Positions 1 through 64,000 of a stretch of 64,000 nt of DNA are shown in pieces. Both the position numbers and the translations under genes were made by a program. The DNA is from Acididesulfobacillus acetoxydans (lineage in GTDB: Bacteria > Bacillota > Desulfitobacteriia > Desulfitobacteriales > Desulfitobacteriaceae). The stretch is taken from the NCBI RefSeq assembly GCF_902729405.1, contig NZ_LR746496.1:682001-746000 (forward strand), given 5' to 3'. The notes beneath the pieces were generated by a model. That model searched no databases. It had not been told where the DNA came from and was given only the letters and a program-made list of their open reading frames with translations. Position 1 is the first letter of the stretch, and every line of letters begins with the position of its first letter.

Positions 1-484
1 GGTTGAAAAAACCGCAGCAGTCACAGAGAAGCGAACATTTGATTAAAACATCCTCAGGTCGATAACGGACTGTTGTATCCTGCAGCGGGGTTAAAGCCGC
101 GGGCCGGAGAAATGAGTTCGTTGGTCAATGAGCGCAAGCTCAAAATTGGGGTCGGCATTGGCAAAAGCGGATAAGTGGGTTGACCCCGATCGGTTTGTCC
201 AAACTGTTCGCAGCTTGTTGTTTAGTTTTGAGGGACCATGTCAGAAGCGGGAAGCCGGAGGTCAGAGGCCGGAAGGTGATGGCTAATCTGACATTCGGTG
301 GCAGAACCGACCGCGTATATCGGGTATTTCTATTCGAAGATCGAAGACAGGTACCCGGTAGGCAGAGTCCGGCTTGGAACCTCAAAAGCTGTTCTTTGAA
401 AACTGCACAGAGTTTTTCAATACTGTCAAAGGATTCAACCGAAGAAACGAAAGTTTCAAAAGAACCTTAAGTGGCGGATTTTTG
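1..484 (+). other. 16S-23S internal transcribed spacer (partial)
   Basis: This stretch precedes the 23S gene and has no 16S 3' end, so it is read as the distal part of the 16S-23S spacer. No tRNA gene is visible. It carries the Firmicutes-type processing motif CTTTGAAAACTGCACAG at about 395-410. Positions 399-411 are perfectly complementary to 3974-3986 downstream of 23S, forming the base of the 23S processing stalk. At 251-276 there is a copy of a GAAGCCGGAGGTCAGAGGCC-type word that recurs elsewhere in the window. ORFs here are not credible. Confidence 0.75.
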
Positions 485-756
485 GTCAAGCTACTAAGGG
501 CGTACGGTGGATGCCTAGGCGCTAAGAGTCGAAGAAGGGCGCGGTTAACAGCGAAATGCCACGGGGAGCCGTAAGCAGGCCTCGATCCGTGGATACCCGA
601 ATGGGGCAACCCAGCCGGAGTCATATCCGGTTATCTTTAGCTGAATCCATAGGCTAAAGAGGACAACCCGGGGAACTGAAACATCTAAGTACCCGGAGGA
701 AGAGAAAGAATTATCGATTCCCTCAGTAGCGGCGAGCGAACGGGGAAGAGCCCAAA

Positions 757-903
757 CCGATCTCGATGTTCGTGGTTCGAAGTTCGTGGTTCGAGTGCAA
801 GTAAATCTTGAAAGCCTGAGGAAGCAAGAAAAAGTTTTCTAAAGACCAAATAGATGCACATGCAAACGAACATCGAATATCGAATATCGAACATCGAGAT
901 CGG
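757..903 (+). other. 23S rRNA insertion 1 (enlarged helix in domain I)
   Basis: The short hairpin normally found between the AGCCCAAACC and GGGTTGTAGG blocks of 23S is replaced by about 147 nt. The arms CCGATCTCGATGTT (757-770) and AACATCGAGATCGG (890-903) are exactly complementary over 14 bp. Inside are repeats of the word TTCGTGGTTCGA and of ATCGAATATCGA. This has the form of an rRNA intervening sequence or expansion segment. Whether it is cut out of the mature RNA cannot be read from sequence. Confidence 0.8.
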
Positions 904-1186
904 GGTTGTAGGACCCTCTATTAGGCCGGAGCTTCTAATTGAACAGGACTGGAAAGTCCGGGCAAAGAAGGTAACACCCCTGTAAGTGAAAGGGGCGAAG
1001 GCTGTGAGGGTATCCTGAGTACCGCGGGACACGAGAAACCCCGTGGGAAGCTGGGAGGACCACCTCCCAAGGCTAAATACTCCTTAGCGACCGATAGCGA
1101 ACGAGTACCGTGAGGGAAAGGTGAAAAGCACCCCGGGAGGGGAGTGAAAAAGAACCTGAAACTGTACGCTTACAAGCAGTCAGAGC

Positions 1187-1330
1187 TTGTGGTTCGTGGT
1201 TCGAGATTCGTGGTTCGATGAATGTGTTTCTAAAAAGCGATAAACCGAGATACGACGGAGTCGTATCTTAGGTCAAGACCGCAAAGGAATACAAAGAATC
1301 GAACGACGTGCATCGAACCACGAACTACGA
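1187..1330 (+). other. 23S rRNA insertion 2 (helix 25 intervening sequence)
   Basis: Between the conserved CAGTCAGAGC and GTGATGGCGTGCC blocks, where Firmicutes have a hairpin of roughly 20 nt, there is about 144 nt. Its ends contain TTCGTGGTTCGA words pairing with TCGAACCACGAA on the other arm. An inner hairpin AGATACGAC/GTCGTATCT is at about 1250-1270. Helix 25 is a classical site of bacterial 23S intervening sequences, often cut by RNase III. No ORF of note is inside. Confidence 0.8.
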
Positions 1331-1858
1331 GTGATGGCGTGCCTTTTGTAGAATGAACCGGCGAGTTACGGTATGGAGCGAGGTTAAGGCGAAAAGCCGG
1401 AGCCGGAGCGAAAGCGAGTCTGAAGAGGGCGAATAGTTCCATGCTGTAGACCCGAAACCGTGTGATCTACCCATGGACAGGGTGAAGGTGGGGTAAAACC
1501 CACTGAAGGCCCGAACTCACTGTCGTTGAAAAGGCAGGGGATGATCTGTGGGTAGGGGTGAAATGCCAATCGAACACGGAGATAGCTGGTTCTCCCCGAA
1601 ATAGCTTTAGGGCTAGCCTCAATCGATGACTGACGGCGGTAGAGCACTGAATAGGCTAGGGGCCTTACCCGGTTACCGAACCTTATCAAACTCCGAATGC
1701 CGTTAGGTTTAGATTGGGAGTCAGACTGTGGGGGATAAGCTTCATAGTCGAAAGGGAAACAGCCCAGACCATCAGCTAAGGTCCCTAAGTATACGCTTAG
1801 TGGAAAAGGATGTGGAATTGCTCAGACAACCAGGATGTTGGCTCAGAAGCAGCCACCA

Positions 1859-1892
<34 letters not shown>

Positions 1893-1945
1893 GTTCTGCG
1901 CCGAAAATGTAACGGGGCTCAAGCGTATCACCGAAGCTATGGCTA

Positions 1946-2115
1946 GGAACGGAATTATTAAGTCTTTAGAGAGAGGGCCCGAAAAAGAGCCCTACATCAG
2001 GAATTTTGCATCTGCTAAGAAGGCAAGTTTCAATAAGAGCAAAATTCCCAAATGTTCTTCAGGGGCTGAAGCGAGCAGGATAAGCGCAAAGCTAAGGGTT
2101 TAATAATTCCGTTCC
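1946..2115 (+). other. 23S rRNA insertion 3 (helix 45 intervening sequence)
   Basis: An insertion of about 170 nt in the helix 45 region. The arms GGAACGGAATTATTA (1946-1960) and TAATAATTCCGTTCC (2101-2115) are perfectly complementary over 15 bp. Unlike insertions 1 and 2, the interior lacks the TTCGTGGTTCGA word. Helix 45 is the other classical location of 23S intervening sequences. Confidence 0.8.
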
Positions 2116-2809
2116 TGGGGTAGGGGAGCATTCCAAGGTCAGCGAAGTTCTTCCGGAAGGAAGGGTGGAGAGCTTGGAAGAGAGAATGCCGGTATGAGTA
2201 TGCGAAAAGGAGGGTGAGAATCCCTCCCGCCGAAAATCCAAGGTTTCCTGGGGAAGGCTCGTCCGCCCAGGGTAAGTCGGGACCTAAGCCGAGGCTGAAA
2301 AGCGTAGGTGATGGACAACTGGTTGAGAGTCCAGTACCACCGGTAAGCGATTGAGCGATGGGGTGACACAGAAGGACAGGTCCAGCGTGCCGTTGGTTGA
2401 GCACGTCCAAGCCTCGAGGAAGCAGGGCAGGCAAATCCGCCCTGCGAGATTCTGAGGGGTGATGGGGAGCGAAAACAAGTAGCGAAGGGACTGAGTTCAG
2501 GCTGTCAAGAAAAGCCTCTAGTGAGCGAATCGGTGCCCGTACCGTAAACCGACACAGGTGGATAAGGAGAGAATCCTAAGGCGCGCGAGAAAACCCTCGT
2601 TAAGGAACTCGGCAAAATGACCCCGTAACTTCGGGAGAAGGGGTACTCCTAGGAATAGGAGTCGCAGAGAATTGGTCCAGGCGACTGTTTAACAAAAACA
2701 CAGGTCCCTGCAAATCCGCAAGGAGAAGTATAGGGGCTGACGCCTGCCCGGTGCTGGAAGGTTAAGAGGAGAGGTTAGGGGAGACCCGAAGCTTTGAATT
2801 GAAGCCCCA

Positions 2810-2860
<51 letters not shown>

Positions 2861-3145
2861 AGGTAAGTTCTGACCCGCACGAAAGGCGTAACGATCTGGA
2901 CACTGTCTCAACGAGGGACTCGGCGAAATTGTAATACCCGTGAAGATGCGGGTTACCTGCGACAGGACAGAAAGACCCCATGGAGCTTTACTGCAGCTTG
3001 ACATTGGATTTTGGTAGAGAATGTACAGGATAGGTGGGAGACTAAGAAGCCAGGGCGCCAGCCTTGGTGGAGTCGCCGGTGGGATACCACTCTTTTTGTA
3101 CTGAAATTCTAACTTAGTCCCCTGAAGCGGGGATGAGGACCGTGT

Positions 3146-3178
<33 letters not shown>

Positions 3179-3184
3179 CAAAGT

Positions 3185-3219
<35 letters not shown>

Positions 3220-3275
3220 TGGAAATCGCGCGAAGAGTGTAAAGGCAGAAGGGAGCTTGACTGCGACACAAACAA

Positions 3276-3306
<31 letters not shown>

Positions 3307-3391
3307 TCCGGTGGTTCCGAGTGGAAGGGCCATCGCTCAACGGATAAAAGCTACCCTGGGGATAACAGGCTTATCTCCCCCAAGAGTCCAT

Positions 3392-3443
<52 letters not shown>

Positions 3444-3447
3444 TAGT

Positions 3448-3484
<37 letters not shown>

Positions 3485-3489
3485 TACGT

Positions 3490-3532
<43 letters not shown>

Positions 3533-3557
3533 TCGCAGGCGCAGGAAATTTGAGAGG

Positions 3558-3591
<34 letters not shown>

Positions 3592-3648
3592 GATCCCTGG
3601 TGTACCAGTTGTCTCGCCAGAGGCACCGCTGGGTAGCTATATCCGGAG

Positions 3649-3679
<31 letters not shown>

Positions 3680-3813
3680 ACCGACCTCAAGATGAGATTT
3701 CCCACGAGCGTAAGCTCGGTAAGACCCCTGAAAGATGAACAGGTTGATAGGCCCGATGTGGAAGCGCCGTGAGGTGTGAAGCTGACGGGTACTAATCGGT
3801 CGAGGGCTTGACC

Positions 3814-4024
3814 AAAAGCGATATTGGAAATTCGAGGTTCGGGGTTCGAAAAGAACGTCAGAACCGAAGGGAAGAAGAATATCGGTAAGGCCACAAAAAG
3901 GTAAAGAGATTCAGAGGGGGCTCAAACGAACTCTGAATCTGAGGCGAAATCCAAAAGACAGTAAAGAGAAGAATCTGTGCAGTTTTGAGAGAGCATGGCT
4001 TGAAAAAGTCAGTTCATCTCAAGA
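3814..4024 (+). other. 23S-5S spacer with processing stems
   Basis: The spacer contains a perfect 10-bp hairpin (AGATTCAGAG at 3907-3916 with CTCTGAATCT at 3931-3940). It also holds the downstream half of the 23S processing stalk (3974-3986, complementary to 399-411). A further copy of the TTCGAGGTTCGGGGTTCGA-type word is at about 3831-3849. No tRNA is present. Confidence 0.7.
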
Positions 4025-4140
<116 letters not shown>

Positions 4141-4145
4141 TAAAG

Positions 4146-4178
4146 AAAAGGACTACAAGGAAACTTGTAGTCCTTTTT
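4146..4178 (+). terminator. rRNA operon intrinsic terminator
   Basis: A 14-bp stem (AAAAGGACTACAAG with CTTGTAGTCCTTTT), GAAA tetraloop and T-run, starting 6 nt after the 5S gene. Confidence 0.95.
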
Positions 4179-4379
4179 GCCGTAGCGGAGTCCAAGTTCC
4201 GACATCTGACCTCCGGCCTCGGACTTCTGATTCGACCTCCGGCGGAAGGGTCCGCCATAATTCTTAATTCATAAAATACTTGCCGTTTTTTGCGGGTTTC
4301 AGTCTGTGCATATTTCCGCCCCTTAGGGCAAAACCTAGAACAGTGGCGTTTAGAGTAATCACTAAGGAGGAAAATGTAC

Positions 4380-4910
4380 ATGAAAAAAATGTTCGTCCGG
4401 GCCGCGGTTACATTCGTTTCGCTCCTGCTGCTAACCGCCGGCTGCAGCCAGACCGCGCCGAATCCGGCTTCGACCGGCACAGCAGACTTAACAAATAAGG
4501 TTAACAACATTGTTGCCAAAGCGATACCGAGATTTAGCACGCAAATGAAAGGCGTGTCCGATTCGTTTGATAACGTGTACTATGCGGCCAAAGGGGGCAA
4601 CTGGGCTTTAGCAAAATATATGGCTGACTTGGCTAACAATTTTATGAGTCCGACGCAAATTACCAAACCACAGCTGTACAGTCTCTGGGCTTCGTTTGAC
4701 AAGGCCAATCTGGCGGCGGGTTCACCGCTGGACAAAGCGTTGAACAGTAAAGATTTCTCAGCTTTTAAGACAGCATATAACGACGTCATTTCGAATTGTA
4801 ACAGCTGTCATGCTAGCCAAGGTTTCAAATACATTCAGAAGGTGAAGGCCGGCGCTCCGGTTACCAACTTGAATTTCAGCGCTTCCAGTGAACCCGGCGA
4901 TTTCCATTGA
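4380..4910 (+). CDS. Monohaem c-type cytochrome lipoprotein
   Basis: A protein of 176 aa with an N-terminal signal ending in a lipobox (LTAGC, lipidated Cys near residue 22), so probably anchored on the outer face of the membrane. One c-haem attachment motif CNSCH is at about residues 140-144. The body resembles cytochrome c' or c556-like helical bundles only in general character, and its partner is not known from sequence. The divergent Rieske/cytochrome bc genes next door suggest an electron acceptor role (inference). Start: the AAGGAGG at 4363-4369 is too close to the ATG at 4374 and well spaced for the ATG at 4380. A terminator follows at 5001. Confidence 0.8.
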   Translation: MKKMFVRAAVTFVSLLLLTAGCSQTAPNPASTGTADLTNKVNNIVAKAIPRFSTQMKGVSDSFDNVYYAAKGGNWALAKYMADLANNFMSPTQITKPQLYSLWASFDKANLAAGSPLDKALNSKDFSAFKTAYNDVISNCNSCHASQGFKYIQKVKAGAPVTNLNFSASSEPGDFH

Positions 4911-5298
4911 TGGACAGTGCCCGCACGCTCGCGGCTTCAGTCATGAGTTAAGGCGCCCTTTCATATGACGAATTAAGAGCCGGATATGAGCCAGTGAGTA
5001 AGGAAGCCTTCCGCCGTGTCGGGAACACGGGGGAGGCTTCCTTTGGCATTGCAGACGCTCACTTTTAACAGAGTGCTTAGGTCAACACAGAAAATAATAT
5101 TGGGGGTTTCCTAGGGTATGTCAGACGTCTGTGCGGCAACGCGAATAATGGCTGAAAATTAGTTTTCGGGGTAGACCCCGATGCCGCTAAGGCAGTACTA
5201 TCAGAGTATGAAGATGGGTGCCGGAGTGCACACGCTCGCCGCGACAGTCTGCAGTGGAGACCGTCGCGGCGTACGCCCGATGAGCCAATGGTTTTTGG
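4911..5298. other. Intergenic region between convergent genes
   Basis: Apart from the terminator at 5001-5044, the only structure seen is a long imperfect hairpin at about 5237-5271 (CGCCGCGAC arm with GTCGCGGCG). It lies just past the end of the minus-strand cytochrome gene and has no T-run. No gene is visible. Confidence 0.5.
5001..5044 (+). terminator. Intrinsic terminator after cytochrome lipoprotein
   Basis: A GC-rich stem (AGGAAGCCTTCCGCCGTG arm with CACGGGGGAGGCTTCCT) followed by TTT, about 90 nt after the lipoprotein stop codon. The stem has a few mismatches. Confidence 0.75.
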
Positions 5299-6651
5299 TT
5301 AATTATTTTTGGCACCGGCCTTAATCCAGTTTTTGACGGTCTGAATTTGATCTTTGCTCAAGGGTTGCAGTCCGAGGGGCATTTGCGGCGCCACTTTTCC
5401 CTCGATGCGTTTGACCAGGAGGGAAGCGTTTGGATGGCCTGGAACGACATTTTTCTTCATAACATTCGCGTACGTGTCTAAGGAATATCCGCCACTTTGG
5501 CCGTGGCAGCCAACGCAGCGGCTTTGAAAAATAGGATCGATATCGGCTTTATAACTGGGGGCGGCTATGACGCCGGTCGTCGGCAGGGGTTTTGGTACTG
5601 AACGGATTCCCTGATAAGTTAAGAAGCTCAAGCCCACTACCAGAACCGCGGCGATACTGAGAGCGAGGGGGCGTTTGCGGGGACTGCGGGAAGGGTTGCG
5701 GTCGATCCAGGGAAGCCCGAACAAGACGATGAGCAGGAGGAAAGGCAAGCCAACCATGGCGATCACGTCCAAGCGGCCGGGAAAATACTTGAGCGCCTGG
5801 TAAACGCCAAAGAAATACCAGGCCGGGGTGGGCACATAATGGTTCCGGTTCAAGGGATCGGCGGGGCTTCCCAGGGATTTAGGATATACGCCCGCCAAAA
5901 TCCACAAAGCGGCTGCTACGACGAGAACCAGTAAGATCATGCGCAAGGCCACGTTGGGGTAGAAAGGGATGGACTTTGCTTCAATATCTTCGCCGCGCTG
6001 CTTGGCTGCTTCGAGTTTGTCGGCGACCGACATGCCTTGGCGCAAGACAAAGAAAAAGTGAGGTGTGAAGGCGAGGAGTATAATAAGGGGCAGGACGAGC
6101 ATATGGACTGCGTAAAAGCGCGTCAAAGTGGCTCCGGTCACTTCCAGACCGTTGCGCATGATTCTGAGGATATATTCTCCGATTAGGGGTATGTACCCCG
6201 GCATAGCGCTGCCTACAGTCGTGGCCCAGTAGCCCTCTTGGTTCCAGGGCAGCAGGTAACCGGTGAACGCCAGCCCTAGGGTGGCAAGGAAGAGGATGAC
6301 CCCCATAATCCAAGTCAGCTCACGGGGTTTTTTGTAGGCTCCTTCGTAGAATACCCTGAGCAGATGGAGAAAGACCAGCACCACCATGAAGTTTGCTCCC
6401 CAGGAATGCAGGGAACGCACGTAGGAGCCCAAGGTCACGGCCTGTAGTGCCTTGATGCTATTATAGGCCTCAGCTGCCGAGGGAATGTAGGCTGTCGCCA
6501 ATAAGATGCCGGTGATAGCCTGACTGGCAAAAGCGAACAAGGTGGCAAACCCCAGATAATCGAGAAAATTACTGGGCTTGGGAATCGGGTGTTCAAAAAC
6601 GGACCGAAGCAGGTCACTGAATTGCAAGCGTTCATCCAACCAACGTCCCAT
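5299..6651 (-). CDS. Cytochrome b fused to a C-terminal cytochrome c domain (bc complex)
   Basis: A 450-aa membrane protein. Residues about 1-210 match the four-helix cytochrome b6 part with haem-ligand histidines in the RSLHSWGANF...FLHLLRVF segment and in FYAVHM...FTPHFFF. About 220-345 match the subunit IV part, and a tail carries one c-haem motif CVGCH at residues 379-383. It would oxidise menaquinol and pass electrons to its own haem c. The Qo-site motif usually written PEWY reads PAWY here, so the usual acid is missing. It follows the Rieske gene with a TAATG overlap (stop and start share one base), so the two are co-translated. Confidence 0.9.
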   Translation of the reverse strand: MGRWLDERLQFSDLLRSVFEHPIPKPSNFLDYLGFATLFAFASQAITGILLATAYIPSAAEAYNSIKALQAVTLGSYVRSLHSWGANFMVVLVFLHLLRVFYEGAYKKPRELTWIMGVILFLATLGLAFTGYLLPWNQEGYWATTVGSAMPGYIPLIGEYILRIMRNGLEVTGATLTRFYAVHMLVLPLIILLAFTPHFFFVLRQGMSVADKLEAAKQRGEDIEAKSIPFYPNVALRMILLVLVVAAALWILAGVYPKSLGSPADPLNRNHYVPTPAWYFFGVYQALKYFPGRLDVIAMVGLPFLLLIVLFGLPWIDRNPSRSPRKRPLALSIAAVLVVGLSFLTYQGIRSVPKPLPTTGVIAAPSYKADIDPIFQSRCVGCHGQSGGYSLDTYANVMKKNVVPGHPNASLLVKRIEGKVAPQMPLGLQPLSKDQIQTVKNWIKAGAKNN

Positions 6652-7133
6652 TATGCTAACCTCCCGCCGACTATAACCGAATTGCCTTGGACCCGGATGA
6701 TCCGTCGATATAAAGGACGCGGTGGGGGTCCTCCCAGGACGTGCCCCTTCATGTCATAAACTCCCCCATGGCAAGGACAGGCGAACTTTTTTATGGCGGG
6801 GATCCAGTTCACGGCACACTGGAGATGAGTACAGTGAAAATCCAAGGCGATCCAGCCTTCGTCACTCGTATTGATCACATATACACCCTGTTCGATACCG
6901 CCGTATTTGTAAACGACAAGTTTGGGTGTGTCTAGGGAGAACTCGGTCGTCTTGCCCACGGGCAGCAAAGGGTCGGAACCGATGGCAGGGGGTGTTAAGT
7001 ACCTGCCGATGAGGCCAAGGTAAGCGATTCCCAGCACTCCGCTGATGCCGGCGATGCCGGTCTTGAGGAAGCGCCTTCTGGGAAGGCCTTTCCCGTCGCT
7101 CAGCGCGTCTCTTTTTCCAGGTTCATCAGTCAT
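6651..7133 (-). CDS. Rieske 2Fe-2S protein
   Basis: A 160-aa protein with a twin-arginine-type N-terminus (RRRFLK at about 19-24), a membrane anchor helix, and the two Rieske cluster motifs CTHLQC and CPCHGG, which bind the 2Fe-2S cluster through two Cys and two His. It is the high-potential subunit of the bc complex whose cytochrome b/c gene overlaps its stop codon. Ribosome-binding sequence GGAGGTAAAG lies just upstream on the minus strand. The fused cytochrome replaces a separate cytochrome c subunit, so this two-gene unit could encode a whole core complex. Confidence 0.93.
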   Translation of the reverse strand: MTDEPGKRDALSDGKGLPRRRFLKTGIAGISGVLGIAYLGLIGRYLTPPAIGSDPLLPVGKTTEFSLDTPKLVVYKYGGIEQGVYVINTSDEGWIALDFHCTHLQCAVNWIPAIKKFACPCHGGVYDMKGHVLGGPPPRPLYRRIIRVQGNSVIVGGRLA

Positions 7134-7360
7134 ATCTTTACCTCCCTCACGGTCAAAGTCAGAGATGTTTCCGCCTTCAGGTTAGATGTTCCCCGGAAGC
7201 GGGAAGTTTATGCTGAGCGCTGGGCAAGCACGGGGCCGGAGAGTCCGGATAAGAAAAGAAGCTTTGTTTTGTTCCGTTAGAATCAGCGGCAAGTGCTCAG
7301 GATTTTGTCCCGCGGATCACCTATAATAGAAATTGATCTCCAAGAAGGGAAGTGCTGTCA

Positions 7361-8614
7361 TTGCGGATCTTACATACCTCAGACTGGCATCTGGGGCGCC
7401 AGCTGGAAGGGCGCAGTCGCCAGGAAGAGCAGGAAAAGTTTATTGACGAACTTTGTGAAATCACTGAAGACGAAAAGGTTGATCTGGTGCTGATCGCCGG
7501 AGATGTGTTTGATACGGTCAATCCACCGGCCTGGGCTGAAGAGTTTTACTATGAAGCGCTGGACCGTCTGGCGCGCGGGGGCAAGAGGGCGGTGGTCGCA
7601 ATTGCCGGCAACCATGATAACCCAGAACGGCTGTGTGCGGCCAGTCCTCTGGCTGGGCGCCATGGCATCGTTTTGTTGGGAGAACCGAAAGAGACTCTTG
7701 CCCCCAGTCTGACCCTATCCGAGAAGCGGGTGAGCAGGCCTGCCGCGGGCCAGGGTTGGGTCGAACTCGGAGTACCCGGTTGCCGGGAGACGGCGGTCGT
7801 TGCTATGCTTCCTTACCCGTCCGAGTCGCGTCTCAATGAAGTCTTAAGCGCTTCACTCGATGAGGAAGTTTTGCGGCGGGAGTATTCGCAGAGGATTTCT
7901 CTGCTTTTTGGCAGGTTGGCGGCCAAGTTCCGGCAGGACAGCGTTAATTTGGCCCTCAGTCACCTCTTTGTCCGGGGCGGACTGGAATCTGATTCGGAAC
8001 GCCCTATCCAGTTGGGGAGCGCTCCGGCGGTGGAACCCGGTGCTTTGCCTGCGGGGGCAGACTATATCGCTCTCGGTCATTTGCACCGGGCGCAAGCCGT
8101 TAAAAGCGCTCCGGGGCCGGCCCGCTACTCGGGAGCTCCACTGGCGTACAGCTTTTCCGAGGCAGGACAGGCAAAATCCGTCATTTTGCTTGAGGTGTGC
8201 CCGGGGCGGGCGGCTGCCCTGAGGGAAATCGTCCTCAATGCCGGCTATCCTTTGGTCAGGTGGAAGGCGAAAGAGGGGCTGGCCCAAGTCTACCGCTGGA
8301 TTGAGGAAAAAAGAGATCCGCAGGCCTGGATTGACCTGGAAATCTGCCTGACCAATCCCCTCAGCCCCAAGGAGGTTCAGGATTTGCGCCGCCTGCGGGA
8401 ACGGATCGTTAATATCCGGCCTGTTTTCCCGGCCTTGGAAAAGTCGGCGGCGTTGGGACGGGCCGGTCTGCCGATTGATGAGCTGTTCCGCCGCTTCTAC
8501 CGGGAAAGGTCGGGTGGGGCGGAGCCGGGGGACGAACTCGTTCGTCTGTTCTTGTCCTTACTGGAGCGCAATGACGGGAGAGGAAGCAAAGGGGAGGAGG
8601 GGGAGAGCGCATGA
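7361..8614 (+). CDS. sbcD: SbcD nuclease subunit (Mre11 family)
   Basis: The protein is a metallophosphoesterase of about 417 aa, the nuclease half of the SbcCD complex that trims DNA hairpins and protein-blocked ends. Motifs in order: SDWH near residue 7, GDVFD at about 47-51, GNHD at about 83-86, and GHLHR in the middle. These bind the two metal ions. A TTG start at 7361 gives MRILHTSDWHLG, the usual SbcD beginning, and sits well spaced from AAGAAGGGA at 7342-7350. The GTG at 7352 is too close to that site. Its stop overlaps the sbcC start (ATGA). Confidence 0.95.
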   Translation: MRILHTSDWHLGRQLEGRSRQEEQEKFIDELCEITEDEKVDLVLIAGDVFDTVNPPAWAEEFYYEALDRLARGGKRAVVAIAGNHDNPERLCAASPLAGRHGIVLLGEPKETLAPSLTLSEKRVSRPAAGQGWVELGVPGCRETAVVAMLPYPSESRLNEVLSASLDEEVLRREYSQRISLLFGRLAAKFRQDSVNLALSHLFVRGGLESDSERPIQLGSAPAVEPGALPAGADYIALGHLHRAQAVKSAPGPARYSGAPLAYSFSEAGQAKSVILLEVCPGRAAALREIVLNAGYPLVRWKAKEGLAQVYRWIEEKRDPQAWIDLEICLTNPLSPKEVQDLRRLRERIVNIRPVFPALEKSAALGRAGLPIDELFRRFYRERSGGAEPGDELVRLFLSLLERNDGRGSKGEEGESA

Positions 8615-11600
8615 GGCCAGTTCGTTTAGAAATTACGGGTTTGAATAGTTTTAGCGAAACGCAGGTTGTGGCTTTCGATCAACTAAGCGAGACCGGCGTG
8701 TTTGGCATTTTCGGCCCCACAGGCAGCGGCAAGTCGAGCATATTGGACGCCATCACGCTCGCTTTGTACGGAACCGTTGAACGGGCGGCCAATCATACCC
8801 AAGGAATTTTGAATCACGGGGCAGAACGGTTGAGTGTAAAGTATACGTTCTCCCTAGGAGAGGGTAAACGGCGTAAAAACTACCGGGCGGAACGATCCTA
8901 CAAGCGCTCTGGGGAGAGAACTGTCACCGCCTCTGTTTGCCGTTTAGTCGAGGAAAATTGCGGGCAAGAAAAAGTGCTCGCGGCGAAGGAAAAAGAAATG
9001 ACCAAAGCCCTGGAGGGGATCTTGGGGCTAAACTCGGAAGACTTTACACGGGCGGTGGTTTTACCTCAGGGTAAATTTGCCGAGTTTCTGACCATTAAAC
9101 CGCGGGAACGGCGCGAAATGCTGGAGAGGCTGTTTGCCCTGGAGGCCTACGGCAAAGGGTTAAGTACCCGTTTAACGGAACAGTTGAAGCAGACAGAATT
9201 CGACCTGCATGGCGTCGAAAAAGAACAACAGGGATTGGGGGACGCTTCCGCGGAGCGCCTGCGCCAGGCGGAGACGGAGTACAACGAAGCGATAATCGTC
9301 GCGGCCGGAGCGGAGCAGCAGCTCGCGACCCTGCGCTCGCTCTATGAAACGGCGAAAGAAATTTGGGATCTTCAGGAGGAACTGCGCCAGAACGGAGAGC
9401 GAAAGAAGGCCTGGGAAGCCCGGCGCAGCGCTGTAGCGGACAGGCAGAAACGATTGGGCCTGGCTGAGGCCGCCGAAAGCCTGAGACCGTTGCTGATCGC
9501 CTTGAAACAGGCGGAAGAAGCACAACGGGAGGCAAGGAGAAAAGAAAGCGAGCTGAAAGCCCGTTTGCGTGAGGCTGAGCTTGATCGGGAAAAAGCAGCC
9601 GGGGTTTGGCAAAAAGCGAACGAGGAGCGGTTAAGCCGGGAACCGGGGATCTTGCGCCGGCTGGAACGTTTAGAACAGGCGATCCAGTTGGAAAAGGAGA
9701 TTGCGGAGAGAAAGAATCTGTTGGGGAATTTGCGGAACCGCTACAGTTCCGAGGCCAAGAAGAAAGAGGAATGGGCGGGGAATCTCGAGGCGGTGGCTGG
9801 CAAGTTGCGGGAAGTCAAAATGTCTTGGGAAGCAAAGAAAAAACGCCTGGCGGATATTCAAGTGCCGTCGCTCCAACGTGTTAAAGTTAATGCCTTGGCC
9901 CAAGCTCTGGATGTGCTGCAAGTGCTTTCCGGCCAAATTGGCAGTTTGGAAAAGGATTGTGCCCGCAACCAAGCGGAAGAAGAGACTTGGCAAGGTGAAG
10001 TGAGCCGCAAAAAGAGCTTGGCAGAAAAAGCCCTGGCCGAAAGCGACGGTTTAAAAGAAGCTTTGTTGGACTTGCAGGACCATCCCCCGGGAGATGAAGA
10101 GACTCTCGCCACGAGGGCCGTGGTATATGAACGATTCAAGGCTCGGCTGGACAAAATCGAACAAGCGGAAAAGGAATTGAGGGAAGAGAAAGAAAGACTC
10201 GAGTTGGGTTTGGCGGACTCTCTGGGGCGCGGTGAAAGATTAGAGGCCTTGGAGAGGGAGTGCGCCGGGGCACTCAGGCATAAGGAAGAGGCCGGCGCAG
10301 AAGAAGCGAATCAGGCCGGTTTACTGAAGACCCTGGAGACCAAAAATCTCGCAGGTATCCTGGCACAGGAGCTAGTAGAGGGGAAATCTTGCCCCGTGTG
10401 CGGGTCGGAGCATCATCCCCTGCCGGCACAGGCCCCGGCCGCGGAGGAAGTCGTGCGGGCGCGAACGACTCTGGAAGAGGCCAAAGAAACACGGACGAAG
10501 TGGGAAGAGCGGGTCAGGACGATTGAGACGCGTTTAGCCGTCGAAAGAGCCCAAGCCCAGACCTTGCTTGATCAGTTGGAAGACCAAAAGATTTCTCTCC
10601 GGCTGAAAGCCGCCGGCGTTGCTGAGCTGAGAGAACTTTTACCCGAGGGAGACCGGGACAAGAGCCTGACAGGGCTGCGGAACGAACTCGAGGCGAAACT
10701 GACCGGCTTGGAGAAGGAACGCGCCGCACTGCTGCGTTGGCGTCAAACGAAGAATGATACGCAAGAAAAGCTGGAGAAAGCGCAGTCGACCTCCGCCCGG
10801 GCCCAGGAGGAAACCGGCCGGGCCCAGGTCCATTATGCCGCGGCGACTCGGGCGGTAAAAGATTCATTGGAACGGTTAGCCGGACTGAGAGAAGAGTTGG
10901 ACCGGAAACAAAAGGAGCTGGATGCAGCCCGGGGTGACATACACCTGGAGGATATCGCAAACTTGCAGAAGACCTATGCCGAATGGGATTCGGAAGCAGA
11001 GCAGATTAACAGGAGTTTGGCCGGGGCTGAGGTCGAGATCAAGGCTCTGACAGAAAAGCAGCAAGAGATGCAAGAGGAAGGGAACCAGCGGGAACTGAAC
11101 CTGCAGGAGCTGGCCATCAGCGGGCGTGAGTTGAAGAAGGCCTTGGATATTGACGAGGGCAGGCTGCGCGAGGTGACGGGAGGCGAACCGGCAGTCTCCC
11201 TGGCCGGGGCGGAAGGGGCTAAGCTGGCAGAACTGAAGCGCTTGGAGGAGGAAAGCAAAAAGGCATTGGAAGGAGCCCAGACCCGGCAGAACCGGGCCGA
11301 ACAGGATCAAGCCGCGGTCAGTAAGGAAGTGGACCTGAAAGAGCAGGGCTTAAAGGAGACCGAGGTCAAATTGAGCCAAGGACTCCGTCTAGCCGGATTC
11401 GTCAGCGCCGCCGCGGCCGAAGCCAGTCTCTGCAATGAGCAGGAACGCCGGCAAATGACAGAGGAAATCAAGACCTTTCAACAGGAAGAATCTTTTCTCA
11501 AAGAAAACCAAAGCCAAATCGAGGCCCGACTGGAAGGACGGAGTATTTCCCCTGCGGAATGGCTGGCCTGGCCCGTTAGGTTGAAAGATGCGGGCAGGGT

Positions 11601-12225
11601 CCATAATGAGGCGATGGAGCGGCGGGGGGTACTGCAGAACACTTTTCTGCAGCTCAAAGAAAAGCAGGCGCAATGGGAGACCCTGGATAAGCAGAGAAAA
11701 TCTTTGAGTCACCATCTCGCTTTGCAGAAAGAGCTCCAGAACATCTTGAAAGGCAATACATTCGTGGAATTCATCGCCGAAGAACAACTGATTCACGTGG
11801 CGTACGACGCCTCTGAACGTTTGGCGCAGCTGACAAACTACCGCTACGCCCTGGAAGTCGATTCCGAAGGAGGTTTTGTAGTTCGGGATGATGCCAACGG
11901 CGGTTACCGCCGCCCAGTAAACAGTCTGTCCGGCGGCGAAACTTTTCTCACCTCGCTGGCCTTAGCTTTGGCGCTTTCCTCACAAATCCAATTACGTGGC
12001 GAAGTTCCCTTGGAATTTTTCTTCCTGGACGAAGGGTTTGGTACTCTGGATACGGAACTCCTGGAAATCGTTATGACCACTTTGGAGAAGCTCCGCCTGC
12101 AAAACCTGACCATCGGCATCATCAGCCACGTCCCCGAGCTGCGTCACCGTCTCGCCCGCCGCATCATCGTCATCCCCGCCAGGCCCGGCGGAGCGGGCAG
12201 CAGAGTCAGGCTGGAGATGGGGTAA
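8611..12225 (+). CDS. sbcC: SbcC ATPase subunit (Rad50 family)
   Basis: A 1204-aa SMC-like ATPase paired with SbcD. Walker A GPTGSGKS is at residues 35-42. Two very long coiled coils flank the zinc hook CPVC (C594 and C597), which joins two arms. The ABC signature LSGGE is at about 1106-1110 and Walker B with catalytic acid FLDEG at about 1138-1142. The ATG overlaps the sbcD stop, so the pair is translationally coupled. Length and domain order are normal for the family. Confidence 0.96.
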   Translation: MRPVRLEITGLNSFSETQVVAFDQLSETGVFGIFGPTGSGKSSILDAITLALYGTVERAANHTQGILNHGAERLSVKYTFSLGEGKRRKNYRAERSYKRSGERTVTASVCRLVEENCGQEKVLAAKEKEMTKALEGILGLNSEDFTRAVVLPQGKFAEFLTIKPRERREMLERLFALEAYGKGLSTRLTEQLKQTEFDLHGVEKEQQGLGDASAERLRQAETEYNEAIIVAAGAEQQLATLRSLYETAKEIWDLQEELRQNGERKKAWEARRSAVADRQKRLGLAEAAESLRPLLIALKQAEEAQREARRKESELKARLREAELDREKAAGVWQKANEERLSREPGILRRLERLEQAIQLEKEIAERKNLLGNLRNRYSSEAKKKEEWAGNLEAVAGKLREVKMSWEAKKKRLADIQVPSLQRVKVNALAQALDVLQVLSGQIGSLEKDCARNQAEEETWQGEVSRKKSLAEKALAESDGLKEALLDLQDHPPGDEETLATRAVVYERFKARLDKIEQAEKELREEKERLELGLADSLGRGERLEALERECAGALRHKEEAGAEEANQAGLLKTLETKNLAGILAQELVEGKSCPVCGSEHHPLPAQAPAAEEVVRARTTLEEAKETRTKWEERVRTIETRLAVERAQAQTLLDQLEDQKISLRLKAAGVAELRELLPEGDRDKSLTGLRNELEAKLTGLEKERAALLRWRQTKNDTQEKLEKAQSTSARAQEETGRAQVHYAAATRAVKDSLERLAGLREELDRKQKELDAARGDIHLEDIANLQKTYAEWDSEAEQINRSLAGAEVEIKALTEKQQEMQEEGNQRELNLQELAISGRELKKALDIDEGRLREVTGGEPAVSLAGAEGAKLAELKRLEEESKKALEGAQTRQNRAEQDQAAVSKEVDLKEQGLKETEVKLSQGLRLAGFVSAAAAEASLCNEQERRQMTEEIKTFQQEESFLKENQSQIEARLEGRSISPAEWLAWPVRLKDAGRVHNEAMERRGVLQNTFLQLKEKQAQWETLDKQRKSLSHHLALQKELQNILKGNTFVEFIAEEQLIHVAYDASERLAQLTNYRYALEVDSEGGFVVRDDANGGYRRPVNSLSGGETFLTSLALALALSSQIQLRGEVPLEFFFLDEGFGTLDTELLEIVMTTLEKLRLQNLTIGIISHVPELRHRLARRIIVIPARPGGAGSRVRLEMG

Positions 12226-12230
12226 GAAGG

Positions 12231-12383
12231 ATGCCTTGGCGCAAGAGCAAAACCGAGACGCAAGACAAGACCAATGTCCCAGACCAAGACCAAGACCAGA
12301 ACCAAGGCCAAGAGCAAAATCAAGACCAAAATCAAGAACTAGAATCAAGACTAAAACCGCGGCGTTCACCCAACTTGCTCTAA
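12231..12383 (+). CDS. Possible Gln/Asp/Asn-repeat micropeptide after sbcC
   Basis: A 50-codon ORF begins 5 nt after the sbcC stop. Its middle (codons about 18-36) is an almost strict alternation of Gln with Asp, Asn or Glu, encoded by a CAAGAC/CAAAAT-type hexanucleotide repeat. An AAGG stands directly against the ATG, which is too close for a normal ribosome-binding site. It could be a translated low-complexity peptide or a simple repeat that happens to stay open. I recognise no family. Confidence 0.25.
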   Translation: MPWRKSKTETQDKTNVPDQDQDQNQGQEQNQDQNQELESRLKPRRSPNLL

Positions 12384-12892
12384 GCCATCTTAAAAAGTCA
12401 TAAAGAGGTCGCTAAGAAGTCCGGCACTTTCGCACTCCAACCGGTATTTTCGTACTCCCAGAGTCTCCCGCTTGCGGATCCGCTTCTCGGGCGGGAAATG
12501 AGAAGTTCTGTCGGGAAGATTTCTATGGATAAGCAGAAGTAAGTTCCTATAATGGTAAAAAAGGTATATAATAGGGGCTACCATGGCATTAAAGCTAAAG
12601 AAGGAATTTGACCGCATTTCCCGTAGCCGCCGCCAAGAAGCCAAGAGGCAGGTGACTTTATGACGTCAATCGATCTAGTCCCTTTAGACCTTTCTTTTGT
12701 TGCATTTACCCTGTTGGGAACGTCACTTGCAAGCCCATAAAAACCCGTAGAGAGTAAGCCGGCTTAATATAGCCAGATTTACTGTCTCACCAATCTCACT
12801 GGGGGGGGGTTGCCATGACCTGATGGTTTATTTCTGACAAGCCCAGAAAAAATGGACCAAGTTGTGCAGGTGTGTGCTACAGGGGTGTACCG
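12384..12892. other. Gap between sbcC and the island recombinase
   Basis: This marks the left border of the accessory island. TATAAT-like hexamers occur at 12548-12553 and 12567-12572. They precede a 26-codon ORF (12583-12663, rich in Arg and Lys) that may be a remnant. A run of nine G is at 12801-12809. No recognisable gene lies here. Confidence 0.4.
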
Positions 12893-14026
12893 GTGACGGT
12901 GAGAAATCATATGGGGCGTGATTGTGTGGCTATTCAGGTCAATAAGGGGAATGACGAAAATCTTATAATAACCTTCGAGTACAGTCCGGCGAGGGTGAAA
13001 AAAGTGAAGCAAGTAACCAGACGATGGAACCCCTTGGGAAAGTACTGGGAAATGCCTTTTACCGAAGATGCGGTGGAACGTCTTGTAAAAGCGTTTGCCG
13101 ACGAAGAGGTAAGATTTGACCCGTCCATCGATCTGAATTGGACGGATGCCCCATTCCTGGGACCAGAAGGGCTGTCCCGGTTAAAACGCCTTCTCGATGA
13201 AACGGAGTCGGCACTTACCCTCCGGGGTTACAGTAGCCAAACGATAGAGGCCTACAAGGGCCATGCGGAACGATTCCTCGTTTTTACAAAGAAACTGCCT
13301 GTGGACATTGATCAGAAAGATATCGAAAAGTATCTCCTTCATTTGCTCGAACATGGGGAACGATCAAGTTCATACGTGAACCAGGCAATCAGCGCAATAA
13401 AACACCTCTTCAGGGACACGGAACAAATGCAGAGCGTGGCTAACTTGCGGTTGCCAAGACCAAAGAGAGAGCAGAAACTACCCGATGTCTTGAGTCGGGA
13501 AGAAGTACAAAACGTCCTTAAGCAAGTAAGCAATTCCAAACATAAAGCCATCCTGGCACTGACCTACTCAGCGGGTCTAAGGGTCAGTGAAGTAGTGAGC
13601 ATCCGAATCAAGGATATCGATGTCCAACGTATGCTCATCCATGTGAGACAGGGCAAAGGAAGAAAAGACAGATATACGATTCTATCAAAGACTGCAGTCG
13701 ACGTCCTACGAATCTATATGAGGCAGTACAATCCATCTGATTGGCTGTTCCCAGGGGAACAGGCTGGAACGCACCTTACCGAGCGCTCCGCCCAGAAGAT
13801 TTTTGAGACAGCCTGTAAAAAAGCCGAAATCAAAAAAGATGTGTCGATCCATTCCCTGAGGCATTCGTTCGCAACCCACTTGCTCGAAGCGGGGACTGAT
13901 CTAAGATATATCCAGGAGCTCCTGGGACACAAAAATTCCAAGACGACAGAAATCTATACACATGTTAGTCAGAAAGACATCGGCCGTATCCGAAGTCCGT
14001 TAGACAGCTTGAATCTCGATGGGTAG
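12893..14026 (+). CDS. XerC/D-like tyrosine recombinase, putative integrase of the cassette array
   Basis: A site-specific recombinase of about 377 aa. An N-terminal domain of about 80-90 residues (FEYSPARV ... RRWNPLGKYWEMPFTEDAVERL) resembles the small extra domain seen on some bacterial XerC-like integrases and, loosely, a HARP-type fold. Then come a SAM-like core-binding domain and a catalytic domain with Arg in SAGLRVSE, Lys in QGKGRKDR, HSLRHSFATH, GHKN and the nucleophile in EIYTHVS. The C-terminus RSPLD is like integron integrases. Only about 57 residues separate KDR from HSLRH, so the IntI-specific insertion is absent. Start uncertain: GTG at 12872 or 12893 or ATG at 12911. AGGGGTG at 12881 favours 12893. 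The attC-like array begins 77 nt after the stop, in the same orientation. Confidence 0.85.
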   Translation: MTVRNHMGRDCVAIQVNKGNDENLIITFEYSPARVKKVKQVTRRWNPLGKYWEMPFTEDAVERLVKAFADEEVRFDPSIDLNWTDAPFLGPEGLSRLKRLLDETESALTLRGYSSQTIEAYKGHAERFLVFTKKLPVDIDQKDIEKYLLHLLEHGERSSSYVNQAISAIKHLFRDTEQMQSVANLRLPRPKREQKLPDVLSREEVQNVLKQVSNSKHKAILALTYSAGLRVSEVVSIRIKDIDVQRMLIHVRQGKGRKDRYTILSKTAVDVLRIYMRQYNPSDWLFPGEQAGTHLTERSAQKIFETACKKAEIKKDVSIHSLRHSFATHLLEAGTDLRYIQELLGHKNSKTTEIYTHVSQKDIGRIRSPLDSLNLDG

Positions 14027-14109
14027 GCAAAGGCGGTATATATGAAATACCATTCGCATATAATCCTGCCGACAAATATTTAACGAATTTCGCTAAATTA
14101 ACGTTATGT
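14027..14109 (+). other. Putative attI-like primary site
   Basis: Between the recombinase stop and the first cassette lies an AT-rich stretch ending in AAC-GTTATGT (core GTTATGT at 14103-14109), the same right-hand core as the attC-like sites downstream. It lacks the paired arms of an attC, as expected of an integron attI. The second RmlD-like cassette in this window is joined to a full attC at exactly this core, showing this is a cassette boundary. Confidence 0.6.
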
Positions 14110-14147
14110 ATAATTCGCTTGCATGTTATGAATCGGGGTCTGTTTGG

Positions 14148-15005
14148 ATGAAGAAAATCATTGTCATTGGGTCAAGTGGATATTTAGGGACAGCTATTAC
14201 AGATTTGGCAAGTCGAACTTACCCAGTGATTGCCACATATCGCACCACCCCTTGTCCAGTTTACAATAGCAACACGGGTCATGTTCGTGTAGATTTTGAA
14301 GATCAACAGAGCGTTATCGTTATACTACGGCTGATTCAAAAAACTGATATAGTGATTGTTGCATCAAATGTTGAATATGGCTCACTGAACAAAACAATTC
14401 TCTGCAATTACCATGGCATGCTATACACTTTGCAGAGAGATAGAATCAAAACTATCTTTATCTCATCAGATGCAGTTTTTGATGGGAAGGAAGATAAATA
14501 CGCTGAGGACAGTGTTCCTAATCCAATTACCGATTATGGAAAGCAGAAATTTAAGTCGGAGAGGATTATCGGCGAGCGTCAGAATGTAATCATTCGTACC
14601 AGTTATATATACGGCAGTAACCGATACGTAGTAGACAAAAGGTTTTGGGAAATTGAAAATGCAGCGGAAAATGACAGCACGATCAATAAGGCATCAAATC
14701 TAATTCGAAATCCAATTCACGTTGTAGATCTAGCGAAGGTTATTCTACTACTGAAAGAAAAGACTGGAATATTCCATGTTGCTGGACCAAGGATGTCAGC
14801 ATATACGTTTTACCATTTTCTTGCGAAAGAGGCAGGAATTATCGTTGATATTAAGGAAGTAATGCTAAAACAAGAACAGGCGAACGAAATTCCTCTAAAC
14901 ACAAACTTAGTTTCCAATAAGCTTCGTAATTTGGGAATCCATATACCGAGCGTGAAAGAGAATAGTGGAAGAATTTATCCCGGGTCGACGGCGAACTACA
15001 CATAA
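14148..15005 (+). CDS. RmlD-like NAD(P)-dependent sugar nucleotide reductase (cassette 1)
   Basis: The product (about 285 aa) is a short-chain dehydrogenase of the dTDP-4-dehydrorhamnose reductase type. The Rossmann motif (IVIGSSGYLG) is right after the start, an ISSDAVFDG segment carries the catalytic Ser/Thr region, and DYGKQKF supplies the Tyr-x-x-x-Lys pair. It would reduce or epimerise a nucleotide-linked sugar. Start ATG at 14148 is chosen because the Rossmann fold begins there. An in-frame ATG at 14106 lies inside the core site. The stop codon falls inside the left core of the following attC. An identical copy lies inverted at 20533-21390. Confidence 0.8.
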   Translation: MKKIIVIGSSGYLGTAITDLASRTYPVIATYRTTPCPVYNSNTGHVRVDFEDQQSVIVILRLIQKTDIVIVASNVEYGSLNKTILCNYHGMLYTLQRDRIKTIFISSDAVFDGKEDKYAEDSVPNPITDYGKQKFKSERIIGERQNVIIRTSYIYGSNRYVVDKRFWEIENAAENDSTINKASNLIRNPIHVVDLAKVILLLKEKTGIFHVAGPRMSAYTFYHFLAKEAGIIVDIKEVMLKQEQANEIPLNTNLVSNKLRNLGIHIPSVKENSGRIYPGSTANYT

Positions 15006-15074
15006 CACGGTATTAGCGACACTTTGTAATGCTATTGGGTGAAAAGACGCATCGTTAATACCTGAACGTTATGT
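15000..15074 (+). other. attC-like recombination site 1
   Basis: Left core ACATAAC (15000-15006) and right core GTTATGT (15068-15074) are exact inverted complements. Inner arms GGTATTAGCGA and CGTTAATACC pair with one mismatch. The two sides differ by extra unpaired bases, as in the extrahelical bases of integron attC sites. Length 75 nt. Confidence 0.8.
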
Positions 15075-15156
15075 GACATTGCATGATAGTTGTTTGTGGA
15101 TAAAATTTTGTGCAAGAACTTTATGTGCCATTCATTCTGAAGGAGCTGTATTACTG

Positions 15157-15798
15157 GTGAGAATTGACAAAAACGATGTGCTTGGGGGACAATCCATATT
15201 AAAGGTGAGACAGTTAATGAAGCGTGGCTCATGGGGTCCTTGGAACGAGACTTTAGTTAGTGATGTTCTTGGTTTGGACAGTGCCGACTCTAATAAGTTA
15301 ATTCAAGTTCTTATAGACCAAGGTTTCGTTGAGCGAATGACTGATCCCACAGGCGAAGTTCAATATATAAATACAATAAAAGGCAACGCTTTGAGTATGG
15401 CTTCAGCTGCAAAGCCAATATCTCGTGTAACGGCAGAGAAGAAATTGGAAGAGTTCCTTAATCGGGTACGACAAGTTAATGGTAATCCAGACTACTGCTA
15501 TTTTGTAAAGAAAGTATTATTATTTGGTAGCTTACTGACTGAGGCAAATGAGGTTAATGACATTGATTTAGCTGTCGAACTCGTAAATAAAGAGGATTTT
15601 CATAGAAGGCATAGAGACAGGGTAAACAAGGCGTTAAAAGAGGGTCGCCGTTTTCCGAACGTAGTTGCTCAGGCTTATTGGCCCAAAGAAGAGGTTTTAC
15701 GTTTTCTAAAAGCTAGGTCAAGAGTTTTTAGTATACATGATATGGATGATCAAATCCTTCACAAAGTAACAAGTAAGGTTATTTACGAACAACCATAG
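15157..15798 (+). CDS. Nucleotidyltransferase-like protein with N-terminal winged-helix region (cassette 2)
   Basis: A 213-aa protein. The first half (VLGLDSADSNKLIQVLIDQGFVER) looks like a winged-helix DNA-binding segment. The second half has a minimal nucleotidyltransferase signature, GSLLTEANEVNDIDLAVEL, with a GS motif followed by a D-x-D metal-binding pair. Related domains occur in MNT-type antitoxins and transcription-linked NTases. The substrate is not known. GTG start at 15157, with AAGGAG 11 nt upstream, is preferred over the upstream in-frame codon at 15073, which lies in the core site. A second, broken copy is split between 16677-16779 and 21532-22029. Confidence 0.6.
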   Translation: MRIDKNDVLGGQSILKVRQLMKRGSWGPWNETLVSDVLGLDSADSNKLIQVLIDQGFVERMTDPTGEVQYINTIKGNALSMASAAKPISRVTAEKKLEEFLNRVRQVNGNPDYCYFVKKVLLFGSLLTEANEVNDIDLAVELVNKEDFHRRHRDRVNKALKEGRRFPNVVAQAYWPKEEVLRFLKARSRVFSIHDMDDQILHKVTSKVIYEQP

Positions 15799-15823
15799 GG
15801 AAACTTTTGAAGGGTGGCAACGT

Positions 15824-15901
15824 CACATAACAGAGTGTTTGCGACGCTTTGCCAATATGCAAGCGGGTTGGGACGCGTCGCAAACACTCAGGACGTTATC
15901 T
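15824..15901 (+). other. attC-like recombination site 2
   Basis: Left core ACATAAC (15825-15831) and right core GTTATCT (15895-15901). Inner arms GTGTTTGCGACGC and GCGTCGCAAACAC are perfectly complementary over 13 bp. There are 3 unpaired bases on one side and 7 on the other. This is one of the clearest sites in the array. Confidence 0.82.
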
Positions 15902-15968
15902 GAAACTGCTGGGTTTGTTAAAGATGATTAAGCTGAGATTTTTAAGATGATTAAGAGGAGTTGTTGCA

Positions 15969-16217
15969 ATGATGGATGAAATAGTGAAGGAGCTTACCCT
16001 TTTGCTCATGTACCTAACTTCATGGAAGGAAGATGTGGGTTTTGCTCAAGCAAGGCGTACATGGAAAGGATATCCTTTCGAGACAATCAACAAGTTAACA
16101 GATGAGGAATTGATATCAGGTAGCCAGCGCTCAAAGTCGGTGTATTTGACAGATGAAGGGGTTAAATTGGCTGAACAATTAGGAAAGAAATATTTGAACG
16201 AAGAGATAAAGCTCTAA
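15969..16217 (+). CDS. DUF6429-like small protein (cassette 3, first gene)
   Basis: A basic protein of 82 aa with the pattern LLLMYLTSW ... ARRTWKGYPFETINKL ... LISGSQRSKSVYLTDEGVKLAE, which I recognise as the DUF6429 type, a small winged-helix-like family of unknown function that is frequent on mobile DNA. A GAGG-type ribosome-binding site lies just upstream. It is followed 34 nt later by a small Cys-rich protein in the same cassette. An identical copy is at 18836-19084 in inverted orientation. Confidence 0.65.
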   Translation: MMDEIVKELTLLLMYLTSWKEDVGFAQARRTWKGYPFETINKLTDEELISGSQRSKSVYLTDEGVKLAEQLGKKYLNEEIKL

Positions 16218-16251
16218 GCTTGATTTTTATCTATCGATGAGGAGAAGATGA

Positions 16252-16494
16252 ATGACTAGAATTTCGATTAAAGAATATGCCAAGAAGCACATTAAGTGTA
16301 ATCCCGATGAGAATCTTAAGGATGTAATATCAAGACTAAAGGATGCCGTTGAAAGAAAGAATTCAGGGGCTACATGTAGCATATGTGGAGCATCAATTTG
16401 GGCAGTTGGATCTGCGGTTGGTGGATTTGAAGGCTGCTTCACTTGTATTACTGGAGAACATGACGATTCCGAGGATTATGAGGTTTTTTTGTGA
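16252..16494 (+). CDS. Small Cys-rich putative zinc-binding protein (cassette 3, second gene)
   Basis: An 80-aa protein with a C-x-x-C pair (CSIC) and a second C-x-x-C pair (CFTC) separated by about 22 residues, so a zinc-ribbon-like site is likely. I recognise no family. It shares a cassette with the DUF6429-like gene. Ribosome-binding sequence GAGGAGA lies upstream of the ATG. An identical copy is at 18559-18801. Confidence 0.55.
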   Translation: MTRISIKEYAKKHIKCNPDENLKDVISRLKDAVERKNSGATCSICGASIWAVGSAVGGFEGCFTCITGEHDDSEDYEVFL

Positions 16495-16517
16495 TTGTAT
16501 TCCTTTGCCGCAGCATC

Positions 16518-16594
16518 AGATAACAGCGTATTCCCAAAATCTGAGAGGATATGAATGCAGTAACCAGACTCCGGGAACACGCGAACCGTTATGT
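16518..16594 (+). other. attC-like recombination site 3
   Basis: Left core AGATAAC (16518-16524) and right core GTTATGT (16588-16594). Inner arms GCGTATTCCC and GGGAACACGC pair with a single mismatch. After this site the start of a second nucleotidyltransferase cassette follows, identical to the one after site 1. Confidence 0.78.
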
Positions 16595-16676
16595 GACATT
16601 GCATGATAGTTGTTTGTGGATAAAATTTTGTGCAAGAACTTTATGTGCCATTCATTCTGAAGGAGCTGTATTACTG

Positions 16677-16779
16677 GTGAGAATTGACAAAAACGATGTG
16701 CTTGGGGGACAATCCATATTAAAGGTGAGACAGTTAATGAAGCGTGGCTCATGGGGTCCTTGGAACGAGACTTTAGTTA
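16677..16779 (+). pseudogene. 5' fragment of the second nucleotidyltransferase-like gene
   Basis: From the core site at 16588 up to the IS border at 16779 the sequence is identical to the start of cassette 2 (15068-15258). The coding part begins at the GTG at 16677 and is cut by the IS element after about 34 codons. The remaining 3' part is at 21532-22029 on the minus strand. Confidence 0.85.
16774..16779. repeat. IS target-site sequence TAGTTA (left flank of IS copy 1)
   Basis: The 6-bp target TAGTTA is in the intact gene at 15252-15257. Its partner copy is not at the other end of IS copy 1 (which has TAATTA) but next to IS copy 2 as TAACTA (22024-22029), the same hexamer on the other strand. 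Confidence 0.75.
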
Positions 16780-18436
16780 GATTGCCCTGAAAAAGTAGGT
16801 TTGCAAACCGTCCCTTGACCGACCCCCTGGGATCGGAATACATCAGTATGAATCCCCGGCATTGTAGAGGGGTATTCCTTGCCATTTCCTAATTCATGGC
16901 GGCCAATTTTCTTAAATTGTAGGTCAGTATGCCAAATCCCACCCAGATGCTAACTCCGCGGTGTCCTCTGAGCAGACTCCTCCCCAGGCCATATTTACGT
17001 TTCAAGATGCTAATGGTTCCTTCTCCACCAGCACGCCATGCTTGCAGACGTCGAAACCATCTTTGCCTTTCATGGGTTTGTCGCTTCTGAGTTTTCTTGC
17101 CCTTCTTTGGGATGGATATTCGTTTTATCCCCAGTTCGGTTAAAGCTGCTTCATTCTTACCACTGCTGTAACCACGGTCAGTGGCAACAGCGTAAGGGAT
17201 CCGCCCAGTGTTTTCGATGTGGCGTCTCACGGTGCCCAAGAGCAAACTTTCATCGCTGGGGTTGCCTATATGGATTTTGTAATCCGTAACCAGACGGTCT
17301 TCATTCTCTGTGATTTCGGTCTTATAGCCAAATTCCGTCGGGTTCTTCAACTTGCCCTTCTGGATAGGCCTCGCGTCAGGATCATAGAGGCTAATTACCC
17401 GTTGCGGGATGTGTGTTTTTCCGCTGTTCACCTGAAGCGTTTGATTGACAATCTTGTCCGTGGTATGAATGAGCTTGTCCAATTTCTCGATCGTATTTTT
17501 TAGAGCTGGGCTTATTTGCTCGCCCCAAGTCTCTTCAACTTTATCCATTATCCGATGGGCATCGGAAATCGTCTCAATCGCTTTATCCACAAGCTTATCC
17601 GTGATGTTGCGAACCTCCTGTACCGCCTCATGGCTTCGCCGTTTCAAGGTCTTGCCGATTTCCAGTATCCGTTTTTTCGTTGAACGAAAACGATTCCTCA
17701 TCTTAGGAACTGTGCCACTCACTTGATCGCAAAGGCGGTTCGCCTGTCGGGTTATGGTTTTTACTGCATCCGCCAGCAGATGGGCATCCGTTGGGTAGTG
17801 AACATTGGATTCGGTTACTGTAGTGTCCGTACGCAGCCGCCGGTTCCGTGTCATCTGTTCCTGACTCGCCTTAGTAACAAGTTTTTTGTTCAGATCCTCA
17901 ATGATTTCGTCCCCGTATTTCTGGCTCAGCTTGATCAATGTCGTACTGTGCGGCACTAAGGCATCGAGATCAACGCGGCAGAACCGCCGCCATTTGATAC
18001 TGTCACTGACTTCGCTAACAAGTGTTTCATAGCCAAATCCATAACAGAATTTGAGAAACATTAGACGGAGATAAGTTTCCACCGGAACAGTTGGTCGGCC
18101 AATACGAATATTCCAGTGAGAGAGAAAGGGCTCCATAAATCGCTCATCATCCAAGAGACGATCAACCGTCTTGAGTTCTGGGCTTAGTTCCAGCACTTCC
18201 TTCGGCAAAATGGAGTCCCAAATTGTAAGCTGTTCGTTGCGAAGTCGTAACATTTTTTGCCCCCCAAAAAAGGATTTTCATGTCCCTTTGGAGAACCACA
18301 GGAACGAGGAATTCTCTAAAGGGTGGTTGTGGAGTTTCGTTGTTTGGTCACTTCTAAATTTCCACAAAATCCTAGTGAATTCCTTTTTGTTTCGAGGGAT
18401 TTTTGCACAGAGTTTGCTTAGTTTTTCAGGGCAATC
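16780..18436 (-). mobile_element. IS element, copy 1 (1657 bp)
   Basis: A complete element with terminal inverted repeats GATTGCCCTGAAAAA at both ends and one transposase gene on the minus strand. Flanks are TAGTTA on the left and TAATTA on the right, so they do not match, although this element makes 6-bp target duplications (seen for copy 3). The mismatch indicates rearrangement between IS copies. Confidence 0.92.
16889..18253 (-). CDS. DDE transposase with DUF772 N-terminal domain (ISNCY/IS5-like)
   Basis: A complete 454-aa transposase. The N-terminal part (RLLDDERFMEPF ... GRPTVPVETYLRLMFLKFCYGFGYETLVSEV) is the DUF772-type domain. A central coiled region precedes a DDE catalytic core with Asp in LRTDTTVTE, Asp in ATDRGYSSG and Glu near RAGGEGTISILKRKYG. 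It would cut and join at the GATTGCCC ends. The family name is my reading from the domain pattern. Two visible differences from copy 3 are KNPTEF and LRKL here against KSPTEF and LRRL there. Confidence 0.88.
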   Translation of the reverse strand: MLRLRNEQLTIWDSILPKEVLELSPELKTVDRLLDDERFMEPFLSHWNIRIGRPTVPVETYLRLMFLKFCYGFGYETLVSEVSDSIKWRRFCRVDLDALVPHSTTLIKLSQKYGDEIIEDLNKKLVTKASQEQMTRNRRLRTDTTVTESNVHYPTDAHLLADAVKTITRQANRLCDQVSGTVPKMRNRFRSTKKRILEIGKTLKRRSHEAVQEVRNITDKLVDKAIETISDAHRIMDKVEETWGEQISPALKNTIEKLDKLIHTTDKIVNQTLQVNSGKTHIPQRVISLYDPDARPIQKGKLKNPTEFGYKTEITENEDRLVTDYKIHIGNPSDESLLLGTVRRHIENTGRIPYAVATDRGYSSGKNEAALTELGIKRISIPKKGKKTQKRQTHERQRWFRRLQAWRAGGEGTISILKRKYGLGRSLLRGHRGVSIWVGFGILTYNLRKLAAMN

Positions 18437-18458
18437 TAATTAATAACCCAGGCATGTC

Positions 18459-18535
18459 GTATAACGGTTCGCGTGTTCCCGGAGTCTGGTTACTGCATTC
18501 ATATCCTCTCAGATTTTGGGAATACGCTGTTATCT
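18459..18535 (-). other. attC-like recombination site (inverted segment, after DUF6429/zinc pair)
   Basis: Reading the minus strand, left core AGATAAC (18535-18529) and right core GTTATAC (18465-18459). The interior equals attC-like site 3. Beyond the core the minus strand reads a short ORF-free stretch up to IS copy 1. Confidence 0.75.
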
Positions 18536-18558
18536 GATGCTGCGGCAAAGGAATACAA

Positions 18559-18801
18559 TCACAAAAAAACCTCATAATCCTCGGAATCGTCATGTTCTCC
18601 AGTAATACAAGTGAAGCAGCCTTCAAATCCACCAACCGCAGATCCAACTGCCCAAATTGATGCTCCACATATGCTACATGTAGCCCCTGAATTCTTTCTT
18701 TCAACGGCATCCTTTAGTCTTGATATTACATCCTTAAGATTCTCATCGGGATTACACTTAATGTGCTTCTTGGCATATTCTTTAATCGAAATTCTAGTCA
18801 T
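18559..18801 (-). CDS. Small Cys-rich putative zinc-binding protein (second copy)
   Basis: Identical at protein level to the 80-aa protein at 16252-16494, with CSIC and CFTC pairs, but on the minus strand because this stretch of the array is inverted. It lies between its own attC-like site and the DUF6429-like gene, as in the first copy. Confidence 0.55.
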   Translation of the reverse strand: MTRISIKEYAKKHIKCNPDENLKDVISRLKDAVERKNSGATCSICGASIWAVGSAVGGFEGCFTCITGEHDDSEDYEVFL

Positions 18802-18835
18802 TCATCTTCTCCTCATCGATAGATAAAAATCAAGC

Positions 18836-19084
18836 TTAGAGCTTTATCTCTTCGTTCAAATATTTCTTTCCTAATTGTTCAGCCAATTTAACCCCTTCAT
18901 CTGTCAAATACACCGACTTTGAGCGCTGGCTACCTGATATCAATTCCTCATCTGTTAACTTGTTGATTGTCTCGAAAGGATATCCTTTCCATGTACGCCT
19001 TGCTTGAGCAAAACCCACATCTTCCTTCCATGAAGTTAGGTACATGAGCAAAAGGGTAAGCTCCTTCACTATTTCATCCATCAT
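18836..19084 (-). CDS. DUF6429-like small protein (second copy)
   Basis: Identical at protein level to the gene at 15969-16217, in inverted orientation, with the same upstream and ribosome-binding sequence. Here the preceding cassette is the cell-wall-binding gene rather than the nucleotidyltransferase gene. The cassette itself was therefore duplicated as a unit. Confidence 0.65.
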   Translation of the reverse strand: MMDEIVKELTLLLMYLTSWKEDVGFAQARRTWKGYPFETINKLTDEELISGSQRSKSVYLTDEGVKLAEQLGKKYLNEEIKL

Positions 19085-19151
19085 TGCAACAACTCCTCTT
19101 AATCATCTTAAAAATCTCAGCTTAATCATCTTTAACAAACCCAGCAGTTTC

Positions 19152-19225
19152 AGATAACGTTTCGCGTATTCCCGACGCGCCATTTCACATGCATATTACC
19201 AGGTGTTGGGAATACGCTGTTATCT
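19152..19225 (-). other. attC-like recombination site (inverted, after cell-wall-binding cassette)
   Basis: Cores AGATAAC (19152-19158) and GTTATCT (19219-19225). Inner arms GCGTATTCCCGACGC and the opposite GGGAATACGC pair. It differs in its centre from the other sites, so it is a distinct attC. Confidence 0.78.
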
Positions 19226-19301
19226 GCAGTGCCGATTAAGAATACCCTCACATTTCACTTATCATATTTCTTACTTATATATATTCTTTTAATAGCCATA
19301 G

Positions 19302-20360
19302 TTAAGGCACTGTAATCCCTGTTATTAGGTAAATGGCCTGCTTGACTGCATTATCACTTACAGCCCCTGTTCCTCCAAGTACAATTACATGCCTAAGGCT
19401 GCCTCCGTCTGGTTCCGTCTTAATATATTCCAATGCATGTACTGATTCCTGTGCAACAGAATCATGCTTTACAAATATTATGGGTGATCCTTGATACCCA
19501 CCTATACTTCCTGCTAATACAGAGCCCGTTAGGGCATCTGGATAATCTTCGCCAGTAGCGATAAATGCTGTTTCAAACCCGCTGCCCACCATGCGAGCAT
19601 TTGTTTCATACTCCGATCCATTAATACCAATCGCATACGGGTTATATGCCCTAGGGTAAATTGAAGCTATACTGTTACTCAAATCACCTACGGTTATAAC
19701 GTCAGAGCAACCATCTAAATATTCCTTTTCACCTTTCACAGTTAAACCAGAACTTGATACTAGTAATAGGGTTCGATCTTGATTCGATGATACATGCGGA
19801 GCTACTGACAATGCATCATAAAAATTCTGGTCGGAGACAAGAAAAAAATTATGAATGTTCAACGTTTTGGCTATCATAAAGGATGTTTCTGCTCTATCAA
19901 TTCCGCCTATTTGCTGAACATTGGAAGGGGAAAATCCCATACTAATAAGATATTGTGTAAATTCTATTGGCACTACTCCTGTTCCACCAAGTATAAATAC
20001 TTTTCCACTAGCACTAACGTGTTGATGAACATACTTAAAGGTCTCTTGACTCCCCTGGGCATCAGTAGTTTTATCCAGTAATAGTATCGGTGCTTTATTA
20101 ACATTAGCCAAGGCTGTTCCTGATACCGCATCTGGCCAATTGTTACCTGACGCTAAGACAACTGCTTGGAACTTTTGACCCATCGAATAATTGATACCAA
20201 ATTGCTTTGCCAGTTGATCTGCAATTGCTGTGGCTGTTTGATAACGGTCTTGGCCATAAATGCGTTGAATTGAAACTGTAGGTGATTGTTCTGCTGCCAA
20301 GACTTGAGAAGGTAAGGAGAAGAAAAGAAGAATGAACACACCTATAAACCATCTCCTCAC
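19302..20360 (-). CDS. Secreted cell-wall-binding protein with CWB2 repeats (cassette)
   Basis: A 352-aa protein with a cleavable signal peptide (about residues 1-22, ending VLAAEQ). It then has repeated cell-wall-binding type 2 modules, recognised by repeating segments such as RIYGQDRYQTA, VLASGNNWPDA, VFILGGTGVV, IGGIDRAETS, and again IATGEDYPDALTGS and VIVLGGTGAVS. Such modules attach proteins to the Gram-positive wall. No separate catalytic domain is seen. The start is GTG after AAAGGAG. It lies between two attC-like sites with no second copy in this window. A secreted wall protein fits a Gram-positive host. Confidence 0.85.
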   Translation of the reverse strand: MRRWFIGVFILLFFSLPSQVLAAEQSPTVSIQRIYGQDRYQTATAIADQLAKQFGINYSMGQKFQAVVLASGNNWPDAVSGTALANVNKAPILLLDKTTDAQGSQETFKYVHQHVSASGKVFILGGTGVVPIEFTQYLISMGFSPSNVQQIGGIDRAETSFMIAKTLNIHNFFLVSDQNFYDALSVAPHVSSNQDRTLLLVSSSGLTVKGEKEYLDGCSDVITVGDLSNSIASIYPRAYNPYAIGINGSEYETNARMVGSGFETAFIATGEDYPDALTGSVLAGSIGGYQGSPIIFVKHDSVAQESVHALEYIKTEPDGGSLRHVIVLGGTGAVSDNAVKQAIYLITGITVP

Positions 20361-20463
20361 GATTAACCACTCCTTTATTAATATTCTCTAAACTATAGAA
20401 GATAAGATTTCAAATTGAGCATTCACATATCCCTATCCAAAACAAATAAGACCTAGGCATTGC

Positions 20464-20538
20464 AGATAACGTTCAGGTATTAACGATGCGTCTTTTCACC
20501 CAATAGCATTACAAAGTGTCGCTAATACCGTGTTATGT
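20464..20538 (-). other. attC-like recombination site (inverted, after second RmlD-like cassette)
   Basis: Cores AGATAAC (20464-20470) and GTTATGT (20532-20538). The inner arms equal attC-like site 1, but the right core reads GTTATCT on the minus strand, joining it to the cell-wall-binding cassette instead of the nucleotidyltransferase. Confidence 0.78.
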
Positions 20539-21390
20539 GTAGTTCGCCGTCGACCCGGGATAAATTCTTCCACTATTCTCTTTCACGCTCGGTATATGGA
20601 TTCCCAAATTACGAAGCTTATTGGAAACTAAGTTTGTGTTTAGAGGAATTTCGTTCGCCTGTTCTTGTTTTAGCATTACTTCCTTAATATCAACGATAAT
20701 TCCTGCCTCTTTCGCAAGAAAATGGTAAAACGTATATGCTGACATCCTTGGTCCAGCAACGTGGAATATTCCAGTCTTTTCTTTCAGTAGTAGAATAACC
20801 TTCGCTAGATCTACAACGTGAATTGGATTTCGAATTAGATTTGATGCCTTATTGATCGTGCTGTCATTTTCCGCTGCATTTTCAATTTCCCAAAACCTTT
20901 TGTCTACTACGTATCGGTTACTGCCGTATATATAACTGGTACGAATGATTACATTCTGACGCTCGCCGATAATCCTCTCCGACTTAAATTTCTGCTTTCC
21001 ATAATCGGTAATTGGATTAGGAACACTGTCCTCAGCGTATTTATCTTCCTTCCCATCAAAAACTGCATCTGATGAGATAAAGATAGTTTTGATTCTATCT
21101 CTCTGCAAAGTGTATAGCATGCCATGGTAATTGCAGAGAATTGTTTTGTTCAGTGAGCCATATTCAACATTTGATGCAACAATCACTATATCAGTTTTTT
21201 GAATCAGCCGTAGTATAACGATAACGCTCTGTTGATCTTCAAAATCTACACGAACATGACCCGTGTTGCTATTGTAAACTGGACAAGGGGTGGTGCGATA
21301 TGTGGCAATCACTGGGTAAGTTCGACTTGCCAAATCTGTAATAGCTGTCCCTAAATATCCACTTGACCCAATGACAATGATTTTCTTCAT
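20533..21390 (-). CDS. RmlD-like reductase (second copy)
   Basis: Protein identical to 14148-15005, inverted. In this copy the cassette is preceded by a full attC-like site rather than by the recombinase, which shows where the cassette boundary lies. The open frame can be extended upstream through the attC, but a start at the Rossmann motif is the sensible choice. Neighbours are the broken nucleotidyltransferase and the cell-wall-binding cassette. Confidence 0.8.
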   Translation of the reverse strand: MKKIIVIGSSGYLGTAITDLASRTYPVIATYRTTPCPVYNSNTGHVRVDFEDQQSVIVILRLIQKTDIVIVASNVEYGSLNKTILCNYHGMLYTLQRDRIKTIFISSDAVFDGKEDKYAEDSVPNPITDYGKQKFKSERIIGERQNVIIRTSYIYGSNRYVVDKRFWEIENAAENDSTINKASNLIRNPIHVVDLAKVILLLKEKTGIFHVAGPRMSAYTFYHFLAKEAGIIVDIKEVMLKQEQANEIPLNTNLVSNKLRNLGIHIPSVKENSGRIYPGSTANYT

Positions 21391-21428
21391 CCAAACAGAC
21401 CCCGATTCATAACATGCAAGCGAATTAT

Positions 21429-21505
21429 ACATAACGTCCTGAGTGTTTGCGACGCGTCCCAACCCGCTTGCATATTGGCAAAGCGTCGCAAACACTCTGT
21501 TATGT
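21429..21505 (-). other. attC-like recombination site (inverted, after broken nucleotidyltransferase)
   Basis: Cores ACATAAC (21429-21435) and GTTATGT (21499-21505). The perfect 13-bp arms GTGTTTGCGACGC/GCGTCGCAAACAC are the same as in attC-like site 2. Confidence 0.8.
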
Positions 21506-21531
21506 GACGTTGCCACCCTTCAAAAGTTTCC

Positions 21532-22029
21532 CTATGGTTGTTCGTAAATAACCTTACTTGTTACTTTGTGAAGGATTTGATCATCCATATCATGTATACT
21601 AAAAACTCTTGACCTAGCTTTTAGAAAACGTAAAACCTCTTCTTTGGGCCAATAAGCCTGAGCAACTACGTTCGGAAAACGGCGACCCTCTTTTAACGCC
21701 TTGTTTACCCTGTCTCTATGCCTTCTATGAAAATCCTCTTTATTTACGAGTTCGACAGCTAAATCAATGTCATTTTACAAAATAGCAGTAGTCTGGATTA
21801 CCATTAACTTGTCGTACCCGATTAAGGAACTCTTCCAATTTCTTCTCTGCCGTTACACGAGATATTGGCTTTGCAGCTGAAGCCATACTCAAAGCGTTGC
21901 CTTTTATTGTATTTATATATTGAACTTCGCCTGTGGGATCAGTCATTCGCTCAACGAAACCTTGGTCTATAAGAACTTGAATTAACTTATTAGAGTCGGC
22001 ACTGTCCAAACCAAGAACATCACTAACTA
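21532..22029 (-). pseudogene. 3' fragment of the second nucleotidyltransferase-like gene, with 47-bp deletion
   Basis: The fragment resumes after IS copy 2 at the TAGTTA hexamer and continues to the stop codon. Compared with the intact cassette 2 gene it lacks 47 bp (GAAAGTATTATTA ... GAGGTTA, intact positions about 15510-15556). This shifts the frame and removes the GS catalytic motif. The gene was thus dead or dying independently of the IS insertion. Confidence 0.85.
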
Positions 22030-22138
22030 GATTGCCCTGAAAAAGTAGGTTTGCAAACCGTCCCTTGACCGACCCCCTGGGATCGGAATACATCAGTATG
22101 AATCCCCGGCATTGTAGAGGGGTATTCCTTGCCATTTC

Positions 22139-22647
22139 CTAATTCATGGCGGCCAATCTTCTTAAATTGTAGGTCAGTATGCCAAATCCCACCCAGATGC
22201 TAACTCCGCGGTGTCCTCTGAGCAGACTCCTCCCCAGGCCATATTTACGTTTCAAGATGCTAATGGTTCCTTCTCCACCAGCACGCCATGCTTGCAGACG
22301 TCGAAACCATCTTTGCCTTTCATGGGTTTGTCGCTTCTGAGTTTTCTTGCCCTTCTTTGGGATGGATATTCGTTTTATCCCCAGTTCGGTTAAAGCTGCT
22401 TCATTCTTACCACTGCTGTAACCACGGTCAGTGGCAACAGCGTAAGGGATCCGCCCAGTGTTTTCGATGTGGCGTCTCACGGTGCCCAAGAGCAAACTTT
22501 CATCGCTGGGGTTGCCTATATGGATTTTGTAATCCGTAACCAGACGGTCTTCATTCTCTGTGATTTCGGTCTTATAGCCAAATTCCGTCGGGCTCTTCAA
22601 CTTGCCCTTCTGGATAGGCCTCGCGTCAGGATCATAGAGGCTAATTA
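22139..22647 (-). pseudogene. Transposase C-terminal fragment (IS copy 2)
   Basis: This fragment encodes the last roughly 168 residues of the transposase, from ISLYDPDARP to the end. The nested IS separates it from the N-terminal part. It shares the KSPTEF and LRRL variants with copy 3 rather than with copy 1. Confidence 0.88.
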
Positions 22648-24304
22648 GATTGCCCTGAAAAACTAAGCAAACTCTGTGCAAAAATCCCTCGAAACAAAAA
22701 GGAATTCACTAGGATTTTGTGGAAATTTAGAAGTGACCAAACAACGAAACTCCACAACCACCCTTTAGAGAATTCCTCGTTCCTGTGGTTCTCCAAAGGG
22801 ACATGAAAATCCTTTTTTGGGGGGCAAAAAATGTTACGACTTCGCAACGAACAGCTTACAATTTGGGACTCCATTTTGCCGAAGGAAGTGCTGGAACTAA
22901 GCCCAGAACTCAAGACGGTTGATCGTCTCTTGGATGATGAGCGATTTATGGAGCCCTTTCTCTCTCACTGGAATATTCGTATTGGCCGACCAACTGTTCC
23001 GGTGGAAACTTATCTCCGTCTAATGTTTCTCAAATTCTGTTATGGATTTGGCTATGAAACACTTGTTAGCGAAGTCAGTGACAGTATCAAATGGCGGCGG
23101 TTCTGCCGCGTTGATCTCGATGCCTTAGTGCCGCACAGTACGACATTGATCAAGCTGAGCCAGAAATACGGGGACGAAATCATTGAGGATCTGAACAAAA
23201 AACTTGTTACTAAGGCGAGTCAGGAACAGATGACACGGAACCGGCGGCTGCGTACGGACACTACAGTAACCGAATCCAATGTTCACTACCCAACGGATGC
23301 CCATCTGCTGGCGGATGCAGTAAAAACCATAACCCGACAGGCGAACCGCCTTTGCGATCAAGTGAGTGGCACAGTTCCTAAGATGAGGAATCGTTTTCGT
23401 TCAACGAAAAAACGGATACTGGAAATCGGCAAGACCTTGAAACGGCGAAGCCATGAGGCGGTACAGGAGGTTCGCAACATCACGGATAAGCTTGTGGATA
23501 AAGCGATTGAGACGATTTCCGATGCCCATCGGATAATGGATAAAGTTGAAGAGACTTGGGGCGAGCAAATAAGCCCAGCTCTAAAAAATACGATCGAGAA
23601 ATTGGACAAGCTCATTCATACCACGGACAAGATTGTCAATCAAACGCTTCAGGTGAACAGCGGAAAAACACACATCCCGCAACGGGTAATTAGCCTCTAT
23701 GATCCTGACGCGAGGCCTATCCAGAAGGGCAAGTTGAAGAGCCCGACGGAATTTGGCTATAAGACCGAAATCACAGAGAATGAAGACCGTCTGGTTACGG
23801 ATTACAAAATCCATATAGGCAACCCCAGCGATGAAAGTTTGCTCTTGGGCACCGTGAGACGCCACATCGAAAACACTGGGCGGATCCCTTACGCTGTTGC
23901 CACTGACCGTGGTTACAGCAGTGGTAAGAATGAAGCAGCTTTAACCGAACTGGGGATAAAACGAATATCCATCCCAAAGAAGGGCAAGAAAACTCAGAAG
24001 CGACAAACCCATGAAAGGCAAAGATGGTTTCGACGTCTGCAAGCATGGCGTGCTGGTGGAGAAGGAACCATTAGCATCTTGAAACGTAAATATGGCCTGG
24101 GGAGGAGTCTGCTCAGAGGACACCGCGGAGTTAGCATCTGGGTGGGATTTGGCATACTGACCTACAATTTAAGAAGATTGGCCGCCATGAATTAGGAAAT
24201 GGCAAGGAATACCCCTCTACAATGCCGGGGATTCATACTGATGTATTCCGATCCCAGGGGGTCGGTCAAGGGACGGTTTGCAAACCTACTTTTTCAGGGC
24301 AATC
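22648..24304 (+). mobile_element. IS element, copy 3, nested in copy 2 (1657 bp)
   Basis: A complete element in the opposite orientation, inserted at the TAATTA within the transposase gene of copy 2. The target is duplicated exactly (22642-22647 and 24305-24310), which fixes the element ends and the 6-bp duplication size. Ends are GATTGCCCTGAAAAA inverted repeats. Confidence 0.95.
22831..24195 (+). CDS. DDE transposase with DUF772 N-terminal domain (IS copy 3)
   Basis: An intact 454-aa transposase, nearly identical to the one at 16889-18253, with the same DUF772-type region and DDE core. It carries KSPTEF and LRRL, as the copy 2 fragments do, suggesting that copies 2 and 3 are the closer pair and that this element moved recently. 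It may be the active source copy. Confidence 0.88.
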   Translation: MLRLRNEQLTIWDSILPKEVLELSPELKTVDRLLDDERFMEPFLSHWNIRIGRPTVPVETYLRLMFLKFCYGFGYETLVSEVSDSIKWRRFCRVDLDALVPHSTTLIKLSQKYGDEIIEDLNKKLVTKASQEQMTRNRRLRTDTTVTESNVHYPTDAHLLADAVKTITRQANRLCDQVSGTVPKMRNRFRSTKKRILEIGKTLKRRSHEAVQEVRNITDKLVDKAIETISDAHRIMDKVEETWGEQISPALKNTIEKLDKLIHTTDKIVNQTLQVNSGKTHIPQRVISLYDPDARPIQKGKLKSPTEFGYKTEITENEDRLVTDYKIHIGNPSDESLLLGTVRRHIENTGRIPYAVATDRGYSSGKNEAALTELGIKRISIPKKGKKTQKRQTHERQRWFRRLQAWRAGGEGTISILKRKYGLGRSLLRGHRGVSIWVGFGILTYNLRRLAAMN

Positions 24305-25166
24305 TAATTACCCGTTGCGGGATGTGTGTTTTTCCGCTGTTCACCTGAAGCGTTTGATTGACAATCTTGTCCGTGGTATGAATGAGCTTGTCCAATTTCT
24401 CGATCGTATTTTTTAGAGCTGGGCTTATTTGCTCGCCCCAAGTCTCTTCAACTTTATCCATTATCCGATGGGCATCGGAAATCGTCTCAATCGCTTTATC
24501 CACAAGCTTATCCGTGATGTTGCGAACCTCCTGTACCGCCTCATGGCTTCGCCGTTTCAAGGTCTTGCCGATTTCCAGTATCCGTTTTTTCGTTGAACGA
24601 AAACGATTCCTCATCTTAGGAACTGTGCCACTCACTTGATCGCAAAGGCGGTTCGCCTGTCGGGTTATGGTTTTTACTGCATCCGCCAGCAGATGGGCAT
24701 CCGTTGGGTAGTGAACATTGGATTCGGTTACTGTAGTGTCCGTACGCAGCCGCCGGTTCCGTGTCATCTGTTCCTGACTCGCCTTAGTAACAAGTTTTTT
24801 GTTCAGATCCTCAATGATTTCGTCCCCGTATTTCTGGCTCAGCTTGATCAATGTCGTACTGTGCGGCACTAAGGCATCGAGATCAACGCGGCAGAACCGC
24901 CGCCATTTGATACTGTCACTGACTTCGCTAACAAGTGTTTCATAGCCAAATCCATAACAGAATTTGAGAAACATTAGACGGAGATAAGTTTCCACCGGAA
25001 CAGTTGGTCGGCCAATACGAATATTCCAGTGAGAGAGAAAGGGCTCCATAAATCGCTCATCATCCAAGAGACGATCAACCGTCTTGAGTTCTGGGCTTAG
25101 TTCCAGCACTTCCTTCGGCAAAATGGAGTCCCAAATTGTAAGCTGTTCGTTGCGAAGTCGTAACAT
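24305..25166 (-). pseudogene. Transposase N-terminal fragment (IS copy 2)
   Basis: The first roughly 286 codons of the copy 2 transposase, including the DUF772-type domain and the first catalytic Asp region. It runs into the nested IS at the TAATTA duplication, where a few foreign codons end the frame. Confidence 0.88.
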
Positions 25167-25395
25167 TTTTTGCCCCCCAAAAAAGGATTTTCATGTCCCT
25201 TTGGAGAACCACAGGAACGAGGAATTCTCTAAAGGGTGGTTGTGGAGTTTCGTTGTTTGGTCACTTCTAAATTTCCACAAAATCCTAGTGAATTCCTTTT
25301 TGTTTCGAGGGATTTTTGCACAGAGTTTGCTTAGTTTTTCAGGGCAATCTAATTAGAGAGTGTTTTTTAAGATATTCTTTGTAGCTGGACACTTC

Positions 25396-25463
25396 CGATA
25401 ACAGCGTATTCCCAAAATCTGAGAGTTAATAACCAGACTTCGGGAACCCGCAAGACGTTATAT
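25396..25463 (+). other. attC-like recombination site 4
   Basis: Left core CGATAAC (25396-25402) and right core GTTATAT (25457-25463). Arms GCGTATTCCC and GGGAACCCGC pair imperfectly. It is shorter than the others (68 nt) and related in sequence to site 3. It opens the cassette with the deoxyribosyltransferase-like gene. Confidence 0.72.
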
Positions 25464-25538
25464 AAAATCGCGCACGGAGCGCCACATCGTGTGGCGGTAG
25501 ATAATATATTGCTGAAATTAAATTTGGAGGAGATTTTT

Positions 25539-26767
25539 ATGAATGAAAATGTTGAGAATCAAGTTGATCAGGATCTTGACGAAGTAAATGAGCACAAAGA
25601 AGGACAACACAAAGAAGAGGAAAAAACAAAAGAAAGCCAAAACGCGTGGTTGTATCTCTTAAAGATTTACCGCGTGTTCCGTTAGAAGAGGCAATTCCTG
25701 TTGCAAGTGCAATGTATGATAATGTTGCAAATGGGACAGCAACATTTAACAATATAGCAAGGTTATTAAATTCAAGCCCTAGAACAACCAAGACAAAATA
25801 TATGATATGGGGCGCTGAAGGCTATGGAATTATAATTAAGCATGAAAATAATGAATATAGCTTATCGGAAACTGGTAGAAAGATAGTTGCGCCAACGTAT
25901 TACGATGAAGATAGTGAGGCCAAAGTTAAAGCGATACTTACGCCAACCATATTTAGTAAATTCTTCACAGAATATAATAAACATCCTATTCCCCAGGAAA
26001 CGTATCTGACCAATTTATTAGAAACAAAATTGGGAATACCAAGAGAACGAGTTGAGGAAGCAAAAGAGATAATTTTAAAAAATGTAGATTTTACTGGTAT
26101 TAAAAGAACAGATGATAAAACTGGTAAAGAAATAATTGATTTAGATAAAAGTACACCAGGACCTAAAAGTGAAAAGAAAGAAGAAATTAATCCTATAGAT
26201 TCTGACAGCTTGAGTATTGATGATGAGATAGAAGAACCGGTTCAGAATCAAGAAGGACAGACATGGAATAAAACTTGCTTTGTAATTTGTCCTATTGGAG
26301 AAGAAGGCTCTACGGAAAGAAAACATTCAGATATGATATTAAAACATTTAATTCAGCCAGTACTGGAAGTATTTGGTTTTTCGGTAATTAGAGCAGACAA
26401 AATAGAACAATCTGGCCTAATTACACAACAAATACTGGAAAATTTAGTAAAGGCACGTCTGTGTATTGCTGATCTTTCGTTTAATAATCCCAATGTTTTT
26501 TATGAATTAGGGGTTAGACATTTATGTCAATTGCCTGCAATTCAAATTATTCGAAAGGGAGATAAGCTTCCTTTTGATGTGTCTCAAGGGCGTGCGATAA
26601 CTATAGATACCAGTGACGTATATACTTTAATAGATAGATTAGAGTCAGCAAAGAAAGAGTTAGCGCAATATATAACTCCAATAGTTAATAATACAAGTTC
26701 TGATGTTAGCGATGATAATCCAATAAAGGTTTATTTGCCTGGAATCAAAGTAACTATTCCAAGATAA
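25539..26767 (+). pseudogene. TIR/deoxyribosyltransferase-like protein with winged-helix N-part, broken by a frameshift
   Basis: A strong ribosome-binding site (GGAGGAG) points to ATG 25539, but that frame stops at 25685. The long frame from about 25630 to 26767 is offset by -1 and has no ribosome-binding site at its first GTG (25646). One base missing from the A6 run at 25621-25626 explains the break. The joined protein would have an acidic head, a winged-helix-like region (KDLPRVPLEEAIPVAS ... ARLLNSSPRT), a linker, and a C-terminal nucleoside 2-deoxyribosyltransferase/TIR-like domain with CFVICPIGEEG and NPNVFYELGVRH, whose Glu is the likely catalytic residue. Such domains occur in NAD-targeting or nucleotide-targeting immune effectors. 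Function here is inferred. Confidence 0.7.
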
Positions 26768-26779
26768 TAAACAGATATT

Positions 26780-26806
26780 TAGGGGCCGACGTCCTGTCGG
26801 CCTCTG
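26780..26806 (+). terminator. Hairpin after the deoxyribosyltransferase-like gene
   Basis: A compact stem (GGGGCCGAC with GTCGGCCTC) lies about 13 nt after the stop codon, with no clear T-run. It may be a terminator or an mRNA-end stabiliser. Confidence 0.4.
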
Positions 26807-26827
26807 AATCTGTGGGTGCGCGACTTT

Positions 26828-26903
26828 ACATAACAGAGTATCGCCAAAACTTCGCAAAGATGAATGTGGTTGGGACGCTTCGACAATACTCGGGACGTTA
26901 TCT
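26828..26903 (+). other. attC-like recombination site 5
   Basis: Left core ACATAAC (26828-26834) and right core GTTATCT (26897-26903). Inner arms around AGTATCGCC...AAGCG and CGCTTCGACAATACT pair imperfectly. The VOC cassette follows. Confidence 0.75.
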
Positions 26904-26999
26904 GAAATGCTCGGTCTTAATAATAATTCTTAGTACTGTGGAATTTGAAAATAAGGTTACCTTGAGCGGTTTAGTCTGTGTGGAAAGGGGTTGGAAGGT

Positions 27000-27407
27000 A
27001 TGGAGTTAAGGTTTGGTGGATTGGGTATCTTTGTTAAAGACCTTAAGACGTTGGTTGAGTTCTATGGGAATGTGTTTAGTGTAAATATCGATTGGGATGG
27101 GAATGATCCATATGCCCAGTTTGAACATGCTGGAATTCGTTTCATGATGTACGAGCGGAAGGAATTAGCTCAGTATTTAGGAACGGAAATATCATATCCG
27201 AATGGCATTAATGGCACATTTGAATTGGCTATCGATTTGCCAGATTTTGCTGATGTGGATAAAGAGTTCGAAAGAGTCCTTCACTATGGAGCTAGACCTG
27301 TAGTTTATCCACGGAATGAGCCATGGGGAATGAGGACTTCGTATGTACTTGACCCGGAAGACAATCTAATTGAGATAGGTTCCTGGGGAAAAGGCAAACT
27401 TGAATGA
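27000..27407 (+). CDS. VOC-family (glyoxalase/dioxygenase-like) protein (cassette)
   Basis: A 135-aa single-domain protein of the vicinal oxygen chelate superfamily, with the N-terminal pattern LRFGGLGIFVKDLKTLVEFYGNVF and the C-terminal pattern SYVLDPEDNLIEIG whose Glu is a typical metal ligand. Members include glyoxalases and resistance proteins such as bleomycin or fosfomycin binders. The substrate cannot be told from sequence. ATG 27000 is well spaced from AAAGGGG (27 kb minus about 15 nt). The VOC fold is common in integron cassettes (established knowledge). Confidence 0.75.
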   Translation: MELRFGGLGIFVKDLKTLVEFYGNVFSVNIDWDGNDPYAQFEHAGIRFMMYERKELAQYLGTEISYPNGINGTFELAIDLPDFADVDKEFERVLHYGARPVVYPRNEPWGMRTSYVLDPEDNLIEIGSWGKGKLE

Positions 27408-27420
27408 GGTACAAATCTAG

Positions 27421-27470
27421 AAACACATAAGGTTTGCATGATTCATTTGCCGCACTTCAGATAATTTAGG
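27421..27470 (+). other. Degenerate attC remnant at the right end of the array
   Basis: After the VOC gene, ACATAAG (27424-27430) and AGATAAT (27459-27465) resemble left-core sequences, but no matching right core follows. The array appears truncated here by the segment carrying the broken recombinase. Confidence 0.4.
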
Positions 27471-28065
27471 CATTGGGATCACGTCCGTCCAGAGGACTTC
27501 TTACGGAAGCCAGATGATGAGTTGAGAGGTGGATGTCGTGAGCCGTCGTCGAGATATCGCTGTGCCCCAGAAGCATCTGAATCGTACGTAGATCCACACG
27601 TGATTCAAGAAGGTGGGTGGCAAAACTATGCCGCAGGGTATGGACCGTAGCGGGTTTGGCGATGCCGGCTTTCTTTTTGGCCCGTCGAAAACTTTGTTCG
27701 ATACCACTGGCGGCTATGGGCTTCCCTGGAATTAGCCCAGGGAAAAGCAGGTCTGTAGGTCTATACAGTGACCCGTAGCTTCTGAGCATTTTTAGATTTT
27801 CAAGGGACAGGACGGTTAATCGATCTATGTTGTTCTTGCCACGATGGACCCGGATCATCATGTTCTTGGAATCAAGGTCTGCGATACGGAGATTCAGGGT
27901 TTCAGAAATACGTAGGCCCGAAGAGTAGGTGGTCAAGAGAATAACCGGGTGCTTCGGATTAGCCACGCGATCAAGGATAGAGAGAATCTCGGCCTTAGAC
28001 AAAACAGAGGGAAGCTTTTTAGGTCTTTTGAGCCAGTCCCTATCGGAGTATGTTAAATGCGCAAA
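27466..28065 (-). pseudogene. Truncated tyrosine recombinase lacking the catalytic Tyr
   Basis: The open frame reaches upstream only to about 28065. What is present is the catalytic domain: KKLPSVLSKAE, then Arg in SSGLRISE, HTLRHSFATH and GHSDISTT. The expected nucleophile position in the segment after STT reads AHDIHLS, with Asp where Tyr is expected. The N-terminal core-binding domain is missing. The ending SVRSPLD resembles the recombinase at the other end of the island. From the first ATG the fragment is 178 aa (27466-28002). It lies on the opposite strand to the first recombinase and is probably inactive. Confidence 0.75.
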
Positions 28066-28089
28066 AAGAGACCTTTTGAATCAGGGCCG

Positions 28090-28317
28090 TTATTTGAGGC
28101 CTTCCCAAAAGGTAGTTTCGCTTATTTGAAGTTGCTTTTGTCGGATCTTTTCCCATAAATTCTTAGGAATTTCCTTACTGACAGCATGGCTAATTTTCGT
28201 CCTTAGGACAGTCCCATCGCTCAGCACTTTTTCATAATACCAGTGGTCAGTGTTACGAAGCATCACCCAACCATTTTTATCGCAATAGCGTTTTAAATCT
28301 CCAAATTTAGGTGCCAT
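28090..28317 (-). CDS. HicA-like putative toxin
   Basis: A 75-aa basic protein with the pattern MAPKFGDLKRYCDKNGWVMLRNTDHWYYEKVLSDG ... KISHA. This resembles HicA-type mRNA-interferase folds (a small domain with an HWYY-type active region, though the classical GSH motif is not obvious). Its ATG is 2 nt after the stop of the upstream antitoxin-like gene, so the two are coupled. Type and target are inferred. Confidence 0.55.
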   Translation of the reverse strand: MAPKFGDLKRYCDKNGWVMLRNTDHWYYEKVLSDGTVLRTKISHAVSKEIPKNLWEKIRQKQLQISETTFWEGLK

Positions 28318-28319
28318 AT

Positions 28320-28745
28320 TTATAGTCCTAAGAGTGCAAGAAGCTCTTCGTCATTGTCACAAAGCAGGACTTTTAAAACATATGGGAAGTGAGATTTACG
28401 GTTAGGCGCTTGAAGGAAAAGCTGGGAGCGATCCATATAATCTTGGGCATATACTTTAAGGTCTTCAATTAAATCGCTAGCGGCTAAATCTAATGTCGAA
28501 TTATTTGCGTACAGTTCCAGAGAATCTAAGGCAAGGGTAGTCGAACCATCATCTTCCTTAATAATTTCAGGGTTAAGTTTATAATATACTAAGACCATCT
28601 TTAGTAGATCGACTCTGAGCAAAGCAACTTGTTCTGTCTGTTTTCTTTTGACAATAATAGGGTTAAAAGAGTTAAAGACAGAATCGTAAAGAGCAGAAAA
28701 TTGGTTTCTAGCTTCGGTAAACTGTAGTTCAGATAACATTGTCAT
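28320..28745 (-). CDS. Phd/YefM-like putative antitoxin
   Basis: The 141-aa protein begins SELQFTEARNQFSALYDSVFNSFNPIIVKRKQTEQVALLRVDLL, the usual prevent-host-death (Phd/YefM) pattern for DNA binding, with a longer C-terminal part that would bind the toxin. AGGAGG is upstream. An inverted repeat overlaps the promoter (28768-28793), which suits autoregulation. A longer than usual antitoxin (family about 80-90 aa). Confidence 0.65.
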   Translation of the reverse strand: MTMLSELQFTEARNQFSALYDSVFNSFNPIIVKRKQTEQVALLRVDLLKMVLVYYKLNPEIIKEDDGSTTLALDSLELYANNSTLDLAASDLIEDLKVYAQDYMDRSQLFLQAPNRKSHFPYVLKVLLCDNDEELLALLGL

Positions 28746-28767
28746 TCCTCCTTCACCTCCAATATAT

Positions 28768-28793
28768 CATACGATGTACACAGTGTACAGTAT
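28768..28793 (-). promoter_or_regulatory. Palindromic operator and -10 region of the toxin-antitoxin pair
   Basis: TCATAC and GTATGA flank a GTACACAGTGTAC palindrome (28775-28787). On the minus strand the left arm contains TATGAT, a -10-like hexamer, upstream of the antitoxin ribosome-binding site. Binding here would block the promoter. Confidence 0.55.
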
Positions 28794-28877
28794 GACCATT
28801 ATGTGCATTATGTATACATTTGGCGAGGGGACACTTCACATAATTTATAGAGATTTATGATGTTCGTAGATAGAGAA

Positions 28878-28909
28878 AAAAGCCAGTGATTAAAAATCAG
28901 TGGCTTTAA
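28878..28909. terminator. Bidirectional hairpin between the TA pair and the methyltransferase gene
   Basis: AGCCAGTGAT and ATCAGTGGCT pair with one mismatch, with A and T rich flanks on both sides. It sits close to the 3' end of the methyltransferase gene on the minus strand. Confidence 0.45.
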
Positions 28910-28957
28910 AGAGGGTAAAGAGGGCAATCACGCCGAGAAAGGACGCGTCTTAAAGGG

Positions 28958-29992
28958 TCAATTCGGCATTCGCGCAAAGAAGTAATGCGAGACCAGGAAC
29001 GGCAAAGGGGTCACCTCGATATTGGTGCAGCCGGTTGCCAGCAATAGCTCTCTAATCTCATCTTCGTTCGGCAGTCCTTCAAATCCCTCGTGGCAGGCTA
29101 TAAAGAAGCTCATAAGGTTTCGAGAAACCTGTGTCGGAAATACCCGCCTGAATTGGGGTTCGTTTTGTCGCAAGGCACTCAGGATTCCGATCTCTCCCGC
29201 AGGCTTCAATAGCCGTTTCAAGTTGTTCAATAGTTCTTTTCTCTCTTCCGGGCTGAAAAAATAAATGTTGTTGTTCAGTAAACAGGCGTCAAAAGTTCCC
29301 AACTCCTCACCGGCATGAAGTGCGTCTTCGCACACTATTTCGAGGCGGCTGCCCCAAGACCGGGTATGCTTCCGGGCCCTGTCAGCCACAACCGGGTTAA
29401 GCTCGATGCCAACCCCCCGGAGGGAAGGACAAGATTCCAGCAACTTGTTTAAATACAATCCTTCGCCACACCCAATATCGAGGACCCGCTGCCATTTGCT
29501 CTTTTGGCATTTGTGTTTTAAGAACGGCCAGACGAAAGGTTCTGAAGCCAAAGAGGCCTGCGATATTAGTTCTTCTTCCATTTTCGGGTCGAAATTGAGC
29601 TTCTTCCCCTGTCTGCTCAGTAATTGCGGCAACTTTGCAAACCCCGGGTTCCAATGATGGACAAACTCCTGGAACATGGCTTCCAGCCCTTGAGAGCGGT
29701 ACGTTTGTACCGCCCGGCCCAGCTTCGAAACCCTATATGAGAGATTATCCTTTGTCAGCAATTCTTGGCAAAAAGCTTGCTCTAGCCAATGGTCAAGCAA
29801 GACTTTGTCCCAGGTCGGATGTAAGGCCGCTAAGTCTTCCAAGCTCCGGCGTTCTTCCAATTCACGCCATAGGTCCAGCTCAAAACCGGTCTGGACAACC
29901 CAAAGAAATCCCAGGTTTTCCATCAGAGAGATCGCTCTCCCCAGCAATGCTAACATTCCAGGTTCCAAACGTCCCACTCCTCTCCGGGCCAT
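28958..29992 (-). CDS. Class I SAM-dependent methyltransferase
   Basis: A 344-aa protein. An N-terminal all-helical part (about 1-140) looks like the dimerisation region of O-methyltransferase-type enzymes. The SAM-binding motif VLDIGCGEG follows in the middle, then GVGIELNP (acidic ribose-binding residue) and an LLNNNIYFF segment. It would methylate a small molecule, but the substrate is unknown. It stands alone on the minus strand, divergent from the macrodomain gene. Confidence 0.8.
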   Translation of the reverse strand: MARRGVGRLEPGMLALLGRAISLMENLGFLWVVQTGFELDLWRELEERRSLEDLAALHPTWDKVLLDHWLEQAFCQELLTKDNLSYRVSKLGRAVQTYRSQGLEAMFQEFVHHWNPGFAKLPQLLSRQGKKLNFDPKMEEELISQASLASEPFVWPFLKHKCQKSKWQRVLDIGCGEGLYLNKLLESCPSLRGVGIELNPVVADRARKHTRSWGSRLEIVCEDALHAGEELGTFDACLLNNNIYFFSPEERKELLNNLKRLLKPAGEIGILSALRQNEPQFRRVFPTQVSRNLMSFFIACHEGFEGLPNEDEIRELLLATGCTNIEVTPLPFLVSHYFFARMPN

Positions 29993-30269
29993 ATTTAAAA
30001 ATTATGCCCGGATGTTTAAATTGGTGTCTGGCAAAAAGAAGATATTGAACAGGCCCCCAAAATGACTTAACATGGGCTTAGACCCCCACGCCACAGCAAA
30101 GGAGAAAGCCCGGGCCCGGAAGGAAAGCGTTCGGTCATCGGGTCCATTTTCACAAACCCAAAGACCCGTTTCAGCCTCAGAGAGCCTATTCACCCCGGTT
30201 TTTGGCGCCGGGCAATCGATTTGGGATGGGATTGGAGGAACAAAATTAATTATTGGGGAGGTATTTGTA

Positions 30270-30821
30270 ATGAGTAAGGAAATGGGAATATTTGGCAGTA
30301 AGAGAGTTGAAATATGGCAGGAGGATATTACCAAAGTGGCGGTCGACGCCATCGTCAACGCCGCCAATAAGAGCTTGCTGGGAGGCGGCGGGGTGGACGG
30401 GGCCATACATAAAGCGGGTGGTTCGGCCATACTGGAGGAATGTGTCAAGATTAGGCAAAAGCAGGGTGGCTGTGAAACCGGAGAAGCCGTCATCACCACG
30501 GGCGGAAATCTGCCGGCCAAATATGTCATTCATACCGTGGGACCGGTCTGGCACGGCGGAAAGCAAGGAGAGAGCGAGAAACTGAGAAATTGCTACAGCA
30601 ACTCCCTGAAACTGGCACAGGAGAACGGGATTGAGAGCATTGCTTTTCCGAACATCAGCACCGGAGTCTACGGCTATCCCAAAGAGGAAGCCGCCCGCCT
30701 AGCCATTGACGAAATCCGGCGCTTCCTGCAAAATGAAGACAGAATCAAGAAGGTTCTCTTTGTCTGCTATGACCGGGAGAACTATCAAATTTACAGCCGC
30801 TTGGCTGAAAAACTGCGGTAG
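30270..30821 (+). CDS. Macrodomain protein (ADP-ribose / O-acetyl-ADP-ribose hydrolase type)
   Basis: A 183-aa protein made of one macrodomain. The ADP-ribose-binding motifs are VDAIVNAANKSLLGGGGVDGAIH near residue 25, and IAFPNISTGVYGYP near 130, both typical of the MacroD/YmdB group, which removes ADP-ribose or hydrolyses O-acetyl-ADP-ribose. ATG 30270 is chosen because GGGGAGG lies 8 nt upstream and the fold starts just after. The longer open frame from 30072 has no support. The HAD gene follows 10 nt after the stop. Confidence 0.9.
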   Translation: MSKEMGIFGSKRVEIWQEDITKVAVDAIVNAANKSLLGGGGVDGAIHKAGGSAILEECVKIRQKQGGCETGEAVITTGGNLPAKYVIHTVGPVWHGGKQGESEKLRNCYSNSLKLAQENGIESIAFPNISTGVYGYPKEEAARLAIDEIRRFLQNEDRIKKVLFVCYDRENYQIYSRLAEKLR

Positions 30822-30831
30822 GAGCTTAAAA

Positions 30832-31482
30832 ATGAGACTTAAAGGAATGATCTGTGACCTGGACGGAACGTTGCTGGATACACTGCCTGTCTGTTATCTC
30901 AGTTTTCGCGCGGTGTTCCGCAGGTATCTGAATCGTGACTACAGTGATCGGGAGATTGATCAACTCTTTGGCCCTTCGGAGGAGGGGATTTTTAAGAGAC
31001 TCGTCCCGGACAAATGGGAAGACTGCTTGGCAACCTATCTGGCAACATACGATAAAGTTCATCCCGAGTATGCCCAGCCGTTTCCCGGCATCGCGGAGGC
31101 GCTGGATTTACTGCAAAAGAGACGGGTGAAGCTGGCAATCGTCTCCGGCAAGGGACCGCGCAGTATGGAACTTTCACTGAAACATTCGGGGCTCGCTCAA
31201 TATTTTGAAGTGGTGGAAACCGGCTCCGAGCAGGGCCCCGTCAAACCTTTACGGATCAAAAAGGTGTTGGAAATATGGGGCTGTGACCCCTCCGAAGTGG
31301 CTTATCTCGGTGATACACCGCAAGATATGAAAGATTCGCATGAAGTCGGGACGATTTCTCTGGCCGCGGCCTGGTCAGGCACAGCCAGAACCGAAGGAAT
31401 TTCCGATACGGAAGCTGTCGCGACTTTCGCGCAGGTGAAAGATTTCAGACGCTGGATTGAGGAGAACGTAGAGTTTACCTGA
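30832..31482 (+). CDS. HAD-superfamily phosphatase (PGP-like)
   Basis: A 216-aa haloacid-dehalogenase-type hydrolase. Motif I is CDLDGTLLDT at about residues 8-17 (nucleophile and acid Asp), motif II is the Ser in VSGKG, the motif III Lys is in GPVKPLRIKKV, and motif IV is YLGDTPQDMKDS. The cap is inserted after motif I. It resembles phosphoglycolate or pyrophosphate phosphatases. It is tightly linked to the macrodomain gene, so a shared nucleotide clean-up role is possible (inference). Confidence 0.88.
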   Translation: MRLKGMICDLDGTLLDTLPVCYLSFRAVFRRYLNRDYSDREIDQLFGPSEEGIFKRLVPDKWEDCLATYLATYDKVHPEYAQPFPGIAEALDLLQKRRVKLAIVSGKGPRSMELSLKHSGLAQYFEVVETGSEQGPVKPLRIKKVLEIWGCDPSEVAYLGDTPQDMKDSHEVGTISLAAAWSGTARTEGISDTEAVATFAQVKDFRRWIEENVEFT

Positions 31483-31659
31483 GCGCTACCAGTCCTCCCG
31501 TTAATGGCGGTCAGCGTGGGGTACGGAGAAGGGGAGAACAAGGCCAAGGGATAAAGTTGAAGAGAATAGGGCGGAGGAGAATGGCATCGAGAAGAATGGG
31601 GCGGAGGAGAATGACTCGAGGAAAATGGGGCGGAGGAGAATGAAGTTGAGCGGATCGGC
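31483..31659 (+). repeat. Intergenic low-complexity repeat GGGGCGGAGGAGAATG
   Basis: Between the HAD gene and the sugar-sensor operon, a unit close to AATGGGGCGGAGGAGAATG recurs about three times (roughly 31566-31643). No gene is seen. The last copy supplies the ribosome-binding region of the next gene. Confidence 0.6.
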
Positions 31660-32676
31660 ATGAACGGCTGGATACAGCGTCTCTTGGGGAGAAAGGCCGG
31701 CGGATTTACCCTGGCCTTGATCGTTGTACTCCTTGTTGCTAACGGATGGTTCCTCAGCTTGCGCTGGCAAAAGGCGACTGTGGAGCATGCAGTTTTGCCG
31801 CGGTATCACTTTTATGCGGTCTTTCCGGGGAATAACGATCCTTTCTGGGCGGAAGTGAAAAAAGGGATAGCGCAAGCGGCCACCGCCTCCAATTTGGCGG
31901 TGGAGTTCAATAGACCAAACACTGTGGATAATGCGCGTATTCAGGACTATCTCACGATTGCCAGACTATCCCGCGTAGACGGAATCATTGCCCAGGGCTC
32001 CAATGATCCCGCGGTTGTGCAGGCCATTGACAGTGCGGTCAAGGCGGGAATTCCCGTCGTGACGGTGGAGACCGACGCCAAGAACAGCGACAGGGAATCT
32101 TTTATCGGGGCCAACAACTACTTAGTCGGCGAGCAGGCGGCCAAGCTAATCATTCAGGGAACCAGCGGCAAAGCCCGGGTGGCTGTGATTATGAGCGGGA
32201 ATGCGGAAACCGACACGGCGGCCCAAAACAGTATGCTAAACGGGTTTTTGACCACTTTGAAAGAGGCGCCGGACGCTCGGATGACCAAGATCTTCACGTC
32301 CAAGCCCGGCATACTCAATACGGAGGGGATAGCCCAGACGATTCTGCGTGAGCAAGACGTTAATGCCATCTATTGTGTGGATCCCCTTTTTTCGGTTGGG
32401 GTGGCTCAAACCGTGATCAATGCCAACGAGGTTGGCCGCATAACCATTGTAGGTTATGGACAGTCGCCTGAAATTGACAGCTACATTCAACGAGGTGTTA
32501 TCTACGGTGTCGTGGCGGGGAACCCCTTCAAAATCGGTTACGATAGCATTAAAGCGCTGCTTGAGCTGAAGGAAAAGAATCACACGTCATCGGTGGTCGA
32601 TACAGGGATCAGCATCGTGACCCGGAGCACTCTGAGCAACAAGGAAAGGCAGCCGGTTCCCGCTGGAAACGGGTAG
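31660..32676 (+). CDS. Membrane-anchored sugar-binding (RbsB/YtfQ-like) sensor protein
   Basis: A 338-aa protein with an uncleaved N-terminal membrane helix (about residues 15-35, no lipobox) and a periplasmic-binding-protein-1 type sugar domain. It begins FYAVFPGNNDPFWAEVKKGI and includes VDGIIAQGSNDPAVVQAID and VYGVVAGNPFKIGYDSIKALL. It is followed 5 nt later by a LytS-type kinase. This arrangement, and anchoring rather than lipidation, suggests it senses a sugar for the kinase instead of feeding a transporter. Confidence 0.8.
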   Translation: MNGWIQRLLGRKAGGFTLALIVVLLVANGWFLSLRWQKATVEHAVLPRYHFYAVFPGNNDPFWAEVKKGIAQAATASNLAVEFNRPNTVDNARIQDYLTIARLSRVDGIIAQGSNDPAVVQAIDSAVKAGIPVVTVETDAKNSDRESFIGANNYLVGEQAAKLIIQGTSGKARVAVIMSGNAETDTAAQNSMLNGFLTTLKEAPDARMTKIFTSKPGILNTEGIAQTILREQDVNAIYCVDPLFSVGVAQTVINANEVGRITIVGYGQSPEIDSYIQRGVIYGVVAGNPFKIGYDSIKALLELKEKNHTSSVVDTGISIVTRSTLSNKERQPVPAGNG

Positions 32677-32681
32677 ATAGC

Positions 32682-34214
32682 ATGAAGACATGGCAGAGGT
32701 ATTTCCGCCTGACAGGGATCAGAAGACAACTGGTATTGTTTGCTTTGGCCGTTGTGTTGATTTTGTCCTCAGCTTCCGCCTATTCTTATTATGAGGCTCA
32801 TCTGGTCATGCGGCAGACGAATGATATTTTCCGGGACTATGAGTACGTGAATAACCTCTACACGGCCATGAATGACTTGGAGGCGGACCTTGAGGATTAT
32901 TTGGCCACCCAATCTTCCTACTCGCTGATGAACTACTACAGCGCGAACAACAAGTTGCAAACGCTGATGGAGCAAAGGCGGTTGAAGGTGGGTACAGACG
33001 AGCGCAGCTTGCAGCTTGAAGATGTGTACAATATGACCAAAGCGTTTTTGCATGAGGCGGACGCCGCAGTCTATGCCCGCCGGGGCGGCATGATTAGCCT
33101 TGGGCTGAGTCATCAGGCGGAGAGCAAGCAGATTGCGGGCTACATTCACAAGGTTATGAATGACCTCATCTACAGTACTCTTAATAGCGAAACCTTGAAA
33201 TACCAGGGCTTGCAAAAAAAAGTAGCGGTGAGTATGCTGATTGGCTTGAGCTTGATCATCTTCGCTCTGGGGCTCAGTGTCGTTCTCATTTTCGTTTTTA
33301 CCTATAGGATTACCAAACCCGTGGTGGAATTGGCCGAGGCGGCCCAGCGGATTGCCCGGGAAGATTTTGATGTGAAATTGTCAATTGCGCCTCCAAATAA
33401 CGAGATCGGAATTCTGGCCAAGACCTTCAATCAAATGGTGGTTAGTTTGCAAAACTATCTTGCCAACATGAGGCAGAAGGCCGTGACGGAAAATCGCCTG
33501 CGGGAACAAGAGATGCAAAATCTGCGCATGCGGACGCTGCTCCGGGATGCGGAATATAAGGCCCTGCAAGCCCAGATAAACCCCCACTTCTTCTTCAACA
33601 CCCTCAACCATGCCGCTCAATTAGCCATGCTGGAGGAGGCGGAAAAGAGCTACACGTTTATTCAGCAAGCCTCGGAGCTGTTTCGCTACAGCCTCAAAGG
33701 CTGGGAAAGCCCTGTCACTTTGGGTGACGAGGTAAAAAATGTCTCGGCCTACGCTTACATTCTCAAGGCGCGTTTCCAAGATCGCGTAAAATTCGAATTC
33801 GAGATCGATGAGGAAGCTCTGGGCCAGCCTGTTCCCGGGTTAATCGTACAACCCTTGGTGGAAAACGCCTTTATTCACGGCTTGGAACACGTGACTCGGC
33901 AAGGACTGCTTAAAGTGCGTGTCTTCCGGGACGGAGAGCGGACTAAAGTGGAAGTCACAGACAACGGGCAAGGTATCAGCGAGGAAAGGCTGGAAGAACT
34001 GCGCCGCCCCCCGGCAGAGGGAGAAAGCGGCCAGGAGAGAATGGGAATCGGGCTGTACAATGTCCGGCAGAGACTGGAGATTTTCTACGGACAAAGTGGG
34101 GCCAGCCTGCTTGAGATATACTCGCAAGCCGGCCGGGGAACCAGGGTGTGTCTGAGTCTGCCTGGAATCAGAGGCCGGGAGTCAGAAGCCGGAGGCCAGA
34201 CAGAGGTGGAATAA
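32682..34214 (+). CDS. LytS/YesM-type sensor histidine kinase
   Basis: A 510-aa kinase. TM1 is at about residues 14-32, an extracytoplasmic helical region follows, TM2 at about 183-208, and HAMP at about 209-260. A His_kinase domain has phospho-acceptor H302 in INPHFFFNTLN, and an ATPase domain carries NAFIHGLEH, DNGQGIS and GIGLYNVRQRLE. It is flanked by sugar-binding sensors and a YesN-type regulator. The C-terminal tail (IRGRESEAGGQTEVE) is encoded by a dispersed repeat, so the gene end has been extended by it. Confidence 0.92.
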   Translation: MKTWQRYFRLTGIRRQLVLFALAVVLILSSASAYSYYEAHLVMRQTNDIFRDYEYVNNLYTAMNDLEADLEDYLATQSSYSLMNYYSANNKLQTLMEQRRLKVGTDERSLQLEDVYNMTKAFLHEADAAVYARRGGMISLGLSHQAESKQIAGYIHKVMNDLIYSTLNSETLKYQGLQKKVAVSMLIGLSLIIFALGLSVVLIFVFTYRITKPVVELAEAAQRIAREDFDVKLSIAPPNNEIGILAKTFNQMVVSLQNYLANMRQKAVTENRLREQEMQNLRMRTLLRDAEYKALQAQINPHFFFNTLNHAAQLAMLEEAEKSYTFIQQASELFRYSLKGWESPVTLGDEVKNVSAYAYILKARFQDRVKFEFEIDEEALGQPVPGLIVQPLVENAFIHGLEHVTRQGLLKVRVFRDGERTKVEVTDNGQGISEERLEELRRPPAEGESGQERMGIGLYNVRQRLEIFYGQSGASLLEIYSQAGRGTRVCLSLPGIRGRESEAGGQTEVE

Positions 34215-34397
34215 CGTGGAATAACGTGGGCGGAAGGCGTATACCAGTGATGATTGCACTCTGACTATTGAGCCGAAGGCAGAGGCCGGAAGTCAGAAGC
34301 CGGAGGCGGAAAGAGGTGGAATAACGTGGGCGGAAGGCGTACAGCCAATGATGATGGCACTCTGACCATTGAGCCGAAGCCGGAGGAGGGAGGAACC
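34165..34397 (+). repeat. Tandem/dispersed GGCCGGAAGTCAGAAGCCGG repeat between kinase and regulator
   Basis: A unit of roughly 110-120 bp occurs twice: CAGAGGCCGG-AGTCAGAAGCCGGAGG, then AGAGGTGGAATAACGTGG, GCGGAAGGCGTA and TGACTATTGAGCCGAAG. The first copy runs from about 34169 to 34278 and the second to about 34381. The CCGGAGGTCAGAGGCCGG core recurs at 251-276 and, on the other strand, at about 4200-4250. Confidence 0.75.
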
Positions 34398-36011
34398 TTG
34401 CACAAACTTTTAGTGGTCGACGACGAACCGATTGTTCTGGAATCCATACGGTTCATCGTTAACCGTCACCTGCCCCGAACTTTTGCGGTGGAGGGTGCTT
34501 TTTCCGGCTCGGAAGCGATTGAAAAGGCCGAGACTTTTAAACCGGATTTGGTTTTTATGGATATTCGCATGCCGGGTTTGAACGGTATAGAGGCTATCCG
34601 GGAAATTCGCGGCCTGCATAAGGATTTAATCTTTGTGATTATCACGGCCTACGACCATTTTAATTACGCCAAAGAAGCACTTCAGCTCAATGTCCTAGAT
34701 TATCTGGTCAAGCCCATTCGCAAGGAGCGGGTAGTGGAAGTGCTCAACAAGGCTTTTGGGCTTTTGGAAGAAAAACTGGAAACCGTCCGACGCAGCGCAG
34801 CTTTGAAGGAGCAATTTGCCAAGCTGTCTGTACACTTGGAAAACGAATTTCTCTACTCACTGCTGTTAGGCAACCAAGTTACGTCCGATTTGGATTTTTA
34901 TGAAGGAACCTTTGGCATAGAGTTGAAGCGGGGCTACCTAATCCTGTTGCAATTAGAGGAAAGTCCCGAAAAGAGCAGTGACCCGGTCGCCTTCTCGCTC
35001 CGGCGGCACGCGTTGTTTGAGGCGTTTAGGTTTGCTTTGAAGAGCCGCAGCGCGTGTTTGGTCGGGGCGGCCACATTAAATAGGATGGTTGCTTTTATTC
35101 CTGCGGCGGAAGGGAGTGACGAGTATGAACTGCGCAACAGGGCCATTGCTTTGGCCGAGGCCGTTAAACGGGAGGTGAAAAGCGCTGGGCCGCTGTCCTG
35201 TCTCTTGGGGATAGGGCGGGCTCATTCCTTGGCGGAATTTTTGAAGGGATATGAAGAGGCGGAGCGCGCCGTCGAAAGCGGGGCACTTCAAGGCCAGAGC
35301 GGTGAGGAGATCTTTCATATCAGCGATACGTTTCCCTTTGTCAAAACATATGCCCTTTACTCGTTGCAGAAGGAACGCTTGCTCATTGACAGGGTAGTGC
35401 TCGGGGACAGTGCCGGCGTGGAAGAATTGTACCGAGAACTTTTCGGCGGGCAGCAGCAAGGTATCCTGACGAGTGCAGGTTATAAGCGGCGCTTGAGTGA
35501 ACTTGTTGTGGTCCTCACCCGCGCCTTGTCCTACCAGGGAATCTCGGAAGCCGAAGGTGAGGCCCAACTCTTAGCCTGCCTCGAGAACGAAGACTGGCAG
35601 CTGGTCAGTGCAGCTTTTGGTGGCAGCTTGCTGGCGCTCACCAAAAGGTTAAAAAAATTGCAAGAGGAGAAAATGGCCAGGGCCTCCTTGCGTATGGTTC
35701 AATATGTGGAGAAGAATTACGCGTCCGACCTCAAACTTGATGACGCCGCCCAAATGATGAACATGAGTTATCATTACTTTAGTAAATTTTTCAAGCAGCA
35801 TACTGGGCAAACGTTTACGGATTATCTGGCTGGAATTAGAGTCGGACGGGCCAAGGGACTCTTGGCGAGTCCGGAAGTCAGCATAAAGGAGGTGGGCTGT
35901 CTGGTGGGCTACAAAGATCCGAATTATTTCAGCAAGATCTTTAAAAAACTGACAGGATTGACCCCCTCAGAATACCGGGGGTTGGCGAGCGGAGGCCATG
36001 ATGCGTTTTAA
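34398..36011 (+). CDS. YesN-type response regulator with AraC DNA-binding domain
   Basis: A 537-aa regulator. The receiver domain comes first (VVDDE at the start, phospho-acceptor D55 in VFMDIRMPG, Thr/Lys region ITAYD and VKPI). A middle region follows, then a C-terminal AraC/XylS helix-turn-helix pair (LDDAAQMMNMSYHYFSKFFKQHTGQTFTDYL and IKEVGCLVGYKDPNYFSKIFKKLTGLTPSEYR). TTG 34398 is preferred because GGGAGG lies 7 nt upstream and the receiver starts there. It is the partner of the preceding kinase and probably activates the transport operon at 37283. Confidence 0.92.
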   Translation: MHKLLVVDDEPIVLESIRFIVNRHLPRTFAVEGAFSGSEAIEKAETFKPDLVFMDIRMPGLNGIEAIREIRGLHKDLIFVIITAYDHFNYAKEALQLNVLDYLVKPIRKERVVEVLNKAFGLLEEKLETVRRSAALKEQFAKLSVHLENEFLYSLLLGNQVTSDLDFYEGTFGIELKRGYLILLQLEESPEKSSDPVAFSLRRHALFEAFRFALKSRSACLVGAATLNRMVAFIPAAEGSDEYELRNRAIALAEAVKREVKSAGPLSCLLGIGRAHSLAEFLKGYEEAERAVESGALQGQSGEEIFHISDTFPFVKTYALYSLQKERLLIDRVVLGDSAGVEELYRELFGGQQQGILTSAGYKRRLSELVVVLTRALSYQGISEAEGEAQLLACLENEDWQLVSAAFGGSLLALTKRLKKLQEEKMARASLRMVQYVEKNYASDLKLDDAAQMMNMSYHYFSKFFKQHTGQTFTDYLAGIRVGRAKGLLASPEVSIKEVGCLVGYKDPNYFSKIFKKLTGLTPSEYRGLASGGHDAF

Positions 36012-37056
36012 CAAGAACTACGGATTAAATATCTTGTTGCTGATCCTCATCCTCTTAACGGCTTTTAATTTCTATGGGGTTTGGTACGGCAGGCCGACCC
36101 GGCAGGCTGTGGCTCAGCAACCGCCAAAAGCAAAGATCCGAATCGGCATTTCTTTGGGAACGCTGAAGGAAGAGCGTTGGGTGCATGATCGGGACATCAT
36201 GGTGGCCAAAGCCAAAGAGGCCGGAGCCGAGGTTTATGTCCAGAATGCCAACAATGATGATACAGACCAGGTTGATCAAGTGAAATACCTGATCGGGAAA
36301 GGAATTAAGGTACTCATCCTCGTGCCCAATGACATGAAAAAAGCGGCGGAAATTGTGAGCATGGCCCACAAAGCGGGTGTGAAGGTAATTTCGTATGACC
36401 GCTTGGTGCTGGATGCTGGGGTTGACCTTTACCTTTCCTTTGACAATGAGGAAGTGGGCAGGCTCATGGCCAAGGCCCTGCTGGCGGCCAGGCCGACGGG
36501 GAATTATGTCATTCTCAACGGGGCCCCCAATGATGACAACTCCTTGCAGATTAAGGCAGGCTATGACAGTGTGCTGGGTCCGAGTGAAAAAAACGGCAAA
36601 ATTAAAATCCTGGCGGAATACTTTACGCCCAATTGGCTTGAGGAGTTGGCCTTCAGGAAGATGGATGGCGTCCTGCAGAAAAACAGGGATGTTCAGGCGG
36701 TCTTGGCGGGGGACGACAGTTTGGCGGGGGCTGCCATCGAGGCTTTGTCCGAATACCGCTTGGCAGGGAAAGTAGAGGTCGTCGGTCAGGACGCCGACCT
36801 GGCGGCTTGCAGGCGCTTGGTTCAGGGTACTCAGCTCATGACGGTTTATAAGCCGATTGATAAACTGGCTTCCCTCGCCATCAAGATGGCGATGAAGCTC
36901 GCCCGTGGGGAACCGCTCGGCATCCAAGACAAGATGTCCGACGGAACCTACCAGGTGCCTTATCAATTTATCACCCCAATAGCCGTTGAACGGTCCAACC
37001 TGGATGCCACGGTGTTGAAAGACGGTTACCAGAATCGGGATGATGTTTACCAGTAA
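36001..37056 (+). CDS. Membrane-anchored XylF-like sugar-binding sensor (XylFII-like)
   Basis: A sugar-binding protein of about 351 aa with an N-terminal membrane helix (about 8-28) and no lipobox. Sequence features typical of XylF/ChvE-type proteins are ERWVHDRDIMVAKAKEAGAEVYVQNANNDD, VLILVPNDMKKAAE, VKVISYDRLV, and VVGQDADL. It overlaps the regulator stop. ATG 36001 is better spaced from GGAGG than the ATG at 35998. In other Firmicutes XylFII, LytS and YesN form a three-component xylose sensor (established). This gene fits XylFII. Confidence 0.82.
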   Translation: MRFNKNYGLNILLLILILLTAFNFYGVWYGRPTRQAVAQQPPKAKIRIGISLGTLKEERWVHDRDIMVAKAKEAGAEVYVQNANNDDTDQVDQVKYLIGKGIKVLILVPNDMKKAAEIVSMAHKAGVKVISYDRLVLDAGVDLYLSFDNEEVGRLMAKALLAARPTGNYVILNGAPNDDNSLQIKAGYDSVLGPSEKNGKIKILAEYFTPNWLEELAFRKMDGVLQKNRDVQAVLAGDDSLAGAAIEALSEYRLAGKVEVVGQDADLAACRRLVQGTQLMTVYKPIDKLASLAIKMAMKLARGEPLGIQDKMSDGTYQVPYQFITPIAVERSNLDATVLKDGYQNRDDVYQ

Positions 37057-37134
37057 AGCTAGGGATGACCAAGACCGTGCCCGCCGCCAAAATGGGGGTA
37101 ACCGGCAGCGGCCTTGGCAGCGGGACCTAAGGTT

Positions 37135-37177
37135 AAAGATGACCAGTGAATCGCAAAAATTTACGGGTCATCTTTTT
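37135..37177 (+). terminator. Intrinsic terminator after the sensor operon
   Basis: AAAGATGACC pairs with GGGTCATCTTT around an AT-rich loop, then T-run. It separates sensing genes from the transport operon. Confidence 0.8.
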
Positions 37178-37282
37178 TGTAAATTTAGATAAGTCTCTCC
37201 TATACAAATAAAATAGACCAGAGGTGAACTGAGCTTTCTGCGCGAATATATACTAAAATAAGTAATCTGGGGGGAAGTAACA

Positions 37283-38428
37283 ATGAAGAAAAATTTCAAA
37301 TCGGGTCTTGTGGCATCTGTAGTCATCTTGACGACGCTGGCATTGGCAGGTTGCGGAAACAGTGCAAGTGCAAATGGTCCAAGCCCCAATGGCCCAGCCA
37401 CAAAAGGAAGTGCCGGTGCAAGTGTCGGTATTGTCCTGCCGACAAAGGCTGAATCAAGATGGCCAATGGCACAAAAGGAATTCCAACAAGTACTCCCTGG
37501 CGCAACAATCCTCTACAGTAACGGTGACACAGCCACCGAAAAGACAAACGTTGAAAGCCTAATATCGAAGGGTGTTAAGGTTATCGTTATCTGCCCGCAA
37601 GATGCAACAGCGGCTGCGGCTGAAGTTAACGAAGCACACGCTAAAGGCATCAAAGTTATCTCCTACGACAGGCTTATAATGAATACGCCATATGTTAATT
37701 ATTACGTAACGTTTGACAGCGAAGCCGTCGGCGCGGCTCAAGCTCAATATTTAGTTGATCATGCTAAAGGCACAGGTAATCATTTGTACTTATACGCCGG
37801 TGCTCTTTCGGACAATAATGCATTTTTGTTCTTCCAAGGTTCTTGGAGCATTCTTCAACCAAAAATTGCCGATGGCACCTTCGTAATTGAAAATTCAAGT
37901 GTCGCCAATTCCTTGAAGAACACAGCAAAGCTTTCACATGCTCAATTAGCTCAAATTATTGGCCAGATCACAACAAACTGGGACCCGGCGACTGCTAAGA
38001 CATTAGCACAAGCTAATCTAGCAAAAGCGACAACGGCTCAAAAAGGTACAGTTTATGTTCTTGCTCCAAATGATGACACATCACGTGCGATCACAGATAC
38101 ATTCAGGGCAGACAAAGCAGTCAGCAAAATTTACTCAACAGGTCAAGACTTCACACAGGCTTCACTGCAATACATTTTAGATGGCAAACAAAGTATGACA
38201 GTTTGGAAGTCAGACAAATACCTCGTTGACGACGTCAAAGAAATAGTCAACGCCGTCAAAAATAATACGAAGCCATCAGTCATCGTAACAACATACAATA
38301 ATGGCAAAGTTGACGTACCTTCAACAAAAGCTCCCTTAACTATTGTTACAAAAGCAAATGCCGAAAGCGTTATCAATTCTTCAGGATTGTACACTGTATC
38401 TAACGGTAAGGTTAATCCTGTCAAGTAG
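37283..38428 (+). CDS. Sugar ABC transporter substrate-binding lipoprotein (XylF/ChvE-like)
   Basis: The first gene of the transport operon, 381 aa, has a lipoprotein signal (LALAGC, lipidated Cys near residue 23) and a Ser/Asn/Gly-rich linker. The sugar domain contains TKAESRWPMAQKEF, VIVICPQDATAAAAEV, IKVISYDRLIMNTPYVNYYVTFDSEAVG and STGQDFTQAS. It resembles the xylose or multiple-sugar binding proteins XylF and ChvE. The RBS GGGGGGAAG is strong. Codons are much more AT-rich than in neighbouring genes. A stem after the stop may raise its expression above the ATPase. Confidence 0.88.
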   Translation: MKKNFKSGLVASVVILTTLALAGCGNSASANGPSPNGPATKGSAGASVGIVLPTKAESRWPMAQKEFQQVLPGATILYSNGDTATEKTNVESLISKGVKVIVICPQDATAAAAEVNEAHAKGIKVISYDRLIMNTPYVNYYVTFDSEAVGAAQAQYLVDHAKGTGNHLYLYAGALSDNNAFLFFQGSWSILQPKIADGTFVIENSSVANSLKNTAKLSHAQLAQIIGQITTNWDPATAKTLAQANLAKATTAQKGTVYVLAPNDDTSRAITDTFRADKAVSKIYSTGQDFTQASLQYILDGKQSMTVWKSDKYLVDDVKEIVNAVKNNTKPSVIVTTYNNGKVDVPSTKAPLTIVTKANAESVINSSGLYTVSNGKVNPVK

Positions 38429-38468
38429 TGGACTTGTTCAGCTTCAGCGATATTAGCTACAAATAAGA

Positions 38469-38514
38469 ATTTATAAGGGTATGAATAAACGCAGGTTATC
38501 GTACCCTTATAAAT
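38469..38514 (+). promoter_or_regulatory. Intra-operon hairpin between binding protein and ATPase genes
   Basis: A perfect 13-bp stem (ATTTATAAGGGTA with TACCCTTATAAAT) without a T-run, between SBP stop and ATPase start. Such stems commonly stabilise the upstream mRNA or partly terminate transcription. Confidence 0.65.
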
Positions 38515-38536
38515 TTGATCTAGGAGGAGGAAACCT

Positions 38537-40063
38537 TTGGGAAATATCGACTACATTTTGGAAATGGATAATATCGTGAAGGAATTTCCCGGCGTTAAAG
38601 CACTCGATGGCGTAACCTTCAAAGTTAAACGTGGAGAAATCCATTGTTTAGTTGGTGAAAATGGCGCCGGCAAATCAACGTTAATGAAGATCCTCTCCGG
38701 TGTTTATCCGGCAGGTACTTTTAGCGGAAAAATCATTTTAGATTCTACTGAACAGCATTTTAATAAGATTTCGGATAGTGAAAGAGCGGGAATCGCGATA
38801 ATATATCAAGAGCTTGCTTTAATACCGGAACTCACAATCTACGAGAACATCTTCTTTGGACATGAACTAGGAAAAGGCCAATTTATTGATTGGAACGAAA
38901 CCATTGTACAAGCCAAAGAAATGCTCAAAAGAATTCACGTAAATATTAACCCGGAAACTAAAATAAAAGATGTGGGTGTCGGAGTTCAGCAGTTGGTTGA
39001 AATAGGAAAAGCCTTAAGCAAAAACGTCAAACTCTTAATTTTGGATGAGCCGACCGCGGCGCTTAGTGAAGTTGATTGCGACAATCTATTTCAGATTTTG
39101 AGAGGCTTAAAAGAACAAGGCGTAACTTGTATAATGATTTCTCATAAATTGAGAGAGGTTATTTCTATTGCCGATTCAATAACTGTGTTAAGAGATGGGA
39201 AGACAATTATATCCATTGATGCTACCGAGCGGAAAGTTGGGGAAAGCGAAATCATTAAATATATGGTCGGACGAGAGATAAAGGATATTTATCCCAAAAG
39301 GAAAGGCATCAAGGTCGGGGATGTATGTTTCGAATTAAAGAATTGGACAGCATTCGACCCGAACAAAGGACGTAAAATTCTCCGCAATATTGATTTTTAT
39401 GTCCGGCAGGGAGAGGTTGTTGGAATTGCCGGACTTATGGGTGCGGGACGTACGGAAATGGCGCTCAGCATTTTTGGCAACACAAAGCATTATGATACAA
39501 AAGGCGCCTTATACGTTAACGGAGTTAAAAGGACTTTTAACTCTCCAGAGAGAGCCATTGCAGAAAAGATAGCATATGTCACCGAGGATCGAAAAGGTAA
39601 TGGTCTTATCTTAATTCAAGATATCAAATTTAACACTACACTCGCAAATCTAAAACAGCTGCTCAAAGGCTTCTTTATTAATGAACATGAAGAAGTACAT
39701 GTCGCTAAGAAGTTCTTCGACGAAGTTGGAATCAGAGCTCAATCCATCGAGCAAAGTGTTGGAACATTATCCGGTGGAAATCAGCAGAAAGTCTCATTGG
39801 CAAAATGGCTCTTTTCCGCTCCGAAATTGTTGATTTTGGATGAGCCGACGCGTGGAATTGACGTTGGAGCGAAGTTTGAGATATACACCATTATGAATGA
39901 ACTTGTTAAACGAGGCGTGAGCATCATCATGATCTCCTCGGAGCTGCCTGAAATATTGGGCATGAGCGACAGAATATACGTAATGTCTGATGGAACTATG
40001 ACCGGCGTTCTCGACGCTAAAGACGCAACAGAGGAAAAAATTATGGAAATGGCTACGGCATGA
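38537..40063 (+). CDS. Sugar ABC transporter ATPase with two ABC domains (XylG/GguA-like)
   Basis: A 508-aa double ATPase of the MglA/XylG/RbsA type. The first domain has Walker A GENGAGKST (about 38-46) and Walker B LLILDEPTAALSE. In the second domain the site is GLMGAGRTE (degenerate Walker A, usual for this family), signature LSGGNQQKVSLAKWL, and Walker B LLILDEPTRGIDVGAKFE. It powers uptake with the permease that follows 16 nt later. The start is TTG at 38537, 7 nt after AGGAGGAGG. Confidence 0.92.
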   Translation: MGNIDYILEMDNIVKEFPGVKALDGVTFKVKRGEIHCLVGENGAGKSTLMKILSGVYPAGTFSGKIILDSTEQHFNKISDSERAGIAIIYQELALIPELTIYENIFFGHELGKGQFIDWNETIVQAKEMLKRIHVNINPETKIKDVGVGVQQLVEIGKALSKNVKLLILDEPTAALSEVDCDNLFQILRGLKEQGVTCIMISHKLREVISIADSITVLRDGKTIISIDATERKVGESEIIKYMVGREIKDIYPKRKGIKVGDVCFELKNWTAFDPNKGRKILRNIDFYVRQGEVVGIAGLMGAGRTEMALSIFGNTKHYDTKGALYVNGVKRTFNSPERAIAEKIAYVTEDRKGNGLILIQDIKFNTTLANLKQLLKGFFINEHEEVHVAKKFFDEVGIRAQSIEQSVGTLSGGNQQKVSLAKWLFSAPKLLILDEPTRGIDVGAKFEIYTIMNELVKRGVSIIMISSELPEILGMSDRIYVMSDGTMTGVLDAKDATEEKIMEMATA

Positions 40064-40079
40064 TATTTTATGGAGGTAT

Positions 40080-41255
40080 ATGATGGATGAGCTGAGTAAA
40101 CTTTTTAGAAAGAACATACGTGATTACGGTATGTTTATCGCTTTAGCCGTAATATTTATCTTATTTACGGCACTAACGGGTGGTACGTTCATTTCGCCTA
40201 ATAACATTTCAAATTTGATAAATCAAACAGGTTATATAGCGGTTCTGGCCGCCGGCATGACGCTTGTAATCATTATTCGCCACATCGACTTATCTGTTGG
40301 TTTTCTTTCTGGTTTTCTAGGAGCCATTGCCGCCATTCTGATAACGAACTATAATATCCCGGCCATTCCCGCCATAATTATTGTATTGGCTTTTGGCGCG
40401 CTTATTGGTTTGATTTTCGGCTTCTTAGTTGCTAAAGTGGGTATTCCGTCGTTCGTTGTAACTCTCGCGGGGATGATATCTTTCCACGGTTTGCTCTTAT
40501 TTGCGACCCAATCAGGCGGTACAATTAATATCACTGATCACTTTTTCAATCAAATAGGCAATGGATTTATACCGAGTTTCGGCAGAATAGCCGGATTAAC
40601 TGTGTCAACCCTTGTGATTGGTTTGGTTGGTATATTGTTGTTTATTTACTTTCAAATTAAAGAGCGCAACACCAAGAAAAGGTATAATTTTGAGGTTTCG
40701 CCCGCAGCATTCTTTCTCGCTAAACTTGTCTTTATCTCCGCGATGATTACAGCCCTAATACTTGTTTTGGCGGTAAATAGCGGTATTTCCTGGACACTGG
40801 TCATTGTCGCCCTTGTTATTTTCGTATTTTCGACGTTATTGAACAAAACCGCGTTAGGGCGTCATATTTATGGCATTGGCGGTAATCCCGAAGCAGCTGA
40901 GCTTTCCGGTATTAGTGTTGTAAAAGTTACAATATACGTATTTGTTATTATGGAAGTTCTGACAGCTCTCGCAGGGATACTGTTTGCTTCAAGAATGCAA
41001 AGTGCTTCACCAACAGGGGGTACAGGTTTTGAGCTCTTAGCAATTGCGGGTGCATTTATCGGCGGATGCTCTGCCAGTGGCGGAGTGGGTAAGGTTACGG
41101 GATCATTAATAGGTGCTTTAGTTATGGCGTCGCTGACTAACGGTATGGATTTGATGGGACTTGGGAGTTCTGTTCAATATATGATACAAGGTCTGATACT
41201 GGTTTTAGCTGTTGTGTTCGACATCATGACACGTAAATCACGTTTAAATAGCTAA
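40080..41255 (+). CDS. Sugar ABC transporter permease (XylH/GguB-like)
   Basis: A very hydrophobic 391-aa protein with about ten membrane helices, of the BPD_transp_2 type found in ribose and xylose transporters. Recognisable segments are AAGMTLVIIIRHIDLSVG, the coupling region NKTALGRHIYGIGGNPEAAELSGI, and IGGCSASGGVGKVTGSLIGALVMASLTNGMDLMGL. It is the last gene of the AT-rich transport operon. ATGATG starts after GGAGGTATATG. No terminator with a clear T-run was seen after it. Confidence 0.92.
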   Translation: MMDELSKLFRKNIRDYGMFIALAVIFILFTALTGGTFISPNNISNLINQTGYIAVLAAGMTLVIIIRHIDLSVGFLSGFLGAIAAILITNYNIPAIPAIIIVLAFGALIGLIFGFLVAKVGIPSFVVTLAGMISFHGLLLFATQSGGTINITDHFFNQIGNGFIPSFGRIAGLTVSTLVIGLVGILLFIYFQIKERNTKKRYNFEVSPAAFFLAKLVFISAMITALILVLAVNSGISWTLVIVALVIFVFSTLLNKTALGRHIYGIGGNPEAAELSGISVVKVTIYVFVIMEVLTALAGILFASRMQSASPTGGTGFELLAIAGAFIGGCSASGGVGKVTGSLIGALVMASLTNGMDLMGLGSSVQYMIQGLILVLAVVFDIMTRKSRLNS

Positions 41256-41642
41256 ACAGCCGTCAAGTCAATCCCCTTACGATTTTGGCAGTGGGGGACG
41301 GTCTTGGCCCGTGCCGGCGATCAAATTGACCTCTCGGCCGGTTTCCAGGCAAGGCTTCTTAGGGGAACGGTTGTGGCGATCATTGCTCCCGCACGGGCTG
41401 ATTGCGGCCGTGGTGGCACAGGTTTACGGGAGCGGTTGTGACGATTGTGCATGTGTGGTATCATTGGGGTACAAACTTCCTTTTTGCACTTCCAAACAAG
41501 ATCTCGATCGCTTGTTAAGCCTTTCACCATACAAAGGCAGCTCGAATGGCCAAAGGTAAATCGAATGGCGGAAGCTAACTTCGAAGGCCAGCGGCAGGGC
41601 CTCGGATTTCCATATTTCTGATTTAGGAGAATAGGACGAAAC
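41256..41642. other. Gap between permease and ROK kinase genes
   Basis: The base composition returns to GC-rich. Short open frames exist on both strands but none has a good start, composition or a family I recognise. The AGGAGA ribosome-binding site of the ROK gene is at about 41625. Confidence 0.5.
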
Positions 41643-42626
41643 ATGGGCAGAGAAAACTCTCAACAACATCATATCGGTATCGATGTCGGGGGCACCAATA
41701 TCGTTTATGCGGTGGCGGATCAGGACGGAAACCTCCTGCGGGAGAAGAAAGAAAAGACCCGGCCGGAACGGGGAGCGGACGGCATCCTTGGGGAATTGGC
41801 AACTCAGATCAGGGAATGGACGACAGAGGACCCCCGGATTGGCAGTGTGGGGATCGGGCTGCCTGCGGTCCTCGATGCGGAGCATGGAATAGCCCGGGAA
41901 TGTGTCAATCTGGGCTGGTACAATGTCGATGTCATTCATTCCCTGAAGATTTGGGATCTGGGCCTGCCGGTTTATTTGGAAAATGACGTCCGCTGTGTCG
42001 CACTGGCGGAGAAACGTTACGGTGCGGCGGCGTCCAGCCGGAATGCCATCTGTCTGGCTCTGGGTACGGGTGTGGGTGCCGGTATTTTTGTTGAGGGGAA
42101 ATTGCTTCGCGGTGCCAGCGGCGGAGCTGGGGAAGCGGGGCACATCGTCGTCGTTCCTTTCGGAGGTGAACGCTGTGCCTGCGGCGGCAGCGGCTGCCTG
42201 GAAACCGTGGCCTCGGCCGGAGCGGTGGTGCGTCAGGCCGGGCAGGCTCTGAGGCATGCTTTGGCGGCCGGCGAGCCTACCCTCTTGCGCGAGCCTTTGA
42301 GCGGCCGGGTAGTGAGTGAGGCTGCCGCTGCCGGCGATCGAATTGCCCGGGAGGTTCTGGCGGAGGCCGGGCGTTTCCTGGGGGTCGGACTGGTGACGCT
42401 CGTTAACCTCTTTGAGCCCGAGTGCGTAGTCATCGGCGGAGGAATGGCTTTGGCCGGTGAGTCCCTTTTGGCTCCGGCTCGGGAAATTGTCCGGATGCGC
42501 GCCATGGCGTATGTCGCGAACCGGGTGAAGATAGTACCCGCTCAGCTGGGGGATTTAGCCGGCGTCATCGGGGCGGCAAGCTTAGGGATGCCCGATGTCA
42601 GTGAAAGCCGGAGTTCAAACTTATGA
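41643..42626 (+). CDS. ROK-family sugar kinase (glucokinase-like)
   Basis: The product, 327 aa, begins with the ATP-binding motif IGIDVGGTNIVYAV. The catalytic Asp is in LENDVRCVAL, ALGTGVGAGIF follows, and the ROK zinc site is GEAGHIVV...CACGGSGCLE (one His and three Cys). It would phosphorylate an imported sugar such as glucose or a hexosamine. Position directly after the sugar import operon supports a catabolic role. It is followed by a soluble HAD protein 22 nt later. Confidence 0.92.
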   Translation: MGRENSQQHHIGIDVGGTNIVYAVADQDGNLLREKKEKTRPERGADGILGELATQIREWTTEDPRIGSVGIGLPAVLDAEHGIARECVNLGWYNVDVIHSLKIWDLGLPVYLENDVRCVALAEKRYGAAASSRNAICLALGTGVGAGIFVEGKLLRGASGGAGEAGHIVVVPFGGERCACGGSGCLETVASAGAVVRQAGQALRHALAAGEPTLLREPLSGRVVSEAAAAGDRIAREVLAEAGRFLGVGLVTLVNLFEPECVVIGGGMALAGESLLAPAREIVRMRAMAYVANRVKIVPAQLGDLAGVIGAASLGMPDVSESRSSNL

Positions 42627-42648
42627 CGGGACGGGGGTGATGACCATT

Positions 42649-43125
42649 ATGATTGGATTGGATATTCCCGGACGGGGAGCCTTGAACTTGGAGGTGGCGG
42701 TTTTCGATTACAATGGGACCCTGGCTGTGGACGGGCAAATGCTCGGCCCTGTCGCGGAAGGAATTCGGCGCCTGGTTGAAGAGTACGGCTTGGAGGTTCA
42801 CATCCTGACTTCGGATACTTTCGGTACGGTGAATCAGCAGTGCCGGGAATTGCCCGTGACCATTCAAGTACTGCGGAGCAAAGAGCACACGGCCGAAAAA
42901 GCCGCTTATCTGGAACGGTTCGGTGAACGCCAGGTGGTGGCGGTGGGGAACGGGTCTAATGACGAGGATATGCTGAAACGGGCGGCCCTGGGTGTCGTTA
43001 TCATCGGCGGGGAAGGTTGCTCATCCCGGGCTCTGACGGCAGCCGATGTGGCGGTGAACCGGGTTGAGGATGCCTTGGGCTTGCTGTTAAACCCGAAAAG
43101 ACTGGTGGCCACACTGAGACGCTAA
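42649..43125 (+). CDS. Soluble P-type-ATPase-like HAD protein (COG4087-like)
   Basis: A 158-aa single-domain HAD protein with the pattern IPGRGALNLEVAVFDYNGTLAVDG, then HILTSDTFGT, and VVAVGNGSNDEDMLKRAALGVV, ending LLLNPKRLVATLRR. This is the family called soluble P-type ATPases. Motif I reads D-Y-N-G-T, so the second Asp of common phosphatases is Asn here. Function is unknown, perhaps a small phosphatase. ATG 42649 suits GGGGGTG upstream better than the ATG at 42640. Confidence 0.82.
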   Translation: MIGLDIPGRGALNLEVAVFDYNGTLAVDGQMLGPVAEGIRRLVEEYGLEVHILTSDTFGTVNQQCRELPVTIQVLRSKEHTAEKAAYLERFGERQVVAVGNGSNDEDMLKRAALGVVIIGGEGCSSRALTAADVAVNRVEDALGLLLNPKRLVATLRR

Positions 43126-43276
43126 CCCTGAAGGCGACGCTCGATTTTCGGTCTTTTTTTGGTCTTTAAGGTATCTTCCGGCGGGAAGCGTACTCTTCCG
43201 ACATTTAGTGAGTGGGCAGGAAGGGTGGGAACGGTCGAATTTTGTCGTCGTCTGAAAAGAAAAGAGGTATGAAAAG

Positions 43277-43534
43277 TTGAACCCCTGCGGGACCACTCAA
43301 GCTCATATCTTGGAGAAGACCCAAGTTCATGGCGTTTCTGTTTATTTCGGCACGGGAGTGAATCCGGCCAATTCTCCTGCCCAATTTTTCGTGGCTTGGG
43401 GTCGGGAGATTTTGGCCGGCGGTTTGGTCCATACCTATAATAGTCGGTGTTCGGAAGAAGGGTGTCTTTGGTTCGTAGAAGAAGATGAGGCGGAAATCGC
43501 CTACGCCGAAGTGCAAACAAGTTTGCGCGGCTAG
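43277..43534 (+). CDS. Hypothetical small protein
   Basis: An 85-aa protein from a TTG start with AGAGG 8 nt upstream. It has three Cys (NPCGT, RCSEEGC) and an acidic stretch (WFVEEDEAEIAYAEV). No family recognised. The codon pattern and RBS make it plausible, but the adjoining repeat array leaves doubt. It lies after the HAD gene with a 151-nt gap. Confidence 0.45.
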   Translation: MNPCGTTQAHILEKTQVHGVSVYFGTGVNPANSPAQFFVAWGREILAGGLVHTYNSRCSEEGCLWFVEEDEAEIAYAEVQTSLRG

Positions 43535-43578
43535 TCGCGGAGGGAAGGGGGTTCACGGGATTTCCTTCATGGCGGAGG

Positions 43579-43823
43579 TTTTCCGGGGATCCGGTCTGTG
43601 GTTGGAGTTTCTTCACGGGGGCAGGGGTTTTCCGGGGATCCGGTCTGTGGCTGGCGTTTTTTCACGGGGGCGGAGGTTTTCCGGGGATCCGGTCTGTGGC
43701 TGGAGTTTCTTTGCGGGGGCGGAGGTTTTCCGGGGATCCGGTCTGTGGTTGGAGTTTCTTCACGGGGGCGGAGGTTTTCCGGGGATCCGGTCTGTGGCTG
43801 GAGTTTTTTCACGGGGCGGGGCT
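43579..43823. repeat. Minisatellite A: five tandem copies of 49 bp
   Basis: Copies start at 43579, 43628, 43677, 43726 and 43775, each exactly 49 bp and beginning TTTTCCGGGGATCCGGTCTG, with a few substitutions. Because 49 is not a multiple of 3, the same peptide appears in successive frames, so this is not a coding repeat. It ends just before the stop of a small gene on the minus strand. Confidence 0.93.
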
Positions 43824-43837
43824 CGGAGCGGCTCCTT

Positions 43838-43972
43838 TCAGGGAGAGTTAAGCTCCTTTGGCTGAGCTGTCTCATCTTCGTGTCCGGCATCGCCTTTGAA
43901 GGCGAGATAGCAAAGGCCATAGCCCAAAATAGAAAAAGTGACTGCGGTGACGAGAAAGTCGAAATTACCCAT
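43838..43972 (-). CDS. Single-pass small membrane protein
   Basis: A 44-aa protein: short head (MGNFDFL), one hydrophobic helix (VTAVTFSILGYGLCYLAF, about residues 8-25), and a polar acidic tail (GDAGHEDETAQ). AGGAGGG lies 7 nt upstream of its ATG on the minus strand. It is too short for standard gene finders. Small one-helix proteins of this form include CcmD-like and transporter-associated subunits, but I cannot assign one. The 49-bp repeat array lies right after its stop. Confidence 0.6.
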   Translation of the reverse strand: MGNFDFLVTAVTFSILGYGLCYLAFKGDAGHEDETAQPKELNSP

Positions 43973-44290
43973 TTCTTACCCTCCTATCTTTAGGTGTTCC
44001 GCAATGTGCACATGTAACCCTGAAAGGAAGCCGCAAAGGCGGCCCCATCATTAGCCAAGAATACTTCGAGAGCCGAGAATACTTCGAGTTCGGGAAGAGT
44101 GCGTCCGACGCGGACCTAAAAGATAGCTTCTCGCGCGGTCGTCTCGCTGGGGTGTTCAATTGTTTGGCAAAAAATCATCGGAAATGCCCGTCTATTAATA
44201 TAGACGTTTAAGACCGACGTTTTGTGTCGGTCTGGGATCTATTTTGTAAAATTCCCTCCCCCGCGAAGTTTTCAGGGGAGCAAGACTTCC
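43973..44290. other. Gap between small membrane protein and minisatellite B
   Basis: No gene is supported here. A direct repeat GAGAATACTTCGAG occurs twice at about 44058-44090. Promoter-like AT-rich sequence (ATTAATATAGACG) is at about 44194. The minus-strand promoter of the small membrane gene probably lies in this stretch. Confidence 0.4.
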
Positions 44291-44612
44291 TGGGGTTAAC
44301 ACCTTTGTTTGGGGTTAACACCTTTGTCTGGGGTTAACACCTTTGTCTGGGGTTAACACCTTTGTCTGGGGTTAACACCTTTGTCTGGGGTTAACACCTT
44401 TGTCTGGGGCTAACATCTTTGTCTGGGAACATCTTTGCATGCGATTAACTTCTTTGTACAGGACTAACCATTTTACGGGACTAACCATTTTACGGGACTA
44501 ACCTTCGTACGGGACTAACCTTTGTCTGGGTGTATGGGATTAACCTCTTTGTACGGGATTAGCTTCTTTCTGTGGGACTAGCTCCTTTGTATGGGATTCG
44601 CTTCTTTGTATA
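44291..44612. repeat. Minisatellite B: 19-bp TGGGGTTAACACCTTTGTC repeats
   Basis: Seven head-to-tail units begin at 44291, 44310, 44329, 44348, 44367, 44386 and 44405. The first six are nearly identical. About nine more increasingly diverged units of 16-19 bp (GGGACTAACC, GGGATTAACCTCTTTG and similar) continue to about 44612. Each good unit holds a GTTAAC palindrome. There are no spacers, so it is not a CRISPR array. Confidence 0.92.
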
Positions 44613-44634
44613 AGTTAACTGTTTGTTCCGGAAA

Positions 44635-44722
44635 GGACTGTTTTTCCCAGAAGGAGACGTCTGTCCCAGAAAGAAGTTTTTCCCAGAAAGAAGCTTTTCC
44701 CAGGAAAGAGTCGTTTTCCCGG
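44635..44722. repeat. Minisatellite C: TTCCCAGAAAGAAG-type repeats
   Basis: Four or five imperfect units of about 18-20 bp built on TTTTCCCAGAAAGAAG. It directly abuts minisatellite B on one side and the 3' end of a small minus-strand gene on the other. Confidence 0.75.
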
Positions 44723-44728
44723 GAGAAA

Positions 44729-44869
44729 CTACTTTTTGCCCTGTAAGGCTTCGTCTTTGCTCAGCCCGTGATTGTCACGGGAATCCATGCTGGCGCTGCC
44801 GGTCGGGTTTAGGGGAGTTGGCCTGGGGTCAGGGTTGGCCGGGCGTCCCGGCATTTTTTTCTTGGGCAA
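44729..44869 (-). CDS. Small basic Pro-rich protein, family unknown
   Basis: A 46-aa ORF starting TTG 7 nt after an excellent AAAGGAGGG. The protein begins PKKKMPGRPANPDPRPTPLNPTGS and ends HGLSKDEALQGKK. It is charged and disordered in character, as small spore or stress proteins of Firmicutes often are. I do not recognise a family. A GCCGGG/CCCGGC inverted repeat followed by T-run on the plus strand is part of this reading frame. Confidence 0.55.
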   Translation of the reverse strand: MPKKKMPGRPANPDPRPTPLNPTGSASMDSRDNHGLSKDEALQGKK

Positions 44870-45425
44870 AATTGAACCCTCCTTTCAGGATTTACCTATC
44901 CTAGTTTGTCCGAAGGATGGGAGATTTATCGGATAGCGCGGACAGTGATGGCCGGCGGAAACTCGCGGGACGGAGATTCACGAGTCTTTGATTCCAAATT
45001 CATGACAATGATATAGGTTTGAACCAAATGGTACATGATAGTTTTTTGTTATTGCCGCAATCAGAAAACAGAATTTGACATGGCTTAAAAACTGGCTTAG
45101 TCTTTAAGGTAGGGCGACAGTTTATGATAAGTATAATAATAAGTGGGTGGAGGTGTAGAATACCCGTCGTTGTGAACTGATTCACCAAGTGTCCGGAGTT
45201 TTCAAAACCATGAAAATTCGCAGTCCACACGCTTGCTCTTGTCCGCTTGCACACGTGTGTACAGGTTCAATCAAAATATCTTGTTATAGAAATTAAAACT
45301 ATTTATTTTACAGCAAGACTGGGAGGAGGTTTAATAGAGGTAAACAAAGTGCTTATTCGCACAAGAGCAAGCAAAGTTTCTGTAAGCCTCTGAATCGAAT
45401 CGGAGCCAGATGGGAGGTAAGGGAA
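44870..45425 (+). promoter_or_regulatory. Control region upstream of the dsr locus
   Basis: This gap of 556 nt holds no gene. Features seen: a TATAAT-like hexamer at about 45132, the palindrome CACACGTGTG (45250-45259), and TTGTTATAGA (45281-45290), a word also present in the promoter of the downstream LysR gene. GGAGGAGG is at about 45333 and GGGAGG at about 45410 before the ferredoxin. An initial promoter for ferredoxin-dsrAB is expected here. Confidence 0.45.
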
Positions 45426-45614
45426 ATGTACATCGTGTCGATTGATGAGGAAGTGTGCACAGGGTGCAACTCTTGTACGGAGGGTTGTCCCGCGCGTATT
45501 CTCGGATTCAATGGAGAAAAGGCTTTCGTTGAAGGCGACGAAACGGAGTGCATGGGTTGCGAAAGTTGTATATCCGTTTGCCCAAGCGGAGCGGTTTCTA
45601 TCACAGAAATGTAG
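45426..45614 (+). CDS. Two-cluster 4Fe-4S ferredoxin
   Basis: A 62-aa ferredoxin with two C-x-x-C-x-x-C-x-x-x-C motifs (CTGCNSCTEGCP and CMGCESCISVCP), so it binds two 4Fe-4S clusters and acts as a small soluble electron carrier. It lies 66 nt upstream of dsrA in the same direction, so it is likely co-transcribed and may deliver electrons for sulfite reduction. Ferredoxins adjoining dsrAB occur in other sulfite reducers. Start after GGGAGGTAAGGGAA. Confidence 0.93.
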   Translation: MYIVSIDEEVCTGCNSCTEGCPARILGFNGEKAFVEGDETECMGCESCISVCPSGAVSITEM

Positions 45615-45680
45615 GGACCGTCGAGTTTTATACTATCCAATAATTTTATCCAAAAATTTTAATGAATAGGGGGTCGTGTT

Positions 45681-46868
45681 ATGCCGGATAAAAAGACACC
45701 AAAACTGGACGAGCTGGAACATGGACCGTGGCCCAGTTTCGTGACCGAAATAAAGAAGGCGGCCATCCGGAATGAGTCGGCGAAAGACTTGCTGAATCTG
45801 CTGGAGCGCTCTTATGATGACAAGAGGGGTCACTGGAAACATGGCGGGATCGTGGGTGTCAGAGGGTACGGCGGCGGAGTTATCGGCCGTTACACGGATC
45901 TTCCGGAAGAGTATCCTCACGTGGCCGAGTTTCACACCATGCGGATTAACGCGCCCAGTGCTTGGTTTTACAAGACGGAAACTTTGCGTACCCTTTGCGA
46001 TATTTGGGAGAAGCATGGCAGCGGCTTGACTAATGTCCATGGTTCGACCGGAGACCTGATTTTCCTCGGCATGAAGACGGAAGAATTGCAGAAGACCTAT
46101 GACGAACTGAGCGACGCCGGGTTCGATTTGGGCGGATCGGGGTCCTGCTTGCGTTCCCCAAGCTGCTGCGTCGGGCCGGCCCGTTGCGAATCGGCCTGCT
46201 ACGATACGCTTGCTTTGTGCTATGATTTGACAAATTCATACCAGGACGAACTGCACCGGCCGATGTGGCCCTATAAATTCAAGTTCAAAATGTCCGGTTG
46301 CGCCAATGACTGTGTGGCCGCTATCGCTCGTGCCGACTGCTCCATCATTGGAACTTGGCGCGATTCGATTCAAGTCGATCAGGATCAGGTCAAGGCCTAT
46401 GCGGAGAGCGGCCTGGATATCCAGGGGATGGTTTGTGACAAATGTCCGACTCGCGCTTTGAAATATGACCACGAGAAGAAAGAGCTCCATGTCATCGCGG
46501 AGGATTGCTCGCGCTGCATGCACTGCATCAATGTCATGCCGAAAGCCGTCCGACCCGGCAAAGAGAAAGGGGCGACCATTCTTTTGGGCGGGAAATCCAC
46601 TATCGTCCAGTCCGCCTTTCTGTCTTGGGTCATCGTTCCTTTCATGAAAATGGAGCCTCCTTATACCGAGTTCAAAGAGATGGTTGCCAGGATCTGGGAT
46701 TGGTGGGATGAGAACGGCAAGACCCGTGAACGCTTGGGTGAGCTCATCTATCGCTTAGGTATGACCAAGTTCCTGCGTGAAGTAGGGTTGCCGCCCGTGC
46801 CGCAGATGGTGTTCAGACCGCGTGCTAATCCTTATGTCTTCTGGCCGCAAGATGAAATTGTTAAATAA
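45681..46868 (+). CDS. dsrA: Dissimilatory sulfite reductase alpha subunit
   Basis: The product, 395 aa, has the DsrA pattern: [36 protein letters not shown] and [14 protein letters not shown]. The sirohaem-4Fe4S cysteines are in [13 protein letters not shown] and MSGCANDC, and a ferredoxin insert has CDKCP and CSRCMHC. With DsrB it forms the alpha2-beta2 enzyme reducing sulfite, the product being held on DsrC as a trisulfide. The ferredoxin insert reads [12 protein letters not shown], with the last Cys position seemingly replaced. dsrB follows 29 nt later. Confidence 0.97.
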
Positions 46869-46897
46869 GGTTAAGAAAAAAGGCGAGGTGAAGGACT

Positions 46898-47956
46898 ATG
46901 TCAAAAATTGATGGTGGGCCGCCCGATTATAAAAAATTGCTGCCGCCGATTATTACGGAAAATTATGGTCAATGGAAATACCACGAAATTCCCCGCGCCG
47001 GAGTTTTGAAACATGTCAGTGAAAAGGGATATGCCCTGTACAGTGTACGGGTAGGTTCGCCCCGCTTAGTCAGTATTGACTATATCCGGGATATCTGCGC
47101 CCTGGCAGACAGCTACTGTGACGGCTATCTGCGCTTTACCAGCCGCAACAATGTTGAGTTTCTGGTCAGCGACGAAGCTAAAGTCGAGCCGTTAATCAAG
47201 GAACTGGAAGCGAAAGGATATCCGATCGGCGGCGTGGGCAACGCCCTGAGCAATATTGTTCATACCCAGGGTTGGGTCCATTGCCATACGCCCGCCACCG
47301 ACGCTTCGGGAATTGTTAAGGCGGTTATGGATGATCTCTATGAATATTTCGGTCGGACAGACCTTCCGGCGAAACTGAAAGTCGCCATGGCCTGCTGCCT
47401 CAACATGTGCGGTGCGGTTCACTGCAGCGATGTGGCCATTCTGGGTGTACACCGTACTCCTCCCCGGGTTGACCACGAAAAGATCCGGAAAGGCACGGAG
47501 ATTCCGACCTTGGTTGCAGCCTGCCCGACGGGCGCGATTCGCCCCGACCCGAAGAACAAGAGCGTCGTGGTTAACGAAGAGAGATGTATGTATTGCGGCA
47601 ACTGCTATACGATGTCTCCCGCTATGGAGATTCTTGATGCCAAGAATGACGGTATTGCCATTCTGGTTGGAGGGAAGGTCTCCAACGCCCGTACCGCTCC
47701 CAGCTTTTCACGCCTGGTTATTCCCTTCTTGCCCAACAATCCGCCCCGTTGGCCGGAGGTTACGGCTGCGGTTCGCCATATTGTCGAAACCTGGCTGAAC
47801 AACGCCCGCAAAGGTGAAAGGGTTGGCGAATGGATTGAACGCATCGGGTGGGAGAGATTCTTCAGCTTGACGGAAATTCCGTTCACAGACAAACACATTG
47901 ACGACTTCATCTTCTCCAGAGAGACGTTCCGCACGACGGCTGCTTTCAAATACTAG
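46898..47956 (+). CDS. dsrB: Dissimilatory sulfite reductase beta subunit
   Basis: A 352-aa partner of DsrA. Typical segments are [60 protein letters not shown], and the cluster-binding [14 protein letters not shown], followed by a ferredoxin insert with ACPTGAI and CMYCGNC. GGCGAGGTGA ribosome-binding region precedes the ATG. It carries the active sirohaem in known enzymes (family knowledge). Confidence 0.97.
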
Positions 47957-48121
47957 ATCCGGGGCAGAATGCCCTGGGCTGCGCACAAGCCCACCCGACT
48001 GAAGCGGGCGGGGGTGACGCACGGTTGTCAGGCTCAGATGTGAGGACAAGGATCCGGTACGGGACAGTGGGCGTGGGTTGAGGCCCAGCGCCCGTGTTTA
48101 AAAGAAAGGGGTGTAAACCCT

Positions 48122-48343
48122 ATGGAAAAAGGACCGGCCAACCCTGAAGTAAAGGAAAAAGTTCTGGCCTATCTGGACACAGTCGAGAAAGCGAAGAGCA
48201 AGGAAATCGCTGCCAAAATCGGCGTGCCCAAAGGAGATGTTGACCTGGCGGTCAAGGAACTGGCCATGGAAGACAAGGTGGAATATCTCTATATTACGAC
48301 GACATTCGTAGCCCTGAAAGGAAAAGTCAAGCCTCCCCAGTAA
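48122..48343 (+). CDS. dsrD: DsrD winged-helix protein
   Basis: A 73-aa protein made of a winged-helix fold, pattern KEKVLAYLDTVEKAKSKEIAAKIGVPKGDVDLAVKELAMEDKVEYLY. DsrD is encoded next to dsrAB in most sulfate reducers and has been reported to activate DsrAB. A 165-nt gap with GC-rich inverted repeats separates it from dsrB, which may alter its level. AAAGGGGTG precedes the ATG. Confidence 0.93.
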   Translation: MEKGPANPEVKEKVLAYLDTVEKAKSKEIAAKIGVPKGDVDLAVKELAMEDKVEYLYITTTFVALKGKVKPPQ

Positions 48344-48493
48344 TGTTAGGCTCTTTCAGCAGCTCAGGCGCGATCCCGCTTGGACGGGAGCGTGCCTGAG
48401 CCCGGCGACCCAAACCGGAAAAGTGAGGGTGGGTGCGGTCACTCCCGGTCTCCGGTTGCAGGTTTCAAATTCCACGGTAGAGGGGTGCTGAAG

Positions 48494-49027
48494 GTGGCTA
48501 TCGAAAGTATTGGCGCAATCCTTGATAAGAAATCACCTGAACTGCTCAAGAAGTGGCTTGACAGCATCGAAGGGTCCTATCCTGCGGGAGCCACCGAGGT
48601 CTTGCAGGACGAGGAAGGCCGTTTCCGTAATCCAGCTGTCCATACGATAGCCCACAATGCGGCGGAAATTCTGACGGAGTTGCTGACCGGGTCCAATCCG
48701 AATAATTTTGTCAAGCCTCTTGATGGCATAATTCGCCTGCGGGCGGTTCAGGATTTAACTCCTTCCAACGCGGTGGGGTTTATCTTCGGTTTAAAAGAAA
48801 TTATCCGTTCGGCGCTTCCGGGCGATTGGACCGGAGAATCCGGGCAGAGGGAACTTCGCGAATTGGAAGACCGGATTGACGCTTTGGCCCTTTTAAGTTT
48901 CGACATTTACGAAAGCTGTCGCTTACAGATTTTCGAATTGAGAATGAATGAGATGAAAAGAATTTCCGGATTTAACAGGCCTGGCGAACGAGCGGAAGAG
49001 AACCGGAAATCAGATCAAAACCAGTAA
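48494..49027 (+). CDS. RsbRD N-terminal-like (globin-fold sensor) protein in the dsr locus
   Basis: An all-helical protein of about 177 aa. The pattern ILDKKSPELLKKWLDSIEGSYP ... FRNPAVHTIAHNAAEILTELL is the RsbRD N-terminal domain, known from stressosome sensors and found just before dsrM in many sulfate reducers. No STAS or catalytic part is attached. GTG 48494 is preferred (GAGGGG about 8 nt upstream). The GTG at 48485 is another option. The function in sulfite respiration is not known to me. Confidence 0.75.
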   Translation: MAIESIGAILDKKSPELLKKWLDSIEGSYPAGATEVLQDEEGRFRNPAVHTIAHNAAEILTELLTGSNPNNFVKPLDGIIRLRAVQDLTPSNAVGFIFGLKEIIRSALPGDWTGESGQRELRELEDRIDALALLSFDIYESCRLQIFELRMNEMKRISGFNRPGERAEENRKSDQNQ

Positions 49028-49052
49028 CCCCTAAGGAGAAATGAGGTGTGAG

Positions 49053-50042
49053 ATGAAAATCTGGTCTTCTTTACTGGCTGTAGTGGCGCTGGTTCTCATT
49101 GCCTGGCTGGGGACGGGGGTTGCCGGGCTGTATACCGTGTTCGGCGTGGGTATACCCTATTTGGCCTTTCTGATCTTCGCGCTTGGCTTTATCTATCGCA
49201 TTTTAAAGTGGGGGCGCTCTCCGGTGCCTTTCTGTATTCCCACAACCTGCGGTCAGGAGAAATCCCTGCCTTGGATCAAGCACAATAAGATTGAGAATCC
49301 TTCGGGAACGGCCGGAGTCGTGGGAAGGATGATCCTGGAGATACTGTTCTTTCGTTCGCTTTTTCGCAATTTGAAGACAGAAAAAAGAGGAGATAAACTG
49401 GGCTTCGGCTCAGCGAAATGGCTGTGGCTGGGTGGGCTCGCTTTCCATTGGTCTATGTTAATCATCCTCCTGAGGCATCTCCGTTTCTTCCTGGATCCCG
49501 TCCCTTCACTTGTGCGGGGACTCGACGGCTTGGACAGCTTTCTCCAAATAGGTCTTCCCATCCTTTACATTACAGATATTATAATTGTGGCCGCCTTGCT
49601 CTATCTCCTGGCGCGCAGGCTCTTTGTGCCGCAAGTCAGATATATTTCGCTGGCGTCCGACTACTTCCCGTTATTTCTCCTCTTAGGAATAGTCACGTCT
49701 GGGATTCTCATGCGCTATTTCCTCAGAGTGGACGTCGTGAGTGTAAAAGAATTGGCACTGGGGCTTGTGACCTTGAGACCGACGGTCCCTACGGATATCG
49801 GCAGTATCTTTTTCATTCATGTTTTCTTGGTCAGCAGCCTGTTTGCCTATTTCCCATGGAGTAAATTAATGCACGCGGGGGGGATTTTCCTCAGCCCGAC
49901 GCGTAACATGGCTAACAACAGCCGAAGGGTCAGGCACATAAATCCGTGGAATTATCCGGTCGACGTCCACTCCTATGCCGAGTATGAGGCCGAGTTTAAG
50001 GAGAAGATGAAGAAAGCCGGAGTTCCAGTGGAAACGGAGTGA
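49053..50042 (+). CDS. dsrM: DsrM membrane cytochrome b subunit
   Basis: A protein of about 329 aa with five or six membrane helices, similar to the gamma subunit of nitrate reductase, and holding b haems through histidines such as in GLAFHWSMLIILLRH and FFIHVFLVSSLFAYFPWSKLMHAGG. It oxidises menaquinol and passes electrons to DsrK. AAGGAG at 49033 is too close to the ATG at 49041, so I use the ATG at 49053, though this is uncertain. dsrK follows 7 nt after the stop. Confidence 0.92.
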   Translation: MKIWSSLLAVVALVLIAWLGTGVAGLYTVFGVGIPYLAFLIFALGFIYRILKWGRSPVPFCIPTTCGQEKSLPWIKHNKIENPSGTAGVVGRMILEILFFRSLFRNLKTEKRGDKLGFGSAKWLWLGGLAFHWSMLIILLRHLRFFLDPVPSLVRGLDGLDSFLQIGLPILYITDIIIVAALLYLLARRLFVPQVRYISLASDYFPLFLLLGIVTSGILMRYFLRVDVVSVKELALGLVTLRPTVPTDIGSIFFIHVFLVSSLFAYFPWSKLMHAGGIFLSPTRNMANNSRRVRHINPWNYPVDVHSYAEYEAEFKEKMKKAGVPVETE

Positions 50043-50049
50043 AAGAGTT

Positions 50050-51660
50050 ATGGCGAAACTACCGAAGCAGGATGAGTTATTACAAATCAGCTACAAGCCT
50101 CCTAAAACGCCGTGGATGGATTTGCCGGTAGATTTTAAGCCTGGAACTTACTGCCATGGCGCCAAGGGTAAGGATCTCCAAGCCGTGGGGTTTCCTAATG
50201 CCCGCGATTGGTCTCCCGGCGAGGAAGACTGGAAACTGCCTGAGGAGTGGAAGGATACGGTCTTGGCGGGGATGGCGGATCGTCTGGGCAAATACCGGTC
50301 GTTCCGGCTCTTCATGGATGTGTGTGTCCGTTGCGGAGCCTGTGCTGACAAGTGCCATTTCTACATGGGTTCGGGCGACCCGAAGAATATGCCGGTTTTG
50401 CGGGCTGAACTTATGCGTTCTGTTTACCGGCGGTACTTTACCAAGTCGGGGCAGCTCTTCGGCCGTTTAGCGGGAGCGCGGGATTTGACGGTTGATGTGC
50501 TGAAGGAGTGGTGGTACTACTTTTATCAATGCACTGAATGCCGCCGCTGTTCCGTATTTTGCCCCTATGGTATTGACCAGGCTGAGATCACGATTATGGG
50601 GCGGGAACTGCTCAATCTCCTGGGGCTCAATACGGAGTGGATTTCGGGGCCGGTGGCCAACTGCTATATGAAAGGGAATCATGTCGGACTCGAACCCCAT
50701 ACCATGGTGAGCAATATAGAGTATTTAGTGGACGATATCGAGACGCTGACGGGTATTCATATTACCCCTTCGTTCAACCGTAAAGGGGCCGAAATACTCT
50801 TTGTGGTGCCGTCGGGTGATTATTACGCGGACCCGGGAATGTATACCTGCATGGGTTATTTGATGTTATTTGAGGAATTGGGTTTGGATTATACCTGGAG
50901 TACCTACGCCGGCGAAGGAGGAAACTTCGGCTTCTTCACTTCGAATGAGATGGCCAAACGACTCAATGCCAAGATCTATGCCGAGGCGAAACGCCTGGGG
51001 GTCAAATGGATTTTAGGCGGTGAATGCGGTCACATGTGGCGGGTATTGAACCAGTATATGGACACCTGGAACGGTCCGGCGGATTTTTTGGAGGAGCCGG
51101 TTTCGCCGATTACGGGGACAAAGTTCACAAATGCGACTTCCACGAAGATGGTGCACATCGCCGAGTTTACGGCGGACCTCATTCACCACAATAAAATCAA
51201 GCTGGATCCCAGCCGGAATGACAACTTGAGGGTGACCTTCCATGACTCCTGCAATCCGGCCAGAGGCATGGGCATTCTGGAAGAACCGCGCTATATTATC
51301 AAGAACGTCTGCAATAATTTCTTTGAGATGCCGGAGGATACCATCCGGGAAAAAACCCTCTGCTGTGGCAGCGGCGCGGGGCTCAATCCGGGGGAAAACA
51401 TGGAAGTGCGGCTGCGCGGGGGATTCCCGCGGGCCAACGCCGTCAAGTATGTTCAGGAAAAGCACGGGGTCAACATGTTGGCAAATATTTGCGCAGTTGA
51501 CCGGGTGGCTCTGCCGACACTGATGGATTACTGGGTGCCGGGCGTGGGCGTGTGCGGTGTCCATGAACTCGTGGGGAATGCCTTGGTGATGAAAGGCGAA
51601 AAGAAACGCGAAACCGACATGCGCGGTGAGCCGCTGCCGGAAAGGAGTGCTGAGGCATGA
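50050..51660 (+). CDS. dsrK: DsrK heterodisulfide-reductase-like iron-sulfur subunit
   Basis: A cytoplasmic 536-aa protein. Two 4Fe-4S motifs (CVRCGACADKCH and CTECRRCSVFCP) lie in the first 180 residues. HdrD-type CCG domains follow, with GGECGH, HDSCNPARG and LCCGSGAG holding the special catalytic cluster. It is thought to reduce the DsrC trisulfide with electrons from DsrM. Its stop overlaps the dsrJ start (ATGA), so the two are translationally coupled. Confidence 0.95.
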   Translation: MAKLPKQDELLQISYKPPKTPWMDLPVDFKPGTYCHGAKGKDLQAVGFPNARDWSPGEEDWKLPEEWKDTVLAGMADRLGKYRSFRLFMDVCVRCGACADKCHFYMGSGDPKNMPVLRAELMRSVYRRYFTKSGQLFGRLAGARDLTVDVLKEWWYYFYQCTECRRCSVFCPYGIDQAEITIMGRELLNLLGLNTEWISGPVANCYMKGNHVGLEPHTMVSNIEYLVDDIETLTGIHITPSFNRKGAEILFVVPSGDYYADPGMYTCMGYLMLFEELGLDYTWSTYAGEGGNFGFFTSNEMAKRLNAKIYAEAKRLGVKWILGGECGHMWRVLNQYMDTWNGPADFLEEPVSPITGTKFTNATSTKMVHIAEFTADLIHHNKIKLDPSRNDNLRVTFHDSCNPARGMGILEEPRYIIKNVCNNFFEMPEDTIREKTLCCGSGAGLNPGENMEVRLRGGFPRANAVKYVQEKHGVNMLANICAVDRVALPTLMDYWVPGVGVCGVHELVGNALVMKGEKKRETDMRGEPLPERSAEA

Positions 51661-52052
51661 TTTACGGTGGGAAGAAAATATTTGCCGGGCTCTTCATCTT
51701 TGTCGTCCTGCTGATTTCCCCCTTTCTGGCTAATATCGGCAAAGCGGATGCCCAGCCGAATCCATCCTTGAACACGCCGGCCATTAATGCTCTGGCGACT
51801 AAACAATGTGTGGGATCACAGCAATTCATGCGGACGTATCACATGCAACTGCTCAACCAATGGCGTGATCAAGCTCTGCGCCACGGCGAGTACACCTATG
51901 TGAACAGCCAAGGGCAGAAGTTCACAATCAGCCTGGAGAATACGTGTCTTAAATGCCATTCCAACGAGCAGCAGTTTTGCAATACGTGCCACACCTATGT
52001 CGGGGTAACACCGTATTGTTGGGAGTGCCATCAGAAAGGAGCGACGCAATGA
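51657..52052 (+). CDS. dsrJ: DsrJ triheme cytochrome c
   Basis: The 131-aa protein has an N-terminal signal or anchor helix (about residues 6-28) and three c-haem motifs CLKCH, CNTCH and CWECH in its last 50 residues. It is exposed outside the membrane as part of DsrMKJOP. In known DsrJ one haem has unusual His/Cys ligation. The lone Cys near residue 47 (TKQCVG) could serve. Both ends overlap neighbours by ATGA. Confidence 0.92.
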   Translation: MIYGGKKIFAGLFIFVVLLISPFLANIGKADAQPNPSLNTPAINALATKQCVGSQQFMRTYHMQLLNQWRDQALRHGEYTYVNSQGQKFTISLENTCLKCHSNEQQFCNTCHTYVGVTPYCWECHQKGATQ

Positions 52053-52870
52053 AGATCGAACGGCGTGAATTCCTAAAGCTGGGCGCTGCGGTCGCCGTCG
52101 GCCTTGGCGGTGGTTTGACGCTGGATGTACTCACGAAGACGAAGCCCGCGGCCGCCGAGACGAGAACTGATGTCGCAGGGACGAGAGTGAGCTCTAAAGC
52201 ACTGCATGCGAAACGCTGGGCTATGGTGGTTGACGCTAGCAAATTCAAAACTGAGGAGGATTTCCGGCGTGTAAAGGAGGCCTGTGTCAAGGCCCATAAC
52301 ATTCCGGATTTCGGTCCCGATAGTAAGCATCAGATCAAATGGATCTGGGAGGAGCCCTTCGAGAGGACCTTTTACGGTGTGGACGACCCGTATTTGCCGG
52401 AAGCGATCAAGAAGGAGAACTTCCCTGTGATGTGCAACCACTGCGAAAATCCGCCCTGCGTCAGGGTGTGCCCGACTCAGGCGACGTTTAAACGGCCGGA
52501 CGGAATTGTGGGGATGGATTACCATCGCTGTATCGGTTGTCGGTTCTGCATGGCAGCCTGCCCTTTCGGGGCCAGGAGTTTCAACTTCGTGGATCCGAGG
52601 CCTTATATTAAGGATATAAATCCGGACTTCCCGACCCGTACCAAAGGAGTTGTGGAGAAATGCAACTTCTGCATGGAACGCCTGGATCAGGGCCTGATGC
52701 CGGTCTGTGTTGAAGCGTCGAACGGCGCTCTGGTTTTCGGCGACCTGGATGACCCGACGTCGGATGTGCGCAAGATCCTGGATACTCATTACGCCATTCG
52801 GCGCAAACCGGAGCTGGGGACGGGGCCGTCGGTGTTCTATCTGGTCGGAGGAGGCGGAGCCGGTGCTTGA
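52049..52870 (+). CDS. dsrO: DsrO extracytoplasmic ferredoxin-like subunit
   Basis: A 273-aa protein with a Tat signal (ERREFLKLG at the start, then a hydrophobic stretch ending near AAAET). Its Cys groups bind several 4Fe-4S clusters: CNHCENPPCVRVCP, CIGCRFCMAACP and CNFCMERLDQGLMPVC. It connects DsrJ with the membrane protein DsrP. The ATG at 52049 overlaps the dsrJ stop. A longer frame upstream is only read-through in another gene. Confidence 0.93.
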   Translation: MKIERREFLKLGAAVAVGLGGGLTLDVLTKTKPAAAETRTDVAGTRVSSKALHAKRWAMVVDASKFKTEEDFRRVKEACVKAHNIPDFGPDSKHQIKWIWEEPFERTFYGVDDPYLPEAIKKENFPVMCNHCENPPCVRVCPTQATFKRPDGIVGMDYHRCIGCRFCMAACPFGARSFNFVDPRPYIKDINPDFPTRTKGVVEKCNFCMERLDQGLMPVCVEASNGALVFGDLDDPTSDVRKILDTHYAIRRKPELGTGPSVFYLVGGGGAGA

Positions 52871-54017
52871 AAAAGCTTTAAGCGGAAGCAGACGTTACTG
52901 GGCTTGGATTGTCTTCTTGCTGCTGCTCATCCTGGTTGGTTTTCTGGCTTACATGCGGCAGTTCGAGATTGGCCTGGGCGTTACCGGAATGAGCAGGGAT
53001 GTATCCTGGGGGCTGTATATAGCTCAGTTCACCTTCTTGGTCGGGGTGGCCGCTTCCGCGGTGATGGTGGCGATTCCGTACTACTTGCATGACTACAAGA
53101 GGTTTAAAGACATCGTCATTTATGGTGAATTCCTGGCGGTTTCCTGTGTGGTTATGTGTATTCTCTTCATCTTCGTCGACTTAGGCCAGCCGATGCGGAT
53201 CATGAACGTCATCCTGCACCCGACGCCGCACTCCATGATGTTTTGGGATATGTGCGTCTTATTCGGGTATCTTCTGCTGAACTTCATCATCGGTTGGACG
53301 AGTTTAGGCGCGGAGCGCAAGGGTTTTCCCCATCCGCACTGGGTTAAGGTTCTGGCCTATATAGCTATCCCCTGGGCGGTCTCGATTCACACGGTCACCG
53401 CTTTCCTCTATTCCGGCTTGCCCGCGCGTTCCTTCTGGCTGAGCGCGATCATGGCGGCCCGTTTCCTGGCCTCAGCCTTTGCCGCAGGCCCGGCCCTCTT
53501 AGTGATTTTTCTGCTGATTCTGCGCAAAGTCTCCAGCTTTAAAGTGGGGAAGGAAGCTCTGCAAGCCCTGGCTAAGATTGTCGCTTATGCCATGATTGCG
53601 AATGTCTTCTTCTTCCTGCTGGAAGTGTTCACCGCTTTCTACAGCCGTATCCCTGAGGACATGGCCGCATTTCAATACCTCTTCTGGGGACTGGACGGAA
53701 AACACAGCTTAGTTCCTTTCATGTGGAGTGCGGCGGTCCTGGCCCTGCTGGGCATCGCTTTGCTGGTAATTCCGCGCACCCGGAAGAATGAAGTGATCTT
53801 GCCCTTTGCCATGGCGGCTGTCTACCTTGCCGCCTGGATCGATAAAGGTGTGAATCTCATTCTGGCAGGTTTTGTGCCCAATCCTTTCGGGCAAGTGATA
53901 CAATACGCTCCCACTGCTACCGAGATCATGATCGTAATCGGTGTTTATGCCATCGGTCTCTTGATCTTGACTGTCCTCTACAAAGTGGTGCTGGGGGTTC
54001 GGGAAGAGCGAGCTTAG
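52863..54017 (+). CDS. dsrP: DsrP NrfD-like membrane subunit
   Basis: A 384-aa integral membrane protein of the NrfD/PsrC type with about ten helices. It begins RRYWAWIVFLLLLILVGFLAYMRQF and includes GLYIAQFTFLVGVAASAVMVAIPYYL. It would exchange electrons between the menaquinone pool and DsrO. GTG 52863 overlaps the end of dsrO by 8 nt, and AGGAGG lies about 9 nt upstream. Longer frames upstream run through dsrO in another frame and are rejected. Confidence 0.93.
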   Translation: MLEKALSGSRRYWAWIVFLLLLILVGFLAYMRQFEIGLGVTGMSRDVSWGLYIAQFTFLVGVAASAVMVAIPYYLHDYKRFKDIVIYGEFLAVSCVVMCILFIFVDLGQPMRIMNVILHPTPHSMMFWDMCVLFGYLLLNFIIGWTSLGAERKGFPHPHWVKVLAYIAIPWAVSIHTVTAFLYSGLPARSFWLSAIMAARFLASAFAAGPALLVIFLLILRKVSSFKVGKEALQALAKIVAYAMIANVFFFLLEVFTAFYSRIPEDMAAFQYLFWGLDGKHSLVPFMWSAAVLALLGIALLVIPRTRKNEVILPFAMAAVYLAAWIDKGVNLILAGFVPNPFGQVIQYAPTATEIMIVIGVYAIGLLILTVLYKVVLGVREERA

Positions 54018-54216
54018 CGGGGGAGAGCGGGCACTTATCCGGGGCTTGCCGCTTTGGCTGGCTGGTGCGGATGGCCGCTGAAAAGGATGCAACGGTGAAA
54101 GCGAGCGACCATGAAGGGGGGTGATTCGCAGGACGCAAGCAGGCTTCTGACTAAACTTTTGCCTTGATTCTCTGGAATTAGGCGCTGAATTTATTAAGCT
54201 CAAAGGAGGAAGAAAA

Positions 54217-54531
54217 ATGGCGGAAATAGTTGTAGGAGACAGGCACATTCCCTTGGACGAAGACGGCTTTCTGGAAGACGCGTCCATGTGGGACGAAGAG
54301 GTGGCCAACTTCCTGGCCAAGACGGAGGAGGTCGAGCTCACAGAGGAGCATTGGGAGATCATCAAATATCTGCGCAAGTATTTCGATGATTTCAATGTCG
54401 CGCCTCCGGTGCGGAGGATGGTGAAGGATGTTCACCGCGACCTGCAAACGATTTATGCCCTGTTCCCCAGCGGCCCAGGAAAGGGAGCTTGCAAAATCGC
54501 AGGGCTGCCGAAACCGACCGGATGTGTTTGA
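54217..54531 (+). CDS. dsrC: DsrC sulfur-carrier protein
   Basis: A 104-aa protein with the DsrC/TusE fold, ending in the conserved swinging arm GACKIAGLPKPTGCV. It has both reactive cysteines 11 residues apart (the pair that forms the trisulfide with the sulfur from sulfite). It is the substrate link between DsrAB and DsrMKJOP. AAAGGAGGAAG precedes ATG. A 199-nt gap after dsrP suggests its own promoter. Confidence 0.97.
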   Translation: MAEIVVGDRHIPLDEDGFLEDASMWDEEVANFLAKTEEVELTEEHWEIIKYLRKYFDDFNVAPPVRRMVKDVHRDLQTIYALFPSGPGKGACKIAGLPKPTGCV

Positions 54532-54575
54532 TGTATCGCCCGGTGCGCCTGATTGACCGGATGTAGGCTGGGAGG

Positions 54576-54610
54576 GAGCAAGGAAGCGCCCTGAGGGCGC
54601 TTCCTTGCTC
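54576..54610 (+). terminator. Perfect hairpin after dsrC
   Basis: GAGCAAGGAAGCGCCC and GGGCGCTTCCTTGCTC pair perfectly over 16 bp around a TGA loop, 45 nt after the dsrC stop. The downstream T-run is weak, so it may terminate or process the dsrC message. Confidence 0.75.
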
Positions 54611-54649
54611 AAGAGCTTGAGCAAAGCGCAGAGTCAAGGAGGGAGCCGG

Positions 54650-56275
54650 ATGTCGACAGCGACGAGAAGAGAGCTTGGCAAGGCGGAGGCTGATTGCCCG
54701 GGTATCATGACGACCCCCTCGGGGTGTAAAGCGCCGCTCCCCCCCAGCGAAGCGGGCACCTCGGGCCCTGACGCAGCTGCACGTCCGGGTTTGGGCATAC
54801 CCCGCTTGCTGGTCGGTGCTCTGCAAGGCCGGAGCGGCAAGACGACCGTTACCCTGGGCCTATTGCGCGCCTGGCAGCGTCGCGGTTTGGTTGTGCAGCC
54901 CTTCAAGAAAGGCCCGGATTTTATTGACCCGGGTTGGCACACGGCTGCCGCCGGCCGTCAATGTCGGAACCTGGACAGTTTCCTGATGAGCGCGGAGAGT
55001 ATCGTCAATTCCCTGGTGAGAAATTCCGCAGGGGCGGACCTGTGCGTCATTGAAGGGGCGATGGGGCTCTTTGACGGGCTCGATCTCAGAGGGAGCAGCT
55101 CCAGTGCCGAGATTGCCAAGATTACCGCGAGCCCCGTTATATTGGTGGTGGACTCGACCCGCATGACGCGGAGCGCCGCGGCCTTGGTGCTGGGGTGCCA
55201 GCACTTTGACAGCGAGATTCGGATAGCCGGGGTAATTCTGAATAGAGTAGCCAGAGCGCGACAGGAAAAGGTTATGCGGGAAGCGATAGAAACGTACTGC
55301 TCAATTCCCGTGTTGGGGGCGTTGCCGAAGGATGAACGGTTGACCGTTCCCGACCGCCACCTGGGTTTGATTACTTGCCAAGAGAGCGGCGGGCCGGAGC
55401 AAGTGTTGGACAGGCTGGCGGACGCGGTTGCCGCGAATGTCGATTTGGCAGGGGTGCTTGCCCTGGCGGGTTCGGATGGAAGAGAAAGGACTTGCAGACG
55501 GGATCTTTCCGTAGAAGTGCACCCGAAGGCCGAAACGGCGCCTGGCTGGGGAGCGGTTGAGGCGGCGGCAAAGAAGGGCCCCGCGGCCGCAGTGGTGACC
55601 CTTGGCATAGTTCGCGACCAAGCGTTCAGTTTCTATTATCCGGAGAATCTTGAGGCGCTCAGCAGCATGGGAGCGCGTTTGGTCCCCGTTAACAGCCTGA
55701 CGGATGCCGAGTTGCCGGATATCCTGGACGGGCTGTATATCGGCGGGGGGTTCCCCGAGGTTTTCGCCGCCGAGCTGGAGCGCAATGTTTCCTTGCGCTC
55801 GGCTATTCGCAAGGCTGCAGCGACCATGCCTATCTATGCCGAGTGCGGGGGGCTCATGTATCTGGGCCGGAGTGTTGTGACCGCAAGCGGCAGATATGAA
55901 ATGGCGGGTGTCTTACCGGTGGACACTGTCATGGAGGGCAAACCCCAAGGACATGGCTATACAGTGATGAAGGTTTCCCCTGGCTGCCCCTGGTTTGAAG
56001 AAGGAGAGTTGCTGCGGGGGCATGAGTTTCATAATTCCCGTATTGTCAATTTGCCTCGTGAGTGCCGCTGGGGTTTAAAAGTGGAACGGGGACACGGCAT
56101 AGACGGTGAGCGTGACGGATTGATGAGGGGTAGGGTCTTCGCGGCTTACAACCATATTCACGCTCTGGACAATCCCTCATGGGCCGAGAGTTTTGTGCGC
56201 CTGGCCCAAGAGTATCGCAGGGAGAATCGGGCAGGTCTGAAGGCCGGGAAAGTGGAATCGGTTTGCGCATCTTGA
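54650..56275 (+). CDS. dsrN: DsrN, CbiA-like sirohaem a,c-diamide synthase
   Basis: A 541-aa glutamine amidotransferase. A CobB/CbiA ATP-binding domain follows an extra head of about 45 residues (GALQGRSGKTTVTLGLLRAW, KKGPDFIDPGWH, IEGAMGLFDG). The C-terminal class I amidotransferase half has nucleophile Cys in IYAECGGLMYLG and the GGGFPEVFA loop. Next to dsr genes it is expected to amidate sirohaem for DsrAB. ATG 54650 follows GGAGGGAG. Confidence 0.9.
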   Translation: MSTATRRELGKAEADCPGIMTTPSGCKAPLPPSEAGTSGPDAAARPGLGIPRLLVGALQGRSGKTTVTLGLLRAWQRRGLVVQPFKKGPDFIDPGWHTAAAGRQCRNLDSFLMSAESIVNSLVRNSAGADLCVIEGAMGLFDGLDLRGSSSSAEIAKITASPVILVVDSTRMTRSAAALVLGCQHFDSEIRIAGVILNRVARARQEKVMREAIETYCSIPVLGALPKDERLTVPDRHLGLITCQESGGPEQVLDRLADAVAANVDLAGVLALAGSDGRERTCRRDLSVEVHPKAETAPGWGAVEAAAKKGPAAAVVTLGIVRDQAFSFYYPENLEALSSMGARLVPVNSLTDAELPDILDGLYIGGGFPEVFAAELERNVSLRSAIRKAAATMPIYAECGGLMYLGRSVVTASGRYEMAGVLPVDTVMEGKPQGHGYTVMKVSPGCPWFEEGELLRGHEFHNSRIVNLPRECRWGLKVERGHGIDGERDGLMRGRVFAAYNHIHALDNPSWAESFVRLAQEYRRENRAGLKAGKVESVCAS

Positions 56276-56284
56276 AGATCGCCT

Positions 56285-56324
56285 GTTTATAACTTTTATT
56301 CGTGGTATAATAACTGTTATAGAG
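56285..56324 (+). promoter_or_regulatory. Promoter and inverted repeat of the LysR gene
   Basis: TATAAT at 56306-56311 is a good -10. Inverted repeats TATAAC (56288-56293) and GTTATA (56316-56321) bracket it, as expected for autoregulation by a LysR protein. The word TGTTATAGA also occurs upstream of the dsr genes. Confidence 0.5.
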
Positions 56325-56431
56325 TGTCCGCCGCGGTGGCCCGGTGCTTCGGGAAACGGCGGAAAGGCGTGGATGCGGGCGTGCTCTGGCGTCTGCATTT
56401 GTTTGCGTCCAGTTAAAAGGAGGCTTTCCGG

Positions 56432-57388
56432 ATGTGTGAGCAGCAGTTTCTCGTCTTCAAAACAGTGGCCGAGAGCAAGAACATTACGCTGGCGGCTAAG
56501 AAGTTGCATATGAGTCAGCCGAGCATCAGCCTGCAAATTCAGAATTTGGAAGATCATTATGGGGCGCGGCTTTTGGACCGTACCAACAAAGGAGTCACGT
56601 TAACCCGGGCCGGACACGTCTTCTACGACAATGTCTGCAAGATCCTGGACATGCTGCATGAAGCACGTGAGCAGGTCAACGCCTTAGGTGAAGACAAACG
56701 CAGCGAGGTTTATCTGGGAGCGACTCTGACGATCGGTGAATATGTGCTGCCCCATCTTTTGGCATATTTGTACCGGGTGCGTCCCGACATCGACTTCAAG
56801 GTAAAAATAGCCAATACAGAAGTGATTAGCCAGGACGTATTGGAAAAGAATATTCACATCGGGTTTATTGAGGGTCCGATCCCTCCCAACAGGGACCTGA
56901 AAGTTGAAAGTTTCTGGCAGGATGAACTGGTGGTTGTGGTTCCGTATCACCACCCCTGGGCGCAACGTGATTCCATTAGCCTGGCGGAACTGCCGCAGGA
57001 GCGCATGATCGTCAGGGAGGTAGGCTCCGGAACACGCAAGGTCATGGAACTGGCACTTGAGGAACAGGGGTTTGACCCGAGCCTGCTCAACATCACGATG
57101 GAGTTGGGCAGTACTCAGGCCATTAAGCAAGTTGTCTCCGCCGGTCTGGGCATGACGGTTCTCTCCGCCCTCACCGTACGGCGGGAATGCGACCAAAGGG
57201 TATTTAAGGCTTTGCGCATCCAGGATGCTCCGGTTTATCGGCCCTTAAATATTCTGACGCACGCCCAAACGGCGCAGACGAAAGATGAGCGTTACCTAAT
57301 CGACCTGGTGCACAATAGGAAGCTGCTGTCTGAGGTGATCAGCATGGACTACTGTGCTATGGATAGCTTCGGGGTGGTTTCAGGTTAG
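56432..57388 (+). CDS. LysR-family transcriptional regulator
   Basis: A 318-aa regulator. The N-terminal helix-turn-helix is FLVFKTVAESKNITLAAKKLHMSQPSISLQIQNLEDHYGARLLDRTNKGVTLT, and the rest is a substrate-binding-like effector domain (YLGATLTIGEYVLPHLLAYL ... GSTQAIKQVVSAGLGMTVLSAL). CysB-like regulators of this type often respond to sulfur or redox metabolites. Location after the dsr locus suggests it controls dsr genes (inference). AAAGGAGG precedes ATG. Confidence 0.9.
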   Translation: MCEQQFLVFKTVAESKNITLAAKKLHMSQPSISLQIQNLEDHYGARLLDRTNKGVTLTRAGHVFYDNVCKILDMLHEAREQVNALGEDKRSEVYLGATLTIGEYVLPHLLAYLYRVRPDIDFKVKIANTEVISQDVLEKNIHIGFIEGPIPPNRDLKVESFWQDELVVVVPYHHPWAQRDSISLAELPQERMIVREVGSGTRKVMELALEEQGFDPSLLNITMELGSTQAIKQVVSAGLGMTVLSALTVRRECDQRVFKALRIQDAPVYRPLNILTHAQTAQTKDERYLIDLVHNRKLLSEVISMDYCAMDSFGVVSG

Positions 57389-57422
57389 GCGAGCATTAAA
57401 AAAACGGATCGGGTGGTAAGGG

Positions 57423-58277
57423 GTGCAGGATCTGGAGGTAGCTTTGGTGCAATTCCGGGCTGAAGCGGAGCGGACTCAGAAGAATCTGGAACGCATTCTC
57501 AGGCTGGCGGAAGAAGGGGCCGGGCATGGGGCCAAGATGATCTGCTATCCGGAGATGGCGCTTCAGGGGTACGCACCTGAGACGGCGCAAGCATACGCGG
57601 AAAAGCTAGAAGGGGACAAAGTCCGCCTGATCTCAGAGCAGGCCGTCAAATTGGGGGTGACTCTGCTGGTAGGCATGGCGGAGAAGGCGGAGGGCGTAGA
57701 GAAGCCCTATCTCTCGCAGTTAATCGCTTTCCCGGACGGCAGAGTCGGGGTATATCGCAAGACGCACTTGGGGCGGCTGGAACGCATGTATTTTACCGCC
57801 GGGAATGAACTGCCGGTATTTGAAGGAGAAGGGGTACGCTTTGCCGTAGGGATTTGTTGGGATTGGCATTTCCCGGAAGTCGCGGCGATTTATTCACTCA
57901 AGGGAGCGGAAGTTCTCTTTGCACCCCATGCTTCCCCTGTCGTGTCCGGTGATCGCAAATCGATCTGGTTGCGCTACTTGGGTGCCAGGGCCTATGATAA
58001 TTCGGTTTACCTGGCGGCGTGCAACCTAAAGGGGGACGATGGGAGGGGCCGAAGGTTCAGCGGGGGGGCACTGGTACTCGGCCCCAAGGGGGACGTTTGC
58101 GCTGAGGATTCAGGCCATGAGATGGGTGCGGAGATTGTCTACGCCCATCTCGGAGCCGGACGGCTCAACGCCTTGCGCAAGCATAGTCGGACTTCGATGA
58201 GAGAGAGCTTTTTTCTTGCCGATCGGCGCAAGGAACTTTACCGAGAATTAATCGAACTGGAAGTACCGGATGATTGA
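57423..58277 (+). CDS. Nitrilase-superfamily (C-N hydrolase) amidase
   Basis: A 284-aa protein with the Glu-Lys-Cys triad of the superfamily: Glu in CYPEMALQGY, Lys in YRKTHLGRLE, Cys in VGICWDWHFPE. A second Glu region is present. It would hydrolyse an amide or nitrile of a small metabolite. The substrate is unknown. GTG start at 57423 after GGGTGGTAAGGG. The gene is 34 nt after the LysR gene, so it may be co-transcribed with it. Confidence 0.88.
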   Translation: MQDLEVALVQFRAEAERTQKNLERILRLAEEGAGHGAKMICYPEMALQGYAPETAQAYAEKLEGDKVRLISEQAVKLGVTLLVGMAEKAEGVEKPYLSQLIAFPDGRVGVYRKTHLGRLERMYFTAGNELPVFEGEGVRFAVGICWDWHFPEVAAIYSLKGAEVLFAPHASPVVSGDRKSIWLRYLGARAYDNSVYLAACNLKGDDGRGRRFSGGALVLGPKGDVCAEDSGHEMGAEIVYAHLGAGRLNALRKHSRTSMRESFFLADRRKELYRELIELEVPDD

Positions 58278-58411
58278 AGGCGGGCGCCGCTTTCAATCAT
58301 TTTTCTTTTATCCGGTAATTTTTAGTATTTCTCAGCAAGAGTGAGCGAGAGGGACAAAGGTAAAAGCAGGAGCTTAAGGACAGACGTCATCTCGCCTGGG
58401 GAAGCTTGACG

Positions 58412-58457
58412 TACTACATATAGGAAGATAGAATGAAAACCACACTACATATGGGGG
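58412..58457 (+). promoter_or_regulatory. Pair of NrdR boxes
   Basis: TACTACATATAGGA (58412-58425) and CACTACATATGGGG (58443-58456) both match the NrdR box pattern. Their common ACTACATAT cores are 31 bp apart, three helical turns, the usual spacing. They lie right before nrdR and upstream of nrdJ, so NrdR would repress both. Confidence 0.85.
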
Positions 58458-58467
58458 TGTAACGGCG

Positions 58468-58935
58468 GTGAAATGCCCATTCTGCGCGAACGAGGATACT
58501 AGGGTCTTAGATTCGCGTCAAGTCGAGGAAGGCACCGCGGTGCGGCGACGAAGGGAATGTGACCGCTGCTCGCGGCGTTTTACGACCTACGAGAAATATG
58601 AAGACGCCCCTTTCTTGGTGGTCAAAAAAGATGGCAGCAGGGAACCTTTCCTGCGTGCCAAGATGAGTGCGGGCATGTTACGGGCCTGTAACAAAAGGCC
58701 TATCTCGACCGAGCAGATCGAACAGGCCGCCTTCGAGATTGAAAAAAGTTTGCGTAACCAACATGAACGGGAAGTGAGAAGTTTTGAGGTAGGGGAGGCC
58801 GTCTTGGACAGGCTTTTTCACTTGGATGAGGTTGCCTACATCCGTTTCGCTTCCGTCTATCGGGAATTTAAGGATGTCCAGCGGTTTATGGAGGAGCTCG
58901 ATGATTTGAGGCAGCGACGCGCCTCTCATCCTTAG
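58468..58935 (+). CDS. nrdR: NrdR transcriptional repressor of ribonucleotide reductase
   Basis: A 155-aa protein. The N-terminal zinc ribbon begins MKCPFCANEDTRVLDSR and continues RRRRECDRCSRRFTTYE. An ATP-cone domain follows (VVKKDGSREPFLRAKMSAGMLRACNKRPIS). ATP or dATP binding controls its DNA binding. GTG start gives the canonical first residues. Two NrdR boxes are in its own promoter. Confidence 0.96.
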   Translation: MKCPFCANEDTRVLDSRQVEEGTAVRRRRECDRCSRRFTTYEKYEDAPFLVVKKDGSREPFLRAKMSAGMLRACNKRPISTEQIEQAAFEIEKSLRNQHEREVRSFEVGEAVLDRLFHLDEVAYIRFASVYREFKDVQRFMEELDDLRQRRASHP

Positions 58936-58982
58936 AGCAGGAACGACATCAGCAATAAGATTGAGAAAGTCGGGGGATTCGC

Positions 58983-61900
58983 GTGAATTTTGACGGAAAC
59001 GTGCCGAAGGGCTGGTCCAAAGCCAGCTTAAGTGACAATGCCCGGGTAATTCTGGCTAAACGCTACCTTAAACAGGAGGAGGGTCGAGTCGCAGAAACGG
59101 CGGAAGACATGTTCTACCGGGTCGCCAGTGTGATTGCCGCCAGCGAGGAGAGGTTCGGCAGGGGGAAAAAGGAAATCGCGGCTCTGACTAAGGACTTCTA
59201 CGATATTATGGTGAGTCTTGAATTCATGCCCAATTCTCCGACCTTAATGAATGCGGGGCGCGATCTGGGACAACTAAGCGCTTGCTTTGTGCTGCCGGTC
59301 GAAGACAGCATGGAGGAGATTTTTGACGCTATAAAGAATGCCGCCATCATCCATAAATCCGGCGGCGGCACAGGTTTCAGCTTTTCTCGTCTGCGTCCCA
59401 AGAACAGCGCGGTTCGCTCCACGGGCGGAGTGGCCTCCGGGCCGGTGTCTTTTATGAAGGTTTTTAACTCCGCGACGGAAGCGGTCAAACAAGGCGGTAC
59501 CAGGCGGGGGGCCAACATGGGAATTTTGCGGGTTGACCATCCGGACATTCTCGAATTCATCTCTGCCAAGGAAAATAACAGGGAAATCACCAACTTCAAT
59601 ATATCGGTGGGAATCACCGAGGCTTTCATGGCCGCGGCCGAAGCAGGCCGCGACTACGATCTTGTCGACCCCCATGTGGGTGAGCCTGTCGGCACTCTGC
59701 CGGCCCGCGCCGTCTTCGACGAGATTGTGGACCATGCCTGGCGCAACGGGGAGCCGGGGATCGTGTTTCTGGATCGCCTGAACAAAGGAAATCCGACGCC
59801 GCAGATCGGGGAGATCGAGGCGACCAATCCGTGTGTTTCCGGGGAGACGTGGGTCCTAACGAACGCGGGGCCGGCCCAGGTCAAGAATATTCTGGGCCAA
59901 GAGACTAAACTGGCACTTAACGGTTCGTATTACGGGTCTTCGCCGCAAGGGTTTTTTCCAACCGGGGTCAAACCGGTTATGCTCGTGCGGACCGACAGGG
60001 GCTATGCCCTAAGGGTTACGGCCGATCACTTAATACGGGTTGCCAAAGAAGTAACCCGTTACAGAATTGCCGCGGAGTGGAGAGAAGCCGGGAAGTTGCA
60101 GCCCGGAGATCAAATCATTCTTTCGGACAACCGGGGAATTCGCTGGCAGGGTAAGGGTTCTTACGATGAGGGCTATGTGCTTGGCCTTCTTCTCGGAGAC
60201 GGGACTCTTACCGAGGCGGGGGGGATTATTTCCGTCTGGGGAGAAGGGGAAGAGGCCGGGTCCCTCATGGAAGCGGCCGAGAAGGCGGTTGTCGGCTTGC
60301 CCCAGCGTTCTGATTTCCGAGGCTTCCAGAAACCGGTTGCCGGACGGGCAGAACATCGCCTGCGCTTGTCTTCTATAAGGGATTTGGCGGCAGAGTATGG
60401 AATCTACCCCGGTAACAAGCACATTACGTCTCGGATCGAGGAGACAGGGTACGACTTTCACAGGGGATTTTTGCGCGGGATCTTCGATACGGATGGCACG
60501 GTAGTCGGAAATCAGGAGAAAGGTGTCTCGGTCAGATTGTGGCAGAATGACAAGGCAGTTCTTGGAACTGTACAGAGGATGCTGCACCGCTTAGGGATCT
60601 GTTGCACAGTCTACGAAAACAGGAAACCGGGAGGTGCTAAGGCACTGCCGAACGGACAAGGAGGATACAAGAATTATGTGGTTCAACCCGGGCACGAGTT
60701 GGTGATCTCCGAAGATAATTTGGAAGTATTCTTCCAGACGGTTGGCTTTAGCCAGGTTAAAAAGCAGCAGGCGCTTTTCGAGAAGCTCACTGCCTACCGG
60801 CGCAATCTGAATCGGGAGCGATTCCTGGCTAAGGTAACGGGATGCCTACCGTTGGGAGAAGAGCCGGTCTACGATGTTCAGATTCGCGGAGTGCATGCTT
60901 TTGATGCCAATGGCATCCACGTGCATAACTGTGGTGAACAGCCCCTTCTTCCCAACGAAGCCTGCAATCTGGGTTCCATCAATCTGAAGCGGATGGTGAC
61001 GGAGAAGGCCGGCAAGGTGACCGTGGACTGGGAGCGTCTGAGTTATGTCACGCGCTTGGCTGTCCGCTTTCTTGACGACGTCATTGAGGTCAACCAATAT
61101 CCGCTTCCGATCATTGAAAAAATGGTGAAAGAGAACCGCAAGGTGGGACTCGGGGTCATGGGTTTCGCCGACATGCTCATTTTGCTGCAGACCTCGTATG
61201 CATCCGACGATGCCGTCGAATATGCCGGGAAAATTATGAGCTTCATTCAAGAGGAGGCCAGGAAGGAATCGGAGCGGCTGGCAGACGAGCGAGGGGTTTT
61301 CCCTAACTACGAGGGTTCTGTCTACGACGGGGTACGCCGCTTGCGCAACGCCACCCTGACGACGATAGCCCCCACGGGGACGATCTCCATGATCTGCGGT
61401 GTTTCCAGCGGAGTAGAGCCCCTCTTTGCTGTCGCTTATACTAAGACGGTAATGGACGGAACTCCTCTGGTCGAGGTGAATCCGATCTTTGAGCAATTTG
61501 CCAGGGAATACGGTTTTTACTCCCAGGAGATGATGCGGGGAATCGCCGAACGGGGGACCGTCCTTGGTTTGAACGAAGTTCCCGCCTGGGTCCAGGAGGT
61601 GTTTATCACCGCTCACGAGATCGCGCCGGAATGGCACATCAAGATCCAGGCGGCCTTTCAAAATTACACGGACAATGCCGTATCCAAAACCATCAATTTC
61701 CGGCGGGCGGCGACCCGTGCGGATATCGCCGGGGCTTACCGCCTGGCTTACGCTTTGAATTGCAAGGGTCTTACTGTCTACCGCGACGGCAGCCGGGAAG
61801 AGCAGGTTCTGTCAGCCGGTGCAAAACCGAGTGCCGGTTCCGAAGCGGGACACGGACAGACGGGGGTTACAGGCTCACAGGCCCGGGCGGGCGTCACCGG

Positions 61901-62579
61901 CGAACCGGCCTCGGCTGCTCCGCCTAAGGTTCCCTTCGTTCCGGAGGTAAATACTGTCATGCCGCGTCCCCGTCCGGCCATCACGGTGGGGGTAACGGAA
62001 AAGATCAAAATCGGCTGCGGCAACCTCTATGTCAGCGTCAATGCGGATGAGAAAGGCATCTGTGAGGTCTTTACCAACACCGGCCGGGCCGGGGGCTGCT
62101 CTTCCCAGTCGGAGGCCACTGCCCGTCTGATTTCGATTGCCTTGCGTTCGGGCATTTCGGTTGACGCCATTACTGAGCAGATCCGGGGAATCCGTTGTCC
62201 GGCTTGCATCAGGCGGGAAGGAGTGAATGTTACTTCCTGCCCGGATGCCATAGCCCGCGTGATCAAAAAATATATTGACAACGCGAATGGAAACGGTTTG
62301 GCGGGAAACGGACTGCATGAAAGTGGATCTAAGGGGCAAGATCCCGCCGGAAACGCTTCCGGTGTCCCGGGGGTCGGCGGAGATGACCTGAACGGCGTTA
62401 ACGACCCTTCTCTGAAAATGGTCAACGTCAAAGGCCTAACCAAGGCCGAACGGGCGGTGGTCAAGAAAGCCCGGGCCGGGGTGGCTGTTGACAATGCCTG
62501 CCCGGAATGCGGCATGCCGATTAACCACGAAAGCGGCTGTGTGGTCTGTACACACTGCGGTTACAGTAAGTGCGGGTGA
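58983..62579 (+). CDS. nrdJ: Adenosylcobalamin-dependent (class II) ribonucleotide reductase with intein
   Basis: The precursor, 1198 aa, is about 832 aa after intein removal. The N-terminal catalytic barrel has [29 protein letters not shown] and [15 protein letters not shown]. The active-site [21 protein letters not shown] is split by the intein. A TSCPD domain ([16 protein letters not shown] ... CPACIRREG) and a C-terminal zinc ribbon ([25 protein letters not shown]) complete it. It makes deoxyribonucleotides without oxygen. nrdR is 47 nt upstream. The linker before TSCPD is Ala/Gly-rich. Confidence 0.95.
   Translation: [1198 protein letters not shown]
59832..60929 (+). other. Intein with LAGLIDADG homing endonuclease, inside nrdJ
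   Basis: The 366-aa intein starts at Cys284 ([14 protein letters not shown]) and ends HVHN just before Cys650 of the precursor. Splicing motifs: block A at the start, block B [14 protein letters not shown], and block F/[22 protein letters not shown]. The endonuclease motifs are [12 protein letters not shown] and [13 protein letters not shown]. Both have their Asp, so it may be active. Joined exteins give NP-CGEQPL, where the +1 Cys is the thiyl-radical cysteine. Confidence 0.95.
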
Positions 62580-62669
62580 GTCTCCCGGGGACGGAGGCAG
62601 GATATTAGCGCGCAATACAGAAATACTATAAAAATACCCGGCAGAGGAAAAAAGAAGGGGGTTTTCGAG

Positions 62670-63506
62670 GTGGCTCTGAAAGTTACGGTTTTGGTGGAGA
62701 ATACGGTGGGAGTGCCCTTGGGACTTTTAGGTGAGTGGGGTCTGGCGCTTTTTCTGGACTTTGGGGATGAGCGCGTCCTGCTTGACGTCGGGGAACAGGG
62801 GAACTTAATCGGGAATGCCGACACCTTGGGCATTGATCTGAAAAGAATCGACAAGGTCGTGCTCAGTCACGGACATTACGATCACACGGGAGGCTTGCTC
62901 AAACTGCTGCAGTACCGGGGCCGCGTACCGGTATACGCCCACCCGGACCTTTTTGCCGGGCATTACGGACGGGGTTTCAACGGTGAGGGGGACAAGTACC
63001 TGGGAGTGCCCTTTCGCCGGGAACAGCTGACGAGCGCCGGGGCCGAATTTCATTTCCACAAGGAGCCGCTTGAGTTGAGACCGGGATTATGGCTCAGCGG
63101 GGAAATCCCGCGCCGGACGGATTATGAACGGGTCGATGAGCGCATGATCCAAATCCGGGACGGACAGACCGTCGCGGACACGCTTCCCGATGATTACAGT
63201 TTGTTTTATACGAGTGAGAGCGGGTTGGTCATCTTCCTTGGCTGTGCTCATGCCGGACTGGTCAACATTGTGGAGTACGCCAAACAACTCACGGGGCAGG
63301 GCAAGGTTAGGGCCATTATCGGCGGCACGCATTTAGGACCGGCCAGCCCCGAGCAGCAACAGAAGACGATGGAATACTTAAGGACCCTCGACCTGGAAGT
63401 GCTCGCCCCTAATCACTGTACAGGTCCGGCCATGCTGGCCAAACTGGCCGGGGAGTTTCCGCGGCAATTTGCCTGGGCCGGAGCGGGCAGCACCCTCGAG
63501 TTTTAG
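62670..63506 (+). CDS. Metallo-beta-lactamase-fold hydrolase (dihydropterin/RFA-P-synthase-like)
   Basis: A 278-aa protein with the MBL metal site VVLSHGHYDHTGGL near residue 67-80, further His/Asp in FLGCAHAGLVNIV and GGTHLGPA, and a C-terminal PNHCTGPAM. This matches the group related to 7,8-dihydropterin-6-methyl-4-aminobenzene ribofuranose 5'-phosphate synthases. The substrate is uncertain. GTG start at 62670 after GAAGGGGG. The GHYDHTGG and GCAHAG spacing is normal. Confidence 0.85.
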   Translation: MALKVTVLVENTVGVPLGLLGEWGLALFLDFGDERVLLDVGEQGNLIGNADTLGIDLKRIDKVVLSHGHYDHTGGLLKLLQYRGRVPVYAHPDLFAGHYGRGFNGEGDKYLGVPFRREQLTSAGAEFHFHKEPLELRPGLWLSGEIPRRTDYERVDERMIQIRDGQTVADTLPDDYSLFYTSESGLVIFLGCAHAGLVNIVEYAKQLTGQGKVRAIIGGTHLGPASPEQQQKTMEYLRTLDLEVLAPNHCTGPAMLAKLAGEFPRQFAWAGAGSTLEF

Positions 63507-63545
63507 CAGCGGGGACGTACCGCTGCCGGGTTATCCAACGCGTAA

Positions 63546-63573
63546 GACTCCCACTTCTACAAGTGGGAGTGGG
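63546..63573. terminator. Bidirectional terminator-like hairpin
   Basis: ACTCCCACTT and AAGTGGGAGT pair perfectly over 10 bp with a CTAC loop, between the convergent MBL and Nudix genes. No long T-run, so it may end both transcripts or only stabilise them. Confidence 0.6.
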
Positions 63574-63584
63574 TGCCCACGAGT

Positions 63585-64000
63585 TCATTCCCGGCGGGGT
63601 GTGGCGGTCCGGAAAAGGAGGGGCCGCTCCCCCAGCATTTTTACCCCTTCAATCCGTTCGAAGCCCGTCAAACCGGGCAGCGTAGCTTCCAGCATATGCA
63701 GGGTGAGGGGGGCGATGGACAGACGGCGGGCTTCTTCAAGGGTGAAGAAACCGAGGGAACGGACCTCATCCTCGTCTCCCCGGGCGCTGCCGCTCAGGTA
63801 GCGGAGCAGAAAGATGAGATAAAGATCATGGGGCTGGGGCGGAGCTTCTTCGCCCGGACGGTCCCGGACGGCGATGAGAGTGGAAGCTTGGGTTTCGATT
63901 CCGGTTTCCTCCCGGACTTCGCGGGCCACGGCGTTCTCGATGTTTTCCTCCGCTTCGACATAACCGCCCGGGAGGGTCCAGATTCCCCGGCCGGGGTTAT
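63585..64000 (-). CDS. Nudix hydrolase (partial, continues beyond the window)
   Basis: The C-terminal about 138 residues are present. The frame stays open to the window edge and includes the whole Nudix box, GGYVEAEENIENAVAREVREETGIE (G-x5-E-x7-REVREETG), preceded by GRGIWTLP. It would hydrolyse a nucleoside diphosphate derivative. The internal ATG at 63929 would cut the Nudix box, so it is not the start. The N-terminus lies past base 64000. Confidence 0.9.
   Translation of the reverse strand, partial: NPGRGIWTLPGGYVEAEENIENAVAREVREETGIETQASTLIAVRDRPGEEAPPQPHDLYLIFLLRYLSGSARGDEDEVRSLGFFTLEEARRLSIAPLTLHMLEATLPGLTGFERIEGVKMLGERPLLFRTATPRRE

Follow-up and report, generated by a model that had tools for sequence, protein, structure and literature searches.

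What is the hairpin at positions 15825-15901, and to what kind of system does it belong? It lies within a stretch of 64,000 nucleotides (the window; G000:C1:682001-746000) of a 4.52-Mb single-contig genome, and a first-pass annotation had taken it for an attC-like site that folds in the bottom strand. That reading is backed by the array in which the hairpin is found, the adjoining recombinase, shuffled cassettes, constant asymmetric spacing and a bias in wobble pairing. We consider that the site is very probably the equivalent of attC in an integron-like gene-capture platform, in which the acting enzyme is the adjoining A-type recombinase that lacks the IntI-specific (I2) domain.

The window contains six distinct attC-like sites between 14103 and 27465, present as nine full copies when inverted ones are included (Table 1). 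The array lies directly 3' of an intact tyrosine recombinase gene, and in the same orientation. The region just 3' of that gene is a putative attI; its core GTTATGT is the reverse complement of the R'' of the first cassette (ACATAAC). A scanner for this architecture returned seven intervals in the window, and none in six block-shuffled controls and one reversed control. A search of Rfam at gathering level found rRNA only, and the window has no LexA-type palindrome (GAACNNNNGTTC). The 23S and 5S rRNA genes are located upstream of the array at 484-4141. One ISNCY insertion sequence is present in three copies at 16778-25356, one nested within another, and cassette 2' has an internal deletion of 46 bp (equivalent to 15510-15555). 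A disrupted recombinase gene of another I2-less family, the C-type (27466-28300, minus strand), abuts the last cassette with its degenerate R''.

Table 1. Coordinates and strands of the features of the array within the window.
Feature	Position	Strand	Remarks
Tyrosine recombinase, A-type, 384 aa	12872..14026	+	NF040815 above cut-off; no IntI-specific insertion
N-terminal HARP-like domain of recombinase, residues ~18-83	12923..13120	+	family profile
Putative attI	14027..14109	+	insertion core GTTATGT at 14103-14109
Cassette 1	14104..15068	+	RmlD/NAD-epimerase-like ORF 14106-15005
attC-like site 1	15000..15074	+	
Cassette 2	15069..15895	+	nucleotidyltransferase-like ORF 15073-15798
attC-like site 2	15825..15901	+	the hairpin discussed here
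Cassette 3	15896..16588	+	two small ORFs: DUF6429; DksA-like zinc finger
attC-like site 3	16518..16594	+	
Cassette 2', left part	16587..16780	+	second copy of cassette 2, cut by insertion sequence
Insertion sequence copy 1	16778..18442	-	ISNCY family transposase 16889-18253
attC-like site 3, inverted copy	18459..18535	-	end of cassette 3'
attC-like site 4	19152..19225	-	cassette 4, CWB2 cell-wall-binding repeats, ORF 19302-20360
attC-like site 1, inverted copy	20464..20538	-	cassette 1'
attC-like site 2, inverted copy	21429..21505	-	right part of cassette 2' to ~22029
Insertion sequence copy 2	22028..25356		interrupted by third copy 22642-24310
attC-like site 5	25396..25463	+	
Cassette 5	25458..26897	+	ORF 25646-26767
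attC-like site 6	26828..26903	+	
Last cassette	26898..27465	+	glyoxalase-like ORF 26991-27407; degenerate R'' AGATAAT at end

Site 2 has the layout ACATAAC-AGA-GTGTTTGCGACGC...GCGTCGCAAACAC-TCAGGAC-GTTATCT, with the R'' core first and the R' core last. Its end had been placed correctly at 15901, while its true first base is 15825 rather than 15824. The perfect 13-bp arm that was described is exact, but the arm reaches 15 bp (GAGTG.../...CACTC) and the spacers are therefore 1 and 5 nt in length, not 3 and 7; the asymmetry itself is real. The copy of these arms at 21429-21505 is also real, although it is not independent evidence because it is part of an inverted, almost identical duplicate of the cassette. 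The sites had been said to share cores and not arms. Arm sequences do differ between sites, yet they follow a common pattern, G.G.ATTCCCG, and in the site alignment part of the loop, GGTTGGGACGC, is common as well. Nor is the spacing random; all the sites within the window are either 1/5 or 2/5.

Folding of the bottom strand

The bottom strand of site 2 folds with an energy of -22.0 kcal/mol (z -7.3), and none of 200 shuffled sequences folded as well. When this strand folds, the A/C couple that is left over (the base after AAC and the base before GTT) pairs as a G.T wobble, and only a bulge of 4 nt stays unpaired.

Comparison between sites supports the hairpin. In an alignment of 50 sites (A1) the AAC and GTTA cores are invariant, and 14 of 20 stem pairs have changed on both sides, a number that was reached in none of 500 shuffles. 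The covariation score is 0.372, compared with 0.100 when shuffled. Stem mismatches in A1 are not random and comprise 96 A.C or C.A couples read in the top strand, against six top-strand G.T. Over 150 sites the inner stem has 277 top-strand A.C or C.A couples and 25 G.T or T.G; two conserved columns supply 204 of the 277, and the remainder is 73 against 24. The bottom strand has the more stable fold in 125 of these sites and the top strand in 21; as the sites are related by descent, neither these strand counts nor the pair counts are independent events. Cross-phylum sites go in the same direction, with the bottom strand better in 59 against 25 and couples numbering 63 against 26. Note that a top-strand A.C mismatch is a G.T wobble in the bottom strand. 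Together with the unpaired excess of 3-4 nt on the R' side, this means that bottom-strand folding looks to be under selection.

Could the recombinase use the cores only as double-stranded DNA, with the hairpins doing something else such as terminating transcription? The enzyme has no I2 domain, and the related Xer enzymes act on double-stranded DNA, both of which would be in keeping with this. Against it, couples that can pair only in the bottom strand are in strong excess (277 against 25), the one-sided bulge of 3-4 nt is conserved (145 of 147 sites), and the two ends of the cassette meet within one folded arm. We regard this explanation as unlikely.

The recombinase, its relatives and their loci

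The window recombinase has the catalytic residues R237, K262, H327, R330, H353 and Y362. The first five are invariant across 47 relatives, and Y362 is conserved in at least 90%. The protein scores 240 bits with NF040815 (cut-off 220 bits), and 224 bits with TIGR02249, which is under the cut-off of 265; the latter match spans positions ~1-179 of the 315 in the profile and resumes at 233. The K motif is separated from HxLR by 59 aa, compared with 100 in IntI1 and IntI3, and about 74 of 80 relatives have 58-63 aa between the two motifs. The nearest solved structure, both by sequence and by fold, is VchIntIA (2a3v), and the window protein has 23 aa where VchIntIA has 65. Judged from its sequence the recombinase is not an IntI, the IntI-specific (I2) domain around patch III being missing. 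Separate Xer-like genes are present in the same genome, and the A-type gene adjoins an array of many sites, not a single dif site. In a phylogenetic tree IntI forms a single clade (support 100/100); the A-type was not recovered as one clade, and its monophyly is not rejected (AU p 0.054). The A-type may be either the ancestral stock of IntI or a line sister to it.

At their N-termini the relatives share ~65 residues with the pattern V.F.Y...IK...RW....K.W..P, in which the two tryptophans are nearly invariant. The HARP family PF07443 gives hits in 14 of 35 relatives, the best of them at E 2e-5, and none in the window protein; the family profile compared with the SMARCAL1 HARP domain (4o66) gives E 7e-5. 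The predicted model of the N-terminal domain has five strands and two helices, as has the HARP domain (PMC4666394); HARP domains are important for fork reversal by SMARCAL1 (PMC4666394). A Foldseek search with the predicted domain gave no significant match and did not confirm the HARP-like assignment. We hypothesize that this domain reads the folded site.

Other recombinases are found at such arrays, and a B-type or C-type enzyme (both I2-less) or a Xer pair might do the work, with the A-type as a passenger. A B-type gene is associated with the arrays of G006 (52 sites), where there is no intact A-type nearby, and lies beside the A-type in G017. In the latter the two genes, both I2-less, are in tandem upstream of the array (L059, 14278-16152). 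A C-type gene lies at the end of the window array, and in G001 and G004 such genes are located at the ends of arrays or within them; G004 has sites with only a C-type recombinase nearby and no intact A-type. In G003 (63 sites) the A-type gene is frameshifted. Against this suggestion, the A-type is the only intact recombinase at the window array, the C-type copy at the end of that array is disrupted, and an A-type gene followed by an array is seen in many phyla. We think it quite improbable that the A-type is a bystander.

Classical attC sites, taken from plasmid integrons and from loci with a true IntI, were folded using the same script as the family sites. In the classical sites the two spacers differ by 1 nt, and single-base bulges in the R'' arm are present in nine of ten. 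The spacers of the family sites differ by 3-4 nt in 145 of 147, and single-nucleotide bulges in the R'' arm are found in 10 of 147 and 0 of 29 sites. An unpaired spacer between the R and L boxes does exist, but it is one-sided (5/1 or 6/2), giving a 4-nt bulge in the bottom strand. The asymmetry had been equated with that of known integron attC sites, and this does not hold: classical spacers are near-symmetric (1 nt) with single extrahelical bases, whereas here the spacers differ by 3-4 nt and extrahelical bases are almost absent. Neither this difference nor the lack of I2 was visible in the window by itself. Simple membership of attC is rejected by direct measurement against the classical sites. 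Bouvier et al. 2009 (PMC2727003) found an extrahelical base to be the main determinant of strand choice in attC, and the present sites must set it otherwise.

The family covariance model, which like the first scanners favours unbroken stems and 1/5 spacing, found no sites in class 1, 2 and 3 integron plasmids, compared with 32 places in cross-phylum A-type loci. Because of this bias a detector blind to the asymmetry and to single-base bulges was run. Downstream of A-type recombinases the R' spacer was 3-5 nt longer in 72 of 89 hits, while at true IntI loci 23 of 33 hits were near-symmetric, where each site can count on both strands.

These data bear on the idea that the sites are an orphan cluster (CALIN) of ordinary attC sites, served by a classical IntI in trans or left by a lost classical integron. 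CALINs are reported in Firmicutes (PMC9024848), and the cores resemble the classical GTTRRRY/RYYYAAC. However, no match to TIGR02249 at E 1e-60 was found among 46 family genomes, while the identical search recovered IntI, with scores over the cut-off, in 5 of another 22 genomes. Moreover the spacers and extrahelical bases are unlike those of classical attC, and the covariance model separates the two sets (none against 32). For the genomes of the Desulfitobacteriaceae a CALIN, or an IntI acting in trans, is disfavoured by the lack of an IntI match at that threshold, and overall the idea is very unlikely to be correct. Of the defining features tested two are absent, I2 and the extrahelical bases; we therefore class this not as a classical integron, but as an integron-like system of separate type.

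Sites are present in 39 of the 46 family genomes, with 63 in G003, 52 in G006 and 51 in G017. One protein scan of genomes found A-type relatives in Paenibacillaceae, Halonatronum, Fusibacter, Bacteroidota, Nitrospirota and Nitrospinota, and further in Atribacterota, Aminicenantota, Chloroflexota, Spirochaetota and archaeal metagenome-assembled genomes (MAGs); contamination of MAG bins is possible. The pairing of recombinase and sites recurs in Paenibacillaceae, Bacteroidota, Nitrospirota, Atribacterota and archaeal MAGs. With the first detector there were 2.20 sites/10 kb downstream on the same strand, against 0.13 upstream and ~0.2 in reversed sequence. The asymmetry-blind detector gave 2.36 downstream and 0.13-0.18 upstream in loci from many phyla. 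In about 15 loci an attI-type start core of the first cassette lies 66-118 nt after the recombinase stop codon, and repeats, either direct or inverted, often precede such cores, as an attI would lead one to expect.

About half of the recombinase loci had no site with the first detector, in part because contigs end and in part because spacings differ. In Saccharibacillus sacchari at least eight sites were missed by it, and two 36-nt direct repeats located directly after the recombinase (L139, 11098-11169) are a likely attI. In L108, L112, L115, L116, L120, L123, L141, L143, L168, L169 and L185 the contig stops no more than ~0.3 kb past the A-type gene, as if downstream repeats broke the assembly. 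A Fusibacter locus (L163, 11415-14512) has four nearly identical 174-nt sites, three of them ~380 bp apart with very short cassettes between. In a Dehalococcoidia MAG (L107, 7731-10357) the downstream sites are mostly on the opposite strand.

Movement of cassettes

Cassette 2' is interrupted by insertion sequences, and one part of the array lies in inverted orientation. We infer that in the original orientation the order of cassettes was 1-2-3-2'-1'-4-3', so that cassettes 1, 2 and 3 each have two different neighbours. Each of the three is present twice, and all the breakpoints of identity fall in the (A)CGTTAT core. To the left of the two copies stand ctaaatta and cactcagg in the case of cassette 1, atacctgaa and cacgcgaac in that of cassette 2, and cactcagg and tacgcgaa in that of cassette 3. 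As read from these junctions, this is movement by whole cassettes with a fixed crossover.

Circularization of a cassette at G^TTANNN leads to the expectation that R'' will pair with the start of its own cassette, and not with that of the downstream neighbour. In 94 adjacent cassette pairs drawn from three genomes (G003, G017 and G006) the first two bases of R'' agree with the start of their own cassette in 71, compared with 26 for the downstream core; shuffling gave 16 on average and never more than 29 in 5000 rounds. When all four variable bases are required the numbers are 68 and 14, and with an independent detector they are 74 and 32 among 133. Chains in Bacteroidota behave alike, for example in L164 (GTTATGC|GCATAAC, GTTGTGC|GCACAAC, GTTAGCT|AGCTAAC and GTTAGGC|GCCTAAC). 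The nested insertion sequence copies do explain the inversion of part of the array, but that homologous recombination or an insertion sequence has shuffled the repeats with no site-specific system is hardly credible, given junctions exactly in the core although the flanking arms differ, and R'' pairing with its own cassette start in the arrays of three genomes.

The median cassette is 847 bp in length, and the ORF is directed towards the site in 82 of 92. GNAT acetyltransferases and methyltransferases are commonest among 59 cassette proteins, with single examples of a nitroreductase, an aminoglycoside adenylyltransferase and a member of the beta-lactamase family. Cassette proteins match five PADLOC models, including PDC-S18 and an Argonaute-associated nuclease. 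This content resembles that of integron cassettes.

On an Acinetobacter plasmid (L241, NZ_CP094260.1, 4974-7071) the C-terminal half of a recombinase that is 54% identical to that of the window, and after it a GTTATGT core, stand immediately ahead of tet(X3). The site that follows the gene is not an intact one, and there is no match between its R'' and the GTTATGT core. That tet(X3) is a cassette of an I2-less system is a lead. Clusters of tet(X)-catB11-XerD have been reported in Chryseobacterium (PMC11194056), and the system may bear on the mobility of some resistance genes in Bacteroidota.

Proposed reaction and comparison with known systems

In the platform that we propose, the A-type recombinase would bind a hairpin folded from the bottom strand of the site, comprising the R box (GTTANNN/NNNTAAC), the bulge of 3-4 nt on the R' side and the long unbroken arm. 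It would cut at the core beside GTT, and the cassette would be joined either to the double-stranded attI just 3' of the recombinase gene or to another site. Replication would then complete the exchange. Polarity would arise from the one-sided bulge and the conserved wobble pairs, instead of extrahelical bases read by I2, and the folded site may be read by the N-terminal HARP-like domain. In published work integrons are held to be active only with the IntI domain, which counts against such a platform, and the absence of I2 could mean a different pathway, or recombination of double-stranded DNA.

From its sequences, the reading that fits the system best is a second lineage of integrons, independent of I2. 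We think it rather probable that this lineage recombines folded single-stranded cassette sites in Bacillota, Bacteroidota, several other bacterial phyla and archaea, by means of a one-sided bulge and perhaps also of a HARP-like domain as reader. If that is true it would be either the intermediate missing from the chicken-and-egg problem of I2 and the extrahelical bases or an independent solution to it, and part of the orphan attC clusters in taxa lacking IntI would be accounted for. Escudero et al. (2016; PMC4792948) proposed that I2 and the extrahelical bases co-evolved, described the origin as a chicken-and-egg paradox, and noted that such paradoxes are solved by finding functional intermediates. 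A natural system without both, yet with arrays, attI and bottom-strand hairpins, would allow a direct test of how the two originated. It would also add to the routes by which genes are known to be captured, among them routes in cultivable Gram-positive genera such as Saccharibacillus and Paenibacillus.

A published description was not found in the open-access papers searched, preprints excluded. Surveys pick integron integrases by the IntI-specific domain (PMC2426708), which is the defining character in PMC9668308, and a system without it would therefore escape them. In Firmicutes a single complete integron was detected by IntegronFinder 2.0 (PMC9024848), in contrast to sites in 39 of 46 genomes of one Firmicutes family, with up to 63 in each.

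The closest likeness is to the integrons, both class 1-3 and chromosomal. Common to both are the array, the directed ORFs, the GTT/AAC core, an attI by the integrase, complementarity of the core to the cassette's own start and the bottom-strand hairpin, and the recombinase is nearest to VchIntIA (2a3v). By contrast, here there are no I2 and no extrahelical bases, but a one-sided bulge of 3-4 nt and a HARP-like domain; the integrase is 5' of the array and co-directional with it, with attI at the 3' end of the gene. XerA, XerC and XerD share the core fold, and the A-type matches NF040815 'recomb_XerA_Arch', a family already named 'site-specific tyrosine recombinase/integron integrase'; the A-type differs in having an extra N-terminal domain and in adjoining cassette arrays. 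Integration of CTXphi by XerCD also employs a folded single-stranded site with no extrahelical bases and recombinases without I2 (PMC4792948), but it has no recombinase of its own, no cassettes and no arrays. CALINs are likewise clusters of attC-like sites without a recognized intI, whereas here a dedicated I2-less recombinase adjoins the sites, escaping the definition of intI used in surveys.
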